The position numbers were made by a program, and so were the translations under genes. The notes beneath the pieces are model-generated. The model saw only the letters and a list, made by a program, of their open reading frames with translations. It was not told the origin of the DNA and did not search any database. From an uncultured Prevotellaceae bacterium (GTDB lineage Bacteria > Bacteroidota > Bacteroidia > Bacteroidales > Bacteroidaceae), in assembly GCA_900315095.1 (NCBI GenBank), contig OMXS01000001.1:1-64000 (forward strand): 64,000 nucleotides of DNA, in the 5' to 3' direction. Numbering within the stretch: the first letter of the stretch is position 1; each line of letters begins with the position of its first letter. Of the stretch, positions 1 to 64,000 are shown piece by piece.

Positions 1-1
1 C

Positions 2-1489
2 GGCACTTTGCTTGACCCTAACGACTTCTCGCTGATGTGTATTCTTGCCGATAGCGAGGCGCGTGCTGCCGATGCCGACAACCAGGCGATGACTCTCGTT
101 GGGCGCATCGCAAAGATTTATGATGCCAAGAGTCATGACGGCAAGCGACTGGAGGTGCAACTGGTGCTGCGTAACCAAACAACGCTGTGGATGATTCAAA
201 ACGTTGACCTGCGCAGCGACCTCAATGAGCAGCTCGATGTCTATCCTTTCACACTGGAAGACCAATGGGCAAAGACTGTGCTTACAGGCTCGCGACGCGA
301 CGGGAATCATTGTTATCCGCTCGACCGAGTGCCTATCAAAGCCGACAGTAACCAGACCGTGCACCTCGTGGTGATAGGAAACGGGGCGCTGGCAGAGAAC
401 ATTGCCATAACCGCTGCACTCGTAGCGCACTACCCCAACTATGTTCGCGACAACTCTCTGCGCACCCGCATCACCATCGTATCGCCCGACACCGACCACT
501 CGTGGAGCAATTTCAGACAGCGACAGAAGGCACTTTTCGACAATTCTTACTGGCGAACGATTCCTCTGGAAGGCTCTGCGGCACAGCCATTCTTCCACCG
601 TCCGATGTACAGCGGCACGCGCGACGACTTCGTTGACGTTGACTGGGAGTTTGCACTTGGCAATGCCGACGACCCATTGCTGCGCCAGAAACTCGACCAA
701 TGGGCACAAGACCCGCACCAGCAACTCACCATAGCCCTCTGCGACAAGGACGAGGAGAAGAACTATGACCTTGCTTTCACGCTGCCCGATGCCGTCTATG
801 ACAAGAAGATTCTTGTGCTCGTGGCCATGAGCAAGGCAGAAGTGATGGAGACGGTATCGCTCTCTAACTCGATGTATAGCGAGGTGCACCCGATAGGGAT
901 GATAAATAAAGGTCACGATGTGAGCATGCCCGTGATGCAGATGGCAAAGCGGCTGAACTACTTCTACAGTTGCAGTTTCGACGGAAAGGGCGTTCCCACG
1001 TCGATGCCCAAAGACGAGATAGAAGAGAAATGGGCACAGCAAACCTCCGTGGCGCTGCGCTTCTCTAACATATACAACTCGATGACGCTGCCCACGAAGA
1101 TGCGTTCGCTGGGGCACGACGAGAACGACTGGGACAAGTTCTACGCCTTGACGAAGGATGAGATACGCCAAACGGCTGCCGTTGAGCATAACCGTTGGAG
1201 CGTGGAACGCCTCATTCTGGGATTCCGTCCGCCTACAGACAGCGAACGAGCAGAGATAGAGGAAAACATAGAACAACTCGCCGCCGCACGCCGAAGGGGC
1301 GAAAAATCGGAACTGAACGACTTTAAGAATATGTATAAGAAGCGCAAGATACACTACGACTTGTGCTCTTACGCCGAACTAGGCATAGACAAGACGGGAC
1401 AGGACGTGCGCATCTACGACTATGACCTCACCGCATGCATACCGCTAATAGCAAACTCCTATCATGAAGACGGACAAGAACACGCCTAA
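2..1489 (+). CDS. RyR-domain protein with Rossmann-like region (5' end cut by window)
   Basis: The frame is open to the left edge, and the first start-like codon is a TTG at 8, so the true start lies outside the window. About 493 residues are visible. The middle holds a Rossmann-like glycine segment (VVIGNGALAENIA, near residue 120). The C-terminal part is an RyR (ryanodine receptor repeat) domain with EHNRW at about 393-397, then a charged helix and KIHYDLCSYAEL. In prokaryotes RyR domains accompany TIR, TrkA-like and other conflict or nucleotide-signalling modules, where they are thought to bind a small ligand. The gene overlaps the next by 26 bp, so the two are translated together. A membrane-bound protein of similar plan lies at 8799-11102. 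The RyR call is firm; the function is inferred. Confidence 0.75.
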   Translation, partial: GTLLDPNDFSLMCILADSEARAADADNQAMTLVGRIAKIYDAKSHDGKRLEVQLVLRNQTTLWMIQNVDLRSDLNEQLDVYPFTLEDQWAKTVLTGSRRDGNHCYPLDRVPIKADSNQTVHLVVIGNGALAENIAITAALVAHYPNYVRDNSLRTRITIVSPDTDHSWSNFRQRQKALFDNSYWRTIPLEGSAAQPFFHRPMYSGTRDDFVDVDWEFALGNADDPLLRQKLDQWAQDPHQQLTIALCDKDEEKNYDLAFTLPDAVYDKKILVLVAMSKAEVMETVSLSNSMYSEVHPIGMINKGHDVSMPVMQMAKRLNYFYSCSFDGKGVPTSMPKDEIEEKWAQQTSVALRFSNIYNSMTLPTKMRSLGHDENDWDKFYALTKDEIRQTAAVEHNRWSVERLILGFRPPTDSERAEIEENIEQLAAARRRGEKSELNDFKNMYKKRKIHYDLCSYAELGIDKTGQDVRIYDYDLTACIPLIANSYHEDGQEHA

Positions 1490-2867
1490 GACATACTACA
1501 TCCTGCGCTTCATGCACGACGATGCGATGCACCGAAGGGGCGAGAAGATGCTCAATGCAAAGAACGAACTGCGCATTGGGCACAGCGAGGAGTGCGACTT
1601 GCGGTTGCCTAACCCCGCCCCCACCGAAGACGCGGCGCTCGCCATAATAGTCCCTTCACCATCATCAGAGCGGAATGCTGAGACAGCCGCTTCATGGAGG
1701 CTTGTGCGTCTCTCACCATACAAGCAGCATGAGGTGCGCGTCAACGGCACGCCCGTGACACATGTTCACCGCCTCGCCGACGGCGACCGTATCAGTTTCG
1801 AGGGACAAAGACAGGAACTGCAGTTCAGCATCCATCACGATGACATGTATAACTCACAAGGCTTGGTGATGAAAACCAGCATGCCGCGATGGACAATAGC
1901 GCTGCTGGTGGCCGTGCCTGTCATTCTCTTCGCTGTGCTCTTCGCCATGATGCGTAATGCAAACGCCCAGATGATGGACGACTCTTTGGCAGAGAGAGTT
2001 AAGGAGTCGGTGCTGAAAATGCAAGCCGACTCGGTGTGGCTTGTGGCCATCAACGACGGCGACACCGTGCGGTTGCAGTCACACTCGTTCTCCGCCGACA
2101 ACCAAACGACCATCGGCACGGCATTCCTCACGGAGGACTCGATGCTCATAACGGCGCGCCACTGCCTCGAACCGTGGCTCAACGACCCTGTAGCACCTAC
2201 TGTTAGCGACACCACCGAACTCTCCTCGCTGCCCGTGCGATGGGCAATGGTGGCGGAAACTGCCAACCAGAACGAAGGCAAAGAGGTGATGGCGCTCATC
2301 ACATTCGTGTCACTATGGAAGGACGGCGACAACAGCGGGCCTGTCGCAAGGCTGCGTTCGACGGACTTCACGATGAATAAGTCACGCGACGAGATAATAG
2401 AAACGGGTGACTTCGACCACGAACTATATTGGCGAAGCATACTGGCGCGCCACCGCCGCACCGACATGACGCTGGGTGATATTGCCTGGATGCAGGTATC
2501 GCCGCAAAGTATTGGTTTACCAAAGAGCGTTATTCGCCGCGCCACCTGCGACGACATGAAGCAGATGCTGGCAAAGACGGGACGCAAACTATACTTTATG
2601 GGGTTCCCGTCATCACAGGAACGAGGTTTCGAGAAGTGTGATGACGAACTCCGACAACCTGTCCGCATCGGCGAAGACGGACTGCCCGATGCTGTGCTTG
2701 CGCACAACGGCGACATCCGTCCGGGATTCTCTGGAGGTCCGGTGATGGTGGCCGATGGCGGCACAGCCATCGTTGTGGGTGTCGTTTCGGTGGTTGACCA
2801 AGTGAGTGACCAGCGCAAGTACTCGGTGCCTGTGACTGAAATGGAGAGGCAAAAGCAAGAGAACTGA
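1464..2867 (+). CDS. FHA domain - transmembrane - trypsin-like serine protease
   Basis: The 467-residue protein has three parts. Residues about 10-125 are an FHA domain (LRIGHSEECDLRLP at 36-49, then NGTPV and LADGDRISF), a fold that binds phosphothreonine. Residues 142-163 are one membrane helix with basic residues before it (N-in). Residues about 175-460 are a trypsin-like protease with His233 (TARHC), Asp339 (GDIAW) and Ser423 (GFSGGP), so the triad looks intact. The predicted topology is cytoplasmic FHA and periplasmic protease, which would link an inner phosphorylation signal to outer proteolysis. It overlaps the RyR gene by 26 bp and is 5 bp before the kinase-like gene. Domain calls are strong; substrate and trigger are unknown. 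Confidence 0.85.
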   Translation: MKTDKNTPKTYYILRFMHDDAMHRRGEKMLNAKNELRIGHSEECDLRLPNPAPTEDAALAIIVPSPSSERNAETAASWRLVRLSPYKQHEVRVNGTPVTHVHRLADGDRISFEGQRQELQFSIHHDDMYNSQGLVMKTSMPRWTIALLVAVPVILFAVLFAMMRNANAQMMDDSLAERVKESVLKMQADSVWLVAINDGDTVRLQSHSFSADNQTTIGTAFLTEDSMLITARHCLEPWLNDPVAPTVSDTTELSSLPVRWAMVAETANQNEGKEVMALITFVSLWKDGDNSGPVARLRSTDFTMNKSRDEIIETGDFDHELYWRSILARHRRTDMTLGDIAWMQVSPQSIGLPKSVIRRATCDDMKQMLAKTGRKLYFMGFPSSQERGFEKCDDELRQPVRIGEDGLPDAVLAHNGDIRPGFSGGPVMVADGGTAIVVGVVSVVDQVSDQRKYSVPVTEMERQKQEN

Positions 2868-2872
2868 ATCTT

Positions 2873-3514
2873 ATGATAGAGCAAATGACCATAGAACAAC
2901 TGCTGGAGGCATATCCCGAAGGCATCGCAGAGGGTTTCGCAGGCTATTGCGATGAACTCTCGGCGTGGCAGTTGATTGTGGATGTGACAACAAAGTTGTT
3001 GGATGATGGGTGTTGGATGATGGTTGACGGACAACAAAAAACGGTTGATATTTCGCCCGCTTGCATCGCCATCAACGGCTCAGGATTCGCACTTGTGTCG
3101 CTTCCCGACTGTCACGACGATGCTTTCGATGCACCAGAAATCATCAACAGCCAACAGGCGACACCCGAGAAAAGTGCTGTTTGGGCGCTTGCTGCCACGG
3201 TGTTCCGCATGGTCATGGGATGCAACATAATGAACGGACGAGGCGGAAAGGCACAAAAGGCAACATCGAAACTGCCGTTCATGCGCAACGAAATGCCTGC
3301 TCTGAGCCGTCTGGTACAGCAATGTCTCGACTACGATGTCACCAAACGCCCGTCGCTCGATGAGGTATTGGTCGCCGCAAAGGAAAATATGGAGCGCTGC
3401 CGAGAAGAAATGAAAGACGGACCGCGCATGAAACCCGAAACCGCCAGCAGCACATCGGCAACGCAAGCCGACTCGGCAGCATGGCCAGAAGAGATGATTC
3501 CAGCACAGAATTAA
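2873..3514 (+). CDS. Kinase-like remnant, probable pseudokinase (C-lobe only)
   Basis: The 213-residue protein resembles the C-lobe of Ser/Thr kinases. It has an APE-like DAPEI (about residue 85), a segment SAVWALAATVFRMVMG matching the helix after the activation segment, and CLDYDVTKRPSLDEVL matching the conserved Arg-containing end of the kinase fold. I see no glycine loop, catalytic lysine, HRD or DFG motif, and the N-terminal part is too short for a full N-lobe, so catalysis is unlikely. It sits directly after the FHA-protease gene and could act as a scaffold or allosteric partner of the FHA domain. Residues about 41-55 are encoded by a heptanucleotide repeat array (2995-3036), which has altered this region. 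The tail is low-complexity. Confidence 0.6.
   Translation: MIEQMTIEQLLEAYPEGIAEGFAGYCDELSAWQLIVDVTTKLLDDGCWMMVDGQQKTVDISPACIAINGSGFALVSLPDCHDDAFDAPEIINSQQATPEKSAVWALAATVFRMVMGCNIMNGRGGKAQKATSKLPFMRNEMPALSRLVQQCLDYDVTKRPSLDEVLVAAKENMERCREEMKDGPRMKPETASSTSATQADSAAWPEEMIPAQN
2995..3036 (+). repeat. Heptanucleotide repeat array inside the pseudokinase gene
   Basis: Six adjacent 7-mers, including GATGATG (twice) and GGTGTTG, encode about 14 residues of the pseudokinase without breaking the frame. It matches the array at 24566-24607. Confidence 0.6.
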
Positions 3515-3623
3515 ACCAAATGAATTTTAATTCATCATACATGCAAAGAGGAGTTAAGATTTATGGGAATGTAGGAGTATAGACATCATCACTTCTACAC
3601 AACCAAACAAAAAAGAGAAAAGA

Positions 3624-4265
3624 ATGAAAATAGCTATACTTATCATATCATTAATAATGTCGGTTACTGTTTCTGCACAGCAGAACGACAAGGAACTGAA
3701 CAGCCTAGTGACGATGGTGAAGAACCTGAGACAAGCAGGCGTGGCAGAGCAGAAGCAGGCATTCAACAACACTTTCCAGTCGCTCGTTGCCGATACAGCA
3801 TGGACTCCGATGAACGAACTGCGCGACAAGAACGGCGCCGAGTGCCCTCACTCGGATAAGTCACTACCGCGTTTCCGCCTTAACCGCATGCTCAGCAAGG
3901 CAGAACAGGTGCATCAAGGAGTGGCTGTGGCCACCAACGGCTTCATGAACGGACAAGACCCACGCTTCAACTACTCGCTATACGAAAAGAGTGTGATGGC
4001 AGGAAAGCGCGTGAGTTACACTTTCAGCGGGCGTGAGGGACGGCAGGTGTTCGTGGTGGTGCCATACAAGACATCGGCCAAACTTAACGCCAAACTGCTC
4101 GTAAGCGGCAAAGAAGCGGCATCATCGCAAAGACTCTCTGACGGCACTCTGGTGCTGGAATGCACCGAAAACATAAACACAAAGACACCGCTTACCCTCG
4201 AGATAAGCAACGAAGGCAGCGAGGGAATGGCTATGGTGATACTTAACCACAACACAAGACAATGA
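3624..4265 (+). CDS. Exported protein of unknown family
   Basis: The 213-residue protein starts with a signal peptide (MKIAILIISLIMSVTVSAQ), cleaved near residue 19. The mature part begins with helical charged sequence and ends with an all-beta stretch (about 125-210) that loosely recalls the PPC beta-sandwich found two genes downstream. I do not recognise a family. The stop codon overlaps the ATG of the CHAT gene in an ATGA (4262-4265), so the two are translationally coupled and probably act together, for example as a chaperone, inhibitor or substrate of the CHAT protease. It follows the pseudokinase after a 109-bp gap that holds a short palindrome (TGAATT/AATTCA at 3521-3534) but no clear promoter. 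Confidence 0.6.
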   Translation: MKIAILIISLIMSVTVSAQQNDKELNSLVTMVKNLRQAGVAEQKQAFNNTFQSLVADTAWTPMNELRDKNGAECPHSDKSLPRFRLNRMLSKAEQVHQGVAVATNGFMNGQDPRFNYSLYEKSVMAGKRVSYTFSGREGRQVFVVVPYKTSAKLNAKLLVSGKEAASSQRLSDGTLVLECTENINTKTPLTLEISNEGSEGMAMVILNHNTRQ

Positions 4266-6622
4266 AAAGACATCTAAGAATCTTCCTTACAACAGCGTTG
4301 GTCACGGCTGCAGCATACACGGCAACGGCACAGGCAAAGTGGAAAGGGTTTTCTTCCACGCCCAATGCCGATGCCGATTACCAACGCAGCGTGGAACTAA
4401 TGGGACAGGGAGATTACATGGAGGCGGCGCAATTGCTGCGCGCTATCTCTTCAAAAGTTGGTGAACTGGAGGGCAGACAGGCATATCTTGATATGGCTCG
4501 TCTGCTGAAAACCGAGGGAAACGCATGGAACCAACTGGGTAACAAGCACCAAATGGGGCGCGTGACAAGCCGCATGACTTTTATTGTGAACGAAGGGAAA
4601 CACCTCGGATTGCTCAATGACAACGAGGCGGCGGCTATGACTGCCGACACAAAGAAACTGCAAGGAAACATTCTCTACGAAGAAGCCGACAACAGCATGG
4701 AGGCAATGGAACAGGCGAAAGAGTATTTCAGCAAAGCCATTACCATATATGACATGCTGTCGCAAGACAAGGATCGCGCCGTCACCCAGGTGGAAATGGC
4801 GGAACTGTTATATAAAGGCAAACACTATGACGATGCTCTGATTCTGCTCGATGCTGTCTGCTCTGACTATGAGGAATGGGCTGCAGACGAGTACATCGAT
4901 GACAACCTGCTCTACGATGCGTTGTCTGCACGCGCTATGACACTTGCACGCCTCCAGCGTTTCGACGAGGCTCTTAACGACATATCACGAGGAGTGAAAC
5001 AATACGGAGTAAAGAAAGGATGGCGATATGCCGAGATGCTGCGCAAGAAAGCAAAGATAATGATGCTTCGCCAGGAGGCAACGGGAGGCTCGAAAAGTGA
5101 TGCCCTGAAGTGCTACAAGGAGGCTTTCGATTATCAGAAAGACTATGCACTCAGCCATCTGGCAAGCATGAACGATGCCGAGCGCGAGCAGTTCTGGATG
5201 CGCATGCGACCATTCATCGCCGACTGTTACCGTTTGGAGGATGCCGATGCAGCCTTCTTGTTCGATGTTACGCTATTCAGCAAAGGACTGCTGCTGCAAC
5301 TTGGTCAGATGACTGACAACGGAAAAAACAGCACAGAGGCAATAGCTTCTCTCCGCCATACATGGCAGCAGATTCAGAAACGACTGCAGAAGGATGCATG
5401 CGCCATAGAGTTCGTGCAGTATGAGAAGCAAGACGAACAGCAGATGGGCGCTCTGCTGCTGCATAAGAGTGGCAAACCCGTGTTCGTAAAGATGCCGAAA
5501 CCCGAGGAGATTATGGAACATAAGATTGGTGCCTTCACCGTGCGCCAGCGACTGGCGGGTGAACCTAACCGTCTGAACCAACTATACAAGGACACTACTG
5601 AACTACAAGCGAAGATATGGCCTGCGGCACTTGTCAAGGCAATAGGCAAGGACAAGAAAGTGTATTTCTCACCAGCAGGATTCCAGAACCGCATCGCCAT
5701 AGAGTACATGTTACCTGCGCAACTCGATGGAGCAGACGTTTATCGACTCACGTCAACACGCACTCTGCTCTACTCTAAACCGCTAACCGACCGCCAGCGA
5801 GCACTCATCTGCGGCGGCATCTCATACGAAGCAGACATCAATCAGTCCACACTCAACGCTCAGCACTCATCTCTTAACGATCTACGCGCCTTCGACTATG
5901 CCGCAGGGAAGCACATGAAGTTCACTTATCTGCCTGGTTCACTGGCAGAGGCTGACACCATCAAGGCACGGCGAAACATGAAGGGTGACCTGCTGTTGAC
6001 TGGTTCTAAAGTCACGGAACAACAGTTCTGCGAACTCGCACCAAAGTATCCCATAGTCAACATATCCACACACGGATTCTTCGGAGCGGCATCCACACCG
6101 ATGGGCACCGACCTGAAACCATGTCTAACAGACGAGTCGATGTCTGAGAACTTCCTCGTTCTGGCTGGAGCAAACACCAATATCGGCGATGAAAACTTCG
6201 ATAAAGAGCAGCGTGACGGACTTCTTTCTGCACTTGAGATGTCGGCTCTCGACCTCAGCGAGGTGGAACTGTTCGTTGCCTCTGCATGTCAGTCGGGTTC
6301 AGGATACATCACTGCCGATGGTGTTTATGGCATACAACGAGGACTGAAGAATGCTGGCGTAGGCGCAATGGTGGTAAGCCTGTTCAACGTCAGCGACAAG
6401 GCAACGAGCATAATGCTCTCCAATTTCCAGGCATTCATAGCGCGAGGCATGCCGCTTCACAAGGCTTTCATGGCGGCAAGAGAGACACTTAAGGCTCCGG
6501 CACAGCAGAAAAAGGTATATTTCGATGCTGCCCTGATGTCAACAGTGGTGCAAGGGGGCGATGACTTCAATCTCCCGCAATACACCAATGCCTTCATCTT
6601 GATTGACGCAGTTGATTTCTGA
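4262..6622 (+). CDS. Exported TPR-CHAT protein (caspase-like protease)
   Basis: The 786-residue protein has an N-terminal signal peptide (cut after ATAQA, about residue 25), a helical TPR-type region (about 35-330) and a C-terminal CHAT domain (about 480-786). The caspase-type dyad is visible as His604 in NISTHGFFG and Cys676 in ASACQSGSG, followed by the GAGVGAMVVSLFNVSD-like end of the fold. CHAT proteases such as the gasdermin-activating and Craspase enzymes cut partner proteins in bacterial defence. Export to the periplasm is unusual, because most CHAT effectors are cytoplasmic. It is coupled by ATGA to the exported gene before it. A heptanucleotide array (5844-5878) encodes residues about 528-539, just ahead of the catalytic core. 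Confidence 0.85.
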   Translation: MKRHLRIFLTTALVTAAAYTATAQAKWKGFSSTPNADADYQRSVELMGQGDYMEAAQLLRAISSKVGELEGRQAYLDMARLLKTEGNAWNQLGNKHQMGRVTSRMTFIVNEGKHLGLLNDNEAAAMTADTKKLQGNILYEEADNSMEAMEQAKEYFSKAITIYDMLSQDKDRAVTQVEMAELLYKGKHYDDALILLDAVCSDYEEWAADEYIDDNLLYDALSARAMTLARLQRFDEALNDISRGVKQYGVKKGWRYAEMLRKKAKIMMLRQEATGGSKSDALKCYKEAFDYQKDYALSHLASMNDAEREQFWMRMRPFIADCYRLEDADAAFLFDVTLFSKGLLLQLGQMTDNGKNSTEAIASLRHTWQQIQKRLQKDACAIEFVQYEKQDEQQMGALLLHKSGKPVFVKMPKPEEIMEHKIGAFTVRQRLAGEPNRLNQLYKDTTELQAKIWPAALVKAIGKDKKVYFSPAGFQNRIAIEYMLPAQLDGADVYRLTSTRTLLYSKPLTDRQRALICGGISYEADINQSTLNAQHSSLNDLRAFDYAAGKHMKFTYLPGSLAEADTIKARRNMKGDLLLTGSKVTEQQFCELAPKYPIVNISTHGFFGAASTPMGTDLKPCLTDESMSENFLVLAGANTNIGDENFDKEQRDGLLSALEMSALDLSEVELFVASACQSGSGYITADGVYGIQRGLKNAGVGAMVVSLFNVSDKATSIMLSNFQAFIARGMPLHKAFMAARETLKAPAQQKKVYFDAALMSTVVQGGDDFNLPQYTNAFILIDAVDF
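5844..5878 (+). repeat. Heptanucleotide repeat array inside the CHAT gene
   Basis: Five 7-mers such as ACTCAAC and GCTCAGC sit in a loop-encoding part of the CHAT gene and give a Ser/Thr/Asn/Gln-rich peptide. The reverse strand shows the GTTGAGC / GCTGAGC units seen after metK and inside miaB. Confidence 0.65.
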
Positions 6623-6673
6623 ATACCGCACTCGGCTTTAGTCGATTAAAAGAACTTTGAATATAACAATTAT

Positions 6674-7873
6674 ATGAATAAGATAATAATCCTAATTGGC
6701 GTTATCGCCATGCTGTTCTCCACCAGTACCAAGGCACAAAGCAGTGACGTGGAACTGGAAGGACTGCAGGTGGGCGTGAACACCATGGATGACGGAACAA
6801 GAAAGAAAATCACCGGCATCGTAGAGCAGATGCAAGAGCAAGGGGGAGCAACACGCGGAGTGGTGAGCGACATCCTGAAGTCTGCTCTTACAGGTGGTAT
6901 TACTGCCACACTCGACGTGATTGGTACGGAAATAGTAAACCTCGCACACTACAAGAAAAACCAAAAGCGCAAGTGGATGGAGATGATTGAGCGCGAGTGC
7001 AACTACACCGACAGCATACAGAACCTGCAAGGACTGCAGGACTTCTACTCCGAAACATCTACAATAGGTGCACTCGACCCTTCAAACCTCAATTTCAACG
7101 GTATCTCCATACGCGGAATGAGAGAAGGGAAAGAGGTTCTCTATCTCTCATGTCATATCGACACGGCGCGCCTGAGCCACCTCATTCAGCACAGTAAGTT
7201 CAACCTCGTGCTCGACACAATGGCGTTCCACCCCTACGAGTGCCACCTTCCTAACCTGCAAGCCAACGGCATACGTCTAATGAAAGGGCAGCAGAGCGAA
7301 CGCGACAACTCATTCTCTTTCGATGAGCGAACAAACCTTCGCGTGGGCATTGAGATGGAAATCTTCTCGTCATGGATAAACGAGGCAGTAATGGTGATGG
7401 ACAACGTGAAACTGGGTGAGTTCAAGATGAACATCAATATCAACACCCATGACCCTATTTTCACTTACTCGCGCCGTCAAATTGAGCAGAACAGACTTAA
7501 CGCTCGACGTTCGGCAAACAACAATCAACTATCAGCCGCCGACACAACTTTCATCGGCATCGAAGGCGATTGCTTTGTGGTGCCACGCTCATTCATGCCG
7601 GTGAACGGCGGACAGCGCATGTGGGGAACGGGCGAATACAACATCAAGGTAAAGATGAGAGAGTCATGCCAGTTCTCAAACGACGAAGAAAAGAACAAGA
7701 AAATGAAGCAGTGGTATCGCGACTACAAACAACTGCGCAAGATGCAGCGCAAGGGCAAAGGAACAGAAGTGGGCGAATACTTCCGCACAGTATGGCAACA
7801 GAACGAGAACACCATCATGAAAAAGATTGTGAAATCAAGCATCGACTCTGGCGCTAAAGCTTTCGGACTATGA
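6674..7873 (+). CDS. Exported protein of unknown family
   Basis: The 399-residue protein begins with a signal peptide (MNKIIILIGVIAMLFSTSTKAQ). A helical N-terminal part (about 40-115) contains a glycine-rich, weakly hydrophobic stretch (SALTGGITATLDVIG) that could insert into or contact a membrane. A beta-rich middle (about 140-290) and a very basic C-terminal tail (KKMKQWYRDYKQLRKMQRKGKG) follow. I recognise no family. It lies 51 bp after the CHAT gene on the same strand, so it probably belongs to the same operon. A membrane-acting effector released by the CHAT or trypsin protease would fit the context, but nothing in the sequence proves it. Confidence 0.6.
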   Translation: MNKIIILIGVIAMLFSTSTKAQSSDVELEGLQVGVNTMDDGTRKKITGIVEQMQEQGGATRGVVSDILKSALTGGITATLDVIGTEIVNLAHYKKNQKRKWMEMIERECNYTDSIQNLQGLQDFYSETSTIGALDPSNLNFNGISIRGMREGKEVLYLSCHIDTARLSHLIQHSKFNLVLDTMAFHPYECHLPNLQANGIRLMKGQQSERDNSFSFDERTNLRVGIEMEIFSSWINEAVMVMDNVKLGEFKMNININTHDPIFTYSRRQIEQNRLNARRSANNNQLSAADTTFIGIEGDCFVVPRSFMPVNGGQRMWGTGEYNIKVKMRESCQFSNDEEKNKKMKQWYRDYKQLRKMQRKGKGTEVGEYFRTVWQQNENTIMKKIVKSSIDSGAKAFGL

Positions 7874-7902
7874 TAAATAATAGAAAATAATAATTTAATA
7901 AT

Positions 7903-7938
7903 CTCTGTTAGCTCCGTCTCCTCAGTGAACTCTGTGCA
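7903..7938 (+). repeat. Four tandem 9-bp units before the PPC gene
   Basis: CTCTGTTAG, CTCCGTCTC, CTCAGTGAA and CTCTGTGCA follow each other without gaps in the 110-bp space between two exported genes. The common core is CTCnGT. I see no known role; it could be a spacer hairpin or a slippage product. Confidence 0.4.
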
Positions 7939-7983
7939 GCAGGAGCAAAACGGAAAAAACTAAACTCATAAATTCACAAAACA

Positions 7984-8661
7984 ATGAAAACAAAGACTTT
8001 ATTAATTGGTGCGGCAATGATGTTCGCCGTAACAGCAAGTGCACAAGAACAAACAGTAAGTGCACAGCCAAAAGCAGTGAATGAAACAGCACAGCTTCTC
8101 GGCATGGCAGGAGAACTGGTTAAGTATGGCTACAAAACCCAGAATGCACTTCCTTTGGTTCAGGCAGTACAGATTTACAAGAGCATTGGTGTTGTGCCAG
8201 AGGCAGAAGCAAAGAAAAAGGAAGTGGAAGGACAAAGCCTCGCTGAAGCAAGGAAGGCAAAGAACAACCCTGTGCAGTACGACCAGGCAAAGCTCATCGC
8301 TGATGCAACAGCTTATGCTGACGGCGACGAGAACATTCTGGGATTAATCAAAGGACTGGACGATGTACGTGGACGTGTTGGAGGCGAGACATATCACATG
8401 GATGTTGTAGATGCCGGACTTACCGATGTCTATACCATGCGTTTCCAAGGCGGTGAAGATGCCACCATCATTCTTAGCGGTGATGGTGACACCGACCTCG
8501 ACCTTTATGTTTATGACGAGAACGACAACCTCATCGGCTATGATGATGACGGCACCGACGACTGCGTCGTTTCCTTCACACCGCGTTGGACTGGCAACTT
8601 CAAGATTAAGGTGAAGAACCTCGGTGACACCTATAACTCTTACACACTCATCACAAACTAG
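7984..8661 (+). CDS. Exported PPC-domain protein
   Basis: The 225-residue protein has a signal peptide (cut near ASAQ, residue 21), a helical middle (about 30-115) and a C-terminal bacterial pre-peptidase (PPC) beta-sandwich (about 130-225) with the typical DTDLDLYVYDENDN and WTGNFKIKVKNLG segments. The acidic DGDTDLDLYVYD stretch is like the calcium-binding strands of this family. PPC domains usually occur on secreted proteases, so an isolated one next to a trypsin-like and a CHAT protease suggests an accessory, inhibitor or targeting subunit. It is the last gene of the plus arm and is followed by the terminator at 8721-8768. Confidence 0.75.
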   Translation: MKTKTLLIGAAMMFAVTASAQEQTVSAQPKAVNETAQLLGMAGELVKYGYKTQNALPLVQAVQIYKSIGVVPEAEAKKKEVEGQSLAEARKAKNNPVQYDQAKLIADATAYADGDENILGLIKGLDDVRGRVGGETYHMDVVDAGLTDVYTMRFQGGEDATIILSGDGDTDLDLYVYDENDNLIGYDDDGTDDCVVSFTPRWTGNFKIKVKNLGDTYNSYTLITN

Positions 8662-8720
8662 TTTTGCATGCGTATGTGCGTTACCACTAACGTATAAACT
8701 TTAGCAATAACGCTGATAAG

Positions 8721-8768
8721 TTTCACGCGCTCATCCTTGGTTGCTTACCAAAGGCTGAGCGCGTGAAA
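8721..8768. terminator. Bidirectional terminator between the two arms
   Basis: A perfect 13-bp stem (TTTCACGCGCTCA at 8721-8733 with its complement at 8756-8768) holds a further imperfect inner stem (CCTTGG with CCAAAGG). It lies between the convergent ends of the PPC gene and the RyR membrane gene and is flanked by A/T-rich sequence on both sides. Confidence 0.8.
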
Positions 8769-8798
8769 TACTTTTATAGACACATCTTGAAGTTGTTG

Positions 8799-11102
8799 TT
8801 ACTCTATTTCCTCTAACGAAACATCAACGACATTACAGTCGTAGCTCTGCACTTCTTCGGTTAGTTCTTGCCAAGAAACGAGGTTGTCGTGGGTCATTCG
8901 AGCCTCATCTTTCTTGTCTCCGTAAACATATCCCAGCACCTCATGCGATGCACACCAGCGCAGGTGCTCTGTCCATGCGAGAGTGGCGAGGATTGAACAT
9001 TGAGAGCCGAGCGTTGAGGGCTGAGCGTTGGATGAAGAGTTTGGCGTATTGAAGGTGTATGTTGTCTTGCCAAACTCGCGGGTGATGGCGCCATTTGTTA
9101 TTGCTGAACGTAGTTCTTGCAGTTTCGCCTTGCCATCTTTGCCGCTCTTCTCGAATGCCTTTTGAACAAGCAAGAGTTTCGTTGCAGCATGCTTTGCATT
9201 GGCAATGTCCTGACTTTCCTTGCGACGCAGTTCCATAATATCCGACATTGAAGGCGAAAGATGGCTACCCTTACTGTTGCCGAGCAAACGACGGTGACGT
9301 GCATCCCAGTCTTCTTTCCATTCAGACGGAAAGCGGTTGTTATACTTATCAAGGTAACGGCGCGCCTCCCTAACGAGCCGGTCACTCACGATATTCTCAT
9401 ATGTATGTATCGAAGCGAAGTCGCCGAAGAGCGTTATTGGTCCGTCTGGCCGCTCTTCTCGCAGTGTTTCTTTATCGTTCTGCGCCTTGAAGAGACGGTT
9501 GTAATGGTCTGCCACGATGTCGATATTTCCGTCTGAGCGATCATGAACTCTGACGAGAATGCGCAACATCTGCGGTCGCTGGCTATAGCGTATTGCTAAA
9601 CGCATTATTCTCACAGCGAGAGTGATGTTCAGCGTGTCATCAGCCGTTGCTACAACAACATAGTTAAGTGTCTTTATCTTGTCGAGCAACAACTTTGAGA
9701 ATTCGGCACTGCGGGCATCGAAATTATGCAGCACAATACTATTGTCTGCATTCTCCTGAGTTAACTCTCCTCTCGGAGCAACAGGAAGAGACCTTAGTGC
9801 AGGGGTATTGGTGTAGAACTTGCCTGCAAGAATGTCCATCCGGTTATCAACTACATCGCAGTGGAACGGCGACCGTTCTACTTTCTCGCTCGTGCTTCCT
9901 GTGGCAGCAAAGGCTGAGAATTCGTAGAGGAACCGCACGGCATCAAGTCCCACCTCACCGAATCCTATGACAAGAGCATTGAAAGGCGACGAGACGGTGC
10001 CGTCCTGCTCTACATCGACGAAGTTAACGGGCTGCAAACTGACGTCCTGTTTCAGATGTTCCACGCATATGCGCGAGGAGTCTATAATCCTCACGTCAAT
10101 GTTCTCGCCACATGCCTCATCCTCGATGACACGATGGGCGCTGTTATAGCGTGCATGACAATAAAGTGTAGTCTTCACTCCACGTTCAGCAGCAGACATA
10201 ATAGTGCTGTCTAGTCTCAGCACTCCTGCCTTGTTTAGATTGTCTGTATCACTATCGGAAAGGATGAAATAATGTGCCTCAGCATTTTTAGTCTTATGCA
10301 TGTTACGCACTATACGTGCCAAGAGTCCTACGCCTATGCTGCGCAGCACATTATTGTCTGCTTCAATGTCATTTGTGCTCAGGTCAGAGAGTCGGCTGCT
10401 TGCGATGGAAAGCAACGCATTGTTGTATGCTGCAGTTCTGAAAGTCTCCGCGCGATGTGTTAGGATACTCATGATGCTGTCAATGCCACTACCCTGCTCA
10501 CCCTCGTCCTCCGTCAGCGGTGTCTCAACGAAGATGATGCTATAGTCGTTCTCTTTCTGCGTCTTGCGAATATCCTCTGCAAGCACCTTTGAGGCATCGT
10601 TGATGCCGAAGAACACGAAAAGCCGGCGACGAGGGAAGATTGTAGCACGGATTGTAGAGAAGACGAGGCGGAGATATGCCCACAAGCGATGAGCTACAAG
10701 ACTCACGAACAACAATACCGTGAGCAGCGATGCCAGTACCGTAATGACTGATATGATGCCACGTATCAGCGGAGCATCGTTGTCGCCAGTGATATTTGCA
10801 AAGACATCGCCATCGACCTGGAAGGCAAACATGCCCAATGAGCACAAAGCAGAGCGGAACAGCAACTCGAAAGAATGAAACGTGCCACTTCCACTCACCA
10901 ACGCATACATATACGCCAGCAGTCCTGCCGCCCATAGGAATACCATTGATGTGGCAAGTGCCTTCAGTTGTCTGCTGCGGTTAAGACTTACTCTCTTATT
11001 GGTAATCCACCGCGACACATGAACCACCATCAACAGTGCAGCAACGATGAGCAGCATCATTGCCAACCATCCAGGCCATCCTATTTCGTTTATAAACATC
11101 AT
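8799..11102 (-). CDS. Membrane protein with two Rossmann (TrkA-like) domains and a C-terminal RyR domain
   Basis: The 767-residue protein has three or four membrane helices (about 11-28, 49-68, 78-95, 115-138), a layout like an ion channel but without a recognisable TVGYG filter. Two Rossmann-like domains follow: one from about 160 (LFVFFGINDASKVLAEDI), one from about 375 (NALVIGFGEVGLDAVRFL, a GxGxxG motif). The C-terminal RyR domain (about 700-750) shows WTEHLRW at 710-716 and a later NLVSWQEL. TrkA-like domains bind nucleotides and gate channels; RyR domains are found in bacterial conflict loci. It lies 17 bp after the TIR gene. A heptanucleotide array encodes a Ser/Asn/Gln-rich linker just before the RyR domain. 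It could be a ligand-gated channel; no direct evidence. Confidence 0.75.
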   Translation of the reverse strand: MMFINEIGWPGWLAMMLLIVAALLMVVHVSRWITNKRVSLNRSRQLKALATSMVFLWAAGLLAYMYALVSGSGTFHSFELLFRSALCSLGMFAFQVDGDVFANITGDNDAPLIRGIISVITVLASLLTVLLFVSLVAHRLWAYLRLVFSTIRATIFPRRRLFVFFGINDASKVLAEDIRKTQKENDYSIIFVETPLTEDEGEQGSGIDSIMSILTHRAETFRTAAYNNALLSIASSRLSDLSTNDIEADNNVLRSIGVGLLARIVRNMHKTKNAEAHYFILSDSDTDNLNKAGVLRLDSTIMSAAERGVKTTLYCHARYNSAHRVIEDEACGENIDVRIIDSSRICVEHLKQDVSLQPVNFVDVEQDGTVSSPFNALVIGFGEVGLDAVRFLYEFSAFAATGSTSEKVERSPFHCDVVDNRMDILAGKFYTNTPALRSLPVAPRGELTQENADNSIVLHNFDARSAEFSKLLLDKIKTLNYVVVATADDTLNITLAVRIMRLAIRYSQRPQMLRILVRVHDRSDGNIDIVADHYNRLFKAQNDKETLREERPDGPITLFGDFASIHTYENIVSDRLVREARRYLDKYNNRFPSEWKEDWDARHRRLLGNSKGSHLSPSMSDIMELRRKESQDIANAKHAATKLLLVQKAFEKSGKDGKAKLQELRSAITNGAITREFGKTTYTFNTPNSSSNAQPSTLGSQCSILATLAWTEHLRWCASHEVLGYVYGDKKDEARMTHDNLVSWQELTEEVQSYDCNVVDVSLEEIE
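8995..9043 (-). repeat. Heptanucleotide array before the RyR domain
   Basis: Seven 7-mers (GAGCGTT occurs twice, with GAGGGCT and GAGAGCC) encode the linker between the second Rossmann region and the RyR domain. The frame is kept and no stop codon arises. Confidence 0.65.
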
Positions 11103-11119
11103 CTATTACCTATTACAAA

Positions 11120-12268
11120 TCATTCAACTCCAATGATTGTGCTCTCGGTATGCGGCACAGCTATCTGCGTGTCAAGCAGATTCAGCGGAGATGAAAGGTC
11201 ATACACAGGACGCTGTTTGTCAAGAGGAATGCTTAGTCGTACCATTCCCTTGCTGTCACTACGCGTCTTCTGGTCGCCCACCGTTATTTCCGCATTAGGC
11301 ACAGGCGCCTCCCGGTTCTCATTCCATAGCATGAAGTTGATGGTTCCGAACACCTTCTCATCGCGTTTCACACCGATGGTCTGCTCTTTCGAGAGTTCAA
11401 CGATAGTATCAAGCGGCAGATAATTGGATGCCTCGAACTTCAAATGCACCTTCTGTCCAAGGTAACGGTGAGGAATGTTAGGCAATGTAAGCGTCTCGCC
11501 GATACCTCTCAGGGTGTCGACTTTCGTTTCATTGTCGAGTTGCAGCGTTATAACTGCATCTTTCATTGGCGGAAGATTGGTGTTCTGAACCGTCAGTTCC
11601 TTCGCCTGCACATGACAGTCGAAGTCACGATTCATCCACCATGTAACTGCAATAGCGGCAATCACCGCCAATACTGCAAGTATGCGGAATATCCACAAAC
11701 TATATAGACGATGCTGATAGCGGTTCCAAATGAAGCCATAAGCGTCAGGAAGACCTATCAACAGCGACACCACCTTAGCCACAGCCTTGCGTTTACGGAA
11801 AATCTTCAGGTCGTCGCCCTCGTCATGGACATTCACTCCGAGCAGTTCTCCCTCACCGAACGCAGCCTTCAGAACGGGGTTGAAGCACTCGTTCTCATCA
11901 TTGCTGTAAGGTGTTCCCGCCACGATGAAGGGGATTATCTTGTCCTTCATGCCGTGGTCAATGAAGTATTGCATCTCCTTTCCACACCACTTTGACTTCG
12001 CTGAGTTGGGTGAGCAAATGACAATGAGATGCTGCGAACGTTCCAGTTCCTCGCTGAGTCCTTCGGTAAGAGTCTTTGCAACGAGGTCTGAGATATACCT
12101 GAAAATCTTGAATTTCTCAGGTTTCTTGTCATAAGACTTCAGCACCTGCCCCTCGTCGTTGGCTATAACCGTAGGCAAACTGTAGTTCTCCAATCGCTTT
12201 TGCAGCCACTTAGCCCATTTGTCATCGCGGGAGTTATAACTTATGAATGCCGTGAATTTCTTTTCCAT
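11120..12268 (-). CDS. TIR domain - transmembrane - Ig-like protein
   Basis: The 382-residue protein begins with a TIR domain (about 5-175). AFISYNSRDD is box 1, and Glu98 in SKWCGKEM sits where NADase TIRs carry the catalytic glutamate, so NAD-cleaving or signal-making activity is plausible. One membrane helix follows (about 192-212) with many basic residues before it, placing TIR inside. The outer C-terminal part (about 215-382) is beta-rich, with a carboxypeptidase-regulatory-like repeat (PNAEITVGDQKTRSDSKG). It lies between the exported TPR gene and the RyR membrane gene and is probably co-transcribed with both. Membrane anchoring with a periplasmic domain is uncommon among immune TIR proteins and suggests sensing of outer signals. 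Confidence 0.85.
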   Translation of the reverse strand: MEKKFTAFISYNSRDDKWAKWLQKRLENYSLPTVIANDEGQVLKSYDKKPEKFKIFRYISDLVAKTLTEGLSEELERSQHLIVICSPNSAKSKWCGKEMQYFIDHGMKDKIIPFIVAGTPYSNDENECFNPVLKAAFGEGELLGVNVHDEGDDLKIFRKRKAVAKVVSLLIGLPDAYGFIWNRYQHRLYSLWIFRILAVLAVIAAIAVTWWMNRDFDCHVQAKELTVQNTNLPPMKDAVITLQLDNETKVDTLRGIGETLTLPNIPHRYLGQKVHLKFEASNYLPLDTIVELSKEQTIGVKRDEKVFGTINFMLWNENREAPVPNAEITVGDQKTRSDSKGMVRLSIPLDKQRPVYDLSSPLNLLDTQIAVPHTESTIIGVE

Positions 12269-12305
12269 GAGGTTATTGTTTTATGTTTTAGTTGCTGTTT
12301 GGAGG

Positions 12306-12324
12306 GTTGCGATGGTATCGCAAC
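12306..12324 (-). other. Hairpin between the TPR and TIR genes
   Basis: GTTGCGAT (12306-12313) and its complement (12317-12324) form an 8-bp stem with a 3-base loop in the 106-bp gap. There is no T-run, so it may set mRNA stability or processing rather than end transcription. Confidence 0.4.
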
Positions 12325-12374
12325 ATGCGGGACGAGGACAATCGGTATTTTCCTTTCTCGTTCTTCTTTCCTCT

Positions 12375-14201
12375 TTATTTCATATTATCTCTTATCACCT
12401 GCAGCGTTTCCTTGAGCGATGCAATGTGACTTGCCTTGCCGTCAGGGGCTTTGCTATGTGATTCTATGGCACTTACGAAGTTTGCCTCTGCCTCTTTAAA
12501 ATTCTTCAGATAGACATTCGTGAGTCCCATATACTCATAGGCCAATCCCACTTTGCGGTTTGCCTCGCCAAAAGCATTGACATACGACTGCCTGGCAAGA
12601 GTGTAACTCTTCAGCGCTGCAGCATAGTCCTCTTTCTTGCTCTGCTCGTCCCCTTTAAGCATTGCCACCTCGCCGATATTCTCAAGTGCCGTCCTCGTGT
12701 CGGGATGATTGTCTCCCAGAGTGGTTGACCATATCTCCAACGCCTTGGCGAACATCGCGAGAGCATGGTCATAGTCCTTGTAGTGGCCATAGATACCGCC
12801 GACGTTGTTGTATATATTAGCCACCGAAGGATGCTGCTCACCATAAAGAGCGGTATAAAGCTCGAACGCTTTGCTGTAGTTTTCTGCCGCGCACTCATAG
12901 TCGCCCTGCTTTTCGCAAAGGCCGCCGCGGTTGTTATAGAGTGTGGCGAGAGAAGGATTGTTTTCGCCATAGAGTCGTTTCTTTATTTCAAAAGCCTTGT
13001 CCAGATTCTTCTTTGCCTCGTTATAATTCCCTGTTTCCTTATATACTGAAGCCACGTTGTCATAGGCTATTGCCACCACGTCATAGTCCTCACCGAGCGA
13101 CTTCTCCCAAATGCCGAGCGCCTTCTGGAAGTTGCTGATGGCTTTCTGATAGTCTTTTTTATAATAATGTGAACTTGCGATGTTGTTATAGCACAATGCC
13201 GTCTGCATGCTTTCCTCGCCGTTCTGCTTCTGCGATGCCGCGAGCGCACGGTTGTTATACATCATTGCCGTGTCGTAGTCGCCCATCACCTCCAGATAGA
13301 AAAGTCCTGTGAAGATCTGCCACTCCACCATGTCGGGGTCAAGCTCGGCACGAGTGGTGATATACTCCTTAGCCTTGTCGATTTCGAACTTTGAATATGC
13401 AATGGTGAAAAGTTGGTAAAGATACTCCGCATCCTTCGCCTGGCGCTTCAGCACCTCCTGCCTCTGGCGCTCTGCCTCTTCCATCAGAGCGTTGGCATCA
13501 GCCAGTTGCTTGTCTATACGTTGTTTGTCTTCCTTCGCTTTTTTCAGCGCTTCAGTAGGGTCGAACATGCTGTTAATCATCTCTTCCGCACGTTCCAGTT
13601 CTCCGTTCTCAATGAGTTGATTTATCTGTTTGTTCTTCTCGTCGAGTGCATCATAGTCGGTCTTGGCATAGTGCTCAGCCATTTGCTCTATGAGTGATTC
13701 ATACTTCTCAAACTGTTTCTGCAAGTCGTTCACCTGCTTCTCATAGTTGGCGGCGGTGATTTTCTTAGCGTTCAGTTGTTTTTCGAGCGCCATCATCTTC
13801 GCTTTGTAGTTCTTTTCTGCTGCCTTGTATGCATTGTTCTCTATTCGTTGCTTGTCGGCTTGCAACTGCGAAGAGTTCACCATCACAATCTGCATGGTAA
13901 CCGAGGGGGAGAAAGCATAGTTACGTCCTATCATTCCAGCCTCTATGAGTTCATATCCTGCCTTCTTCACGCTCTGCAGCGCATAGGCGTCACCTGCCTT
14001 CTTGCCAGTCATGGCTATGGAAAACGTTCCCGTCTGCGCACTCACAACAGCATTATGGACGCCCCTCACTCGGATGGAAACACCCTGCAAAGCAGCACCC
14101 TTAACGCCAGGACGTCCCAGCGATTTCACATAACCCTTCTGCACTTGTGCCATAGCGGGAAGTGACAGAATCATCAGCAGTGTCGCGATTATTCCTTTCA
14201 T
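12375..14201 (-). CDS. Exported TPR protein with CarboxypepD_reg-like domain and coiled coil
   Basis: The 608-residue protein has a signal peptide (MKGIIATLLMILSLPAMA), a short beta domain (about 20-110, ending in TMQIVMV) like carboxypeptidase-regulatory modules, a long charged coiled coil (about 113-265) and at least six TPR units of the 42-residue kinesin-light-chain type (about 265-600, e.g. NYNEAKKNLDKAFEIKKRLYG). Such TPR arrays bind partner proteins. It is the first gene of the minus arm, with its own promoter at 14225-14255, and the TIR gene follows. It probably acts as a periplasmic scaffold, perhaps meeting the outer Ig-like part of the TIR protein or the CHAT protease. The last codons and the stop lie within a GATAAGA-type heptamer stretch. 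Confidence 0.8.
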   Translation of the reverse strand: MKGIIATLLMILSLPAMAQVQKGYVKSLGRPGVKGAALQGVSIRVRGVHNAVVSAQTGTFSIAMTGKKAGDAYALQSVKKAGYELIEAGMIGRNYAFSPSVTMQIVMVNSSQLQADKQRIENNAYKAAEKNYKAKMMALEKQLNAKKITAANYEKQVNDLQKQFEKYESLIEQMAEHYAKTDYDALDEKNKQINQLIENGELERAEEMINSMFDPTEALKKAKEDKQRIDKQLADANALMEEAERQRQEVLKRQAKDAEYLYQLFTIAYSKFEIDKAKEYITTRAELDPDMVEWQIFTGLFYLEVMGDYDTAMMYNNRALAASQKQNGEESMQTALCYNNIASSHYYKKDYQKAISNFQKALGIWEKSLGEDYDVVAIAYDNVASVYKETGNYNEAKKNLDKAFEIKKRLYGENNPSLATLYNNRGGLCEKQGDYECAAENYSKAFELYTALYGEQHPSVANIYNNVGGIYGHYKDYDHALAMFAKALEIWSTTLGDNHPDTRTALENIGEVAMLKGDEQSKKEDYAAALKSYTLARQSYVNAFGEANRKVGLAYEYMGLTNVYLKNFKEAEANFVSAIESHSKAPDGKASHIASLKETLQVIRDNMK

Positions 14202-14224
14202 TATGTTGGTTGTTTAGGTTGATG

Positions 14225-14255
14225 CAAAAATAAGCATTATTTTCATTACGGCAAA
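14225..14255 (-). promoter_or_regulatory. Promoter of the TPR-TIR-RyR arm
   Basis: On the minus strand TTTG (14252-14255) is followed after 19 bp by TATTTTTG (14225-14232), a full Bacteroidetes promoter. The start codon at 14201 lies about 17 nt after the expected start site. Confidence 0.75.
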
Positions 14256-14367
14256 ACATTGCGAAGAAAAAATGGAGAAAGGCCCTGTATTGCAATACTT
14301 TTTCGTTTGCAGCATTTGATTTAAGTCAAAATATTATTATGTTATTCAATTTAGCAGCCCATAAATG

Positions 14368-14397
14368 TTGTGGAAAAAGAAAAACGTAGTACCTTTG
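14368..14397 (+). promoter_or_regulatory. Promoter of a small transcript
   Basis: TTG (14368-14370) and TACCTTTG (14390-14397), 19 bp apart, match the Bacteroidetes consensus. A 7-bp hairpin with a GCGA tetraloop (14401-14418) would form the very 5' end of the RNA. Confidence 0.7.
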
Positions 14398-14468
14398 CAT
14401 TGCATTCGCGAGAATGCATCCCAAAAGTTTTCATAGGTTAGTAGTTTGATAGATTTAAGGTAAAGATT

Positions 14469-14564
14469 ATGTTATTAGATTTTGAAACAAGCGTAACGTT
14501 GGTCATTGCCGTTATTCTTACGATGCTATGCATTGTTACTTTGGGTAATACCAACATACGTTAA
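14469..14564 (+). CDS. 31-residue hydrophobic peptide (small membrane protein)
   Basis: An ATG at 14469 opens a 31-codon frame ending in TAA at 14564. Residues about 8-26 (VTLVIAVILTMLCIVTLG) form one membrane helix, with an acidic N-terminus and a basic last residue. The frame sits alone in a compact transcription unit: strong promoter upstream (14368-14397), about 65 nt leader with a 5' hairpin, and two terminators just after the stop (14574-14612 and 14626-14653). This arrangement resembles small membrane peptides or type I toxins, though no antisense RNA is obvious. The unit might instead be a regulatory RNA whose frame is incidental. It lies next to the TIR/CHAT/RyR locus. Confidence 0.5.
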   Translation: MLLDFETSVTLVIAVILTMLCIVTLGNTNIR

Positions 14565-14573
14565 AGTTTTCAG

Positions 14574-14612
14574 GAGGCCGAAGTGAGAGATTCATATCGT
14601 CCTCTTTTTTTT
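14574..14612 (+). terminator. Intrinsic terminator after the 31-codon gene
   Basis: GAGGCCGA (14574-14581) pairs with TCGTCCTC (14597-14604) with one mismatch, followed directly by eight T. Confidence 0.75.
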
Positions 14613-14625
14613 GTCTTTTAGAGAC

Positions 14626-14653
14626 ATCTGCTCCCCAAGGGCAGATTTTTTTA
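14626..14653 (+). terminator. Second intrinsic terminator
   Basis: ATCTGC (14626-14631) and GCAGAT (14641-14646) with an inner CC/GG pair form a stem followed by a T-run to 14653. It backs up the terminator at 14574-14612. Confidence 0.75.
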
Positions 14654-14675
14654 TTTTTCCCCGTCAGGTTCCTGG

Positions 14676-14855
14676 TCAGTCAAGTTCCCAGTTTACAGAC
14701 TGCAAAGAGCGAAAGGGCATATATTGCTCTCCCAAACATGCTCTTTGAGAAGGCGAAAGATGGCTTTTGGCAGTCTCATTAAGCATCAATCGCATGCCGA
14801 ATTGTATATCATCGGCACCCAAATGATTGTGAAGTTGTTCCCAAATTCTTATCAT
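14676..14855 (-). CDS. Possible 59-residue protein
   Basis: A minus-strand frame runs from an ATG at 14855 to TGA at 14676. The product (starting MIRIWEQLHNHLGADD) has a balanced, protein-like composition and no repeats. I recognise no family and see no promoter. It could be a gene remnant or chance. The same DNA can fold on the plus strand (CAAAGAGC 14703-14710 with its complement 14740-14747, enclosed by AGACTGC 14697-14703 with its complement 14770-14776), so an RNA element is an alternative. Confidence 0.3.
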   Translation of the reverse strand: MIRIWEQLHNHLGADDIQFGMRLMLNETAKSHLSPSQRACLGEQYMPFRSLQSVNWELD

Positions 14856-14946
14856 GCGCGCTCTATATATAATAATGTGTAGAGCCAGTTTTATTGTTTC
14901 GAAATGTTAAATTATTGTTTTTCGATAAATTTTTATTGTAAAATCC

Positions 14947-14977
14947 TTGCACGTTTCAAATATTCATTATACTTTTG
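14947..14977 (+). promoter_or_regulatory. Housekeeping promoter upstream of the DUF3836 gene
   Basis: TTG (14947-14949) and TACTTTTG (14970-14977) are spaced 20 bp apart. Several CGATAAA / TTATCGA-like words surround the start site (near 14922, 14988 and 15010) and could be operator sites. Confidence 0.55.
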
Positions 14978-15041
14978 CATATCGAAAAACGATAAATGAT
15001 GATAGTAAATCGATAAAAAAAAGAAAAAAGTTGAGATTTAA

Positions 15042-15074
15042 TGTAGTTTTTCGCCACCCGTGAGCGTCTAACGT
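15042..15074 (+). promoter_or_regulatory. ECF-type promoter motif, copy 1
   Basis: TGTAGTTTTTC (15042-15052), an 11-bp spacer and GCGTCTAACGT (15064-15074), with AGAAATC just after, are repeated almost exactly in front of the ECF sigma gene (17967-17998). It lies 53 bp before the DUF3836 start. Confidence 0.65.
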
Positions 15075-15126
15075 ACAGAAATCTTAAAAAACAAAATAAC
15101 AGTATAAACTTAAAAAATTTAGAATT

Positions 15127-15621
15127 ATGGATATCATTTCTTGGACAGCAGCAACATTGATGAGCATGTACATGCTCCTTGGATCGCAAACTTCTAACAG
15201 CGATTACGTGTATAACGCAGAAATGCAGGACGGCAAGATCAGTGCCATTCTATCATACAAGACTTCTGACACAGGCAGCACTCTTACAGCAAACACAAAG
15301 CATGTGTATGAGTATGACGAGCAGCAGCGTGTGATAAGTGACCAGACTCTCAAGTGGAATATTGACGAGCGCCAGTGGGTTCCTGAGAAGTGTATCGAAT
15401 TTGAATACGACGGAATCACTATAGCAATGAACTACAGGAAATGGGACAAGAGAAGCAATAGCTACATGGCTCCGTCAGAAAGCATGGTTTACACCATGAT
15501 GGGCACGCTGGTAACCAGTGTGGAGAAATACAAGAAGAGCAACCGCACTGGCGAACTAGAACTCGCAGACCATTATATACTGATGGGAGGCGGCATCTAT
15601 AACACGCTGGCAAGAAAATAA
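15127..15621 (+). CDS. DUF3836-like protein
   Basis: The 164-residue protein has a short hydrophobic N-terminus (about 5-19) and then repeating YEYDEQQRV / FEYDGITI strands, the pattern of the Bacteroidales DUF3836 family of small secreted beta proteins of unknown role. The N-terminus lacks a clear cleavage site, so it may stay membrane-attached. An ECF-type promoter motif shared with the sigma gene at 18026 lies directly upstream, so the gene is probably part of that sigma factor's regulon and may respond to envelope stress. Confidence 0.6.
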   Translation: MDIISWTAATLMSMYMLLGSQTSNSDYVYNAEMQDGKISAILSYKTSDTGSTLTANTKHVYEYDEQQRVISDQTLKWNIDERQWVPEKCIEFEYDGITIAMNYRKWDKRSNSYMAPSESMVYTMMGTLVTSVEKYKKSNRTGELELADHYILMGGGIYNTLARK

Positions 15622-15633
15622 TACAACCCCAAT

Positions 15634-15653
15634 ACCCCTCCTCCGGGAGGGGT
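15634..15653 (+). terminator. GC-rich hairpin after the DUF3836 gene
   Basis: ACCCCTCC (15634-15641) and GGAGGGGT (15646-15653) form an 8-bp stem with a 4-base loop, followed by a short TTT. Probably a weak or partial terminator. Confidence 0.55.
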
Positions 15654-15689
15654 TTAAATGCATATAATAATATATAAGGAATAAGAGTT

Positions 15690-16295
15690 ATGAAACACAA
15701 GATGAACTTTCTATGCGGAGTGATATTCATTTTCACTATATTGATGCCTGTGGCAAACTTAAGTAGTTTGTTCTTCACCAGTGAAGGCGAACTGAAACTG
15801 TCGCAAATGGATATCTATCCCACACATATCAGCAACGACAACTCGTTCCGACTGAAAGACGCCAAGACCAACAAGGAAGTGAAAGCGTGGGCAAAGTCGG
15901 TTATGGTGGAAGAGGACTTGAATGTTAAGAAAGACAAATCTGTATGGTTTTATGTTGCTTTGATGCCCGTGCCAATTATAGGACTTGTAACATGGTTCTT
16001 GTTCTTTTTCTACTTCATAAAGTTTGTCATTGCCATAAACAAGGGAGAAGTGTTCTCATGGAAAACAATAAGTTTGCTGAGAAAAGCGGGATGGGCATCG
16101 CTGATAAGCGAAATGGTGGGCCTCATACTGCTGCTCTTCGCTAATGGCAACCGCGTCTTCGTTGGATATGCCAACGATTACTCTAGGTTGCTCGAAGAAA
16201 TCCCAGGACTGCTCTGCGGACTTCTACTGCTGCTGATGGCTCAGACATTCAGCATCGGACTGAAGCAGAAAGAGGAACTGGAACAGGTTATCTAA
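15690..16295 (+). CDS. DUF2975 family membrane protein
   Basis: The 201-residue protein has four membrane helices (about 7-29, 85-112, 130-150, 168-188) and the FSIGLKQKEELEQVI end typical of DUF2975. These small membrane proteins often sit beside a YozG-like HTH regulator, as here (17340-17549), and are thought to take part in membrane-linked regulation; their exact function is not known. A large soluble loop (about 30-80) lies between the first two helices. It precedes the related DUF1648/DUF2975 gene by 56 bp. Confidence 0.7.
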   Translation: MKHKMNFLCGVIFIFTILMPVANLSSLFFTSEGELKLSQMDIYPTHISNDNSFRLKDAKTNKEVKAWAKSVMVEEDLNVKKDKSVWFYVALMPVPIIGLVTWFLFFFYFIKFVIAINKGEVFSWKTISLLRKAGWASLISEMVGLILLLFANGNRVFVGYANDYSRLLEEIPGLLCGLLLLLMAQTFSIGLKQKEELEQVI

Positions 16296-16351
16296 ATTGC
16301 GAATTGCCGCATTGGCAATGCGAGAGTTTCTTATTTTTAATTACAAAGACA

Positions 16352-17326
16352 ATGAAAAAACATCATATAGCACTGGCAATAACAGCCATCACGACTGTGG
16401 TAGGAATACTGGGTATAGTAAAAGGCGGAACACTACCCATGCACTGGAAAATAAACGGTGAGGTGGACCATTGGGGCAACAGTGGGGAACTTCTGATACC
16501 TATGGGCATCGCCATAGGGCTTTACCTGCTGTTCAGGTTTCTGGAGAAACATCCAGAATACAGCACTTTTAACGTGAGAAAAGAGGTGGAGAAGAAAGGC
16601 AGGGCGTTGCTGGCAGACTATAGCGCCAACATGAATGTCCTCGTTGCACTGATAATGCTCTACGCCACGCTCACCATAACCACGTTACTGCCCTTCACGC
16701 CCATAATGCCCATCATTATCGTAGTAGCGATGGTAGGCTACTCGATGTTCTTCACCCAAAGTGTGAGGCGGCTGAACCGCAACGCGGTGAAGGGTGAAAG
16801 TGCCGACGAGACAACGGTGAGCATGGCAGAGGCGGAGACAAACTATCTGGCAAACAGGCAGGCACCGCAAAATGTGTGGATATACTTTTTCGTTCCGTTC
16901 ACCATCATTGCACTATTGCTGACAGGGGTCATCGTGAGCCACTCCGCCGACCTGCTCCCGCTGTTTAGCGAGAAAGGATATGCCGAGGCTCTCGCAACGG
17001 GCAAGCCGTTGCTGGGAACGTTGGAAACAATAGGATATGTCGTCGCTATAGTGGTAACGATCGTCAACGCGCTGATAGTGACAATCGTCTTCCGCAACTA
17101 TGGAAGGGGCGAGATGTTCAGTGCCGGGAACGTGCGCAAGATGAAGTATGTTGAATATTCATTCATGGCGATGGGCATAGCATGCTTTACCTTCGCCCTA
17201 CTAACGGGGGGTGCTTTTTATGTAATCGCAGTACTGGCATTATTTATAGACTATATATTAAAACTTTTCATGCACACTTTCGTGAAAGGCTATCGTATGA
17301 AAGAGGAACAAGAGCTGACAATATAA
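16352..17326 (+). CDS. DUF1648-DUF2975-like membrane protein
   Basis: I start the gene at the ATG at 16352, not the upstream one at 16304, because MKKHHIALAITAITTVVGILG is a normal first membrane helix and the upstream 16 residues are atypical. The 324-residue product begins with a DUF1648/SdpI-like part (LPMHWKINGEVDHWGNSGE after helix 1), found in proteins tied to bacteriocin immunity and growth-phase control. Its last third (RNYGRGEMFSAGNVRKMKYVEYS ending MKEEQELTI, in two parts) looks like DUF2975. It therefore appears to be a fusion of two families. The HTH gene follows 13 bp later and probably regulates this operon. Confidence 0.65.
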   Translation: MKKHHIALAITAITTVVGILGIVKGGTLPMHWKINGEVDHWGNSGELLIPMGIAIGLYLLFRFLEKHPEYSTFNVRKEVEKKGRALLADYSANMNVLVALIMLYATLTITTLLPFTPIMPIIIVVAMVGYSMFFTQSVRRLNRNAVKGESADETTVSMAEAETNYLANRQAPQNVWIYFFVPFTIIALLLTGVIVSHSADLLPLFSEKGYAEALATGKPLLGTLETIGYVVAIVVTIVNALIVTIVFRNYGRGEMFSAGNVRKMKYVEYSFMAMGIACFTFALLTGGAFYVIAVLALFIDYILKLFMHTFVKGYRMKEEQELTI

Positions 17327-17339
17327 TAACACTGACGAG

Positions 17340-17549
17340 ATGGGAAAAATAATAGTAAACTTAGACGTAGAGATGGCTAAGAAGAAAGTGGGACTAGGCG
17401 AACTAGCTGAGCGCATAGGTCTTACACAAGCCAATCTCTCAATACTGAAGACGGGAAAGGCGAAGGCCATCCGCTTCACCACCCTCGAGGCGATATGCAA
17501 GGAGCTTGGGTGCCAGCCAGGGGATATCCTGGAGTATCGCGATGAGTAG
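17340..17549 (+). CDS. YozG-like HTH transcriptional regulator
   Basis: The 69-residue protein is a single Cro/CI-type helix-turn-helix (GLGELAERIGLTQANLSILKT, in part, then the GDILEY end) of the HTH_26 type. It lies 13 bp after the DUF1648/DUF2975 gene. This pairing with DUF2975 is common in bacteria, and the regulator is expected to control the pair. No membrane or ligand domain is present. Confidence 0.85.
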   Translation: MGKIIVNLDVEMAKKKVGLGELAERIGLTQANLSILKTGKAKAIRFTTLEAICKELGCQPGDILEYRDE

Positions 17550-17620
17550 TTCATACGCGAATTACATTTAATATAAAAAATAGTGTAAAGAAATAATTAA
17601 CGTTTTAAATAAATAGAATT

Positions 17621-17938
17621 ATGATTATCAGTACAACCCCTACACTGGAGGGTAACCCAGTGAGACAGTATCTGGGAGTAGTGACAGGCGAAACCATAGT
17701 CGGAGCAAACATCTTCAAGGACTTCCTGGCAGGTATCCGCGACATCGTGGGCGGACGCGCCGGTTCTTATGAGAAAGTGCTCATTGAAGCAAAAGACGCA
17801 TCAATGGCAGAGATGCAGCAGAGAGCCGAAGCAATGGGCGCCAACGCCATCTTGGGAGTTGACATCGACTACGAGACAGTGGGCGAAGGCGGCACCATGC
17901 TCATGGTGGCTACCAGCGGCACAGCTGTGATTATTTAA
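17621..17938 (+). CDS. YbjQ/UPF0145 family protein
   Basis: The 105-residue protein matches the YbjQ (UPF0145, putative heavy-metal-binding) family. It begins [10 protein letters not shown], has [17 protein letters not shown] and a central RAGSYEKVL, then [16 protein letters not shown] and a hydrophobic C-terminal strand. The family forms a pentamer, but its function is not settled. No histidine or cysteine is present in the parts I can read, so metal binding is doubtful. The ECF sigma promoter and gene follow 88 bp downstream. Confidence 0.85.
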
Positions 17939-17966
17939 AAGAAAAAGAAAATTTTTCCATATCTTG

Positions 17967-17998
17967 TGTAGTTTTTCAGAAACTTGTGCGTCTAACGT
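17967..17998 (+). promoter_or_regulatory. ECF-type promoter motif, copy 2 (sigma gene)
   Basis: TGTAGTTTTTC (17967-17977), a 10-bp spacer and GCGTCTAACGT (17988-17998), followed by AGAAATC, match copy 1 at 15042-15074. It is 28 bp before the sigma gene, so self-activation is likely. Confidence 0.7.
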
Positions 17999-18025
17999 GT
18001 AGAAATCAATAATTAAGAAACAGAA

Positions 18026-18496
18026 ATGGAACAGAAAGAAACCGATTTCTCTCGGATTATCAGAGAGCAGAAGAGCACCATTTACACCGTGTGCTATATG
18101 TTCTCTAAAGACAAGCAAGAGGTGGACGACCTCTTCCAGGAGGTGCTCGTTAAGCTGTGGCAAGGCTACGACACATTCCAAGGAAAGAGTGACCTGCGCA
18201 CATGGGTGTATAAGGTGAGCCTCAACACATGCATCTCGATAGACCGCAAGAAGAAACGACGTAAAGCACAACCACTCATCGAGGGCATTGACCTCTTCGA
18301 CAAGAACGATGCCGACAACCGTCAAACCGATCTGCTGCACCAGCGCATACAGAAGCTTCAGGCATTCGACCGCGCCATCGTGCTGCTCTGGCTCGAGAAC
18401 ATGAGTTACGACGAGATAGCGCAGATAGTGGGAATCTCGGTGAAGAACGTCTCTGTGAGACTCTATCGAATCAAGGAACAACTGAAAAACGGATAA
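18026..18496 (+). CDS. ECF RNA polymerase sigma factor
   Basis: The 156-residue protein has sigma region 2 (about 10-80, with KQEVDDLFQEVLVKLWQGYDTF) and region 4 (about 105-155, with MSYDEIAQIVGISVKNVSVRLYR). It lacks the extra domains of larger sigma factors. A promoter motif shared with the DUF3836 gene precedes it. The membrane protein after it (18538) may act as its regulator, since ECF factors are commonly followed by a membrane anti-sigma factor. Confidence 0.92.
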   Translation: MEQKETDFSRIIREQKSTIYTVCYMFSKDKQEVDDLFQEVLVKLWQGYDTFQGKSDLRTWVYKVSLNTCISIDRKKKRRKAQPLIEGIDLFDKNDADNRQTDLLHQRIQKLQAFDRAIVLLWLENMSYDEIAQIVGISVKNVSVRLYRIKEQLKNG

Positions 18497-18537
18497 AACA
18501 ATTCACTCAAATATAAACTAATAAAACTATACAAGAT

Positions 18538-19131
18538 ATGGAAAATATTAATGATTTCAACGAACTGGAGGAGATGCGCCAGCAAATAAAGGCGCTGAAG
18601 GAAAAGGTTGACCGCAAAGGCTTCCTTAACGAAAACCTGGTGAAAAAGTCTATACAGAGCAAGATGAGGAGTATCCATAGCACAATATACACACTTATCG
18701 CCTTGTGTGCACTTGTAACACCCATTTGGATTCTGATAAAGATGCAACACAACCTCTCATGGGCACACCTCATTTGCACACTCCTAATGATGTATGTATC
18801 GCTGTTCTTCGACTGGTACGTCAGCCGAATGGATGTGGGAAGGATGGGTGACGATCTGAAAGAGACTGCCCGCCAGCTGCTGAAAATGAAGGAACGGCGT
18901 GCTATGCACGAGAAGATAGGAATGTTTGTAGTAATTCCTATATGGGGACTCTGGACTGGATATGAGTTCTACACCAACATCAAAGATCCATTCCTTGCTA
19001 AGGCTGTAATTATAGGAGCTGGAGTTGGTGCCATAATCGGCATAATCGTCGGTATAAGCATCTACTTCCGGATGCAGCGAAAGAACACCGAGATGCTTGA
19101 AGAGATAAAGTCGATCACCGAGGAAGAATAA
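18538..19131 (+). CDS. Membrane protein, possible partner of the ECF sigma factor
   Basis: The 197-residue protein has a charged coiled N-terminal part (about 1-45), then four membrane helices (about 47-66, 76-92, 127-145, 156-176) and a charged tail. No zinc-binding anti-sigma motif (HxxxCxxC) is visible. Position directly after the sigma gene and the cytoplasmic N-terminal coil suggest an anti-sigma role, but the sequence itself does not show it. A terminator lies at 19147-19175. Confidence 0.55.
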   Translation: MENINDFNELEEMRQQIKALKEKVDRKGFLNENLVKKSIQSKMRSIHSTIYTLIALCALVTPIWILIKMQHNLSWAHLICTLLMMYVSLFFDWYVSRMDVGRMGDDLKETARQLLKMKERRAMHEKIGMFVVIPIWGLWTGYEFYTNIKDPFLAKAVIIGAGVGAIIGIIVGISIYFRMQRKNTEMLEEIKSITEEE

Positions 19132-19146
19132 AAGATACTTTTACTT

Positions 19147-19175
19147 GTAGGGACAGTTGGTGATGCTGTCCCTAC
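19147..19175 (+). terminator. Terminator of the ECF operon
   Basis: GTAGGGACAG (19147-19156) and its exact complement (19166-19175) form a 10-bp stem with a 9-base loop, followed by TTTT. Confidence 0.8.
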
Positions 19176-19208
19176 TTTTCACGAATCTTAAGAAACAATA
19201 ATAAAACA

Positions 19209-20114
19209 ATGAAAAAGATTATCATCTCACTCGCGCTGCTGCTTACGGCAGCACTCAGCGCAAACGCACAGTTGCTCTACAAGATTTCTGGCAACGGACT
19301 CACACATGACAGTTACATCATAGGCACCTATCATCTGGCACCTGTGAGCTTCGCCGACAGCATTCCGGGTCTGCAGGCAGCACTTGACGCCACCGAGCAG
19401 GTATGCGGTGAACTCGAAATGAGCGACATGACATTGTCAGAAAACACCATGAAGATGCAGAAGGCAATGATGTTGGAAGACGGCAAAACGCTCACCTCTT
19501 TGCTTACCGCTGAGCAACAGGCGAAACTCAACACCGTGCTTACAAACACTTTGGGCGCCGACCTCACCAACCCAATGGTGAAACAGCAACTAGACCCACT
19601 GGCACCTAAGGCGTTGATGACGCAACTCTCGCTCGTCACCTACCTGAAGCGCAATCCCAACTTCAACCCTCTGAATTCGTTCGATGGATATTTCCAAGAC
19701 TTGGCCAAGGAGAAAGGCAAAGAGGTGAAGGGCTTCGAGACTATAGATTTCCAAATAGAAGCAATGTTTAAGGGCGACACAATGGAGCGCCAGGTGGAAC
19801 TGTTGATGTGCTTCTGCGACAACTTCGAGTACATGGACCTTCAGGCAGAACGACTCACAAAGGCATATTTCGCACAGGACTTAAAGGGAGTTGAGGAAAT
19901 CACGGACGAGCGCTTTAACAACTCATGCGACGACACCGCCGAGGAACAGGAGCGCATGATCTACGGACGCAACGACAACTGGCTGATCAAGATGCCTACT
20001 ATCATGAAAGAGAAATCTACGTTTTTCGCCGTAGGCGCTGCCCATCTCGTTGGCGAGCGCGGTGTTCTCAACGGCCTCCGCAAGGCAGGATACACCGTAA
20101 CAGGAGTGAAGTGA
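19209..20114 (+). CDS. TraB/GumN family protein (exported)
   Basis: The 301-residue protein has a signal peptide (cut near SANAQ, residue 20) and the family's paired motifs: GTYHLAP near the N-terminus (about 39-45) and VGAAHLVGERGVLNGLRKAGY at the C-terminus (about 275-295, read in two parts). The two histidines and an early Glu (CGELEM) match the metal-site residues of the TIKI-type proteases related to this family. Bacterial TraB/GumN proteins are thought to be periplasmic metalloproteases; the substrate here is unknown. It stands alone between two terminator/promoter gaps. Confidence 0.85.
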   Translation: MKKIIISLALLLTAALSANAQLLYKISGNGLTHDSYIIGTYHLAPVSFADSIPGLQAALDATEQVCGELEMSDMTLSENTMKMQKAMMLEDGKTLTSLLTAEQQAKLNTVLTNTLGADLTNPMVKQQLDPLAPKALMTQLSLVTYLKRNPNFNPLNSFDGYFQDLAKEKGKEVKGFETIDFQIEAMFKGDTMERQVELLMCFCDNFEYMDLQAERLTKAYFAQDLKGVEEITDERFNNSCDDTAEEQERMIYGRNDNWLIKMPTIMKEKSTFFAVGAAHLVGERGVLNGLRKAGYTVTGVK

Positions 20115-20170
20115 TTTATAATTATATTTAAAAACACGTCGTTATTAATAGGTCTTGGCGAATTATTTGT

Positions 20171-20178
20171 TAATTTTG
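20171..20178 (+). promoter_or_regulatory. -7 box of the M16 peptidase gene
   Basis: TAATTTTG matches TAnnTTTG, 50 bp before the start at 20228. The upstream -33 element is not clear. Confidence 0.55.
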
Positions 20179-20227
20179 CAGTCCTAATATCATTGAAACT
20201 CTAATTTATCATTTCAATTAATATAGT

Positions 20228-23053
20228 ATGAAACTGAAAAGATTCTTTATTGCTGCTGCGCTTCTGGTTATGAGCGCCACAGCATTGATGGCACAAGAGT
20301 TGCCTCCTATCCCGAAGGACGACAAGGTGCGCATCGGAAAATTGGACAACGGACTTACTTATTACATCCGTAACAACAACTGGCCTGAGAACAAGGCTAA
20401 CTTCTACATCGCTCAGCGCGTGGGCTCTATCCAGGAGAACGACGACCAGCGCGGTCTGGCTCACTTCCTCGAGCACATGGCATTCAACGGCTCTGAGCAT
20501 TTCCCCGACTCTACATTGTTGGAGTACACTCGTTCATTGGGCGTGGAGTTTGGTAGCGACCTCAATGCTTACACCTCTATCGACCAGACGGTTTACCGCA
20601 TCAGCAACGTGCCTACAAAGCGTGCTGCAGCCATCGACTCTTGTATCCTCATTCTGAAGGACTGGTCTAATGGCCTGACACTCGACTCTAAAGAAATTGA
20701 CAAGGAGCGCGGTGTCATTCATCAGGAGTGGCAGCTCAACGAGGGACCTGGCCAGCGCATGTACCAGAAGATTCTGCCAGCACTCTATCCTGGCTGTAAG
20801 TACGGCGAGCGCTTGCCTATCGGTCTTATGGAAATCGTTGACAACTTCGAGCCCGACGTGCTCCGCGCATACTACCGCAAGTGGTATCGCCCAGACAACC
20901 AGGCAATCATCGTTGTCGGCGATGTTGACGTCGACCATGTAGAGGCAGTAATCAAGGACCTCTGGAAAGACGCTGTGGTTCCTGCCGATGCAGCACAGGT
21001 GATTGACGAGCCAGTGCCCGACAATGCCGAGCCTATCTACGTTTTCGAGAAAGACAAAGAACAGAAATACTCTCTCATAAGCGTGATGATGAAGCACGAA
21101 ATCGTGGAGAAAGAGGAGAAGGAGAACATCGGCTACCTGCTCGACCAGTATGCAAAGAGTATTATCGGCATGATGTTCAACCTGCGCTTCGAGGAAATGG
21201 CAAAGAAGGCCGACTGCCCATTCGTTGCTGCCGATGCACAAGACGGACAGTATATCCTCTCTAAGACAATGGACAACTTCGAACTGAACGCTATGGCGAA
21301 GGACGGCAAGGACCTCGAGGCCCTCGCTGCCATCTATCGCGAGGCACAGCGCGTGCGCCAGTTCGGTTTCACTCCGGGTGAGTACGACCGCTGCAAGAAC
21401 GAGTACCTGAGCCAGTTGGAGAAGCAATACAACAACCGCGACAAGGTTGAGAACGCCACTTACGGCAATCTCTATCGCGACAACTATCTCGACAACGAGC
21501 CAATACCTTCTATCGAGGTGAAATATCAGGTGATGTCTCAACTTATCAAGTCGCCGATGATTGGCGTTGAGATGATTAACGAGTATGCTAAGGAACTCAT
21601 CAGCGAGCAAGACTCCAACCTTGTGGTGCTCATCATGGCACAGGAGAAGGATGGCAAGACTTATCCCGACAAGGCCGGTATGGCACAGGCCATCAGCAAA
21701 GTGCGCGGCGAGAAACTCGAGGCTTATGTTGACAACACCAAGAACGAGCCGCTCATCGCTCCCGACGCAATGCCGAAACCTGGCAAGATTGTAAAGGAGA
21801 AGGAGAACGCACAGTTCGGATACAAGGAACTGGAGTTGAGCAACGGCGCCAAGGTGGTGCTGAAGAAGACCGACTTCAAGAACGACGAAATCGTGTTCCA
21901 GGCAATGGCTAAGGGCGGTAAGGGACTCTACGGACCAGAGGACTTCATCAACCTGAAATACTTCGGCACCATGATGGAAGCAAGCGGACTGGGCACATTC
22001 TCTAACAACGACGTGCAGAAAGCTCTCTACGGCAAGCAGGTGGGCATTTCGCTCGACTTGGGCAACTACTACAACTACATCTCTGGTAACTCTGTGCCTA
22101 AGGACATCGAGACAGCGATGCAGCTCATCTACCTCCACTTCACCAACGTTTCGAAGGACGAGGAGTCATTCAACTCTATCAAGGAGCAACTCGCTCTGAT
22201 GCTTGCAAACAAAAACCTGCAGCCAGAGTCGGTGTTCAGCGACTCTGTGTCACTCACCATCTACGACCACAACCCACGCTTTGCTCCTACATGCAAGGAA
22301 GACCTTGACAAGATTAGCTACGACCGCATCATGCAGATATGGAAAGAGCGCTTCAGCAACGCACGCGGCTACGAGTTCTACTTCGTGGGCAACTTCGACG
22401 AGGCAGCCATTCGTCCACTCATCGAGCAGTACATCGCATCGCTGCCTTCACAGAAGAAAGCAGGCAACTGGAAGGAAGTTGAAAGCTTCGCCAAAGGCAA
22501 AATTGACAACAGCTTCACACGCAAGATGGAGTCGCCAAAGGCTCTCGCATTCAAGTTGTGGCACATGCCTGCTACATACAACCTTGAGAACTCTGTTCTC
22601 GCCGACGCAGCAGGACAGTTGCTCATGATGGTTTACCTGAAGGACATCCGCGAGGACGCCAGCGCAGCATACACCGTGTCTGCACAGGGTTCTCTCCGTC
22701 GCACAGGCGACAAGGCATTGGTAGTGATGCAGGCAGTATGCCCGATGGACCCAGAGAAGGCACAGACAGCTCTCAGTCTCCTTGCAAAGGGTATGGCCGA
22801 CAACACCATCAAGGTGGATGCTGACAAGGTGGCTAAGATTAAGGAGAACATGCTTAAGAACGCTGACACCGATGCCAAGAGCAACTCTCACTGGATGGAT
22901 GTCATCGACGAGTACATCTGGACAAACGTTGACCTGCAGACCAACTACAAGAAGGTGGTTAACGACCTCACCCCAGAGAAGATTGCTGCATTCCTGAAGC
23001 AACTCGTTGACAAGGGAAGCCAAATCGATGTCACCATGACTCCTGAGAAGTAA
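20228..23053 (+). CDS. M16 family zinc metallopeptidase (exported)
   Basis: The 941-residue protein has a signal peptide (cut near LMAQ, residue 23) and the size of a double M16 enzyme. The inverted zinc motif HxxEH is His79-Phe-Leu-Glu82-His83 in AHFLEHMAFNGSEHFP; the third ligand is probably Glu167 in ERGVIHQE. The second half (from about 530) is the inactive partner domain that closes the chamber. Related enzymes in Bacteroidales degrade peptides in the periplasm and are often strongly expressed. Codons are biased to C/G-ending forms, consistent with high expression. A long perfect terminator hairpin follows at 23076-23115. Confidence 0.92.
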   Translation: MKLKRFFIAAALLVMSATALMAQELPPIPKDDKVRIGKLDNGLTYYIRNNNWPENKANFYIAQRVGSIQENDDQRGLAHFLEHMAFNGSEHFPDSTLLEYTRSLGVEFGSDLNAYTSIDQTVYRISNVPTKRAAAIDSCILILKDWSNGLTLDSKEIDKERGVIHQEWQLNEGPGQRMYQKILPALYPGCKYGERLPIGLMEIVDNFEPDVLRAYYRKWYRPDNQAIIVVGDVDVDHVEAVIKDLWKDAVVPADAAQVIDEPVPDNAEPIYVFEKDKEQKYSLISVMMKHEIVEKEEKENIGYLLDQYAKSIIGMMFNLRFEEMAKKADCPFVAADAQDGQYILSKTMDNFELNAMAKDGKDLEALAAIYREAQRVRQFGFTPGEYDRCKNEYLSQLEKQYNNRDKVENATYGNLYRDNYLDNEPIPSIEVKYQVMSQLIKSPMIGVEMINEYAKELISEQDSNLVVLIMAQEKDGKTYPDKAGMAQAISKVRGEKLEAYVDNTKNEPLIAPDAMPKPGKIVKEKENAQFGYKELELSNGAKVVLKKTDFKNDEIVFQAMAKGGKGLYGPEDFINLKYFGTMMEASGLGTFSNNDVQKALYGKQVGISLDLGNYYNYISGNSVPKDIETAMQLIYLHFTNVSKDEESFNSIKEQLALMLANKNLQPESVFSDSVSLTIYDHNPRFAPTCKEDLDKISYDRIMQIWKERFSNARGYEFYFVGNFDEAAIRPLIEQYIASLPSQKKAGNWKEVESFAKGKIDNSFTRKMESPKALAFKLWHMPATYNLENSVLADAAGQLLMMVYLKDIREDASAAYTVSAQGSLRRTGDKALVVMQAVCPMDPEKAQTALSLLAKGMADNTIKVDADKVAKIKENMLKNADTDAKSNSHWMDVIDEYIWTNVDLQTNYKKVVNDLTPEKIAAFLKQLVDKGSQIDVTMTPEK

Positions 23054-23075
23054 TTCTCTTTTTAAAGTAGGACAT

Positions 23076-23115
23076 AGAGTGCAGAATGTAGAATTATGAT
23101 TACATTCTGCACTCT
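23076..23115 (+). terminator. Terminator after the M16 gene
   Basis: AGAGTGCAGAATGTA (23076-23090) and its exact complement (23101-23115) form a 15-bp stem with a 10-base loop, then a T-rich tail. A second hairpin (CCCTTATT 23195-23202 with 23208-23215) follows. Confidence 0.8.
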
Positions 23116-23254
23116 TCGTTTTCTCTTGATTTGCAAGTCACGCGTGTTTTTGAAACCAAATTTGAAAAGACATATACTTTTCCACTATCGTTCTCCCTTA
23201 TTACGAAAATAAGGGATAGGGAACTGTCATTAAGACAATATAATTGCTTTTTTT

Positions 23255-23329
23255 GTATATTTTGCGACACATTTTGCACTTTCTTTTCATGAATTGTCGC
23301 AAATATACGTCATTGTCGCAACAATATAC
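23255..23329. promoter_or_regulatory. Inverted repeat, possible operator upstream of the barrel gene
   Basis: GTATATTTTGCGACA (23255-23269) has two inverted copies, TGTCGCAAATATAC (23295-23308) and TGTCGCAACAATATAC (23314-23329). They lie just ahead of the promoter at 23350-23380. The three half-sites could bind a dimeric regulator or form alternative hairpins. Confidence 0.45.
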
Positions 23330-23349
23330 ACTAATAATTCTGCTTTTTC

Positions 23350-23380
23350 TTGCCGGGCGTGAAAAACTGCCTTAACTTTG
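23350..23380 (+). promoter_or_regulatory. Promoter of the beta-barrel gene
   Basis: TTG (23350-23352), 20 bp, TAACTTTG (23373-23380). It shows that the upstream in-frame ATG at 23378 lies in the promoter, so the gene starts at 23417. Confidence 0.75.
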
Positions 23381-23416
23381 CACCCGATAAACAGAACAAC
23401 TAAAATTTTTATTAAA

Positions 23417-24016
23417 ATGAAAAAGATTGCAATTTTGGCAGTAGCCGCCATAATGACTACACTGAGTGTTAATGCACAGAATGGTTATGAAGAGACAAAG
23501 CATGAGATTGCTGTCAGTTACGGAATTGACTCTAACTCGCAGATTCTTGATGTGTTCGAAAACATAGGTGGTGTGCTGAGTGGTGTTTCTTTTGACAACG
23601 AAAAGTTCATAGGTCCTGTCGCTTTAGAGTATTTCTATCATGTTAATCCTATGTTAAGTGTAGGTGGTATAGTAGCATACGGTCACTGCAAGCAGGACGT
23701 GTTTGAGTCAAAGAACAGCAAGATAGGTGAGATCAAGAACAATTATATCACCGTGATGCCGTCAGTAAAGTTCAACTGGCTTCGTAAGAAGAATTTCGGA
23801 ATGTACTCGAAACTTGCAGCTGGTGTTACTTTCCGCGACATGAAGTTTAAGGCTATTGAAGGCAAGTCGAAGAATGATGACGACAAGATGACACACTTCA
23901 ACTGGCAAGCATCGCTTATCGGTATTGAGGTTGGTAGTCCTACAGTACGTGGATTTGCTGAGGTTGGTATGGGTGAGCAGGGTATTGTCTGCGCCGGTTT
24001 ACGTTGTAAGTTCTAA
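23417..24016 (+). CDS. Outer-membrane beta-barrel protein
   Basis: I set the start at 23417 (MKKIAILAVAAIMTTLSVNAQ, a signal peptide) because the promoter covers the earlier ATG. The 199-residue protein has alternating strands rich in Gly and aromatic residues and ends in GIVCAGLRCKF, with the terminal Phe typical of BAM-inserted barrels. Eight strands or so are likely. It resembles small Bacteroidetes porin-like proteins of unknown cargo. Transcription is probably controlled through the inverted repeats at 23255-23329. Confidence 0.7.
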   Translation: MKKIAILAVAAIMTTLSVNAQNGYEETKHEIAVSYGIDSNSQILDVFENIGGVLSGVSFDNEKFIGPVALEYFYHVNPMLSVGGIVAYGHCKQDVFESKNSKIGEIKNNYITVMPSVKFNWLRKKNFGMYSKLAAGVTFRDMKFKAIEGKSKNDDDKMTHFNWQASLIGIEVGSPTVRGFAEVGMGEQGIVCAGLRCKF

Positions 24017-24036
24017 TAGATTATTAATATAAAAGT

Positions 24037-24087
24037 AAAAGGCTATTTTACTGACCGTATATATTGGTCGGTAAAATGGCCTTTTTT
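24037..24087. terminator. Strong terminator after the barrel gene
   Basis: Two 20-bp arms (24037-24056 and 24066-24085) pair with two mismatches, followed by a T-run. On the minus strand an A/T-rich flank could also end the operon at 24212. Confidence 0.85.
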
Positions 24088-24211
24088 ACTGTCATGGAAA
24101 CATTTGAAAAGTTTCTCTTTGTCTTGAAATGGAGCAACCACACACCATCCATCATATTAATATGAGCGTGTGCGCACGCCGCATATCCGTAACATGAGAT
24201 TGCATTCCTCT

Positions 24212-25351
24212 CTACGGGAGTGGGGTCGGAGATGAGACTTTTGCTCCCATGTATGTCCCCTTCCTCCACAGCGCCTCGGCAGGACCGCGTTGGTGGCGGC
24301 GAGCCCAGAGACAGGTGACGACAATCTGAAGTATCACCATACCCGCACCCGCAAGTATCGTATAGGTACGCCCGAGAACACAGTAGAGTCCAAAGCCGTA
24401 ACCGTAGAAAAGGAAACATCCTATCACCGACTGCAGCAGATAGTTGCTTAGGCTCATCCGTCCGAAGGTGCATACCGGCGCAAGCATCTTTCTCAGACGT
24501 GCCGAAGCATACCACAACAGCACTATTGCCGATATCTCCGTAAGCAGCACAGCAAGGTTGAATATGGGTGATAGATATTGGATGATGGGTGTTGGGTGTT
24601 GGTTAGATAATAGCGGCGTCCACAAACACCAAACGCCTATCACCAAGCAGCCAACGGCCAGAATCAACTTCCACACAAGAAGATTTTGACCCTCATTACA
24701 GAACATGCGGGTGCGGCCGAACAGCAACCCCAAGAGGAAGAGGCCAAACGTCTGCGTCAGGCGCCCCGTAAAAGTGAAATATCCCATATTGGCAACGAAG
24801 GCATAGCGCACATTCATCACTACGTTCTGCCAGAAACCACTCTCTTGATGGTGCTGCGCCAGCAAGGCATAGTCGCTCCATATCCAGTCGGACGGCATCG
24901 TCCAGCCGCTGAGCAGTTGCCACAGTTCGAAGGGTTGTGCCAAGACCAACACCGTCAGCACCCACAACCAGCGGTTGCTAAGCCTGCTGCACAGAATCAA
25001 GAGCAGTCCGCAGAGGGAATACGAGGTAAGTATGTCGCCGTCGTAAACGGCAATGTTCACCATTCCGATGACAAACAACAGCACCATGCGCCAAGCAAAG
25101 CGCCAGCGCGACATCGAACGGCTAAGCATGATATGGAAAGTGAGACCGAACAACAGGGCAAAGATTCCGTACATCTTGCCTGAAAGCAACAGCGTGGCAA
25201 TGCCGAAAACATCTTCGTCGCAAGCCAACGTGAACCGTGCGTCAGGATAGAAAGCATTGAACGACTCCACGGCATGATACAGTATGATGCCCGCCACAGC
25301 CACACCGCGCAGCGCGTCGGCCACCTCTATGCGCTCACTTGTCTGCCCCAT
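24212..25351 (-). CDS. DUF418 family membrane protein
   Basis: The 379-residue protein opens with RIEVADALRGVAVAGIILYH, the family signature, and has about ten membrane helices. DUF418 (YeiB-like) proteins are related to acyltransferase-type membrane proteins and are of unknown function. The DUF4421 gene ends 12 bp upstream, so the two form an operon. A heptanucleotide array encodes a loop (about 249-263, NQHPTPIIQYL) between two helices. The last residues (SSPTPLP) are low-complexity. Confidence 0.8.
   Translation of the reverse strand: MGQTSERIEVADALRGVAVAGIILYHAVESFNAFYPDARFTLACDEDVFGIATLLLSGKMYGIFALLFGLTFHIMLSRSMSRWRFAWRMVLLFVIGMVNIAVYDGDILTSYSLCGLLLILCSRLSNRWLWVLTVLVLAQPFELWQLLSGWTMPSDWIWSDYALLAQHHQESGFWQNVVMNVRYAFVANMGYFTFTGRLTQTFGLFLLGLLFGRTRMFCNEGQNLLVWKLILAVGCLVIGVWCLWTPLLSNQHPTPIIQYLSPIFNLAVLLTEISAIVLLWYASARLRKMLAPVCTFGRMSLSNYLLQSVIGCFLFYGYGFGLYCVLGRTYTILAGAGMVILQIVVTCLWARRHQRGPAEALWRKGTYMGAKVSSPTPLP
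24566..24607 (-). repeat. Heptanucleotide array inside the DUF418 gene
   Basis: Six 7-mers in plus-strand reading (GGGTGTT twice, GGATGAT) match the pseudokinase array at 2995-3036. It codes for an extramembrane loop and keeps the frame. Confidence 0.65.
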
Positions 25352-25363
25352 GCCTCCTTTTCT

Positions 25364-26362
25364 CTACAGTCTGAATCCGACGAACAGGCGCGTGCGCCAC
25401 TTAATGTTATGCACCGCCAACTGTTCCTCGTTGCCGATATTTGTGAAGTTGAACACCATCGAGGTGCCCACAAACATATTGCCGAACTGCTTCACGATAG
25501 CCCCGCGCGAGGTGATGATAACCTCGGGGAAATGGTATTTCAAAGGTATGCGTTCCTCGTTCACTCTGAGTGAGGTGTGACTGTAAACGATGAACGTGGG
25601 CAGCGCCGATATATGCAGCAGCCAGTTGCGCGCAGGCACCCAGTTGTATCCGTAACCTGCACCGATGCCTATGTTCGTCACCTTCAGCACCGATTCATAG
25701 GTGGCTTTAGTGTCAGCCCGCTGTCCTTGTCCCGAAAACGCCAACAGGAAGCTGCCTGCCGAGTGCCGCTGGATGTAACTCTGCGTGAAAGCGGCAGGAT
25801 AAGAGAAGCGTCGATAGTTGAAGGCATAGTAGGCGTTCACGTTAAGTGTCTTCAGTGTCAGCACTTCGGGCGGCAACTCTATCCTGGGTTCTTCTCCCAT
25901 CTCGTGCCAACCCTTAAAGTTTTTCGCGTTCTGGTAGATGAAGTCAAAGCCCCAGCGGTTGCTGTATGAGTTAAGGTTTATCTCGAAGTCTTTATATTTC
26001 CCCATCAGTTTAGCGGGGTTCAACGCCATGTTCAGCGACAGTCCTAGATAACTCACACCCAGGCTCAGCGTCGATTTATAGTCGGCAGTCATCTCCGAGT
26101 GGAACGGGTTGCCCTGCTGCACTCCCTCCACTTCCACCTTCGCGCCCGAGACGTTCAGTCGACCAATGAACGTCCACTTTGTCTTCGGACGTGTGATATA
26201 CATCGTGTCGATATCGCTGCTGCGGTAGCGCGCTGTCATTATACTGTCGTTATGCTTCAGCATGCCCCACAGTTTCTTCTGCGCCTGTGCCTCAGAGGCT
26301 ATGCCCGCCCAGAGCAGCGCTGCCATGATAGCCGTCAGTTGCCATTTAAATATTCTTCTCAT
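25364..26362 (-). CDS. DUF4421 family outer-membrane protein
   Basis: The 332-residue product starts at 26362 (MRRIFKWQLTAIMAALLWAG): an earlier ATG at 26389 is inside the promoter (26387-26394). It has a signal peptide (cut near AQAQ) and a beta-barrel pattern that fits DUF4421, a Bacteroidetes outer-membrane family of unknown role. The family's early RSSDIDTMYITRPKTKWTF segment is visible. It ends with a terminal LFVGFRL strand. The DUF418 gene follows 12 bp later. Confidence 0.8.
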   Translation of the reverse strand: MRRIFKWQLTAIMAALLWAGIASEAQAQKKLWGMLKHNDSIMTARYRSSDIDTMYITRPKTKWTFIGRLNVSGAKVEVEGVQQGNPFHSEMTADYKSTLSLGVSYLGLSLNMALNPAKLMGKYKDFEINLNSYSNRWGFDFIYQNAKNFKGWHEMGEEPRIELPPEVLTLKTLNVNAYYAFNYRRFSYPAAFTQSYIQRHSAGSFLLAFSGQGQRADTKATYESVLKVTNIGIGAGYGYNWVPARNWLLHISALPTFIVYSHTSLRVNEERIPLKYHFPEVIITSRGAIVKQFGNMFVGTSMVFNFTNIGNEEQLAVHNIKWRTRLFVGFRL

Positions 26363-26386
26363 TCCGCAATTGAAATGTTTATGATG

Positions 26387-26394
26387 CAAAGTTA
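26387..26394 (-). promoter_or_regulatory. -7 box of the DUF4421 operon
   Basis: Minus-strand TAACTTTG, 25 bp before the start codon at 26362. It rules out the ATG at 26389. Confidence 0.7.
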
Positions 26395-26420
26395 CATATT
26401 TTTCGCGTAATAGAAACCAT

Positions 26421-26579
26421 CTAACCCGATTTATTGTCTTTATTCACTCCGTTTGATATACCTTTCACGCCCTCAAAGGTATATGTTTCGTGGTGCAATA
26501 GCACATCTCTTGGACGCTCACCCGCCACCTCTTGCGAAGAGAGAAGTGTTAACCCTGCATTCTCCAAGCCCCTCTGCAT
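26421..26579 (-). CDS. Possible 52-residue protein
   Basis: A minus-strand frame from an ATG at 26579 to a TAG at 26421 gives a 52-residue basic peptide (beginning MQRGLENAGLTLLSS). A minus-strand -7 box, TATCTTTG (26624-26631), lies 45 bp upstream. The frame also contains a 10-bp hairpin (ATATACCTTT 26456-26465 with 26475-26484), so it could instead be a regulatory RNA. I recognise no family. Confidence 0.3.
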   Translation of the reverse strand: MQRGLENAGLTLLSSQEVAGERPRDVLLHHETYTFEGVKGISNGVNKDNKSG

Positions 26580-26671
26580 TGGTGCTGTCCTTCGCGATTG
26601 TCCTGGTTCCTCTTGCTACAATGCAAAGATACAAAATGGATGGACGTTTTGCAAGAAAAAAAGCGAATTTC

Positions 26672-26771
26672 TTCCGACCATTTTAGGTCGGAAAATTTCG
26701 CCCTAATAGTGCCGAAACCCTTTGTTTCAGGGCATTTCAACCAAGGTCGGAAAAGGTCGGAAATAGGTCGG
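26672..26771. repeat. GGTCGGAA repeat cluster
   Basis: A hairpin (TTCCGACC 26672-26679, GGTCGGAA 26686-26693) is followed by three direct copies of GGTCGG at 26745, 26755 and 26766, i.e. spaced 10 and 11 bp, close to one helical turn. A second hairpin (GAAAC/GTTTC within TGCC...GGCA, about 26710-26734) lies between. No known function. Confidence 0.5.
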
Positions 26772-26840
26772 AAGATTTTTGCTTATAGGTGTTCTTTGCA
26801 GCAAAGCGCTCTACGGGTCTAGCAGGATGATGGCAAAAGG

Positions 26841-27057
26841 CGACAATTCGACAATTCGACAATTCGACAAATGCCCTTTTCGGGATTCAGGATTTTATGT
26901 GTCTCATTCCTTATATTATATATATATTATAATATATATATAATATAAAATATATATACATATATTTTTGTCTTTCACTCTCTGCACCCCTGCCCGATGT
27001 CATGCAAATCTCAAAAACCCTTTTTGTCGAATTGTCGAATTGTCGAAATGTCGAATT
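26841..27057. repeat. Inverted pair of octamer arrays around an AT-only block
   Basis: Four 8-mers, CGACAATT with one variant, run 26841-26872. Four matching inverted 8-mers, GTCGAATT with one variant, run 27026-27057. Between them is an almost pure A/T block (26909-26969, TATA-type). The arms could pair into a long cruciform. The whole gap 26363-27246 holds no convincing gene apart from the candidate above. Confidence 0.65.
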
Positions 27058-27197
27058 TTTGTTGACTCTCCTTGAGCTCCTATATCATCGCCTAAATAGC
27101 TAAACAGAATTACTTTTCTGGATTATGGAAATACCAATTGGTAGGTATAATTTTCAAAAAAGAGCATGCGCTTAACAGCCGTATGCCAAATATTTTG

Positions 27198-27205
27198 TAC
27201 CTTTG
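27198..27205 (+). promoter_or_regulatory. -7 box of metK
   Basis: TACCTTTG, 41 bp before the ATG. I see no SAM riboswitch in the leader. Confidence 0.6.
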
Positions 27206-27246
27206 CACCCGAATTATTAATGTTTCACTTTTAATCAAGCAAAGCA

Positions 27247-28557
27247 ATGGCATATTTATTTTCATCCGAATCAGTTTCGGAAGGACATCCCGACAAAGTG
27301 GCTGATCAGATTTCTGACGCGCTGCTCGACCAGTTTCTGGCCTATGACGAAAAAGCCCGCTGCGCCATCGAGTCGTTCGTTACCACCGGGCAGGTGGTGA
27401 TTATGGGCGAGGTGAGCAGTGATGTTTACATAGACTTGGAAACGATTGCGCGCAAAACGATTAACAAGATTGGCTACACCAAGAGTGAGTACAAGTTCGA
27501 CGGTGACTCGTGTGGCGTACTGTCTGCAATTCACGAGCAAAGCGGTGACATCAACCGAGGCGTCGACAAGAAACTAAGCGACAAGGACAAGACCGACGAC
27601 GACCAGGGCGCCGGCGACCAAGGCATGATGTTTGGTTATGCCGTCAACGAGACGGAGAACTACATGCCTGTGTCTCTGGAACTGGCTCACCGCCTGGTTT
27701 ACGAACTGGCACAGATAAGGAAGGAGGGCAAGGAGATGACCTATCTGCGCCCTGACGCCAAAAGCCAGGTTACTATAGAATACAGCGAGGAGGGCGTGCC
27801 GCAGAAGGTGCACACCATAGTGGTGTCGACTCAGCACGACGACTTCATCAAACCTGCCGACAGCAGCGACGAGGCGCAGAAAGTGGCCGACGAGCAGATG
27901 GTGGCAAGGATTAAGGAGGACGTGAAGAACATCCTCATCCCTCGCGTGAAGTCGAAGATAGAGAGCGAGAAAGTGCTTGCACTCTTCAACGATGACATCA
28001 TATATCACGTTAACCCCACAGGCAAGTTCGTCATCGGCGGACCGCACGGAGACACCGGTCTTACAGGCCGCAAAATCATCGTGGACACCTACGGCGGCAA
28101 GGGAGCGCACGGTGGAGGCGCATTCTCGGGAAAGGACTCGAGCAAGGTGGACCGCTCGGCAGCCTATGCTGCACGCTACATCGCCAAGAACATGGTGGCA
28201 GCGGGCGTTGCTGACGAGATGCTGGTGCAGATAAGTTACGCCATCGGCATCAAAGAGCCTATAAACATCTTCGTGAACACCTACGGCAAGTCGCATGTGA
28301 ACATGACAGACGCTGAGATTGCCGACAAGATAAAGGCGATGTTCAAACTCACTCCAAAGGAAATTGAGCGCAAGCTGAAACTGCGCCAGCCAATGTACCT
28401 GGAGACCGCCGCATACGGTCACATGGGACGCAAGAACGAGGTGGTGAAGAAGACATTCACCTCGCGCTACCACGAGGAGAAGACCATCGACGTGGAACTT
28501 TTCACTTGGGAGAAACTCGACCAGGTGGAGCGCATCAGGAGGGAGTTTCTAATCTGA
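27247..28557 (+). CDS. metK: S-adenosylmethionine synthetase
   Basis: The 436-residue enzyme makes S-adenosylmethionine from ATP and methionine in the cytoplasm. The motifs are clear: GHPDK (ATP-binding, residue about 14), GAGDQGMMFGYA in the middle, and GGGAFSGKDSSKVDRSAAY (in part) for the phosphate-binding loop. The length is the long form usual in Bacteroidetes. The gene stands alone after the large repeat-rich gap, with its own promoter. Confidence 0.98.
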   Translation: MAYLFSSESVSEGHPDKVADQISDALLDQFLAYDEKARCAIESFVTTGQVVIMGEVSSDVYIDLETIARKTINKIGYTKSEYKFDGDSCGVLSAIHEQSGDINRGVDKKLSDKDKTDDDQGAGDQGMMFGYAVNETENYMPVSLELAHRLVYELAQIRKEGKEMTYLRPDAKSQVTIEYSEEGVPQKVHTIVVSTQHDDFIKPADSSDEAQKVADEQMVARIKEDVKNILIPRVKSKIESEKVLALFNDDIIYHVNPTGKFVIGGPHGDTGLTGRKIIVDTYGGKGAHGGGAFSGKDSSKVDRSAAYAARYIAKNMVAAGVADEMLVQISYAIGIKEPINIFVNTYGKSHVNMTDAEIADKIKAMFKLTPKEIERKLKLRQPMYLETAAYGHMGRKNEVVKKTFTSRYHEEKTIDVELFTWEKLDQVERIRREFLI

Positions 28558-28558
28558 T

Positions 28559-28640
28559 GTTGAGCGCTGAGCGCTGAGCGAAATCACTATTGCCATATCT
28601 TGCTGCTGATGTCGCTCGTCATTCAACGTTCAGCACTCGA
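28559..28640 (+). repeat. Heptanucleotide arrays after metK, inverted arms
   Basis: Three 7-mers (GTTGAGC, GCTGAGC twice; 28559-28579) are followed by about 40 bp and three inverted 7-mers (28620-28640, such as CGTTCAG). The arms can pair imperfectly and may serve as a terminator-like structure. Confidence 0.6.
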
Positions 28641-28660
28641 CGATTAATATCATTTGCAAG

Positions 28661-29698
28661 GTGAAGGTTTTTCAGACAGACACTACACATCAAGCACAAC
28701 AGTCTGCTCTTTCTGCGACAACGGAGCCGCAGGAAGAGCAGTATGTGAGTGTGGGCATCAACGGACTAACCCCGAAGCAGATACTGAAGATGCTGCCTAA
28801 GGATGCCACCCCGGCGCAGCAAGACTCGGCGATACAGGCCAACTTCAAGCCCGTACGCGAGCATCTGAGCGACCGCCCCGACACCTTGAGGCTGCCTTTC
28901 GACTCGCTGAAGGCTGAGGTGAACGACAAACCGTTCTACGAGGAGTCATTCTTCGCGAAAGACTCTATGTACCACCCCGAACTGCCTGGCGGACGCTATG
29001 GCGTTGCTGGCGACCCCGTGCCCTACAGCATGCGCAACGACAACGTCATCACAGGACTGCTTCTGGCTTGCTTCGTGCTGGGTATCATTGCCTTTTCACG
29101 CTCGCGCGACTTCATCTTCCGACAAGCAAAGAGTTTCTTCCGCGTGAAGCACGGCAACACCTCCACCGAGAACGAGACGACATCGGAGTTCCGCTTCCAG
29201 ATGTTCCTTGTCTTCATGACATGTCTGCTGCTCTCGCTGCTCGCCTTCTTCTATACAGAGGAGACGGTGAAAGAGCCGCTGATACTGAGGTCGCACTATT
29301 ATCTGGTGGCCATCTTCCTCGCCCTGTGCTTATCCTATTTTATTATTAAGGCAATCATCTACACCTTCGTCAACAGCGTGTTCTTCGACGGCGCAAGCAA
29401 CACCTCGTGGTTGAAGTCGCTGCTCTTCGTCACCAGCGTCGAGGGAGTACTGCTCTTCCCTATCGTGCTGCTGCTCATTTATTTCAATCTACCGATGAAA
29501 ACGGTGCTTATTTGCACCGCAATAGTGGTGATTTCAATCAAATTTCTGTCATTTTATAAGTGCAATGTAACATTTTTTCGACATAATGACTTTATTCTGC
29601 AAAATATTTTGTACTTTTGCACGCTCGAAATAATGCCCCTCTTTATGTTGTTGGGCAGCATGCTGATGATTGTAAACAATTTGAAAATAAATTATTAG
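28661..29698 (+). CDS. DUF4271 family membrane protein
   Basis: The 345-residue protein probably starts at the GTG at 28661, since no in-frame ATG exists before residue 44. It has a soluble N-terminal part (about 1-125) and six or seven membrane helices, matching the Bacteroidetes family DUF4271 of unknown function. The family is found next to hemD, as here (5-bp gap), and may be linked to respiratory or heme processes, but this is only from context. Confidence 0.8.
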   Translation: MKVFQTDTTHQAQQSALSATTEPQEEQYVSVGINGLTPKQILKMLPKDATPAQQDSAIQANFKPVREHLSDRPDTLRLPFDSLKAEVNDKPFYEESFFAKDSMYHPELPGGRYGVAGDPVPYSMRNDNVITGLLLACFVLGIIAFSRSRDFIFRQAKSFFRVKHGNTSTENETTSEFRFQMFLVFMTCLLLSLLAFFYTEETVKEPLILRSHYYLVAIFLALCLSYFIIKAIIYTFVNSVFFDGASNTSWLKSLLFVTSVEGVLLFPIVLLLIYFNLPMKTVLICTAIVVISIKFLSFYKCNVTFFRHNDFILQNILYFCTLEIMPLFMLLGSMLMIVNNLKINY

Positions 29699-29702
29699 AG
29701 AG

Positions 29703-30449
29703 ATGGTAAAGAAGATATTGGTATCCCAACCCAAGCCGTCAAGCGATAAGTCGCCCTATTATGACATTGCGAACGACTTCGGTGTGGATCTGGTGTTCCG
29801 ACCTTTCATCAAGGTGGAGGGATTGTCCTCAAAAGAGTTCAGACAGCAAAAGATTAGTCTGCTCAACTATACCGCTGTGGTGTTCACATCGCGCCACGCC
29901 ATCGATAACTATTTCAAGTTGGCGAAAGAGATGCGCCTGGAGATTCCAGAAGACATGAAATACTTCTGCGTGACAGAAACCATCTCGCTTTACATTCAGA
30001 AATATGTGCAGTACAGAAAGCGCAAGGTGTTCTACGGAAGCACGGGAAAGATTGCCGACCTGGTGCCTACAATGGTGAAGCACAAGACAGAGAAGTATCT
30101 CATCCCGATGAGCGACGTTCACGACAACAGCGTGAAGGAACTGCTCGACTCGAAGAAACTCACTCACCAGGAGTGCGTGATGTACCGCACCGTGAGCAAC
30201 GACTTCACCGAGGAAGAGTCGGCCGCTTTCGACTATGACATGGCTGTGTTCTTCAGCCCCTCGGGAATAACGGCATTCAAGAAAAACTTCGGCGACAAAT
30301 ACAACGACATCGCTGTGGCAACATTCGGACCGGCAACAGCAAAGGCTGCTCACGAGGCAGGGCTGAAGGTCGCCATCGAAGCACCTACAAAGGAGTTCCC
30401 ATCTATGACGGGAGCCCTGAGACACTACTTGCTCGAACAGGAAGGATAA
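29703..30449 (+). CDS. hemD: Uroporphyrinogen-III synthase
   Basis: The 248-residue protein fits the HemD family, which closes hydroxymethylbilane into uroporphyrinogen III in tetrapyrrole synthesis. Visible features are VVFTSRHAIDNYF (about 59-71), the central DVHDNSVKELL and the C-terminal FFSPSGITAFKK and FGPATAKAAHEAG segments. It lies between DUF4271 and rnpA on the same strand; both gaps are short, so co-transcription is likely. Confidence 0.9.
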   Translation: MVKKILVSQPKPSSDKSPYYDIANDFGVDLVFRPFIKVEGLSSKEFRQQKISLLNYTAVVFTSRHAIDNYFKLAKEMRLEIPEDMKYFCVTETISLYIQKYVQYRKRKVFYGSTGKIADLVPTMVKHKTEKYLIPMSDVHDNSVKELLDSKKLTHQECVMYRTVSNDFTEEESAAFDYDMAVFFSPSGITAFKKNFGDKYNDIAVATFGPATAKAAHEAGLKVAIEAPTKEFPSMTGALRHYLLEQEG

Positions 30450-30477
30450 GAAGACACACCTTCCATAAACTCCACTG

Positions 30478-30918
30478 ATGGCAGTAACAGACGCTCCGAC
30501 ACTGAAGAAGAGAGAGCGGATCAACAGCAAGAAAACTATCGACCGCCTCTTCGGCGGAGGGCACAGCAAATCGATGTCCGCCTTTCCGCTCAGGGCGGTC
30601 TATGCCGTTCAAGAGCGCACAGGCAACGATGCAGAGGCGCAAATGATGGTAAGTGTGCCGAAGCGAATGTTCAAGCACGCCGTGAAACGCAACCGCGTGA
30701 AACGACAGGTACGCGAAGGATACAGGCTGAACAAGAAAGTGATGGAGGCTCTCGTAACAGAGCATCTCAAGCCCAACAGCCAACTGCTCATAGCATTCAT
30801 CTGGATAGACGACAAACTGCATCCTTCAAAAGAGGTACACATGAAGGTGCGCAGCCTCATGGAGCATATCGCAGAAAGAGTCATTAAGAGAGAAACCCTT
30901 AAAGCAGAGCAGCCTTGA
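30478..30918 (+). CDS. rnpA: Ribonuclease P protein component
   Basis: The 146-residue protein binds the RNase P RNA and helps cut the 5' leader of tRNA precursors. The basic RNR-type motif is clear ([17 protein letters not shown], about 71-87), along with an early [17 protein letters not shown] segment. Its stop overlaps the start of yidD by 4 bp. RnpA next to YidD is a conserved pair in many bacteria. Confidence 0.97.
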
Positions 30919-31154
30919 AGATTCTTCACACCATATCACACGCGATTGCATGGTTGCTGACAAGACCTATCGTCTTCTACCAGCGCTTCATCACGCCATA
31001 CACACCGCCCTCATGCCGATTCGTTCCGACATGCTCTGAATATGCACGGCAGGCGATACTGAAGCATGGACCAATAAAGGGACTCGCTCTTGCCATCTGG
31101 CGCATACTGAGATGCAACCCCTGGGGAGGCAGCGGATATGACCCTGTTCCTTGA
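30915..31154 (+). CDS. yidD: Membrane protein insertion efficiency factor YidD
   Basis: The 79-residue protein has the family signature [11 protein letters not shown] and the end [17 protein letters not shown]. It assists YidC in membrane protein insertion. The start is a TTG at 30915 in TTGA, overlapping the rnpA stop. Confidence 0.95.
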
Positions 31155-31181
31155 TAGAGGAAGGAGGAGAGAGGAAAGTTG
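31154..31181 (+). repeat. Purine heptamers between yidD and tyrS
   Basis: ATAGAGG, AAGGAGG, AGAGAGG and AAAGTTG follow each other in the 55-bp gap. This is a weak member of the heptamer family. Confidence 0.35.
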
Positions 31182-31209
31182 ATTTTCATTAAGCACTAAA
31201 GATATAATC

Positions 31210-32511
31210 ATGATAAAGAATTTTGTTGAAGAACTAAGATGGCGCGGAATGCTGGCACAGATAATGCCAGGCACCGAGGAATTTCTGAACGAACATCTCG
31301 TATCGGCCTACCTGGGAACAGACCCTACTGCCGACTCACTGCACATAGGACACCTCTGCGGTGTGATGATGTTGCGTCACCTGCAGCGCTGTGGACATAA
31401 ACCCATAGCACTCGTGGGTGGAGCAACAGGAATGATTGGCGACCCATCGGGAAAGAGTCTCGAGCGCAACCTGCTCGACGAAACGACTCTGCGCCACAAT
31501 CAGGAATGCATCAAGAAACAACTGGCCAAGTTCCTTGACTTCGAGAGCGATGCACCTAACCGCGCCGAACTTGTGAACAACTACGATTGGATGAAGGACT
31601 TCACCTTCCTCGACTTCGCACGCGAGGTGGGAAAGCACATCACCGTAAACTACATGATGGCAAAGGAGAGCGTGCAGCAGAGACTCAACGGAACAGCACG
31701 CGACGGACTCTCATTCACAGAGTTCACCTATCAGTTGCTGCAGGGCTATGACTTCCTGAAACTCTATCAGGACAAGGGCGTGCGCCTACAACTGGGAGGA
31801 AACGACCAGTGGGGCAACATGACTACGGGTACCGAACTCATACGCCGCACTCTCGGCAACGACGTGGAACCCGCATTCGCCCTGACATGCCCGCTCATCA
31901 CCAAGTCTGACGGAAAGAAGTTCGGCAAGACTGAAAGCGGAAACATATGGCTCGACCCGAAGCGCACCACACCGTATAAGTTCTATCAGTTCTGGCTCAA
32001 CACCAGCGATGACGATGCCGAGCGCTACATCAAGATATTCACATCGCTCGACCGCGAGACCATCGAGGCACTCGTGGAGGAGCACAAGCAAGACCCGGGA
32101 CGACGCATACTGCAGAAGCGACTGGCAGAGGAGGTTACCGTGATGGTGCACTCGCAGGCAGACCTCGACGCTGCCATCGAGGCTTCAAGCATCCTCTTCG
32201 GCAAAGCAACAAAGGAAGGACTGCAGAAACTGGACGAGCAGACATTCCTCGACGTGTTCGACGGAGTGCCACACTTCGACATCTCTGCAGACCAACTGGG
32301 ACAGCCAGCAGTGGAGTTGTTCACTCAGGCAGCAGCCATCTTCCCATCAAAGGGCGAGATGCGCAAGATGGTTCAGGGCGGCGGCGTGAGCCTCAACAAA
32401 GAGAAGTTGCAGGCGTTCGACCGCGTTGTCACCGCCGACGACCTTATCGACGGAAAGTATCTGCTCGTGCAGAAGGGCAAGAAGAACTACTTCCTGCTCA
32501 CCGTGAAATAA
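31210..32511 (+). CDS. tyrS: Tyrosyl-tRNA synthetase
   Basis: The 433-residue class I enzyme charges tRNA-Tyr. The HIGH motif appears as LHIGH (about 44-48), the KMSKS loop as KFGKT (about 236-240), and the C-terminus carries an S4 RNA-binding domain (about 365-430, with [11 protein letters not shown]). It is the last gene of the hemD-rnpA-yidD-tyrS run; a palindromic terminator follows. Confidence 0.98.
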
Positions 32512-32557
32512 TTCCTGAGTCTTTATAATTCAGGCAAAAACTAGTTGTTATGAAAAG

Positions 32558-32583
32558 AAGGTGTGTCAAATTTGACACACCTT
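32558..32583. terminator. Terminator after tyrS
   Basis: AAGGTGTGTCAAA and its exact complement make a 26-bp loopless palindrome followed by a T-rich tail. Confidence 0.75.
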
Positions 32584-32649
32584 TCTGTTTTATTCCAAAC
32601 CACAGGAAAAGACTCAACAAGATTTTTTCATAACAAAACAATGAAATAA

Positions 32650-32680
32650 TTTGCATTGTCAAAAATAATATTTATCTTTG
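32650..32680 (+). promoter_or_regulatory. Promoter of the M14 peptidase gene
   Basis: TTTG (32650-32653), 19 bp, TATCTTTG (32673-32680): a full Bacteroidetes promoter, 22 bp before the ATG. Confidence 0.75.
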
Positions 32681-32701
32681 CCGTACAAAACTAAATAACC
32701 T

Positions 32702-33787
32702 ATGAATAATTTGCTCTCTCCTATCATCCTGAAAGTGGGACTCGTGTGTCTACTTAGCGGATGCAATCCTAACAGCAACGTGCAAAGCGCTACTGCTGAG
32801 AGTCATTCGCACGATACGGAAACCGAAACCTCTCAGGTGGGTGAGAATTCACAGGGGCCTATAGTTTGTGTCACTAAGCAACTGTATTCTTACGATGAGA
32901 TGCTTGAAGACCTGGAGATGCTTCAGCAGAAATATCCGCAATGCGTAAAATACGAACTTAAAGCAGAAACATATCAAGGAAGGCAAATCCCGCTTGTGAC
33001 TTTCGGGAACGCTAATGCCAAGCGTTATGTTATGGTAATGTCGGCCATCCATGCACGCGAATATATGTCTGCGCAACTGGTTATGTCTATGCTTGAGCAT
33101 TATGCCAGCAACTATGAGAACGGGAAATATAAAGAGACACCGCTGAAAAGCATTTTCGATAACGTTTGCTTTATCATTGTGCCTATGGCTAATCCTGATG
33201 GTGTCGAGATTGCACAGAAAGGTGAAAAGGGAGCACTCACCGCTGACGTCAAACGATGGGTGCAGCAAAACACCAAGGAAGGGACAAAGTATGACCAGAT
33301 AAAATCAAATGCTCGAGGCGTAGACCTTAACCGCAATTTCAGAAACGGTTTTGGAAAGGACCGCCGCTACAAACCGACTAAGAACTATTCACATCATCCT
33401 GGTCCTGAGCCTTATTCTGAGATAGAGTCGGTATTCCTGCTGGAAGTGTCTCAGATGCACGACTATGCCCTCTTCTTAAACTACCACACCAGCGGCAACC
33501 TCGTTTATTACGGATGCAAGAATGCTCAGCAGAGTGTCAACAATGCGGCATTGAAACTTTCAAATATAATCAAGCATCACACAGGATTCCCCCTTTATGG
33601 TCCCGACACATCACCAGCATGCGGTTCGTGGGCCGACGAGGTGGAAGTGCTATATAAACGACCGAGTGCCACAATAGAGTTGGGTTCTAAAAATCCTGTT
33701 CCTATTGCTGAGTTCAACGGGCTATACAAGAAAAATCTTTGGATTTGGGCTGACGTTGCATTGGCTGTAATGAAAGGTCAATTCTAA
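32702..33787 (+). CDS. M14 family zinc carboxypeptidase, lipoprotein
   Basis: The 361-residue protein has a lipobox (LLSGC, Cys21), so it is a lipoprotein. The M14 zinc ligands are His117 and Glu120 (HARE) and His262 (NYHTSG), with the substrate residues in RGVDLNRNF (about 206-213) and the catalytic Glu326 in ATIELG. Enzymes of this family remove C-terminal residues from peptides, or in some cases act on cell-wall peptides. A small SH3-like secreted protein follows after 42 bp, which may point to cell-wall peptides, but that is a guess. Confidence 0.92.
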   Translation: MNNLLSPIILKVGLVCLLSGCNPNSNVQSATAESHSHDTETETSQVGENSQGPIVCVTKQLYSYDEMLEDLEMLQQKYPQCVKYELKAETYQGRQIPLVTFGNANAKRYVMVMSAIHAREYMSAQLVMSMLEHYASNYENGKYKETPLKSIFDNVCFIIVPMANPDGVEIAQKGEKGALTADVKRWVQQNTKEGTKYDQIKSNARGVDLNRNFRNGFGKDRRYKPTKNYSHHPGPEPYSEIESVFLLEVSQMHDYALFLNYHTSGNLVYYGCKNAQQSVNNAALKLSNIIKHHTGFPLYGPDTSPACGSWADEVEVLYKRPSATIELGSKNPVPIAEFNGLYKKNLWIWADVALAVMKGQF

Positions 33788-33829
33788 GTTATCATCTAAT
33801 AATCTATTTATAAACAAAAAACATCAATT

Positions 33830-34321
33830 ATGAAAAAGTTCTTTTTCTTATTTATCTTCATGATATCTACGATGAATATCATGGCGCAAAGTGAAATTAT
33901 CTTTGCTGGTGACAATGTTTGCCTGCGTTTCAAACCAAATGAGGGTACAAAATGGACGGGCAGCAGTGCTCCTCATTTTTTCACCGGTCAGAAACTATCA
34001 TGTGTTGGAACTGTTGGGGATTACTATAAAGTAGCATACAACGGAGACTACTATTATGTTCCTAAGAAATATGCACGTCCTCGCGGAACAAGTAGCAATG
34101 CCACAAAGTCAACCAGTTTCAAATACATCATTATTGCTGGCGACAATGTTTGCTTCCGTACACAACCTAACGAGAACTCCAAGTTGGTTGGTCCCTCATA
34201 CGACCACGTAAACACCGGAGACGTGTTGCAATGCGTAGGACAAACCTCTGATTATTACAAGGTGTACTATGATGGCAGTTACTATTATATCCCCAAGAAA
34301 TACGGTCGCCCAAGGAACTAA
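33830..34321 (+). CDS. Secreted protein with two SH3-like repeats
   Basis: The 163-residue protein has a signal peptide (cut near IMAQ) and two SH3b-like repeats of about 65 residues, AGDNVCLRFKPNE...YYYVPKKYARP and AGDNVCFRTQPNE...YYYIPKKYGRP. Bacterial SH3 domains often bind cell-wall peptides. The repeats are so alike that a recent duplication is likely. It lies next to an M14 peptidase lipoprotein. The terminator at 34345-34376 is shared with the converging gene. Confidence 0.8.
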   Translation: MKKFFFLFIFMISTMNIMAQSEIIFAGDNVCLRFKPNEGTKWTGSSAPHFFTGQKLSCVGTVGDYYKVAYNGDYYYVPKKYARPRGTSSNATKSTSFKYIIIAGDNVCFRTQPNENSKLVGPSYDHVNTGDVLQCVGQTSDYYKVYYDGSYYYIPKKYGRPRN

Positions 34322-34344
34322 ACATCTTATACATTTAAACATGC

Positions 34345-34376
34345 AAAATGCCCCTTTCTCTTGGGGCATTTTTTTT
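34345..34376. terminator. Terminator between convergent genes
   Basis: AAAATGCCCC (34345-34354) and GGGGCATTTT (34363-34372), followed by a T-run, with A's on the other side, so it can act in both directions. Confidence 0.85.
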
Positions 34377-34382
34377 GTATCA

Positions 34383-35036
34383 TTAGAGTTGTCCTGACTC
34401 CACCATCAGAACTACGCGTTCTGTCAGTCGGTCTTTTCCTTCGGGGTCGTATTTCTTTGTAAGCGAAGCGCCGAAAGTCCAGGCAAATGCCTGATAGAAA
34501 CCTGCCTTCACAGGACCGAGGAATGCCTGCACCAGTTGGTATGACGATGAGTTACACTCTCTATGCACCAGTTTTATCAACAGTTTCCCCTGTGCATAGG
34601 TGAGCTTTTTCATCCTCGGGGTGTATTGCCTCTTTATCGCCTCCTCCACCTTCTTCATGTGTGCATCTTTCGCTTTCTTGTCGGGCAGCGTCTGAAGATA
34701 CTCGTATGTCTCGATGATGATGTTGTTCACCTCCTTCGCTATGGGCAACACCTTCTTCACGTTCTTCACCAGCTGGTTGTATTGTTGCTGCTGTTTCTTG
34801 TCCTTGAACGTTATTTGCGGATAGACATAAATGCGATTCAACTGTACGCACTGTATCGAGTCGCCCTCCTTATCGAGCACACGAGTAACCCTCACCCTCG
34901 GTTCCATAGTGGGATTATCCATATCCACCTCTTTGTCCTCAGGCTTCACATCGTCCTTTTTGTCTGTCTGTGCGCAAACACTAAGGGCGAAGCACCACAT
35001 TAGTGCAATGAATGCTATTCGCGGATTAACTCTCAT
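34383..35036 (-). CDS. DUF4294 family protein (exported)
   Basis: I start the 217-residue protein at 35036 (MRVNPRIAFIALMWCFALSVCAQ, a signal peptide) because the promoter at 35045-35052 lies within the longer frame. The family DUF4294 is Bacteroidetes-specific and of unknown function. The core (about 60-205) is helical and basic with KKLTYAQGKLLIKLVHRE and a C-terminal TKKYDPEGKDRLTERVV. The predicted start site is 0-5 nt from the ATG. Confidence 0.8.
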   Translation of the reverse strand: MRVNPRIAFIALMWCFALSVCAQTDKKDDVKPEDKEVDMDNPTMEPRVRVTRVLDKEGDSIQCVQLNRIYVYPQITFKDKKQQQQYNQLVKNVKKVLPIAKEVNNIIIETYEYLQTLPDKKAKDAHMKKVEEAIKRQYTPRMKKLTYAQGKLLIKLVHRECNSSSYQLVQAFLGPVKAGFYQAFAWTFGASLTKKYDPEGKDRLTERVVLMVESGQL

Positions 35037-35044
35037 ATCGGGGG

Positions 35045-35052
35045 CAAAAATA
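35045..35052 (-). promoter_or_regulatory. -7 box of the DUF4294 gene
   Basis: Minus-strand TATTTTTG, ending 9 nt before the ATG at 35036, which leaves almost no leader. Confidence 0.6.
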
Positions 35053-35094
35053 CATAATAAAACGCACAACAGCCCCTACTTTGACTATATTTAA

Positions 35095-36960
35095 CTATTT
35101 TCGAGGTCCTACAACAACTTTCTTCGTATTTCCGCCTTGCTTGATGACGTAAACACCCTGACGGAGTCCTTCTATACTGTTGCCCATATTGACACCTGAC
35201 ACGTTGAAAACCTCGAAAGGTTTCGCCGCGTCTATCTCTGCCGACTCAATGCCTGAAGGCACATAGGTGTATCCAATACGGTTGTCCATCCACACAAGGC
35301 GGTTCTTGATGTAGTTGCGCACGTTCTCGACTTCTGCCTCGTAACTGCCCCAGATACGCGGATTCTGATGAACATACTCGTTCATTATAGGCCAGCGTTT
35401 GAAGTTCAGTTGCTGAGATGCCTGGAGTTTGGTTTCCATATCATTTACAAATTGCAGAAGGTTCTCTTCTGTCAAACCGCTCTCGCGTGCCTGTCCCCAA
35501 ATCTCCTTTAGTTGGTTTTTCGCCGAAGTGTTATAGATGACAATGTTGTCCACAAAACTCTTCATGTTGCCTGCACAACTGCCGCCGCTACGATAGATGT
35601 AGTCCGTCTTGTTGTTCACGGGATATGTTCGGTTGTCATTCTCAAAAGCGAGGTCGAAGTCCCACACAGGACCAGTATACATCTTATCATTATCGCGGTC
35701 CTTATACATGTAAACACTCCAGTAGGTGTCTGTGTTTCCTGACATCTCGCCCACGAGGAAGTGGCGCAGGAAGGTATTCAGGTCAAGATAGGTCTGCCAT
35801 TGGCTCTCCATCTTGTTGAAATAGTTCTTGATGTAATTATACTGTTCGGTCACTATCTCATCATCACTGGGCGACTTGATAGTGACGGGATTGCCCTTGT
35901 TAGAGTTGAACCACGATGTCTCGTCGTAAGCATAGGCATCCACCTCTACGAAATACCCGCCCGTCAGAGCGGTGCCATCGATGTCGGTAGGTTTCATTTC
36001 CGTAATCTCAACACGCCCAGGGTTCACCTCCACCTGGTCACATAGTTGGTAGCATCCTTTATATTCGCCGTTCAGGAGCACATCAACGGGAGTTCCGTAT
36101 GGAGTATATGGCATTCCCATACGCTTGCTCAATTCAAAAGCAAGCAGGTTGCGCATCAGCGTTTTGTCACCATAGTTGTTTATGAGTGTCCACTTCTTAG
36201 CCTTTGCTGGGGCGTCAAGCACATTCTGCTTCTTGTCGAACTTTATGCGGTATGGTTTCTTGGGGAAAGTGCGAGAGTAATTGCCGCGCTCGCGTGTTCC
36301 ACCCGTTTGTGTCAGCAGTTTAGTGCCGTCGTTTGATATGATGGTTATTAGCGACGGAATATCTGTTTCCTTGTCGAATGGTATCACGCCATTCTCGGTG
36401 TGTATGCTCACCGTTGGGAGGTTGGTAAGCTGACTTAGATGACTGTCGTCTCCCTCTCCTTCATGACCATAGAACTCTATTTCCGCAATGTTGCAACGGG
36501 CATCTGATGGACCTATGTATCGCACATACCTGAAGCCTCTTGAGCAGTCAACATCAGCATGAGATACTGTTCCGATAGTGCCTCGCTCGGTGATGATATA
36601 TAAGGGCAGCGCATCCATGAAATCCGCACTATTGGCCCCTTCGAACACTCCGAGCATTACGCGCTCTTCCCCGTGAACATCGTTGCGCGGAGACCAGCCC
36701 ACCTTAGTTATAACATGTGGTGTTCCCAAGTCGAGTCCTGCCCAAGTGTAACTCCGTTCCCATGAAGCGAAGTAGGTGTTAAGATTGCCATCAAAGGCCA
36801 TATTGCAAGTGTTGGCTGTTGTTGATTGGCTGAAATCACTATAATCAACAGTATATTCGGTGCCTATTACGGTGCCACTGAGTTTCGCGTCCTGTGCCTT
36901 TGCTGTTGTTGAAGTAAGGGCAAGGATGCCGAAAACAGATAAGATGTCAAGTATTCTCAT
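35095..36960 (-). CDS. CotH kinase family protein with discoidin-like domain
   Basis: The 621-residue protein has a signal peptide (cut near AKAQ), an F5/8 type C (discoidin-like) region (about 28-165), and a CotH kinase-like domain (about 185-500) with KKPYRIKFDKKQN and the acidic WDFDLAFEND segment. CotH proteins are atypical kinases that phosphorylate proteins in spores and in some secreted systems. The C-terminus (about 570-621, VFNVSGVNMG...GVYVIKQGGNTKKVVV) looks like a type IX secretion sorting tail, so it is probably exported to the surface. The promoter is at 37005-37012. Confidence 0.85.
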   Translation of the reverse strand: MRILDILSVFGILALTSTTAKAQDAKLSGTVIGTEYTVDYSDFSQSTTANTCNMAFDGNLNTYFASWERSYTWAGLDLGTPHVITKVGWSPRNDVHGEERVMLGVFEGANSADFMDALPLYIITERGTIGTVSHADVDCSRGFRYVRYIGPSDARCNIAEIEFYGHEGEGDDSHLSQLTNLPTVSIHTENGVIPFDKETDIPSLITIISNDGTKLLTQTGGTRERGNYSRTFPKKPYRIKFDKKQNVLDAPAKAKKWTLINNYGDKTLMRNLLAFELSKRMGMPYTPYGTPVDVLLNGEYKGCYQLCDQVEVNPGRVEITEMKPTDIDGTALTGGYFVEVDAYAYDETSWFNSNKGNPVTIKSPSDDEIVTEQYNYIKNYFNKMESQWQTYLDLNTFLRHFLVGEMSGNTDTYWSVYMYKDRDNDKMYTGPVWDFDLAFENDNRTYPVNNKTDYIYRSGGSCAGNMKSFVDNIVIYNTSAKNQLKEIWGQARESGLTEENLLQFVNDMETKLQASQQLNFKRWPIMNEYVHQNPRIWGSYEAEVENVRNYIKNRLVWMDNRIGYTYVPSGIESAEIDAAKPFEVFNVSGVNMGNSIEGLRQGVYVIKQGGNTKKVVVGPRK

Positions 36961-37004
36961 ATCAGAAAAATGCAGTTGTTACGATTAATAATCTATACTG
37001 AGTG

Positions 37005-37012
37005 CAAAGGTA
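37005..37012 (-). promoter_or_regulatory. -7 box of the CotH gene
   Basis: Minus-strand TACCTTTG, 44 bp before the start at 36960, divergent from the acyltransferase promoter. Confidence 0.7.
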
Positions 37013-37072
37013 CTAATATTTTTTTATAATGCAATTCCTCAACACTTTAATAAGGAAAATAATGCGCCGATA

Positions 37073-37104
37073 TTTGGAATTCTCGAATAGTTTGACTACT
37101 TTTG
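37073..37104 (+). promoter_or_regulatory. Promoter of the acyltransferase gene
   Basis: TTTG (37073-37076), 20 bp, TACTTTTG (37097-37104). It ends 8 nt before the ATG at 37113, so the mRNA has almost no leader and earlier in-frame starts are excluded. Confidence 0.65.
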
Positions 37105-37112
37105 TTCGCGTT

Positions 37113-38087
37113 ATGAAACAACGAGTAGAGGAGATAGACTTCCTGCGGTGTGTGTTGATTCTGCTGATGATAACTTTCCACATCGTATATATCGGCGACA
37201 CTTATGGTGCCGCCAAACAGTTCGTTTATACGTTCCACATGCCTGCCTTCCTGCTCGTATCAGGCTATCTTTGCAACACAGCGAAGAGTGCAAAGGAATT
37301 TCTGCGTGCGATGCTTTGGATTTTCATCCCTTATCTCGTGATGGAAACAGGATATGTAGTTATGGCGTCACTTCTGCCCATTCGCGAACATATTGACAAC
37401 CTCACGGCGGGCGTGTTGCTTGAGAAACTCTTCCTTCATCCGCTCGGTCCTTATTGGTATCTGCACACTTGGGTGTTGTGTTCGCTTGTCTATTATGGTG
37501 CGATGAGGATAGGAAACCCTTATCAATCCCTTCAAAAGGCGGAGGAGAAATCTTCCAAGGGAAAGATTGTTCTTAGACTTTTCGTTGCAATTATAGCCTG
37601 TGTGGTGCTTGGCTTTTGTGGTCTTGTGAGCATCCCAAATGCTTTCTATTTCATGGCTGGTGCGGTGTTGAAGCAATTTGGCATAGGATTCTTGCGCGCC
37701 TTCTATCCTGCATTGTGGGCGATAGTGCCCGTTGTGCTTATCTCACTATTCCCGTCTCAACTCGATAGAGCCACTCCTGGCGGCGTTGCCATTGTCTACT
37801 TCATGACATGTTTCCTGCTTTCGCTCTATCGTTTCGTAGTCGAGCGGTTGCGCCAGCCGTTACTTCTGATAGGTCGCAACACCCTTCTACTGCTACTTTT
37901 TTCGCCCATCTTCACCGCACTATCAAAGCTTTATCAGCCATATTTGGTGGGGTTCGACCCTTCTGGCATCGTTTTCTGCATCGTTACCGTTACGGTTGCA
38001 ACTCTCGGAAGTCTTTTAATCGGGAGCATTTCAGACGTTCTGCACCTCTCTCCTTTTTTCTTCGGCAGAAAGAGAATCATCGTTTAG
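37113..38087 (+). CDS. Acyltransferase 3 family membrane protein
   Basis: The 324-residue protein starts at 37113 (MKQRVEEIDFLRCVLILLMI). It has about ten membrane helices and the Acyl_transf_3 features EIDFLRC at the first helix and the TFHMPAFLLVSGYL segment (His about 42). These enzymes transfer acetyl or succinyl groups to surface sugars, as in fucose O-acetylation. The acceptor cannot be read from the sequence. The gene stands alone, divergent from the CotH gene. Confidence 0.85.
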   Translation: MKQRVEEIDFLRCVLILLMITFHIVYIGDTYGAAKQFVYTFHMPAFLLVSGYLCNTAKSAKEFLRAMLWIFIPYLVMETGYVVMASLLPIREHIDNLTAGVLLEKLFLHPLGPYWYLHTWVLCSLVYYGAMRIGNPYQSLQKAEEKSSKGKIVLRLFVAIIACVVLGFCGLVSIPNAFYFMAGAVLKQFGIGFLRAFYPALWAIVPVVLISLFPSQLDRATPGGVAIVYFMTCFLLSLYRFVVERLRQPLLLIGRNTLLLLLFSPIFTALSKLYQPYLVGFDPSGIVFCIVTVTVATLGSLLIGSISDVLHLSPFFFGRKRIIV

Positions 38088-38169
38088 CATACGATTAATG
38101 CCTTTTTATAAGGTGATTAGCCACTAATCGCTCTCTCACTTGTGCCTCCTGGCCATCTCACTTGTATAT

Positions 38170-38271
38170 ATCTGAGCATGCCAGAGATGCTTCCTGACAT
38201 GCTCAGATGTATCTCCTGACAGAGCATCAAGTGCTTTAAACAGAAATGAGCAGTCGTGACTGCTCATTTCT
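38170..38271. terminator. Two hairpins between convergent genes
   Basis: ATCTGAGCATG (38170-38180) pairs with 38198-38208. AGAAATGAGCAGTC (38242-38255) pairs exactly with 38258-38271 (14 bp, 2-base loop). They lie between the ends of the acyltransferase and GH51 genes and probably stop transcription from both sides. Confidence 0.6.
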
Positions 38272-38330
38272 ATGGTTGTTTGTTATTATTCCGTCAAAAA
38301 AGTGTATTACACCTTTTTTATATCTGTTTA

Positions 38331-40316
38331 TCAAAGACTCACCTCCAGCATCACGAATGAATAGGGCTCGAGGTCGAGGTTGAACTTCTTCTGAGCCTTG
38401 ATGGTCTCGGTCTTCGGAGCGATAGGCTGCTTCTCGAAGTTGTTCTCATCGTCGGGCTGGCCGCTCAGAACGGTCTTGGTCATCACCTTCTTCATGCCCT
38501 TGAAACGGCTCAGGTCGATGCTGGCCTTCTTGGCATCGGCGCCGGCATTACAGAGCTTCACGAACAGCTGACGCGTCTTGGTGTTCAGGATGACCGACTG
38601 CTCCTGCAAATCCGTCTTTCCGTCAATCTTCACGCAATCGCCATAGTAATAGTTTCCGCTCGACTGGCCGAACATCTGCTGGATATAGTAGCTGCAGGTC
38701 AGGAACGGGCGCTCGTTGTCGAAGTAAATCAGGTCGGGGTTCCAGTTCGTGGCATTCTTGCGGGCAAACAACGGAGCATAGCTGGTCATGACCACCACAT
38801 CGCCATTGCGCTCCACATGCAGCAGGTAAAGACCTTCAGCCAGCGCGTCAATCAGCTTCTTGTCCTTGGCGGCATACTCACCCAGATACACCTTTGTCTT
38901 GCGGTCACGCGGGTACTTGTCGTACTGACGACTCTTCAGGAAGTAGTCGCGCGGCTCATAGTAGTGCTCGTCCATGATGGGCATTCCCAGTTCGTCGGCC
39001 AGTTTCCATCCGTTCTCATAGTCAGGATTGCCGGGATGTGAGCCGGGACCAGCCGTTCCCACGATGATAATCTCGGGGTGTGCCTTCGTGATGCGCTCAT
39101 ACATATACTTGAAGCGCTCGTTGAACTCGGGCGAAATCCTTTCCTCGTTGCCGATTCCCAGATACTTCAGTCCGAAAGGCTTCGGGTGACCTGCATCAGC
39201 ACGCACCTTACCCCACTTCGTGTTCACGTCGCCGTTGGCCCACTCAATCAGGTCGAGGGCCTCGTTCACCCACTCGTCCATCTCGCTCATGGGCACCACG
39301 TCCTGAGCCTGGTCTTTCATGCCCCAGCCGCCGTTGGTTCCCTGACAGCTCACGCCACAAGGTAGAATGGGCAGCGGTTCCATGTTCAGGTCCTCGCAGA
39401 ACTGGAAATACTCATAGTAGCCCAATCCCATCGACTGGTGGTAGCCCCACGTGTTCTTCAGTCCACGGCGCTGCTCCTTCGGTCCAACGGTAGTCTTCCA
39501 GCGATAGGTGTTCCAAAATCCGTCACCGCCTCCATGAACCACACAACCGCCAGGGAAGCGCATGAACTTCGGATGCAGGTCGGCCAAAGCCTGAGCCAGA
39601 TCCTTGCGCATGCCATGACCCTTATAGGTATCCTCGGGCATCAGCGAAACCATGTCAACATCCATCTCGCCCTGATTCAGCACCAGAATCTGCAGCATGG
39701 CCTTCTTTGACTCTTCCGAGGGAGTCAGCACAACCTCGTATTTCTGCCAATCCTTGCTGCTTACGTCGATGGTAGCCTCGGCCAGCAGTTTCGGGTCCTT
39801 GCCCCACCCCATCTGCGGCTCAGCCAGCACTACGCGGACCTTTTTCGTGTCGTTGTCCACATTGCGGAAGAAAGCAGAGAAATCATATTTGGCCCCGGCC
39901 TTTACGGAAATGCCGTCGAAGCCATCGTTCTGCAGACCGAAACCCTTCCAGCCCTTGTAATCGTAATACTCCTTCACGCGCTCGATATGCAGGCGCATAT
40001 AGGTGGGATTGTTCTTGTTGAGCCCGTTGTCCATGCGAGGAGACATATAGCCCAGCGAGTGTCCGGGACGTACGGCCTTCCAGGCTGTTCCAGGTCCCCA
40101 CCCGTCACGCTCGGCAGGACTGAACTCGAACGAGCCGTTCTGCACCAGTTCCGCATAGAGTCCGCCATCGGCAGCACTACTGATATCCTCGAAGAAGATA
40201 CCGATCAGTTCATCACTAATAGCCTTTCCCCCGGCAGGCGGGTTCATGGCTTTCTGGGCCGACATGCCCAAAGCGGCTGTCATCATGACACCCAGAATGA
40301 ATTGTCTTTTCATCAT
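38331..40316 (-). CDS. GH51 alpha-L-arabinofuranosidase (exported)
   Basis: The 661-residue protein has a signal peptide (cut near MSAQ), an N-terminal carbohydrate-binding-like part (about 100-230) and a GH51 catalytic barrel. The acid/base Glu is in LGIGNEE (about 390) and the nucleophile Glu in YLGEYAA (about 482). It releases arabinose from arabinan or arabinoxylan, consistent with a plant-fibre-degrading gut bacterium. No SusC/SusD genes are nearby, so it is not in a polysaccharide utilisation locus here. All 26 isoleucine codons I read are ATC or ATT; its neighbours use ATA often. That suggests acquisition or strong expression. Confidence 0.93.
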   Translation of the reverse strand: MMKRQFILGVMMTAALGMSAQKAMNPPAGGKAISDELIGIFFEDISSAADGGLYAELVQNGSFEFSPAERDGWGPGTAWKAVRPGHSLGYMSPRMDNGLNKNNPTYMRLHIERVKEYYDYKGWKGFGLQNDGFDGISVKAGAKYDFSAFFRNVDNDTKKVRVVLAEPQMGWGKDPKLLAEATIDVSSKDWQKYEVVLTPSEESKKAMLQILVLNQGEMDVDMVSLMPEDTYKGHGMRKDLAQALADLHPKFMRFPGGCVVHGGGDGFWNTYRWKTTVGPKEQRRGLKNTWGYHQSMGLGYYEYFQFCEDLNMEPLPILPCGVSCQGTNGGWGMKDQAQDVVPMSEMDEWVNEALDLIEWANGDVNTKWGKVRADAGHPKPFGLKYLGIGNEERISPEFNERFKYMYERITKAHPEIIIVGTAGPGSHPGNPDYENGWKLADELGMPIMDEHYYEPRDYFLKSRQYDKYPRDRKTKVYLGEYAAKDKKLIDALAEGLYLLHVERNGDVVVMTSYAPLFARKNATNWNPDLIYFDNERPFLTCSYYIQQMFGQSSGNYYYGDCVKIDGKTDLQEQSVILNTKTRQLFVKLCNAGADAKKASIDLSRFKGMKKVMTKTVLSGQPDDENNFEKQPIAPKTETIKAQKKFNLDLEPYSFVMLEVSL

Positions 40317-40480
40317 ATCTACTTATTTTTGTTTAATAATATGCGATTATGCTACAAAGATATAAATAAAATATCAAACCACCGCATCTTGTTCCTTCAA
40401 ATGCAACAAAAACGCAATTTTTTGACATGCCAGCAAAAAGCAAACAGACTAAATCTCGGTAATAAAAAAGATAAAACCTT

Positions 40481-40512
40481 TGGTTTTTCACTCACTAAAT
40501 CGTAACTTTGCA
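40481..40512 (+). promoter_or_regulatory. Promoter of cysS, copy of a repeated module
   Basis: A TTTG box at 40480-40483 and TAACTTTG at 40503-40510. The whole 32 bp differs at only two positions from 52918-52949, upstream of the GH3 gene, although the genes are unrelated. Confidence 0.7.
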
Positions 40513-40538
40513 CCTTGAAATAATTGCAATTATATTTT

Positions 40539-42029
40539 ATGGAACAGACTTTTTTAATTTATAATACTCTGCACAGGCAGAAGGAGCGTTTTGTGCCATT
40601 ACATGCACCTAATGTAGGTATGTATGTTTGCGGTCCTACAGTTTACGGCGACCCGCATCTGGGACATGCACGACCAGCCATAACGTTCGACATTCTGTTC
40701 AGATATCTTAAGCATCTGGGTTATAAGGTGCGCTATGTGAGGAACATCACAGACGTAGGCCATCTGGAGCATGATGCAGATGAGGGCGACGACAAGATAG
40801 AAAAGAAGGCTCGTCTGGAACAACTGGAACCAATGGAGATAGCACAATATTACACCAACCGCTATCATCAGGCGATGGAGGCACTCAACGTGTTGCCCCC
40901 TTCGATAGAACCACATGCTACAGGACATATCATAGAGCAACAGCAACTGGTGCAGCAGATTCTTGACAACGGCTTTGCATACGTCAGCAACGGCTCGGTT
41001 TACTTCGATATAGAGAAGTATAACAAGCAATTTCATTACGGAAAGTTGAGCGGAAGAAACCTCGATGACGTGATAAACAACTCTCGCGAACTTGACGGCG
41101 TGGGCGAGAAGCGCAATCAGGTGGACTTTGCTCTCTGGAAGAAGGCACAACCCGAGCACATCATGCGCTGGCCTTCGCCGTGGAGCGACGGCTTCCCAGG
41201 ATGGCATTGCGAGTGTACCGCTATGGGACGCAAGTACCTTGGCGACCATTTCGACATCCACGGCGGCGGTATGGACCTCGTGTTCCCGCACCACGAGTGC
41301 GAGATAGCACAAGCAACAGCTGCTCAGGGCGATGATATGGTGAAGTACTGGATGCACAACAACATGATAACCATCAACGGACAGAAGATGGGTAAGTCGC
41401 TCGGTAACTTCATCACGCTGGAACAGTTCTTTACAGGTAACCATGAGTCGCTAGAACAAGCATACGGCCCGATGACCATACGCTTCTTCATTCTTAGCGC
41501 CCACTATCGCGGCACCGTCGACTTCTCTAACGAAGCGCTGAAGGCAAGCGAGAAGGGACTTGAGCGACTGATGCAGGGTATCAAAGACCTGGAGCGCGTG
41601 CAGGTGTCGAAACAATGTGATGCTCAAACAGAAAAAGTGGTGAAAGAACTGCGCCAGAAGTGCTATGACGCAATGAACGACGACATGCAGACGCAGATAG
41701 TGATAAGCCATCTCTTCGAGGCATGCCACACAATAAACATGCTGCTCGACCACAAGGCAACAATATGCGAGGATTGCCTGAAGGAACTCACCGAGGTAAT
41801 GCACCTCTTTGCCTTCGACATCCTTGGCCTTAAGAACACCAGCGGAGCCAACAACGAGGCTCGCGAGGAGGCTTATGGCAAAGTGGTTGATATGGTCCTC
41901 TCGTTGCGTGCCAAAGCAAAGGCAGAGAAAGACTGGGCAACATCTGACAAGATTCGTGACGAACTGGCTGCCGCTGGCTTTGAGGTGAAGGACACCAAGG
42001 ACGGTGCCACATGGAAATTGAACAGATAA
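40539..42029 (+). CDS. cysS: Cysteinyl-tRNA synthetase
   Basis: The 496-residue enzyme charges tRNA-Cys. I choose the ATG at 40539 since the longer frame begins five residues earlier, at a codon without support. The HIGH motif is DPHLGHA (about 36-42), the KMSKS loop is KMGKSLG (about 283-289), and the zinc-binding residues lie in [17 protein letters not shown] and HHECE. The polysaccharide deacetylase follows after only 10 bp. Confidence 0.98.
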
Positions 42030-42039
42030 CCATAGTGTC

Positions 42040-42828
42040 ATGATATTGCTAAGTTTTGACACCGAGGAGTTTGATGTGCCCAGAGAGCATGGCGTCGATT
42101 ATGACACCTTGAAGGAGGGCATGGAGGTCTCGGTAATTGGAACTAACCGTATACTTGACTTGCTGAAGAGCAACGGTGTAAAAGCGACATTCTTCTGCAC
42201 AGGCAATTTCGCTACTCATGCACCACAGACAATGCAACGCATAATCGACGAGGGGCATGAGGTAGCATGTCATGGTGTTGACCATTGGAATCCAAAGCCC
42301 ACAGACTTCCGCGAGTCAAAACAGATAGTAGAAGGTGTCATTGGAAAAGCCGTCAACGGTTATCGCCAGCCAAGAATGTTCCCTGTGAGTGACGAGGAGA
42401 TAGCAGGTGCTGGATACAAATATAACTCATCGCTGAACCCTGCCTTCATCCCTGGCCGATACATGCACCTTACAGCTCCGCGCACATGGTTTATGAAAGG
42501 CGGCGTGATGCAGATACCTGCCTCTGTTACACCATGGGTTCGCTTCCCCTTGTTCTGGCTCTCACTTCACAACCTACCTTTGAGCATGTATGAGTGGTTG
42601 GTGCGCCGCACATTGAATCATGACGGCTATTTCGTCACATACTTCCACCCGTGGGAATTCTATGACCTAAAGGAGCATCCCGAACTGAAGATGCCGTTCA
42701 TCATCAAGAACCATAGCGGCATGGAACATGTGCAACGTCTCGACCATGTTATAAAGATGCTGAAGAGCCGCGGAAAGGAATTTGTCACATTCTCCACTTT
42801 CGTTGAAAGGGTAAGCAACAAAAGCTAA
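42040..42828 (+). CDS. Polysaccharide deacetylase family protein (ArnD-like)
   Basis: The 262-residue NodB-fold protein has the metal residues in SFDTEEFD (about 5-12) and HGVDHW (about 79-84), and TFFCTGNFA in between. The C-terminal half is of the DUF3473 type. It probably deacetylates an N-acetyl sugar in glycan or lipid-linked sugar processing. The next two genes are a GT2 and, opposite, an ArnT-like transferase, so the substrate may be a lipid-linked aminosugar used for lipid A. That is inference from context. Confidence 0.85.
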   Translation: MILLSFDTEEFDVPREHGVDYDTLKEGMEVSVIGTNRILDLLKSNGVKATFFCTGNFATHAPQTMQRIIDEGHEVACHGVDHWNPKPTDFRESKQIVEGVIGKAVNGYRQPRMFPVSDEEIAGAGYKYNSSLNPAFIPGRYMHLTAPRTWFMKGGVMQIPASVTPWVRFPLFWLSLHNLPLSMYEWLVRRTLNHDGYFVTYFHPWEFYDLKEHPELKMPFIIKNHSGMEHVQRLDHVIKMLKSRGKEFVTFSTFVERVSNKS

Positions 42829-42858
42829 ACGTAAGAATAGGAAAAGATATATTTAATC

Positions 42859-43800
42859 ATGATAAAGCTTGCAACGGTTTCTCCATGCTATAACGAGGAA
42901 GATGTGCTGGAACGTTCGGCAGAACGGTTGACGGAACTCTTCCAGAAAATGGTTGCTGCGGGGAAGATAAGCAGTGACAGTATGATAGTGTTTGTCAATG
43001 ACGGCTCCAAAGACCGTACATGGGACATCATCAGTAGACTGCATGAAAGCAACTCTTTTATAAGAGGCATTGACCTTGCACACAACGTAGGTCACCAAAA
43101 CGCCATAATGGCTGGAATGATGACTGCTAAGGAGTGGGCCGATGCTGTGATTACTATCGATGCCGACTTGCAAGACGATCTCGCCGCGCTGGAAAAGATG
43201 GTAGACTATTGTAACGAGGGCTACGACATCGTTTATGGCGTGAAAGTATCGCGTAAGGCAGACCCTGTGCTTAAGCGTTTCTCTGCGGAGACATTTTATA
43301 AACTGCAGTCGTCGATGGGAGTGAAGAGCATTTTCAATCATGCTGACTTCCGTCTAATGTCGAAGCGTGCCCTCGATATGTTGCAAGGCTACGATGAGCG
43401 CAACCTATACCTTCGCGGTTTGATACCTATGATAGGCTTGAAATCTGCAACTGTCGATGATGTCATAAGTGAACGCGAGGCTGGCAAGTCGAAATATGTT
43501 CTGAGTAAGATGTTCGGTCTGGCTCTTGACGGCATCACATCATTCTCTGTTCGACCCATCTACGGCATCATTTACCTTGGGCTGTTTTTCATTCTCATCA
43601 GCCTAATCATTGGCATATATGTCATTCATGCCTTGTTCTGCGGCACAGCCGTTCCTGGTTGGTCTTCACTCATGCTCAGCGTATGGTTCACTGGTGGAGT
43701 GATAATGATTGCCATCGGTTTAGTCGGCATTTATATCGGCAAGATATACATGGAAGTGAAACACAGACCACTATATAATATAAAAGAGGTGTTGGAATAG
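42859..43800 (+). CDS. GT2 glycosyltransferase with two membrane helices (ArnC/GtrB-like)
   Basis: The 313-residue protein has a GT-A domain (PCYNEEDVL at about 9-17, VNDGSKDRTW, IDADLQDDL as the DxD-type metal site) and two C-terminal helices (about 236-258, 270-292). This is the plan of polyprenyl-phosphate glycosyltransferases such as DPM1, GtrB and ArnC. It lies 30 bp after the deacetylase and faces the ArnT-like gene across a shared terminator. Confidence 0.9.
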   Translation: MIKLATVSPCYNEEDVLERSAERLTELFQKMVAAGKISSDSMIVFVNDGSKDRTWDIISRLHESNSFIRGIDLAHNVGHQNAIMAGMMTAKEWADAVITIDADLQDDLAALEKMVDYCNEGYDIVYGVKVSRKADPVLKRFSAETFYKLQSSMGVKSIFNHADFRLMSKRALDMLQGYDERNLYLRGLIPMIGLKSATVDDVISEREAGKSKYVLSKMFGLALDGITSFSVRPIYGIIYLGLFFILISLIIGIYVIHALFCGTAVPGWSSLMLSVWFTGGVIMIAIGLVGIYIGKIYMEVKHRPLYNIKEVLE

Positions 43801-43817
43801 TCTCCAACACCTTTTTT
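43787..43817. terminator. Terminator between the GT2 and ArnT-like genes
   Basis: AGGTGTTGGA (43787-43796) and TCCAACACCT (43803-43812) with the GT2 stop codon in the loop, then a T-run. A's precede it on the other strand. Confidence 0.85.
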
Positions 43818-43818
43818 G

Positions 43819-45531
43819 TTACTTCTTCTCAAAGTGGTATATCTGCATTTTCCTTTTTGGCTCCTCGTAGCGTTTCTCGAAACAGTAGCCTTCACTAGCA
43901 AATTGTTTCTCGTTGAGTTTGTAGTCATCCTCTGAGATTAGGAGGAATCCTTTTTGTGGTTTCTCAATATGGAAACTGCCTATACGGTTGCCCAAATAGA
44001 AGTTCACCTCAAAGAAATGAGCAGGGTCGCCCTTTGCTTTCACTCCCACTTCCATATACTCATATAGTTTGCCTTTGGCAATAGGTGCAGCGCGGTCGAT
44101 GTTGGGACATTCTCCCTTGATGCTCTTAACATTCAAGACTGTTGGATTGTAAACTCCGTCAAGTGACAAATAAATGCCCAACACGAGCACTATTGAGGCC
44201 GCAACAGCCATGATACCACGGTTGACGTACTTGCGATATACCCACCACATCACTCCAATGGCAGTGGTAATAATGACTATCAACACTTGCCACCACTGGC
44301 CGATGCTGCCCAACGCTTCCATAGTCATCTGATTCTGAAGCGCATGACGACCATGGAACATAGTGTCGGGAATGTCAACAAACTTCAAGGCGATAAAGGC
44401 TATGAAAAGCAGTATGGAGATAGTTGCAAGTATTCCGTTGAATATGTTCAGCGGCATGGTGCGTTTCTCCCCCATCCACAGCATCATTCTTGCAATGAAA
44501 TAACCGATGAAAGGATATATAGGCATCAGGTAGACCGAACGCTTACTTTGCGGAATGCAATAGAACACAAATATTATCACAATGCTGGTAAGAGCAAAGA
44601 GGTCAATAGGCGAATTGTCACGCAACTTCCAAGCATTGCATATCTTACTCTTGTTCCAAAGGTTCCCAATGTTCTTAAGACAGCCTGTGAGGATTAACGC
44701 AAGAAGAGCCAATAATGTGTAGGGTATCCATCCAGACAAAATGGTGAGGAAATTGTAGTACCACGGTTCGACACACGAGTCATAGCTCATGGTGTTAGTC
44801 ATACGACCGATGTTTTCCTCATACATAAGGTCGAGGAACTCCTGACCACCCTGATGCCACGCTGCCACAAACCATAGTGCATAGGGGATGAGCGACAGCA
44901 CTCCGAACAGCGAAAGCCATCCGAGTGTTTTCCAGAAATTCTCACGTCTCAACAGCATATATACACCCATTACAAGACAGGGGATGATGGAACCTACAGG
45001 CCCCTTAGTCAGAGTGCCGAGTCCCATGAGGAGAATAGCAAGTAGCGGTATGCCGCGCATCCCCCTTTCATACCATCGATACAGACAAAAGAGGGCGCAA
45101 ACGGTAAGTGCCGTTAGCACCATGTCAACACGACAGTTGCCTCCTGCCCGATGTAATTCAAAACTTGTAAAGGCTACAAGCGATGCAGTAAGTGCAAGCG
45201 AGACGGTGGTACGTTTCCTGAAGAAACAAAACGTTGCCATGGTCATGGCAATAAGTGCTAATGCCGACGGCAGTCGTGAAGAACCTTCGGTAACCTTGCC
45301 CTGAACCGCTGATACCGCTGCAACACACCAATGGAAAAATGGTGGTTTGTATGCCATTTCTCCGCCGTTGTTACGTGGCAGCACCCAATTGCCTGTTTCC
45401 AACATGCAGTAAGAAACTATCGACTCGCGTGGCTCGCCCTTTGTATGATAATCTGACAGTCCCAAGAAGGGAAGCATTGTCATTGAACATACTATTATCA
45501 ATAGCCAAAAAGCATTTTTGTACTTAAGCAT
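43819..45531 (-). CDS. ArnT/PMT-like membrane glycosyltransferase
   Basis: The 570-residue protein has about twelve membrane helices and the GT39/GT83 pattern: GEPRESIVSYCML near the first periplasmic loop and KPPFFHW, as in ArnT. These enzymes move a sugar from a polyprenyl phosphate carrier to lipid A or to protein. It faces the ArnC-like GT2 and ArnD-like deacetylase, so together the three may form a lipid A or lipid-linked sugar modification set. Its own promoter is at 45559-45566. Confidence 0.85.
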   Translation of the reverse strand: MLKYKNAFWLLIIVCSMTMLPFLGLSDYHTKGEPRESIVSYCMLETGNWVLPRNNGGEMAYKPPFFHWCVAAVSAVQGKVTEGSSRLPSALALIAMTMATFCFFRKRTTVSLALTASLVAFTSFELHRAGGNCRVDMVLTALTVCALFCLYRWYERGMRGIPLLAILLMGLGTLTKGPVGSIIPCLVMGVYMLLRRENFWKTLGWLSLFGVLSLIPYALWFVAAWHQGGQEFLDLMYEENIGRMTNTMSYDSCVEPWYYNFLTILSGWIPYTLLALLALILTGCLKNIGNLWNKSKICNAWKLRDNSPIDLFALTSIVIIFVFYCIPQSKRSVYLMPIYPFIGYFIARMMLWMGEKRTMPLNIFNGILATISILLFIAFIALKFVDIPDTMFHGRHALQNQMTMEALGSIGQWWQVLIVIITTAIGVMWWVYRKYVNRGIMAVAASIVLVLGIYLSLDGVYNPTVLNVKSIKGECPNIDRAAPIAKGKLYEYMEVGVKAKGDPAHFFEVNFYLGNRIGSFHIEKPQKGFLLISEDDYKLNEKQFASEGYCFEKRYEEPKRKMQIYHFEKK

Positions 45532-45558
45532 TTAAAAAACAATTATCGATAACGGTGG

Positions 45559-45566
45559 CAAAGGTA
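45559..45566 (-). promoter_or_regulatory. -7 box of the ArnT-like gene
   Basis: Minus-strand TACCTTTG, 28 bp before the start at 45531. Confidence 0.65.
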
Positions 45567-45707
45567 CGACTTTTTCTTCACATATATAAGAACACCTCAA
45601 CAAAAAGTGTCCTTTACATCTTTATATGTTACTTCTTTTCATGTGTTTAGGCTGCCCCTCCACAATAAAAATAAACGTTTTTATTTTGTATTGTTTTCGT
45701 TTTGCAC

Positions 45708-45715
45708 TAACTTTG
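45708..45715 (+). promoter_or_regulatory. -7 box of miaB
   Basis: TAACTTTG, 20 bp before the ATG at 45735. Confidence 0.65.
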
Positions 45716-45734
45716 CACCAAAATAATATAATTA

Positions 45735-47147
45735 ATGAAGAAACTTTTTATTGAGACATACGGATGCCAGATGAACGTTGCCGACTCTGAGGTGGTGGCA
45801 TCTGTGATGAAGATGGCGGGATATGACGTGTGCGAAGACATAGCAGACGCTGATGCCGTATTTCTCAACACCTGCTCTGTGCGTGACAACGCTGAGCAGA
45901 AGATTTACCACAGACTGGAAGAGCTAAACGCACTTCGCAATAAAAAGATGAGTGTTGAGCGTAGAGCGCTGAGCGGTAAAACTGCAGAGATTGACGCTGA
46001 TGCCTCTCAACACCCAACACCTAACACCCAACCGCTGATAATCGGCGTGCTCGGCTGCATGGCAGAGCGTGTGAAAGACGACCTGCTCAACAACCATCAT
46101 GCCGATCTCGTAGCTGGTCCTGACTCTTATCTCTCGCTTCCTGACCTTATAGCCCAGGCAGAGACAGGGCACAAAGCAATGAACATAGAGCTTTCTACTA
46201 CCGAGACATATCGCGACATCGTGCCGAAACGTATTTTCGGAGCGAAGATTGGCGGATATGTGAGCATCATGCGCGGGTGCAACAACTTCTGTCATTACTG
46301 CATAGTGCCATACACTCGCGGCCGTGAGCGCAGCCGTGACATCGAGAGCATATTGCGCGAGGTGCGTGACTTGCAAGAACGTGGATACCGAGAGGTGACT
46401 TTACTTGGTCAGAATGTTAACTCTTGGCGCGGTCCGTCTGCTGTAAACGGTGAGCAGGAGGGTTTCCCATATCTTCTGAGACGTGTGGCAGAGGAAGCAC
46501 CTAACATGAGAGTACGATTCACGACATCACATCCAAAGGACATGAGCGACGAGACTTTGCATGTGATTGCAGAGATGCCTAACGTATGCAAGCACATCCA
46601 TCTGCCCGTACAGAGCGGAAGCAACCGCATACTGAAGCTGATGAACCGCAAATATACACGTGAGTGGTATCTCGACCGCGTTGCCGCCATTCGCCGAATC
46701 ATCCCCGATTGCGGGCTGTCTACTGACATCTTCGTGGGATATCATGACGAGACAGAGGAGGATCACCAATTGTCGTTGTCGCTGATGCGTGAAGTGAGCT
46801 ACGACTCTGCGTTTATGTTCAAGTACTCTGAACGTCCTGGAACATACGCATCAAAGCATCTGCCTGACAATGTTCCTGAGGAAGTGAAACTGAAACGACT
46901 CTCGGAGCTCATTGCTCTGCAAACGCAAATCTCAGCCGAGCAAAACAAGAAGGATGTGGGCAAAGAGTTTGATGTCCTGGTGGAAAACTTCTCAAAGCGT
47001 TCGCGTGAACAACTGTGCGGTCGTAACGAGCAGAACAAGATGGTGGTGTTCAACAAGGGCAACCACCACATTGGAGAGACGGTGCGCGTGCGCATCACTG
47101 GCTCATCAAGTGCCACACTTCTGGGAGAGCTTGTTGACAAGGAATAG
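45735..47147 (+). CDS. miaB: tRNA-2-methylthio-N6-dimethylallyladenosine synthase
   Basis: The 470-residue radical-SAM enzyme adds a methylthio group to A37 of tRNAs. The first iron-sulfur cluster is held by Cys11, Cys47 and Cys108; the radical-SAM CxxxCxxC is Cys182, Cys186, Cys189 (RGCNNFCHYC). A TRAM domain ends the protein. Between IYHRLEELNAL and LIIGVLGCMAER about 28 residues (71-99) are extra compared with the usual family spacing and are encoded by two inverted heptanucleotide arrays (45947-46031). All active-site residues are intact, so the insertion is tolerated. xerD follows after 35 bp. Confidence 0.97.
   Translation: MKKLFIETYGCQMNVADSEVVASVMKMAGYDVCEDIADADAVFLNTCSVRDNAEQKIYHRLEELNALRNKKMSVERRALSGKTAEIDADASQHPTPNTQPLIIGVLGCMAERVKDDLLNNHHADLVAGPDSYLSLPDLIAQAETGHKAMNIELSTTETYRDIVPKRIFGAKIGGYVSIMRGCNNFCHYCIVPYTRGRERSRDIESILREVRDLQERGYREVTLLGQNVNSWRGPSAVNGEQEGFPYLLRRVAEEAPNMRVRFTTSHPKDMSDETLHVIAEMPNVCKHIHLPVQSGSNRILKLMNRKYTREWYLDRVAAIRRIIPDCGLSTDIFVGYHDETEEDHQLSLSLMREVSYDSAFMFKYSERPGTYASKHLPDNVPEEVKLKRLSELIALQTQISAEQNKKDVGKEFDVLVENFSKRSREQLCGRNEQNKMVVFNKGNHHIGETVRVRITGSSSATLLGELVDKE
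45947..46031 (+). repeat. Paired heptanucleotide arrays inserted in miaB
   Basis: Left array (45947-45974) with GTTGAGC and GCTGAGC units; right array (46004-46031) with CACCCAA (twice) and CACCTAA. The right arm is inverted relative to the left, as after metK. The 85 bp insert keeps the reading frame. Confidence 0.7.
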
Positions 47148-47182
47148 TCCCTAGATGTCCATATAATCAAAAAGAACATAGC

Positions 47183-48094
47183 ATGTCCGGCAATGCTGAC
47201 CTGATGAAGGCTTACAACAGGTACCTGCGGCTGCAACGGGGTTATTCCCCTAACACGCTGGAGGCATATCAACGTGATGTCAAGAAACTGTTCGACTTCC
47301 TAGAAGGTGAGGGCATCAATCCGCTAGATGCTAAGCTTGATGACCTTCAGCAGTTTGCTGCGTCGCTCCATGACATCGGAATAGGTGCAAAGTCTCAATG
47401 CAGAATACTAAGCGGAGTGCGCTCGTTCTATCATTTCATGGTACTTGACAGACGCCTTGAAGACGACCCCTCGGAACTCCTTGAGAGTCCGCAGACAGGC
47501 AAACACCTGCCGGAAGTGCTTTCAACGGAGGAGGTGGACATGCTGGAAGCTGTCATCGATGTCTCTAAGTGGGAAGGACACCGCAACCGCGCAATCATCG
47601 AGATGCTATTCTCTTGCGGCCTTCGAGTGAGCGAGCTGGTTAATCTCCCGTTGTCGAACCTTTACCTTGAGGAGCATTTTATACGTGTTTTCGGCAAGGG
47701 AAGCAAAGAACGGCTGGTGCCAATATCCGACCGTGCCATTAAGGAACTGAAACTCTGGTTCGATGTTAGATGCCACATGAAGATAAAACCTGGGGAAGAA
47801 GACTATGTGTTCTTGAACCGTCGAGGTGTCCATCTGACGCGCACTATGGTGCTAATTTTCATAAAGAACTACGCGAAAGATGCGGGAATAGAGAAGACAA
47901 TATCACCTCACACGTTGCGACATTCCTTCGCCACGGCTCTGCTTGAGGGCGGTGCTGACCTGCGAGCGATACAAGCGATGCTGGGACATGAAAACATTGG
48001 AACCACCGAAATATACACCCATGTGAGCACCAAGACACTACGCGAGGAGATATTGATGCATCATCCGAGAAACAAAAAGAATTTGGAATCGTGA
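47183..48094 (+). CDS. xerD: Site-specific tyrosine recombinase XerD
   Basis: The 303-residue protein has an N-terminal SAM-like domain (about 5-85) and a catalytic domain with Arg148 (CGLRVSEL), Lys172 or Lys175 (GKGSKERLVP), His243 and Arg246 (HTLRHSF), His269 (LGHE) and Tyr278 (IYTHV). It resolves chromosome dimers with XerC at dif. There is no phage or transposon gene near, so it is the housekeeping recombinase and not an integrase. The U32 gene follows with overlapping or near-overlapping ends. Confidence 0.93.
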   Translation: MSGNADLMKAYNRYLRLQRGYSPNTLEAYQRDVKKLFDFLEGEGINPLDAKLDDLQQFAASLHDIGIGAKSQCRILSGVRSFYHFMVLDRRLEDDPSELLESPQTGKHLPEVLSTEEVDMLEAVIDVSKWEGHRNRAIIEMLFSCGLRVSELVNLPLSNLYLEEHFIRVFGKGSKERLVPISDRAIKELKLWFDVRCHMKIKPGEEDYVFLNRRGVHLTRTMVLIFIKNYAKDAGIEKTISPHTLRHSFATALLEGGADLRAIQAMLGHENIGTTEIYTHVSTKTLREEILMHHPRNKKNLES

Positions 48095-48105
48095 ATTTTG
48101 ATGTT

Positions 48106-49392
48106 ATGAACAACGATATAAATAAAGAGTTTTTCCCTATTGAGGGAACAGAAGAAGGGCTTTTCGAGATAATGGCACCCGTGGGAAGCCGCGAGAGTCT
48201 TGCTGCCGCAATACAAGCGGGAGCCGACTCGGTGTATTTCGGCATCGGAAAACTGAACATGCGGTCGCATAGTGCTAATCATTTCACCATCGACGACTTG
48301 CGCGATATCGCACGAGAGTGTGACGAACATGGCATAAAGACATACCTCACGGTGAACACCATCATCTACGGCGAGGACATAGAGACGATGCACGAGATTG
48401 TTGATGCTGCCCACGAAGCAGGCATTTCGGCAGTCATTGCAAGTGACATTGCCGTGATGACATACTGCCGAAAGATAGGTCAGGAGGTGCATCTCTCCAC
48501 ACAACTCAATATCTCTAACATCGAGGCATTGCGCTTCTATGCACAGTTTGCCGATGTTGTGGTGCTTGCCCGCGAACTGAACATGCAGCAGGTAGCCGAC
48601 ATCTATTGCCAGATAGTGGAGCAGAACATCTGCGGTCCCAACGGAAAACTCGTTCGCATAGAGATGTTCTGTCACGGAGCGTTGTGCATGGCGATAAGCG
48701 GCAAGTGCTATCTTTCGCTCGACAACACGATGCGCTCTGCCAACCGCGGGGCTTGCATGCAGTTGTGCCGCCGCTCGTATATCGTCACCGACCGCGAGAC
48801 AGGCACCGAACTGGAGGTGGACAACAAGTACATCATGAGTCCAAAGGACTTGAAGACCATCCGTTTCATCGACAAGATGATGGCTGCCGGCGTGCGAGTG
48901 TTCAAGATAGAGGGCCGCGCCCGCAGCGCAGAGTATGTCTATACTGTGGTGAAATGCTATAAGGAAGCTATCCGCGCGGTGCTCGATGGCACATTCACTT
49001 CTGAGAAGAAAGACGAGTGGGACACACAACTCGCCACCGTATTCAACCGCGGTTTCTGGGATGGTTATTATCTCGGGCAGCAACTGGGAGAGTGGAACAG
49101 CGAGTATGGAAGCAGCGCCACCGAGCGCAAACAGTATGTTGGCAAAGGCGTGAAGTACTTCTCTAAACTCGGAGTGGCGGAGTTTACCGTTGAGGCATGT
49201 GAGTTCGAGCCTGGCGACAAGATGCTTATCACAGGTCCAACGACTGGCGTTATCTATGTCACACCCGAAGAGATTCACGGCGATAACGGTCCTGTCAATG
49301 TTGCACGTCAAGGAACGCGCGTCAGCATCGCCGTTCCTGAGAAAGTGAGACCAAGTGACAAGTTGTTTAAGATTATAAAAGTAGAAAAGTAA
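48106..49392 (+). CDS. U32 family peptidase (RlhA/YegQ-like)
   Basis: The 428-residue protein starts at the ATG at 48106, or at a GTG at 48091 that overlaps the xerD stop. It begins FEIMAPVGSRESL, the U32 opening, and carries the cysteine-rich family motif EMFCHGALCMAISGKCYLS (about 187-205) followed by CMQLCRR. U32 proteins in bacteria include 5-hydroxycytidine and hydroxyuridine synthases of rRNA and tRNA (RlhA, TrhP) and collagenase-like peptidases. The cysteines favour an RNA-modifying role, which fits neighbours such as miaB and a SpoU methylase. Confidence 0.88.
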   Translation: MNNDINKEFFPIEGTEEGLFEIMAPVGSRESLAAAIQAGADSVYFGIGKLNMRSHSANHFTIDDLRDIARECDEHGIKTYLTVNTIIYGEDIETMHEIVDAAHEAGISAVIASDIAVMTYCRKIGQEVHLSTQLNISNIEALRFYAQFADVVVLARELNMQQVADIYCQIVEQNICGPNGKLVRIEMFCHGALCMAISGKCYLSLDNTMRSANRGACMQLCRRSYIVTDRETGTELEVDNKYIMSPKDLKTIRFIDKMMAAGVRVFKIEGRARSAEYVYTVVKCYKEAIRAVLDGTFTSEKKDEWDTQLATVFNRGFWDGYYLGQQLGEWNSEYGSSATERKQYVGKGVKYFSKLGVAEFTVEACEFEPGDKMLITGPTTGVIYVTPEEIHGDNGPVNVARQGTRVSIAVPEKVRPSDKLFKIIKVEK

Positions 49393-49429
49393 ACGGTTGA
49401 CGTTTTCACACGTCTGCCATATAAAACAT

Positions 49430-49852
49430 ATGAAAGAAATAAACGAACTGCAAGACGAAGTTATAGAGGAGTTCTCTGACTTCGAAGACTGGATGGACAA
49501 ATACCAGTTACTTATCGACCTCGGCAACGAACAGGAGCCGCTGGACGACAAATATAAAACCGAAAGCAACCTCATCGATGGCTGCCAGAGTCGCGTGTGG
49601 TTACAAGCCGACTACAAAGACGGGGCGCTGTGGTTCACCGCAGAGAGCGACGCACTTATAGTGAAGGGCATCGTGGCTCTTCTCATCCGCGTGCTCAGCG
49701 GACATACTCCGCAGGAGATTCTCGATGCCGACCTCTATTTTATCGACCGCATCGGACTTCGCGAACACCTGTCCCCCACTCGCTCTAACGGTCTGCTGGC
49801 AATGGTGAAGCAGATAAAGGCGTACGCGCTAGCGTATAAGATGAAGGGTTAG
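49430..49852 (+). CDS. sufE: SufE family cysteine desulfurase partner
   Basis: The 140-residue protein takes sulfur from SufS and passes it to the SUF iron-sulfur scaffold. The active cysteine is Cys52 in LIDGCQSRVW. I use the ATG at 49430 since the longer frame begins before the previous stop is cleared and has no family support. It lies in a run of RNA-modification genes that need iron-sulfur clusters (miaB). Confidence 0.92.
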   Translation: MKEINELQDEVIEEFSDFEDWMDKYQLLIDLGNEQEPLDDKYKTESNLIDGCQSRVWLQADYKDGALWFTAESDALIVKGIVALLIRVLSGHTPQEILDADLYFIDRIGLREHLSPTRSNGLLAMVKQIKAYALAYKMKG

Positions 49853-49876
49853 TTGTAGCAAACAAAGATACTATCC

Positions 49877-50431
49877 ATGCGCAAACTACGGACAATAGAA
49901 ATGCACCGAATGTCGGTGGAGGACTTCCGGGAGTCGGAGAAGATACCGCTCACGGTGGTGCTCGATGACGTCCGCTCGATGTACAACATCGGTTCGGTGT
50001 TCCGAACGAGCGATGCTTTCCGTGTGGAGGAGGTGCTTTTGTGCGGCATCACCGCCACTCCGCCTCATCCAGAGATTCACAAGACGGCGCTCGGAGGTGA
50101 GGACAGCGTGGCATGGAAGTATTTCCCCACAGCAATGGAGGCCGTTGAATACCTTCACAAGAAGCACACTTTGGTTTATTCCATCGAGCAATGCGAAGGC
50201 TCAACGATGCTTGGCGACATCGACACTCTCCCCGTTTTCTCTTCTCAAGAGTCACAAAGGGCGGCGATAGTCTTTGGAAACGAAGTGAAGGGAGTGCATC
50301 AGGAAGTTATTGACTATAGCGACGGATGCATCGAGATACCGCAATACGGCACCAAGCACTCGCTTAACGTCTCCGTAACTGCCGGCATCGTCATCTGGGA
50401 GTTTGCCCGACGGATGATTCAACGTATATAA
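49877..50431 (+). CDS. SpoU/TrmH family RNA methyltransferase
   Basis: The 184-residue protein has the SPOUT motifs LDDVRSMYNIGSVFRTSDAF (motif 1, in part), IVFGNEVKGV (motif 2) and IPQYGTKHSLNVSV (motif 3). These bind SAM through a trefoil knot and methylate a ribose 2'-OH in tRNA or rRNA. The short length, without an N-terminal RNA-binding domain, is like TrmH or TrmL. It ends the miaB-xerD-U32-sufE strand run at a terminator. Confidence 0.93.
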   Translation: MRKLRTIEMHRMSVEDFRESEKIPLTVVLDDVRSMYNIGSVFRTSDAFRVEEVLLCGITATPPHPEIHKTALGGEDSVAWKYFPTAMEAVEYLHKKHTLVYSIEQCEGSTMLGDIDTLPVFSSQESQRAAIVFGNEVKGVHQEVIDYSDGCIEIPQYGTKHSLNVSVTAGIVIWEFARRMIQRI

Positions 50432-50452
50432 GACGCCACACTAAAGATAAAC

Positions 50453-50488
50453 AAAGCGTGCATCATTTCACAATGACGCACGCTTTTT
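50453..50488 (+). terminator. Terminator after the SpoU gene
   Basis: AAAGCGTGC (50453-50461) and GCACGCTTT (50478-50486) with an inner CATT/AATG pair, then TTTTT. Confidence 0.85.
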
Positions 50489-50542
50489 CTTAGTCAAGTC
50501 ATTTTATTTAATTAAAGTATGAATAAACGGAGAAACATGTTT

Positions 50543-51397
50543 TCATCTCTCCTTAAGGTATTCTATTGAAGAGTTGAGCATTGTCTTTATCATGTCGTCA
50601 TCAGTCTTTTGCATCATCTTCTCCAGTTGTTCGGCGCACATTGCTGCCTCCGAATGGCTCAGGCTGTCGGCATTCTTACTCATTTCATATAATTTTGTGG
50701 CAACAACTGTTGACATATTGCCTTTAGGATGCTTCAAGAAGTTCTTCCGATAGAGGTTAAACTGCGTCAGCCAGTCGGTAGAACTCATGTCCTTAGACAT
50801 TTCAAAGTCCTTTAAACTGCCTAAAGAACCAAGCATGTCACCATTAATTACTGTCACCGTTGTCTTCTTTTGTTGTGGCATTCGTGCGTATGCAATGGCT
50901 ATTCTTCCTTGTCCAACGTTCTCTTTCTTGCCCCTGACGTCATCGTCTACCTTTTCCCATTCAATGATATAGGCATATCGGAATCCATCTTTTGACTTAT
51001 CGACGAAGTTCACTTGTATGTAGTTGTAGTATTCATAACCTATCACAAGTCCTTCATTGTCGTTATACATCACCTTTCGCTGCCTGTAAACAGCCTCAGG
51101 CGAAGAACTGCTTTCCCAGTTTTCCTCGTATGCATCCTCACTATCTTTCTTCACCGCCTCTTTCAGCATGTCCAGCAGTTTCAAGTCTTTTGGAGCCAGA
51201 GTGAATGTATATGCATCCAGCCGCCCTTCCATTTCACCCGTCTCTGGATTGCGGTTCTTGTGATGCGACTCGGTGTAGTTCACCCGCGTATCATCCAGAA
51301 ACTCATCAATGGCACGCTTGATATTCTCTTGCGCCTGCACGGTTCCCACAGCCATAAGCAGGCAAATCATCAACGAAAGTGTTCTTGTTGTTTTCAT
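50543..51397 (-). CDS. Exported protein in an ECF sigma operon
   Basis: The 284-residue protein has a signal peptide (cut near VQAQ, residue 23), a conserved-looking middle (EGRLDAYTFTLAPKDLK, about 57-75) and a helical C-terminus. I do not recognise a named family. Its start overlaps the stop of the membrane protein before it (51394-51397, ATGA), so it is the third gene of a tightly coupled unit: sigma factor, membrane regulator, exported protein. The exported protein may sense or protect against envelope damage. Confidence 0.7.
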   Translation of the reverse strand: MKTTRTLSLMICLLMAVGTVQAQENIKRAIDEFLDDTRVNYTESHHKNRNPETGEMEGRLDAYTFTLAPKDLKLLDMLKEAVKKDSEDAYEENWESSSSPEAVYRQRKVMYNDNEGLVIGYEYYNYIQVNFVDKSKDGFRYAYIIEWEKVDDDVRGKKENVGQGRIAIAYARMPQQKKTTVTVINGDMLGSLGSLKDFEMSKDMSSTDWLTQFNLYRKNFLKHPKGNMSTVVATKLYEMSKNADSLSHSEAAMCAEQLEKMMQKTDDDMIKTMLNSSIEYLKER

Positions 51398-52062
51398 AAT
51401 TCTGTAATTATTTGATTTTCATTGTTTTCAAAACAGATGCTGCCATCTTCCATATAGACGGCGCGGTAGCCGCGAGCCTCCATCTGAGAGATGATTACTT
51501 GTCGCCTCAGTTCAGCCATTTCTTCCTCCATCTCAGCCATTTCCTCGCGCAGTTTCTTGTTCTCGGCAATCACCATCTCGATGCTTTCGTTGTCAGAAAG
51601 AGTCTTTTTCGGCTTGCTCGCCTTATGCCTTCTGCTTTTGACGATGCTCATTGGCTGTGGCTTTTGCACGTTTGCTATGGGTTTCTCATTGTTATACTCA
51701 TTTTTCACGGGAGTAGTGACCGCCTTTTCCATTTGCTTTTGTTGTGTAATCATAGGTTCTTGCCTCTCTTTAAGAACCAAAGTAAGAGTTAAAATACCCA
51801 GCAGAAGCACCGCCGCCGCTGCCATCCAGCGCAACATCTTCACCTTTCTTGCGCCTCCCTTGTTTACCTGTTTGGCAGCACAAACATCACCTTGCATTCC
51901 GTCTGCGAACCAACGGAACATCGTATGATAGTCAGTCAGCCGCTCAGGGACATCGTCTCGACTGAAATATTCTTCCAGAATGCGTTCCTCCTCCACGTTT
52001 GTTTCGCCGTCGAGAAACCTTTGTAACAAAGCGTCTATTTCCTTTTCCGATATTCTATTCAT
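51394..52062 (-). CDS. Probable membrane anti-sigma factor
   Basis: The 222-residue protein has a helical N-terminal part (about 1-70), one membrane helix (about 78-97) and an outer coiled coil (about 160-195, KKLREEMAEMEEEMAELRRQ). The N-terminal helices that could hold a sigma factor, the single helix and the overlap of 8 bp with the sigma gene and 4 bp with the exported gene fit an anti-sigma role. The N-terminal DGETNVEEERILEEYFS segment is like Bacteroidetes anti-sigma proteins. No zinc motif is seen. Confidence 0.75.
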   Translation of the reverse strand: MNRISEKEIDALLQRFLDGETNVEEERILEEYFSRDDVPERLTDYHTMFRWFADGMQGDVCAAKQVNKGGARKVKMLRWMAAAAVLLLGILTLTLVLKERQEPMITQQKQMEKAVTTPVKNEYNNEKPIANVQKPQPMSIVKSRRHKASKPKKTLSDNESIEMVIAENKKLREEMAEMEEEMAELRRQVIISQMEARGYRAVYMEDGSICFENNENQIITEL

Positions 52063-52558
52063 GTTTTTTCCTCCTTCTTATTTCATCAAGTAGTGTGCGC
52101 CGAGCCCTTGAGAGTAGTGTCGATACCGATGTTTCGGCTATTCCTAAGCGACTGGCTATCTCTTCATTGCTTAGGTGTTCCACCTGTCTCATGCCAAGAA
52201 TGGCATACTGAGTAGGCGGCAACTGTCGGAGTCTTTGCCTGAGCCAACTCTCTTCTTCAGCCGCTTCCAGACTTTCATCGGGCGTGTCGTGCAAAGCCAC
52301 AAACCTCACTTCGTTCCCGCAGAGCGGCATAGTGCGCCGTTTTCTCAGAATGTCAATGGTCATGTTTCGTGCCATTACGGCTGACAACCTCTCCATACGG
52401 GCTGTGTCCTTGATGTCATCGAGCATCTGCCACAGCCTCAACATCACTTCCTGGGCGATGTCTTCTGCCTCCGCGATGTCTGCACCTTGCCCTCTACTTA
52501 TTGCCAGAGCGCGTTGGCGCAATGTCGTTGCCTTCTCTTCAAATGCTCTTATGTCCAT
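52055..52558 (-). CDS. ECF RNA polymerase sigma factor
   Basis: The 167-residue protein has region 2 (about 5-75, EAEDIAQEVMLRLWQMLDD) and region 4 (about 110-160, LSNEEIASRLGIAETSVSTLLSRARRTLL). It is the first gene of the coupled operon 52558-50543. The promoter motif in front of the other ECF gene (17967-17998) is absent, so its specificity probably differs. Upstream lies a set of 22-bp repeats (52711-52842). Confidence 0.9.
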   Translation of the reverse strand: MDIRAFEEKATTLRQRALAISRGQGADIAEAEDIAQEVMLRLWQMLDDIKDTARMERLSAVMARNMTIDILRKRRTMPLCGNEVRFVALHDTPDESLEAAEEESWLRQRLRQLPPTQYAILGMRQVEHLSNEEIASRLGIAETSVSTLLSRARRTLLDEIRRRKKHE

Positions 52559-52710
52559 GTTGTCTGTCGTTGATTATATAACGTAAAAGCATGATTATTT
52601 CAAACAGACATTAACAAATAATAACGTTTCATTCCCTGTTTTTAGGCTAAAAAACACCATTTTTCATGCCTCTTGTAACTATTTGTATTTCAACAAGATA
52701 CAAATGGGGT

Positions 52711-52842
52711 AACAAAGTTAATAACATAGTCGAACAAAGTTAATAAGATTGTTGAACAAAGTTATTAACTTTGTCTCCTCACTAAGCATCTTTTAGAACC
52801 TCACTAAGCATCTTTTGGAACCTCATTCGATATCTTTGGCGG
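52711..52842. repeat. Six consecutive 22-bp units in two subfamilies
   Basis: Units 1-3 (52711-52776) begin AACAAAGTTAATAA or a variant; units 4-6 (52777-52842) begin CCTCACTAAGCATCTTTT, the last one degenerate. The unit length is exactly 22 bp, two helical turns. Units 1-3 carry CAAAGTTA, a minus-strand -7 box, and unit 6 carries TATCTTTG, a plus-strand -7 box. The rest of the gap 52559-52990 holds no gene. Confidence 0.7.
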
Positions 52843-52917
52843 AGTAAGGAAGTACATTTGTAATTGCCAATATTGATGTATGTTGAGCGTATTATTAGTA
52901 AATAAAAGATTAATATT

Positions 52918-52949
52918 TGGTTTTTCGCTCACTTAATCGTAACTTTGCA
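52918..52949 (+). promoter_or_regulatory. Promoter of the GH3 gene, copy of a repeated module
   Basis: TTTG (52916-52919) and TAACTTTG (52940-52947). The 32 bp nearly match the cysS promoter at 40481-40512 (two differences). Confidence 0.7.
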
Positions 52950-52990
52950 GGCGAAAAGGAAATCAATACCTGACTGTAGAATTATTTAAA

Positions 52991-54544
52991 ATGAGTCTAA
53001 CAGGAATTATTAGGAATGTGTTTGTGCCGCGACAGAAGAAACTGTTGTTGCATAATAGTGCGCCGTTGCAGTTGCAACAGGCGGCATTGGAGCATCTGGT
53101 GGAGTGCGGCAAGAACACGGAATACGGGCAGAAGCACTCTTTCAACGCCATAAAGAACTATAACGACTTCTCGCAAATGGTGCCTCTGAACACCTACGAG
53201 GAGTTGAAGGGCGACATCGACCGTATGCGTCACGGCGAGCAGAGCGTGCTGTGGCCGGGACAAGTGAAGTGGTACGCCAAATCATCGGGCACCACCAACG
53301 ACAAGTCGAAGTTCATCCCGGTAAGTTCGGAGGGTCTTCAGACGATGCATTATCAAGGAGGTAAGGATGCCGTAGCGATGTATCTGGCGAACAATCCGAA
53401 AAGTAAGTTGTTCGACGGAAAGGCACTTATCCTCGGCGGAAGCCATTCGCCGAACTACAACTTGCCTGGTTCGCTGGTGGGAGACCTCAGCGCTATCCTC
53501 ATAGAGAACATCAACCCGATGGCCAATTTCGTGCGTGTGCCAAGCAAGAAAACGGCATTGCTGAGCGACTTCGAATTGAAGCGCGACCGCATAGCGCATG
53601 AGACGATAGACAAGAACGTCACCAATCTGAGCGGCGTACCGTCGTGGATGCTCTCGGTACTGATGCGAGTTATGGAACTCTCTGGCAAGCAGCACCTCAA
53701 CGAGGTGTGGCCAAACCTGGAGGTGTTCTTCCACGGTGGCGTGGCGTTCACACCCTACCGCAAGCAATACGAGCAACTGATTACCTCGCCAAACATGCAC
53801 TATATGGAGACATATAACGCCAGCGAGGGATTCTTCGGACTTCAGAACGACCCTTCGGATGCGTCGATGCAGTTGATGCTCGACTACGGAGTGTTCTACG
53901 AGTTCATTCCTATGGACAAGTTCCCCGATGCTATTGGCTCGGCAGGAATGGCGCGCCAGCAACTGGAACCAGAGAAGCAGCCGTGCATAGTGCCGCTCGA
54001 AGGAGTGGAGGTGGGCGTAAACTACGCTATGGTTATCAGCACCACATGCGGCCTTTGGCGCTATGTCATCGGCGACACGGTACGCTTCACCAGCGTGAAA
54101 CCTTATAAGTTCGTCATCACCGGACGCACAAAGCACTTCATAAATGCCTTCGGCGAGGAACTCATAGTTGACAATGCGGAGCAAGGACTTGCATACGCAT
54201 GCCACGAGACGGGTGCCGAGGTGCTGGAATACACCGCCGCTCCGGTATTCATGGACGGCAACGCGAAGTGCCGCCACCAATGGTTGATAGAGTTCTCTAA
54301 GCGTCCCGACTCGCTCGAACGCTTCAGAGACCTGCTCGACAAGAAACTCCAAGAGATAAACAGCGACTATGAGGCAAAGCGATATAAGGACATCACGCTT
54401 CAGCATCTTGAGATTATAGAGGCCCGCCGCGGACTTTTCGAGGAGTGGATGAAGTCGAGAGGCAAACTGGGCGGGCAGAACAAGGTGCCCCGTCTGAGCA
54501 ACAGCCGCGAGCATCTGGAGCAGTTGCTTGGAATGAATGATTGA
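52991..54544 (+). CDS. GH3 auxin-responsive promoter family acyl-adenylating enzyme
   Basis: The 517-residue protein is of the plant-GH3 type found in many Bacteroidetes. The ATP-binding segment is YAKSSGTTNDKSKFIPV (about 95-111); further motifs are MHYMETYNASEGFFG (about 268-282) and the hinge region VIGDTVRFTS and VITGRTKHFINAFGEEL (about 356-390). These enzymes join carboxylic acids to amino acids through an acyl-adenylate; the bacterial substrates are unknown. It heads a run with a Big_5 lipoprotein, a DUF3108 protein and an LpxL-like enzyme. Confidence 0.92.
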   Translation: MSLTGIIRNVFVPRQKKLLLHNSAPLQLQQAALEHLVECGKNTEYGQKHSFNAIKNYNDFSQMVPLNTYEELKGDIDRMRHGEQSVLWPGQVKWYAKSSGTTNDKSKFIPVSSEGLQTMHYQGGKDAVAMYLANNPKSKLFDGKALILGGSHSPNYNLPGSLVGDLSAILIENINPMANFVRVPSKKTALLSDFELKRDRIAHETIDKNVTNLSGVPSWMLSVLMRVMELSGKQHLNEVWPNLEVFFHGGVAFTPYRKQYEQLITSPNMHYMETYNASEGFFGLQNDPSDASMQLMLDYGVFYEFIPMDKFPDAIGSAGMARQQLEPEKQPCIVPLEGVEVGVNYAMVISTTCGLWRYVIGDTVRFTSVKPYKFVITGRTKHFINAFGEELIVDNAEQGLAYACHETGAEVLEYTAAPVFMDGNAKCRHQWLIEFSKRPDSLERFRDLLDKKLQEINSDYEAKRYKDITLQHLEIIEARRGLFEEWMKSRGKLGGQNKVPRLSNSREHLEQLLGMND

Positions 54545-54595
54545 CAGTCTCCCCACAAAAAATAAACTTTCTGAGGGGAAAAAAGTCAAAGAGAT

Positions 54596-56566
54596 ATGAT
54601 GAAAGAGATAAGAGATAAGAAACAAGTGATAAGAGGCGGGGTGCTGTTGCCACTTTGTCTCGTTCTGCTTATGCTCTTTTCATGCGCCAGAATGGGCAAT
54701 CCCGACGGCGGATGGTTTGACGAGACGCCGCCAAAGGTGATAGGCGCCACGCCTGCCGACAACTCCGTAAATGTTTCATCGCGCAAGATAAGCATCTTCT
54801 TCGATGAATATGTGAAACTGGAAAACGCCCAGGAGAAGGTGGTGGTGTGCCCTCCGCAACTGGAAATGCCCGAGATAAAGACGGCAGGAAAGCAGATAAA
54901 GATAGAGTTGAAGGACTCGCTCATTCCTAACACCACCTACACCATCGACTTCAGCGATGCCATTACAGACAATAACGAGGGAAACCCGATGGGCAACTAC
55001 ACCTACAGTTTCTCCACGGGCGACGCTATCGATACGCTCGAAGTGTCGGGAAGTGTGCTCGAAGCAGAGAATCTGGAGCCGATAAAGGGTATCCTCGTGG
55101 GACTCTATTCCAACCAAGCCGACTCCGCTTTCCAGACAGAGTCGATGCTAAGAGTGAGCCGTACAGACAGTCGCGGACGATTCGTGATACGCGGCATAGC
55201 ACCAGGCGACTACCGCATCTACGCCCTGATGGATGCCGACGGCGACTTCAAGTTCAAGCAGAAAAGCGAGAAAATAGCGTTCAATCATGACATCGTGACA
55301 CCTTGGTCAAGACCTGACGTAAGACAAGACACCATCTGGCTCGACTCACTCCGCATCAAGGACATCGAGAGAGTTGACTATACGCACTATATGCCCGATG
55401 ATATTGTACTGCGGGCATTCAACGAGGTACAGACAGACCGCTATCTCGTGAAGAGCGAGAGGAAAGAAGCCAACCGCTTCACTCTCTTCTATAGTTATGG
55501 CGGAGAGATGCCTGAGGTAAGAGGATTGGACTTCGACGACCGCAATGCGTTCATCATTGAGAAGAGCGAACGTCTGGATACGCTGACCTACTGGCTGCGC
55601 GACTCCACGCTCATCAACCGCGACACGCTGACAATAGCCCTCAGTTATATGGCTACTGACACCCTCGGGGTGCTCCAGCCGCGAACAGACACCCTGTCGT
55701 TGATATCGCGCGACACCTACGAAAAGCGTATGAAGCGCGAGCAAAAGAAATATGACGAGTGGAAGAAGAAACAAGACAAGGCCGAAAAGCGTGGCGACCC
55801 GTTCGAGACTGTTATGCCCGCAGAGGCGCTAAAGCCAAAATATAATGTCACTTCCGAACTGGCTCCCGACAAGAACCCGTTTGTTGTGTTCGATGTTCCT
55901 TTGCAACAGGCGGACAGTAATGCTGTTCACTTGTATTCAAAGATAGACACCTTGTGGTATCGTTCGCCCTTCGTGCTTCAGAAACGCACAGGATCAGAAC
56001 GCATCTATGACATCCTTGGCGAGTGGCGTCCAGACATAGAGTACAGCCTTGAGATTGACTCTGCCGCCTTCATCGATATCTATGGCCACGCGGCAAATGC
56101 TTTCAAGCAGGGATTTAAGGTGAAGTCGAACGATGACTACAGCACGGTGATAGTGAACATTAGCGGCCTTGAGAACAAGAATCTTGTGGTGCAGTTGCTC
56201 AACAAGAACGACTCGCCTGTGAAAGAGGCGAATGCCAACAACGGCACAGCAGAGTTCTTCTACGTCAATCCCGGCACATATTACATGCGTCTCTTCGTCG
56301 ACGAGAACAACAACGGAGTGTGGGACACGGGCTGTTATGCCGAGGACAGACAGGCAGAAGAGGTGTATTACTATAATGAAGAACTGGAGTGCAAGGCGAA
56401 ATGGGACATTCCGTTGTCGTGGTCGCCTACTGCCATACCTCTCACTCAACAGAAACCGTCGGTGATAGTGAAGCAGAAGCCTGACAAAGAAAAGAAGATA
56501 AGAAACAGGAATGAGAAAAGGGCACGCGACAAAGGTATAGAATATATTCCAAATGATAAGTTATAG
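54596..56566 (+). CDS. Lipoprotein with Big_5 (Ig-like) domain
   Basis: The 656-residue protein has a lipoprotein signal with Cys30 (LLMLFSC). It starts, after a short linker, with PPKVIGATPADNSVNVSSRKISIFFDEYV, the opening of the Big_5 Ig-like fold (about 44-140, read in parts). Further beta domains follow, and a Lys/Glu-rich coil lies around 375-400. The family is common in Bacteroidetes and of unknown role in the envelope. The first codons (54603-54637) consist of heptamers such as AAGAGAT (twice) and AAGTGAT, so the start region is repeat-derived; the true start may be slightly later. Confidence 0.8.
   Translation: MMKEIRDKKQVIRGGVLLPLCLVLLMLFSCARMGNPDGGWFDETPPKVIGATPADNSVNVSSRKISIFFDEYVKLENAQEKVVVCPPQLEMPEIKTAGKQIKIELKDSLIPNTTYTIDFSDAITDNNEGNPMGNYTYSFSTGDAIDTLEVSGSVLEAENLEPIKGILVGLYSNQADSAFQTESMLRVSRTDSRGRFVIRGIAPGDYRIYALMDADGDFKFKQKSEKIAFNHDIVTPWSRPDVRQDTIWLDSLRIKDIERVDYTHYMPDDIVLRAFNEVQTDRYLVKSERKEANRFTLFYSYGGEMPEVRGLDFDDRNAFIIEKSERLDTLTYWLRDSTLINRDTLTIALSYMATDTLGVLQPRTDTLSLISRDTYEKRMKREQKKYDEWKKKQDKAEKRGDPFETVMPAEALKPKYNVTSELAPDKNPFVVFDVPLQQADSNAVHLYSKIDTLWYRSPFVLQKRTGSERIYDILGEWRPDIEYSLEIDSAAFIDIYGHAANAFKQGFKVKSNDDYSTVIVNISGLENKNLVVQLLNKNDSPVKEANANNGTAEFFYVNPGTYYMRLFVDENNNGVWDTGCYAEDRQAEEVYYYNEELECKAKWDIPLSWSPTAIPLTQQKPSVIVKQKPDKEKKIRNRNEKRARDKGIEYIPNDKL
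54603..54637 (+). repeat. Heptanucleotide array in the N-terminal codons
   Basis: AAGAGAT, AAGAGAT, AAGAAAC, AAGTGAT and AAGAGGC lie directly after the ATG of the Big_5 lipoprotein. The GTGATAAGAGATAA string also occurs, inverted, at the 3' end of the TPR gene (near 12385-12400). Confidence 0.55.
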
Positions 56567-56622
56567 TTAGTCCGGCAGGGCATACTTGTATGACCTTTCG
56601 GCAAACAATAAAAACAAAGAAT

Positions 56623-57429
56623 ATGAAAAAACTGATTCTCTCGATAATCACTTCAATGGCTTTTGCCATTGGTGCTTCCGCCCAGTGTACGTTCCGCAAC
56701 ACGGCGTTCGAATCGGGCGAGTCGCTGACATACAACGTCTACTACAACTGGAAGTTCGTATGGGTGAAGGCAGGGTCGGCTTCTATGTCAGTCTATAAGT
56801 CTTATTTCAAGGGAAAAGACGCCTACCGCGCATCGCTGGTGACAAGAGGCAACGATAAGGCCGACAAGATGTTTGTGCTCCGCGACACACTACTCACATA
56901 CTGCACTCCCGAACTTGTGCCGCTCTATTTTCGCAAGGGCGCAAACGAAGGGAAGCGTTATGTGGTTGACGAGGTGTGGTACACCTACGGCGGAGGGCTG
57001 ACAAAGATGCGCCAGCACCGTCAACATAAGGACGGAACGCATAGTTGGATGAACTCCTCTAAGAAGGAGTGCGTCTATGACATGCTAAGCATCTTCCTCA
57101 GAGCACGCAGTTTCGACCCTTCCAACTGGACCAAAGGACATGAGGTGAAGTTCCCTATTGCCGACGGCAACAGCGTGGATAACGCAATACTTCGCTACCG
57201 CGGAAAGTCGACGGTGAAAGCAGACAACGGCAAGAAATACCGCTGCCTGGAACTCTCTTACATGGAATTGGAAAAAGGAAAATACAAGGAGATTGTGCGT
57301 TTTTACGTCACCGATGACAAGAATCATGTGCCTGTGCGGCTCGACATGTTCTTACGCTTCGGCTCAGCCAAGGCTTTCCTCAATGGAATGCACGGGGTGA
57401 AGAACCCGCTTACAAGCGTTGTTAAATGA
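56623..57429 (+). CDS. DUF3108 family protein (exported)
   Basis: The 268-residue protein starts at the ATG at 56623 (MKKLILSIITSMAFAIGASAQ, a signal peptide); the longer frame has no signal-like start. It matches DUF3108, a periplasmic beta-rich family of unknown role, with FESGESLTYNVYYNWKFVWVKAG (about 28-50, in parts) and RFYVTDDKNHVPVRLDM at the C-terminus. It sits between the Big_5 lipoprotein and the LpxL-like enzyme. Confidence 0.85.
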   Translation: MKKLILSIITSMAFAIGASAQCTFRNTAFESGESLTYNVYYNWKFVWVKAGSASMSVYKSYFKGKDAYRASLVTRGNDKADKMFVLRDTLLTYCTPELVPLYFRKGANEGKRYVVDEVWYTYGGGLTKMRQHRQHKDGTHSWMNSSKKECVYDMLSIFLRARSFDPSNWTKGHEVKFPIADGNSVDNAILRYRGKSTVKADNGKKYRCLELSYMELEKGKYKEIVRFYVTDDKNHVPVRLDMFLRFGSAKAFLNGMHGVKNPLTSVVK

Positions 57430-57430
57430 A

Positions 57431-57501
57431 AAGTGAGGACTGAGAACGGAGCGGTGAACTAAGTTCGTTATGCGTCTTTCCTCTTCTTTACTGCTCACTC
57501 C
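57431..57501 (+). repeat. Heptamer arms between DUF3108 and LpxL genes
   Basis: Left arm AAGTGAG, GACTGAG, AACGGAG, CGGTGAA (57431-57458); right arm of inverted 7-mers (57481-57501). The layout, two heptamer arms with a spacer, is the same as after metK and in miaB. Confidence 0.5.
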
Positions 57502-57516
57502 ACCAATATAAACGAT

Positions 57517-58485
57517 ATGTACAAAATAGTCAAGGCTTTATTTTACACAGTTTCGTTGCTTCCCTATTGCGTTCTTTACGTGATAGCCGATTTCTTTTAC
57601 CTTATTATATATTATATAGTGGGTTACAGAAAACGTGTGGTGAAGAAGAATCTTGCCAAGGCTTTCCCTGAGAAAAGCGACAAGGAACGCAAGGAAATTG
57701 AGCGTAAATTCTACCGTTGGCTATGCGACTATTTCGTGGAAACACTGAAACTTCTCAGCGTTAGCGACAAGACATTCTTGAAACATGTGCGTTTCGAGGG
57801 ATTTGATGTTGTGGAGCAATGCTTCGCCGAAGGACAAGACTGTGCAGGAATTTTGGGACATTGCGGCAATTGGGAGTATCTTTCAGCATCCGACCTAGGG
57901 CTTACCTCGTGGGGATTCCGCGCCGTTGACAATGGTAGCAAGGCCACATCGAAGGCTGCTGTGTGCGGACTTATTTATCATCCGCTAAGCAACAAGATAT
58001 TCGACCGCCTCTTCCTTGAAATCCGTCAAGCAATGCGCGGTGTTTGTGTTCCAAAGAAAGACATTCTGAGATACCTCGTTAATTATCGTCGAGAGGGACG
58101 AAAGACTCTGTTCGGTTATATCGCCGACCAGGCTCCTAAGTGGGAAAACATTCACTTGTGGCTTGATTTCCTCAATCAGGAAACGCCTGTATTCACGGGT
58201 GCTGAGCGCATTCTAAGCAAGATGAACAATGCTGTTTTCTATATTGATGTGGAGCGACCGCGCCGCGGACAGTATGTTTTCACATATAAACTGATGACAC
58301 GCGAGCCTTCAAAAATGGAGCATGGGGAACTTACAAGGCAATATTTTAAGTTACTGGAGAACAGCATACGCCGCAATCCTTCTATTTACCTGTGGACTCA
58401 CGACCGCTGGAAGCGCACGCGAGAGGAGTTTGAACGCCGCTACGTAGTGAAAAACGGACATGTTGTTCGTAATGCTGAAAGTTGA
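57517..58485 (+). CDS. Lipid A lauroyl/myristoyl acyltransferase-like protein (LpxL/HtrB)
   Basis: The 322-residue protein has an N-terminal membrane helix (about 8-36) and the HxxxxE active site in GHCGNWE (about 113-119), with GYIADQAP and the FTGAERI segment of the lysophospholipid/lipid A acyltransferase family. It adds a secondary acyl chain to lipid A at the inner membrane. Together with the DUF3108 and Big_5 genes upstream it suggests envelope biogenesis. Confidence 0.9.
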   Translation: MYKIVKALFYTVSLLPYCVLYVIADFFYLIIYYIVGYRKRVVKKNLAKAFPEKSDKERKEIERKFYRWLCDYFVETLKLLSVSDKTFLKHVRFEGFDVVEQCFAEGQDCAGILGHCGNWEYLSASDLGLTSWGFRAVDNGSKATSKAAVCGLIYHPLSNKIFDRLFLEIRQAMRGVCVPKKDILRYLVNYRREGRKTLFGYIADQAPKWENIHLWLDFLNQETPVFTGAERILSKMNNAVFYIDVERPRRGQYVFTYKLMTREPSKMEHGELTRQYFKLLENSIRRNPSIYLWTHDRWKRTREEFERRYVVKNGHVVRNAES

Positions 58486-58544
58486 ATTTCGCGTCTCTAT
58501 TTCACTTTAAAAGTGCCTTTTCATATAGAAAGAAGCGACATCTT

Positions 58545-59387
58545 TCAGAATTTCGAAACCTCTTCTTTTACTCTTTTAGAAACTTCCTTGTTAAGATGAG
58601 GGAAGAAAGTGATGCCTGTGATGCGCTCAACCTCGCTTATTGATGTCATACATTGTTCGTCGCTAAGATGCTCGTCGGTGTTAGGACATATGAAACCCAC
58701 ACCCTTCGGCTCGTCTTCAAGAGTCACAACAACCTTAAAGAATGCTTCGGGAACCACAATATGGTTGCTGCCAATGGTATCGTGATGGTCGCCTTCAAGT
58801 ATCGGCCCGCACACAATAAGTATGCTTCCGTAACGCTCTGCCCAGTGGCGGCATCTCATTTCCACTGAATTCCAATAACCGCTGTTCAGAGTATAGTCTT
58901 GCGGGCAGATGTTTGTGAGCAGGAAAGTGTCATACATTGCCTCGCTATCCCATTTGTTGTCACCTGCAGGACACATGTGACCCTTGCTCCATCCGCCATC
59001 ACGATAGTCGCTATATGTAGCACGCGGAGCGCTCACGTCATAGTCTTCATGGAACGCACGGTTTGGTCTCTTCACCTTTCCTGTAGTATGTTCTCTGGTC
59101 AGTTCCCATGCTACCCAGTTAGGAATGCGCCTATCTTCGTTATACGAAACGGTATATGCTTTCCTCACTAATATCTTCTCAGCACGGTCAAGCAGCGTAG
59201 CGGGAATGTCAAAACGGCCAGTCGACTGAGTCTTTCGCACCTTGCTGACAGTATTATCCTGCTTTGTCTCAACCGCAGCGGGCTGTTCTTGGCTTGTCCT
59301 GCGTGTCGCCAATCGGGCACGGAGACAACTCGTAGTGAGTGTTGCAACCAATATCAGCGCAACAAAAGAAATATAACTCTTTTTCAT
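58545..59387 (-). CDS. DNA/RNA non-specific endonuclease, lipoprotein
   Basis: The 280-residue protein has a lipobox Cys21 (LTTSC) and a NUC1-type nuclease domain (about 70-265). The catalytic His137 lies in SKGHMCPAGDN, so the usual DRGH motif reads SKGH; the metal-binding NICPQDYTLNSGYWNSVE (in part) is intact. Such anchored nucleases degrade external nucleic acid for food or phosphate. The gene lies opposite to its neighbours on the left and is 24 bp downstream of the PAP2 gene on the same strand. Confidence 0.9.
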   Translation of the reverse strand: MKKSYISFVALILVATLTTSCLRARLATRRTSQEQPAAVETKQDNTVSKVRKTQSTGRFDIPATLLDRAEKILVRKAYTVSYNEDRRIPNWVAWELTREHTTGKVKRPNRAFHEDYDVSAPRATYSDYRDGGWSKGHMCPAGDNKWDSEAMYDTFLLTNICPQDYTLNSGYWNSVEMRCRHWAERYGSILIVCGPILEGDHHDTIGSNHIVVPEAFFKVVVTLEDEPKGVGFICPNTDEHLSDEQCMTSISEVERITGITFFPHLNKEVSKRVKEEVSKF

Positions 59388-59410
59388 TTAGTAATCCTTA
59401 CTTCTTACAC

Positions 59411-60370
59411 TTAAATCTTTAATCTTTTTGAAACGTACATTAAAACGAGATAGAACACAACTGCCGTAATAAAACCTGCAATAGCATCAATGGCATAGTG
59501 GGCCTGTATGTAAACCGTTGCAAAGCAAAGCAGAACGTAAAGTGGCAGCAGCAACCATACGAGCCAACGCTTCTTGGTGTGCAATGCCAGCAACATCAGC
59601 ACCGTACTGCATCCCACGTGACTGCTCGGGAATGCTGCAGTGGGTCGCTCACCCGCCTCTTTGGCACTCTCAACCAACTGATAGAAAACGCCGTTAACAT
59701 CACCTGGCGACGGCAGGCACTCCTGATGGTTATTGAAATAGAGTCCGAGGTCGGGGAAAACACCCTTTGCTATCTGGTCAACACCTACGGCATTGAAATA
59801 GAATGTCGGTCCGACAACGGGCACAAAGATAAAGATGACATAATAAAGGAAGAACGAAGCAAGCACGACGAATGCCGCACGATGAAATTCCTCGTATCGA
59901 ACGAAGAAATAGAACAGCAGCACCAGCACTATCATAGGATAGTAGGAGGCGTAGCCGAGATCCATCAGTTCACTGAAGATGTGGCTCGGTATTGTCTTTG
60001 AGAACAGCAATGCAGGCTGACATCCGAAAAGACTCTGCTCCCAAGAGGCAAACAAATGGTCGAGGTTCGGGAACATGCGGTTAATCTCGTAGGTGTCAGG
60101 ATACCACCAGGAGAGAAGTGCCAACTGGGCAAAAACGCGAAAAGAAAGCGTCAGACGACATGGCCACATGCGATAAACAGCCCATAGTGCTGCGGTGAGA
60201 GCAATCACCCGGGCACGTCCCCACAGCATTGCCTTGGGATTAACAACATCGGTGTAACAGAAAAGAACTATCAACGTGGTGAGTATCAGATATGCCATCA
60301 CCACCCATTCCACTGCTAAGAGTCCTTTCAGAGGTTTCTTCTCTGCCGTTATATATTTCTTTAAGTTCAT
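59411..60370 (-). CDS. PAP2 superfamily membrane phosphatase/transferase
   Basis: The 319-residue protein has six to eight membrane helices and the PAP2 residues: FPSSHVG (the PSGH-like motif, about 245-251) and YIQAHYAIDAIAGF (last histidine, about 287-300). The larger N-terminal half is like inositol-phosphorylceramide synthases of the AUR1 type, which occur in Bacteroidetes sphingolipid synthesis. The epimerase-like gene lies 6 bp upstream and is probably co-transcribed. The lipid role is inference. Confidence 0.8.
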   Translation of the reverse strand: MNLKKYITAEKKPLKGLLAVEWVVMAYLILTTLIVLFCYTDVVNPKAMLWGRARVIALTAALWAVYRMWPCRLTLSFRVFAQLALLSWWYPDTYEINRMFPNLDHLFASWEQSLFGCQPALLFSKTIPSHIFSELMDLGYASYYPMIVLVLLFYFFVRYEEFHRAAFVVLASFFLYYVIFIFVPVVGPTFYFNAVGVDQIAKGVFPDLGLYFNNHQECLPSPGDVNGVFYQLVESAKEAGERPTAAFPSSHVGCSTVLMLLALHTKKRWLVWLLLPLYVLLCFATVYIQAHYAIDAIAGFITAVVFYLVLMYVSKRLKI

Positions 60371-60376
60371 TGCTAA

Positions 60377-61369
60377 CTATATCCAACCATTCTCTTTATA
60401 CCATTTAACGGAGCGTCGAACGCCCTCTTCCAGTTCCACGGTGGGCTGATATCCCAGTTCCTCACGCGCCGGAGTGATGTCGCAGAGCCAATTGCGTTGT
60501 CTCATAATGTTATACTTGTCATCGTTGAGAGCAGTTATCTTGTGACTTATCCTACTGTAACGCTCGCCGAGGAACGTCACACCACGAAGCACAACTAGCG
60601 GTGCCTTGATGCGCAACAGACCGCGAACGTTGAGGTATTTCTTCAGCAAGTTGCTGAACATCTGCGACGAATAGCTACGGCCGTCGGTAAGGAAATAATG
60701 TCCTCCAACAGGTCCTCGTTCCAATGCAAGGAACACCGCCTGCACCACATCCGCAACATAGACAAAAGTGATAATTTGAGGTTGATAACCAACAGCAAAG
60801 TCAACATGACTCTTTATGCTCTTTGCCATCATGAAATAGTCACGTTCGCGTGGACCATAAACGCCCGTTGGGCGAAGTATAACGTATGGTAAAGATGCCT
60901 GTTGGTGCAGGAAATTCTCTGCGGCCAGCTTGCTCTGTCCGTATGCTGTGTTTGGAACGGGAGTGTCTTTATCGGTAATCTCGCGGTAAGGCATCTGCTC
61001 ACGGGCAGGACCAAAGACACTGAGGCTGCTGAGATAGACGAACTTCTTCATCGGCATTTGCAGCGACAGCAGAGCGTTTACGAGGTGTTTCGTCCCCTCT
61101 GTGTTCACACGGAAGAAATCGTTTCTGTTGAGACATTTCGTCACACCGGCAGCATGCACCACATAGTCAAACTTATGTGGCGCGAGTGCTGTGCGCAGTT
61201 GTTCCTCGCTGTCAAGGTTTAGTTCTATGAAGTTTATGCGCTCATCGCTGACATATTGCCTCGAACTAGTGCCTCTAACAGCAGCCCACACCTCCATGCC
61301 ACGGTTCAATGCCTCTTCAACAATGAAACTCCCGATGAATCCCGTGGCACCAGTAATAAGAATTTTCAT
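60377..61369 (-). CDS. NAD(P)-dependent epimerase/dehydratase family protein
   Basis: I start the 330-residue protein at the ATG at 61369 (MKILITGATGFIGSFIVEEAL), since the promoter (61375-61382) lies in the longer frame. It has the GxTGFIG nucleotide motif (about 7-13), an SSLSVFG serine (about 120) and the catalytic YGQSK (about 147-151). Members of this extended SDR family include sugar epimerases and 3-ketosteroid or ceramide reductases. Pairing with a PAP2 gene suggests lipid metabolism, perhaps sphingolipids, but it is not proven. Confidence 0.85.
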   Translation of the reverse strand: MKILITGATGFIGSFIVEEALNRGMEVWAAVRGTSSRQYVSDERINFIELNLDSEEQLRTALAPHKFDYVVHAAGVTKCLNRNDFFRVNTEGTKHLVNALLSLQMPMKKFVYLSSLSVFGPAREQMPYREITDKDTPVPNTAYGQSKLAAENFLHQQASLPYVILRPTGVYGPRERDYFMMAKSIKSHVDFAVGYQPQIITFVYVADVVQAVFLALERGPVGGHYFLTDGRSYSSQMFSNLLKKYLNVRGLLRIKAPLVVLRGVTFLGERYSRISHKITALNDDKYNIMRQRNWLCDITPAREELGYQPTVELEEGVRRSVKWYKENGWI

Positions 61370-61374
61370 GCCTG

Positions 61375-61382
61375 CAAAGTTA
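61375..61382 (-). promoter_or_regulatory. -7 box of the epimerase gene (leaderless)
   Basis: Minus-strand TAACTTTG ends 6 nt before the ATG at 61369, so transcription probably begins at the start codon itself. Confidence 0.6.
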
Positions 61383-61529
61383 ATCAGAAAAAACGAGTAT
61401 GTGAACAAAAAAACTGTTATTTTATATTTTATGAACAAAAATCACATTTCCATAAGTGGCAAAAAGCCCATTCAATCAAAAAAAAGTAAAATATTAAAGA
61501 TATTTTATGATATATTCAGAAAAAAACAT

Positions 61530-61537
61530 TATCTTCG
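61530..61537 (+). promoter_or_regulatory. -7 box of rnr (variant)
   Basis: TATCTTCG resembles TAnnTTTG, 27 bp before the ATG at 61564, and lies inside the longer frame, which excludes the start at 61507. Confidence 0.45.
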
Positions 61538-61563
61538 CACTTGAATATCAACTCTATTGGCTT

Positions 61564-63825
61564 ATGGCAAAGGGAAAGAACAGAGGCAAGCGCCTCACGA
61601 AGAAAAGATTGGTGGAGATGCTATCTACTTTCTTTACTACCAATCCTAATGAAACATACAATCTGAAGCAGATCTTTAAACAGCTGCATCTTTTAACGCA
61701 TCCAGAGAAGATGCTTGCCATCGACATCATGGAAGAGATGGCATGGGATGATTTCCTCAGCAAGGTGTCAGAAAACTCTTACAAGCTGAACACCCAAGGA
61801 CAGACTGTAGAGGGAACATTCATCAGAAAAGCCAACGGAAAGAACTCATTCATTGCTGATGGCTCTGACAAACCTGTGTTTGTAGCTGAGCGCAACTCAC
61901 TATTTGCCCTCAACGGAGACCGTGTCAAGGTGACGATGATGGCACGAAGGGAGAAGCACATCAAAGAAGCAATGGTGACAGAGATAGTGAAACGTGCCCA
62001 CGACGAGTTCGTGGGACGACTCAAGGTGGAACGCGACTTTGCCTTCCTCATAAGCAACTCGAACATGTTTGCGCACGACATATTCATCCCGAAGAAAAAA
62101 CTCAAGGGAGGAAAGGACGGCGACAAGGCTGTGGTGCGTATCACTCACTGGCCTTCTTCTGAAGACAAGAACATTGTGGGAGAGGTAGTTGACGTGCTCG
62201 GTAAGGTGGGAGAGAACAATACCGAGATGCATGCCATACTCGCACAGTATGGACTTCCATACAAATATCCAAAGTTCGTGGAGGCTGCGGCAGAGAAAAT
62301 CGACGCCACAATCACACCTGAAGAGATTGCGCGTCGTGAGGATTTCCGCGATGTAATGACATGCACCATCGACCCATACGATGCAAAGGACTTCGACGAT
62401 GCATTGAGTATAAGGCAAATAAACACAGGAAAACCATCAGCCAACACCCAGTTATGGGAGGTCGGAGTGCACATTGCCGATGTATCCCACTATGTAAAGG
62501 AAGGTTCAATAATTGACAAAGAGGCATATAAACGAGCAACAAGTGTCTATCTCGTTGACCGCACCATACCGATGCTTCCTGAACGATTGTGCAATTTCAT
62601 CTGCTCGCTGAGACCCAACGAAGAGAAACTTTGCTATAGCGTGGTGTTCAACCTCGACTCTGAGGCGAACATCAAGTCATGGCGACTAGTGCACACCGTG
62701 ATAAAGAGTGACCACCGTTTCGCCTACGAGGAGGTGCAGGACATTCTGGAAAAGAACGGCGTGAAGGATGGTACTGGCGAGCCTGCACCTGTTCATGTGA
62801 AAGATCTTGAGAAGGCAAAGACCAACAAACCCGTGAACTGCGGTGATGCAAACGTGTCGCCTCAACTTGCATGTGGACTGCTTGTTCTTGATGCATTAGC
62901 AAAGAAACTGCGCGAGAAACGCTTCAAGAACGGAGCAGTGAAGTTCGACCGCGAGGAACTTCACTTCGATGTTGATGAGAAAGGCAAGCCCACAAGGGCA
63001 TTCTATAAGAAGTCGAAAGACGCTAACAAACTCATAGAGGAATTCATGCTGCTCGCCAACCGCACCGTGGCAGAGAGCATAGGAAAAGTGCCTAAGGGCA
63101 AGAAAGCAAAGACGCTGCCCTATCGTGTGCATGACCAGCCAGACCCGAAGAAACTGGAAAACCTCTCACAGTTCATCACTCGTTTCGGATATAAGATAAA
63201 GACAGCAGGCACAAAGGGACAAATCTCTCGCTCGCTGAACCATCTTATGGACGATATCAACGGCAAACGCGAGCAGAATGTCATAGAGATGGTGGCTCTC
63301 AGGGCAATGATGAAGGCAAAGTATAGCGTGCATAACATCGGGCACTATGGCTTGGCGTTCGACTATTACACACACTTTACCTCGCCCATCCGGCGCTTCC
63401 CCGACACCATGGTTCACCGTCTGCTCACCCGTTATCAAGAAGGCGGGCGCTCGGCAAATAGAGACCACTATGAGGAAATGTGCGAACACTCGAGCGACAT
63501 GGAGGCTCTGGCACAGCAGGCAGAGCGCGACTCCATCAAGTATAAGATGGTGGAGTTTATGGAAGACAAGATAGGCAACGAGTATGATGCCCACATCAGC
63601 GGTATCACAAGTTACGGAATATATGCCGAAATCGATGAGAACCACTGCGAGGGAATGGTGTCTATGCACGACCTCGACGACGATTACTATGACTTCGACG
63701 AGAAAAACTACGTACTTGTAGGCCGCCGGCGCCATAACAAATACCAGTTGGGTGACCCTATCCGCATTGTGGTGGCACGTGCAAACATCGAAAAGCGCCA
63801 GCTCGACTTTACCATCGCTGACTGA
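61564..63825 (+). CDS. rnr: Ribonuclease R
   Basis: The 753-residue 3'-5' exoribonuclease begins MAKGKNRGKRLTKKRLVEML. It has an N-terminal helical domain, cold-shock domains (about 85-240), the RNB catalytic domain with TIDPYDAKDFDDALS (metal-binding aspartates, about 278-292) and a C-terminal S1 domain (about 670-750). It degrades structured RNA. A short hairpin (CCGTCGC 63842-63848 with 63856-63862) follows but without a T-run. Confidence 0.97.
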   Translation: MAKGKNRGKRLTKKRLVEMLSTFFTTNPNETYNLKQIFKQLHLLTHPEKMLAIDIMEEMAWDDFLSKVSENSYKLNTQGQTVEGTFIRKANGKNSFIADGSDKPVFVAERNSLFALNGDRVKVTMMARREKHIKEAMVTEIVKRAHDEFVGRLKVERDFAFLISNSNMFAHDIFIPKKKLKGGKDGDKAVVRITHWPSSEDKNIVGEVVDVLGKVGENNTEMHAILAQYGLPYKYPKFVEAAAEKIDATITPEEIARREDFRDVMTCTIDPYDAKDFDDALSIRQINTGKPSANTQLWEVGVHIADVSHYVKEGSIIDKEAYKRATSVYLVDRTIPMLPERLCNFICSLRPNEEKLCYSVVFNLDSEANIKSWRLVHTVIKSDHRFAYEEVQDILEKNGVKDGTGEPAPVHVKDLEKAKTNKPVNCGDANVSPQLACGLLVLDALAKKLREKRFKNGAVKFDREELHFDVDEKGKPTRAFYKKSKDANKLIEEFMLLANRTVAESIGKVPKGKKAKTLPYRVHDQPDPKKLENLSQFITRFGYKIKTAGTKGQISRSLNHLMDDINGKREQNVIEMVALRAMMKAKYSVHNIGHYGLAFDYYTHFTSPIRRFPDTMVHRLLTRYQEGGRSANRDHYEEMCEHSSDMEALAQQAERDSIKYKMVEFMEDKIGNEYDAHISGITSYGIYAEIDENHCEGMVSMHDLDDDYYDFDEKNYVLVGRRRHNKYQLGDPIRIVVARANIEKRQLDFTIAD

Positions 63826-63916
63826 CGACTCATGCCATTAACCGTCGCGTATACTGCGACGGCATCGATGCATAGGCAAAATGCTCTTTCGTGAAACGTA
63901 AACAACAACAATATAA

Positions 63917-64000
63917 ATGGACATTAAACAACTTCTTAAACTTGAAGGGAAACAGCGTCTGTGGGCCATTGGTGCTTTGGCAGGTGCACTTCTGCTTGTG
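63917..64000 (+). CDS. Start of a further protein (3' end outside the window)
   Basis: An ATG at 63917 opens a frame that runs to the window edge (28 codons). The visible part (MDIKQLLKLEGKQRLWAIG, then a hydrophobic stretch) looks like a cytoplasmic head followed by a first membrane helix. The family cannot be judged. Confidence 0.55.
   Translation, partial: MDIKQLLKLEGKQRLWAIGALAGALLLV

Follow-up and report, generated by a model that had tools for sequence, protein, structure and literature searches.

Does the locus at the end of this contig encode one immune system that works across the inner membrane, and what would its two RyR domains do there? The window, i.e., the whole stretch of 64,000 nucleotides that was analysed, comes from an uncultured, Prevotella-like gut bacterium of the Prevotellaceae. 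No clear role is known for the RyR domains of bacteria. An ORF check of the window placed ten open reading frames in two convergent arms with the following features.

2-1489, + strand, open at left: gene A, Rossmann (RCK-like) protein with a C-terminal RyR end (ORF, profile comparisons)
1464-2867, + strand: gene B, degenerate FHA, TM and trypsin-like protease (Pfam, motif, hydropathy)
2873-3514, + strand: gene C, kinase C-lobe only, pseudokinase (Pfam, alignment)
3624-4265, + strand: gene D, predicted exported protein with signal peptide (sequence signals, relatives)
4262-6622, + strand: gene E, predicted exported TPR-CHAT (caspase-like) protease (Pfam, invariant dyad)
6674-7873, + strand: gene F, predicted exported protein with no Pfam match (export signal, neighbourhood)
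7984-8661, + strand: gene G, predicted exported PPC-like protein (Pfam below cut-off, export signal)
8720-8769, no strand assigned: hairpin that separates the two arms, a likely shared terminator (folding)
8799-11102, - strand: gene H, three TM-like stretches, two Rossmann (RCK-like) domains and RyR (Pfam, hydropathy, profiles)
11120-12268, - strand: gene I, TIR, TM and outer carboxypeptidase-regulatory-like domain (Pfam, hydropathy, relative L140)
12375-14201, - strand: gene J, predicted exported TPR protein with an N-terminal part of its own (Pfam, export signal)

Gene A alone is truncated: the first base of the window is also the first base of its contig. The 5' end of the gene was met on contig C20, and full-length copies of 534 aa are present in the stretches L044 and L045. 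The sequence between the arms (8712-8785) folds with energies of -32.7 (+) and -31.8 (-) kcal/mol and z-scores of -6.62 and -6.05, respectively. A simple terminator scanner missed the hairpin at 8720-8769 because it accepted only loops of 3-8. The strong hairpin is likely a terminator serving both arms, and the layout given in a preliminary description of this DNA (ten genes, two convergent arms, one shared terminator) was borne out. A sequence scan found Ala-Gln at the export signals of D, E, F, G, and J, as in the Q-rule of Bacteroidetes (PMC10653852), and export of these proteins is predicted from the signals. Together with the TM segments that hydropathy places in B and I, this agrees with the earlier view of a conflict-type, trans-envelope composition in which FHA, TIR, and RyR lie inside and trypsin, CHAT, and TPR outside.

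The domain calls of that description stood in part. Pfam recovered the trypsin domain of B (PF00089, 1e-7), the kinase C-lobe of C (5e-8), CHAT in E (8e-29), TIR in I, and TPR in J (3e-69), whereas the FHA domain of B (0.017) and the PPC domain of G (8e-4) remained below their cut-offs. The protease triad of B, judged by motif (TARHC, LGDxA, GxSGGP), is kept in 7/7 sequences, and His604 and Cys676 of E, the His-Cys dyad of a caspase-like protease, are invariant in 12/12. FHA domains bind phosphothreonine with an Arg that follows the Gly of the GR motif; in all seven sequences this position holds His or Gln. Ser/Thr kinases are marked by an N-lobe, an HRD-Asn motif, and a DFG motif; the Pfam match of C covers a C-lobe only, and neither motif was seen in the C alignment. 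Because both domains lack key residues, a phospho-signal is unlikely, and phospho-signaling through C and B was rejected. PADLOC matched B to RT-Protease_XI (3e-9) and LmuA (9e-5), and C to mad6 (4e-8) and PD-T4-6 (9e-4); these are single-domain matches and were not counted as evidence of membership. D matched only Mfa_like_2, below the cut-off (0.063, Pfam); in four distant relatives it is fused to C, with a TM-like stretch linking the two. F has no Pfam match, lies close to a CHAT gene in seven of the eight other family loci found, and contains a conserved Gly/Ala-rich stretch that was noticed by eye. Bearing on the idea of a pore-former, a hydropathy scan of F detected no hydrophobic segment other than the signal peptide.

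In phages, RyR proteins use H75, W78, H100, and D117 to bind or cleave 2'/3'cADPR; six of eight tested homologues bound the signals, and among the homologues cleavage is reported for the DyoEdafos protein and for no other (PMC13232231). Profile alignment shows these four ligand residues (HWHD) kept in A and H of the window. The same holds for 56/62 rows with a fused RyR domain and for 21/26 rows in which RyR stands alone, counts that include relatives and in which L145 duplicates part of L032. The RyR domain is the likely reader of the TIR product here; the precedent is limited in that the phage proteins, as described there, destroy or trap the signal, and activation is not their role. The RyR domain of H (8802-9029) scored 24.9 bits against PF02026 (2.4e-5), below the cut-off of 27.4, and 29 bits, above the cut-off, in a separate search. 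The RyR end of A (1124-1462) gave no Pfam match when A was searched alone (E<=0.1). It matched an RyR profile at 1e-21, a value that is not independent, with a close relative of A among the seeds. Independent support came from long relatives of A, 4/16 of which have RyR by Pfam (best 9e-5) and whose PDB matches include RyR chains (7e-4), and the identity is further backed by profile comparison with the H family. An eight-sequence A profile searched against the PDB returned no RyR and only matches at chance level (ORC1, E 0.33).

The long relatives of A also point to an origin of the two putative readers. A profile of 16 of them matched the PDB entry 4gx0, a "TrkA domain protein" that we take to be the GsuK channel, from the TM part into the RCK region (9.5e-4), and also DMI1 (0.0012) and CASTOR (0.026). 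Pfam found Slo-like_RCK in 8/16 of these relatives and TrkA_N in 3/11 H members. The H and long-A profiles align over 501 columns (E 3e-18), some of their rows being stop-to-stop open frames with N-ends that are possibly too long. Among the best 60 of 61 PDB matches of the H profile there was no channel except ryanodine receptors, and these matches run through the RyR domain; no pore or selectivity motif was seen in H. The A protein of the window lacks the TM part of its channel-like relatives. Residues 162-180 of the L044 copy of A were marked as TM-like by the hydropathy scan; we read this stretch as the Rossmann core and A as soluble. Judged from these profiles, A and H are predicted to belong to an RCK ion-channel-like family, with the arm 1 reader A as a putative shortened descendant tied to envelope proteases. 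This kinship, the RyR domain as likely reader of a TIR product, and the missing key residues of FHA and kinase go beyond the preliminary description.

The candidate source of the signal is I, which matched TIR_2 (1.3e-14) and ThsB_TIR (3.8e-8) in Pfam and ThsB models in PADLOC (best 1.5e-5). Its candidate catalytic Glu lies in SKWCGKE and is kept in the window and in 29/31 TIR rows, relatives included. The outer part of I had been called an Ig domain; it matches no named family in the window protein, and in the L140 relative the corresponding region resembles CarboxypepD_reg instead (8e-5, below the cut-off). J recurs beside I-type and RyR genes.

How far do these genes travel together? The gene order of the window is also found in two Prevotella MAGs, with 72-97% identity per gene and F missing from L045; beyond the window genome and these two close relatives, the two arms were not found together. 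Among 151 family genomes, F is present in nine and H in 11, both in the window genome (G000) only, and this distribution ruled out a widely conserved two-armed unit beyond the two near relatives. Arm 1 occurs apart (A, FHA/trypsin, pseudokinase, CHAT, F) in four divergent genomes, and the arm 2 type (RyR protein, secreted TPR, TIR-TM) occurs apart in several families. The neighborhood count covered 46 loci, leaving out G000 and taking in three loci found by F (G127, G113, and G116). A TIR gene lies within 10 kb of the Rossmann-RyR gene at 16/46 of these loci (0.80 expected) and within 2 kb at nine (0.23 expected); at the other 30 there is no TIR within 10 kb, which counts against one circuit. 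Forty-five genomes matched, and 11 were dropped from the count for matches that were weak, partial, or RyR only (G172, G219, G222, G295, G350, G389, G390, G476, G482, G496, and G525); G045 and G111 (stretches L042 and L043) were also dropped as RyR only. CHAT lies near only 2/43 loci found by A or H alone (0.20 expected, P 0.016), P-values here being rough, with kin genomes treated as independent and some stretches cut by contig ends. A further count, in a set of 100 family genomes that partly overlaps the first set, placed TIR within 5 kb of 5/19 PF02026 loci (0.20 expected) and CHAT within 10 kb of three (0.13 expected), although these three cases come down to two places, and at one the CHAT gene is a fragment containing a stop. 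In the same 100 genomes, TIR is carried by 10/14 genomes with RyR versus 16/86 others. TIR, RyR, and CHAT genes stand in a row in L178. The link between the arms is a TIR gene beside an RyR-domain gene.

Starting from what was observed (the anatomy, the conserved residues, the recurring neighborhoods, and the kinship of A and H with RCK-channel-like proteins), we tentatively favor a TIR-signal circuit for defence, or for envelope damage, with two readers. The envelope sensors would be exported J and the outer domain of I. Upon a trigger, the TIR domain of I would turn cytoplasmic NAD+ into an ADP-ribose-type signal that binds the RyR domains of both H and A. H, whose predicted layout resembles that of RCK-gated ion channels, would alter ion flow, whereas A would hand the signal on to B and C/D in the membrane. 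On the outer side, the trypsin domain of B may then activate the exported CHAT protease E, and E may cut F or other envelope proteins so that the infected cell is stopped. We infer each of these coupling steps, including the direction of flow, the identity of the nucleotide, gating, the order of the proteases, and the role in defence. A bolder version, which we consider rather improbable, holds that Bacteroidales use cyclic ADP-ribose made by a TIR to open RCK channels that end in RyR, and that a shortened branch of these channel proteins was re-wired to a protease cascade beyond the inner membrane.

The two arms might instead be independent conflict modules, A-G and H-J, each with its own RyR reader, that share the site by chance or hitch-hiking. 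This is somewhat unlikely, but it fits the separation of F and H into different genomes outside G000, arm 1 in L026, L027, and L032, where the fetched stretches contain no nearby arm 2 and no TIR, and the rows of TIR, J, and RyR genes in L129, L131, and L137, where arm 1 is not nearby. It also fits an accessory block: beside the conserved left flank, 6/6 congeners examined lack the six locus genes searched, and we regard the block as accessory because of this. A mobile-element origin was rejected from searches with A and H: there was no match to H on plasmids or to A among phage records, and viral contigs gave no confirmed match to either profile. On the other hand, the arms stay paired in three genomes that diverge by 3-28% per gene. 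In the distant L118, adjacent same-strand genes read TIR-A-B-CD-E-F, with TIR heading arm 1; L040 holds TIR, CHAT, H, and A inside 14.5 kb; and I-like TIR-TM proteins are encoded elsewhere in the arm-1 genomes G127, G113, and G116. Judged by co-occurrence, as the preliminary description proposed, the strict claim of one system fails outside two near relatives, but the last three observations speak against its complete failure.

Another reading makes RyR an off-switch that degrades or soaks up the TIR signal as phage RyDEP does, leaving the TIR or another part as the effector. In its favor, RyDEP can cleave 2'/3'cADPR and several of its homologues bind it (PMC13232231), most bacterial RyR rows retain the catalytic His and Asp, and RyR genes that stand alone turn up repeatedly next to TIR or the fused reader. 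Fusion of RyR to channel-like and shortened Rossmann proteins next to proteases nevertheless fits a reader better than a sink, and binding in six of eight phage homologues, with cleavage reported for one of the homologues, points the same way. An off-switch is distinctly unlikely. We give as little credence to signaling from the outside in, in which E and B would sense outer damage and start the TIR by cleaving J or the outer domain of I; the TIR would then kill by NAD+ loss. The anatomy is equally compatible with this order, as the exported TPR-CHAT protein and J stand beside the outer part of I. However, A has a putative signal-binding RyR end and adjoins B, so the nucleotide seems to act upstream of B, and arm 1 lacks a nearby TIR in three genomes.

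Phage RyR proteins have been tied to TIR signals only recently. Host-encoded RyR domains near TIR genes, fused to channel-type proteins, make two questions directly testable: whether bacterial TIR signals gate ion channels, and whether bacteria have a parallel to the animal link between cADPR and ryanodine receptors. If the bolder version is true, such a parallel to the action of cADPR on ryanodine-receptor channels would exist in bacteria, along with an immune output in the periplasm; switching on proteases beyond the inner membrane by a signal made inside would be an unusual immune output.

Earlier surveys of RyR and nucleotide-linked immune components reportedly exist from the Aravind group, outside the literature compared. 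As the preliminary description had supposed, no described system with this composition appeared among the PADLOC and NCBIfam matches or in the open-access literature, and a text search of the eLife 2020 paper on conflict systems gave no mention of RyR, TrkA, or CHAT (PMC7159879). The locus resembles Thoeris in that a ThsB-type TIR match, candidate catalytic Glu included, lies close to a likely reader of nucleotides, and Thoeris type IV in having a caspase-like protease, here CHAT, among its outputs (PMC12847820). The ten proteins contain no SLOG, macro, or known ThsA domain (Pfam, E<=0.1; PADLOC and NCBIfam, E<=0.01). Here, in contrast to Thoeris, the likely reader is RyR on an RCK-type protein, the TIR is anchored in the membrane by a predicted TM segment and carries an outer domain, CHAT is predicted to be exported, and a second, trypsin-type protease spans the membrane. 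As in protease-activated effector pairs, the nuclease-protease pairs of Hachiman, AVAST, and canu (PMC12799240), a protease of trypsin-like or caspase-like type here neighbors a candidate substrate, F. The proteases of the locus, by contrast, are predicted to be exported and membrane-spanning, and F matches no nuclease family. Craspase, in which TPR-CHAT accompanies the CRISPR effector gRAMP, shares the TPR-CHAT architecture as compared through Pfam CHAT only; no gRAMP gene is among the ten, and E carries an export signal. With RyDEP (phage RyR, PF02026) the locus shares the four ligand residues H, W, H, and D, although the bacterial domain, known from sequence, is a C-terminal module of larger proteins near a TIR gene. 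GsuK (4gx0), DMI1, and CASTOR resemble the predicted layout of a TM part followed by Rossmann domains, as matched by the profile of the long A relatives; here a C-terminal RyR is added, no selectivity filter was seen in H, and A of the window has no TM part. In its apparent pairing of an enzyme for an immune signal from NAD with two channel-related readers and exported proteases, the locus suggests a trans-envelope defence circuit that at a distance resembles the signal-gated calcium channels of animals.

An ORF scan of the window showed that positions 2-14201 are filled by ten ORFs in two convergent arms. Genes A-G of arm 1, on the + strand, overlap their neighbours or sit at most 110 bases apart, and J, I, and H of arm 2 lie in that order on the - strand with intervals of 106 and 17 bases. 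The genes and their placement in the preliminary description were confirmed, and the terminator that it had assigned to both arms was found as a hairpin between their 3' ends, where the stretch folded with z -6.62 and -6.05 on the two strands compared to shuffled sequence:

8720-8769, both strands folded: hairpin between the 3' ends of both arms

The window starts at base 1 of contig G000:C46 and gene A is truncated there; its initial codons lie at the end of contig C20, and full-length A comprises 534 aa in L044 and L045. We read the left-flank genes as 2-oxoacid:ferredoxin oxidoreductase. To the right of the locus (15127-17326) are DUF3836 and DUF2975 genes, and the third right-flank gene (16352-17326) was matched once, weakly, in a search of 25 congeners.

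Pfam assigned a trypsin domain and a weak FHA match to B, a kinase C-lobe to C, CHAT to E, a weak PPC match to G, RyR to H, TIR to I, and TPR to J. C showed no N-lobe match in Pfam and no catalytic kinase motifs in the alignment. In the FHA motif an Arg is expected after Gly; B has His or Gln at this position in 7/7 sequences. The trypsin His, Asp, and Ser of B, assigned by motif, are conserved in the same number (7/7), and CHAT His604 and Cys676 of E in 12/12. The motif SKWCGKE in the TIR domain of I contains a Glu, which we take to be the candidate NADase Glu and which is kept in 29 of 31 aligned TIR rows.

Window D, E, F, G, and J carry a leader ending in Ala-Gln. Using a loose, self-made pattern, we detected this leader in 23 of 26 exported proteins checked, the exceptions being E of L026, E of L118, and F of L028; it corresponds to the Q-rule described for Bacteroidetes (PMC10653852). 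Hydropathy analysis gave B and I one transmembrane (TM) segment each, dividing an inner from an outer part, and H three; a second stretch in B falls within the trypsin domain. We read A as soluble because its hydrophobic stretch (residues 162-180 in L044) falls within the Rossmann core. The conflict-type, trans-envelope composition proposed earlier is supported.

The C-D region exists in two forms, with C and D fused into a single protein in four loci:

window 2873-4265, + strand: C-D region, two genes
L026 12686-13876: C-D fusion, inner TM-like stretch plus Ala-Gln
L027 13524-14705: C-D fusion, same features
L032 12997-14196: C-D fusion, same features
L118 7084-8286: C-D fusion, same features

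The TM-like stretch lies at the join; in the window, L044, and L045, C and D are split at this stretch, which there serves as the signal peptide of D.

In a scan of named genomes, the nearest matches were two Prevotella MAGs, Prevotella sp. UBA4330 (L044) and RGIG7809 (L045), which keep the gene order and content of the window, L045 without F. In the E-G interval of L045 (11470-11513) F is absent and the remaining nine genes are present. The proposal of a single conserved two-armed system was not supported except in these near relatives: among 151 family genomes, F occurs in 9 and H in 11, and both only in the window's own genome, G000. In six of six congeners examined, the ~12-13 kb past the oxidoreductase genes lacked B, E, F, H, I, and J. 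Searches for H on plasmids and for A in phage records gave no match, and viral contigs yielded no confirmed match to either profile.

Each arm recurs separately. A-B-CD-E-F form a single block in L026, L027, and L032 (27-41% identity for A, B, E, and F) and in L118 from another family, where a same-strand TIR-TM-FGE gene precedes A. Over 10985-20000 of L118, arm 1 adjoins genes for TIR-TM-FGE and nSTAND1 proteins and an additional TIR gene, making this a dense conflict locus. For arm 2, Rossmann-RyR, J, and I-type TIR genes are consecutive in L129, L131, and L137, and L138 carries RyR and J genes running to the contig end. L040 holds TIR, CHAT, RyR, H, A, and a second TIR inside 14.5 kb; L178 has consecutive TIR-TM, RyR, and exported TPR-CHAT genes. 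The arm-1 genomes G127, G113, and G116 encode I-type TIR proteins elsewhere.

Several further arrangements were observed. In L028, L029, and L030, F occurs together with two TPR-CHAT genes and the rest of arm 1 is absent from these stretches. In L034 (255-8552), an H-type gene and a stand-alone RyR gene have five consecutive TIR-bearing ORFs upstream of them. The immediate neighbour of long A, the relatives of A with a TM part, is a zinc-ribbon M48 peptidase in L037 (13747-14625) and L040 (13789-14670). A further RyR class, N-terminally unnamed or weakly C39-like, occurs in L108 (13864-14955), L121 (11420-12565), and L124 (3917-4906), and beside TIR and CHAT genes in L174 (4503-5177) and L178 (2975-3697). 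The outer part of I carries a different N-terminus, DUF4062-like by eye, in L111 (3-1037), L112 (18807-19895), and L140 (5089-6222); a Pfam scan of the L140 protein, the one scanned, gave no DUF4062 match. Because DUF4062 is reported as a TIR-like NADase (PMC13174449), this resemblance suggests that the NADase on the I-type outer part may be swapped.

For a first count, PF13676 (TIR) was searched in 44 genomes, matching 4/14 control genomes; the 46 Rossmann-RyR loci were picked via A/H matches, three via F, and TIR was not a criterion. TIR lay within 10 kb of 16/46 loci, with 0.80 expected from TIR density (P ~8e-18; this and the following P-values are rough because related genomes are not independent), and within 2 kb of nine (0.23 expected). 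CHAT near loci found via A/H alone was weak (2/43, P 0.016). A second count, overlapping the first in some genomes, covered PF02026, PF13676, and PF12770 in 101 family genomes, with matches in 0, 4, and 1 of 14 controls, respectively; G000, one of the 101, was excluded from the count. It yielded at least 19 RyR loci in 14 genomes, these being lower bounds because PF02026 does not pick up divergent RyR ends, that of A among them. TIR lay within 5 kb of 5/19 (0.20 expected) and CHAT within 10 kb of 3/19 (0.13 expected), the latter representing two places: two loci on one G042 contig and a stop-containing CHAT fragment in G020. TIR was present in 10/14 RyR genomes versus 16/86 others (P 1.5e-4).

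The long-A set comprised sixteen relatives of A with TM, Rossmann, and RyR domains. Against the PDB, its profile matched RyR chains (7e-4), the 'TrkA domain protein' 4gx0, which we take to be GsuK (E 9.5e-4, spanning the TM region into RCK), DMI1 (0.0012), and CASTOR (0.026); Slo-like_RCK was matched by 8/16 long A (best 4e-8). A smaller A profile gave chance-level matches only. CASTOR is reported to be a Ca2+ channel whose gating ring is of the RCK type (PMC6697748). The H family aligned with long A by hhalign over 501 columns (E 3e-18), and no RCK channel was among the matches listed for the H profile against the PDB (60 of 61). A 28-row tree placed the short A sequences from the seven arm-1 loci in one well-supported group (100/99), adjoined by one additional short row (91/96). 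Together with the RCK-type matches, this grouping indicates, at the level of sequence, that the arm-1 reader is a member of a channel-like family minus its membrane part, encoded next to a membrane protease.

A May 2026 preprint (PMC13232231) reports RyR ligand residues and 2'/3'cADPR binding and cleavage for phage RyR proteins; in the passages searched, the Bacteroides thetaiotaomicron RyR is mentioned once, as a structure match. Equivalents of all four residues (H75, W78, H100, and D117) are present in window A and H, and all four are conserved in 56/62 fused and 21/26 stand-alone RyR rows, counts that include relatives, one A relative being among the profile seeds.

From the anatomy, residues, and neighbourhoods observed here, we infer as the likeliest flow one that runs from envelope sensing through a TIR signal and RyR readers to CHAT. 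J and I would sense the envelope and the TIR of I would make an ADP-ribose-type signal; the RyR ends of H and A would read it, H leading to ion flow and A acting through B and C/D to activate the exported CHAT protease. The main rivals to this flow are that the arms are two independent systems, that RyR is an off-switch, and that the flow runs outside-in. A TIR-RyR-channel link was not found in the open-access papers searchable.

The nearest known logic to that of the window locus is type IV Thoeris, in which a caspase-like protease is reported to be activated by N7-cADPR (PMC12847820). In contrast to that system, the window locus gave no SLOG or macro reader match in Pfam, PADLOC, or NCBIfam, and its CHAT protease, E, is predicted to lie outside the membrane.
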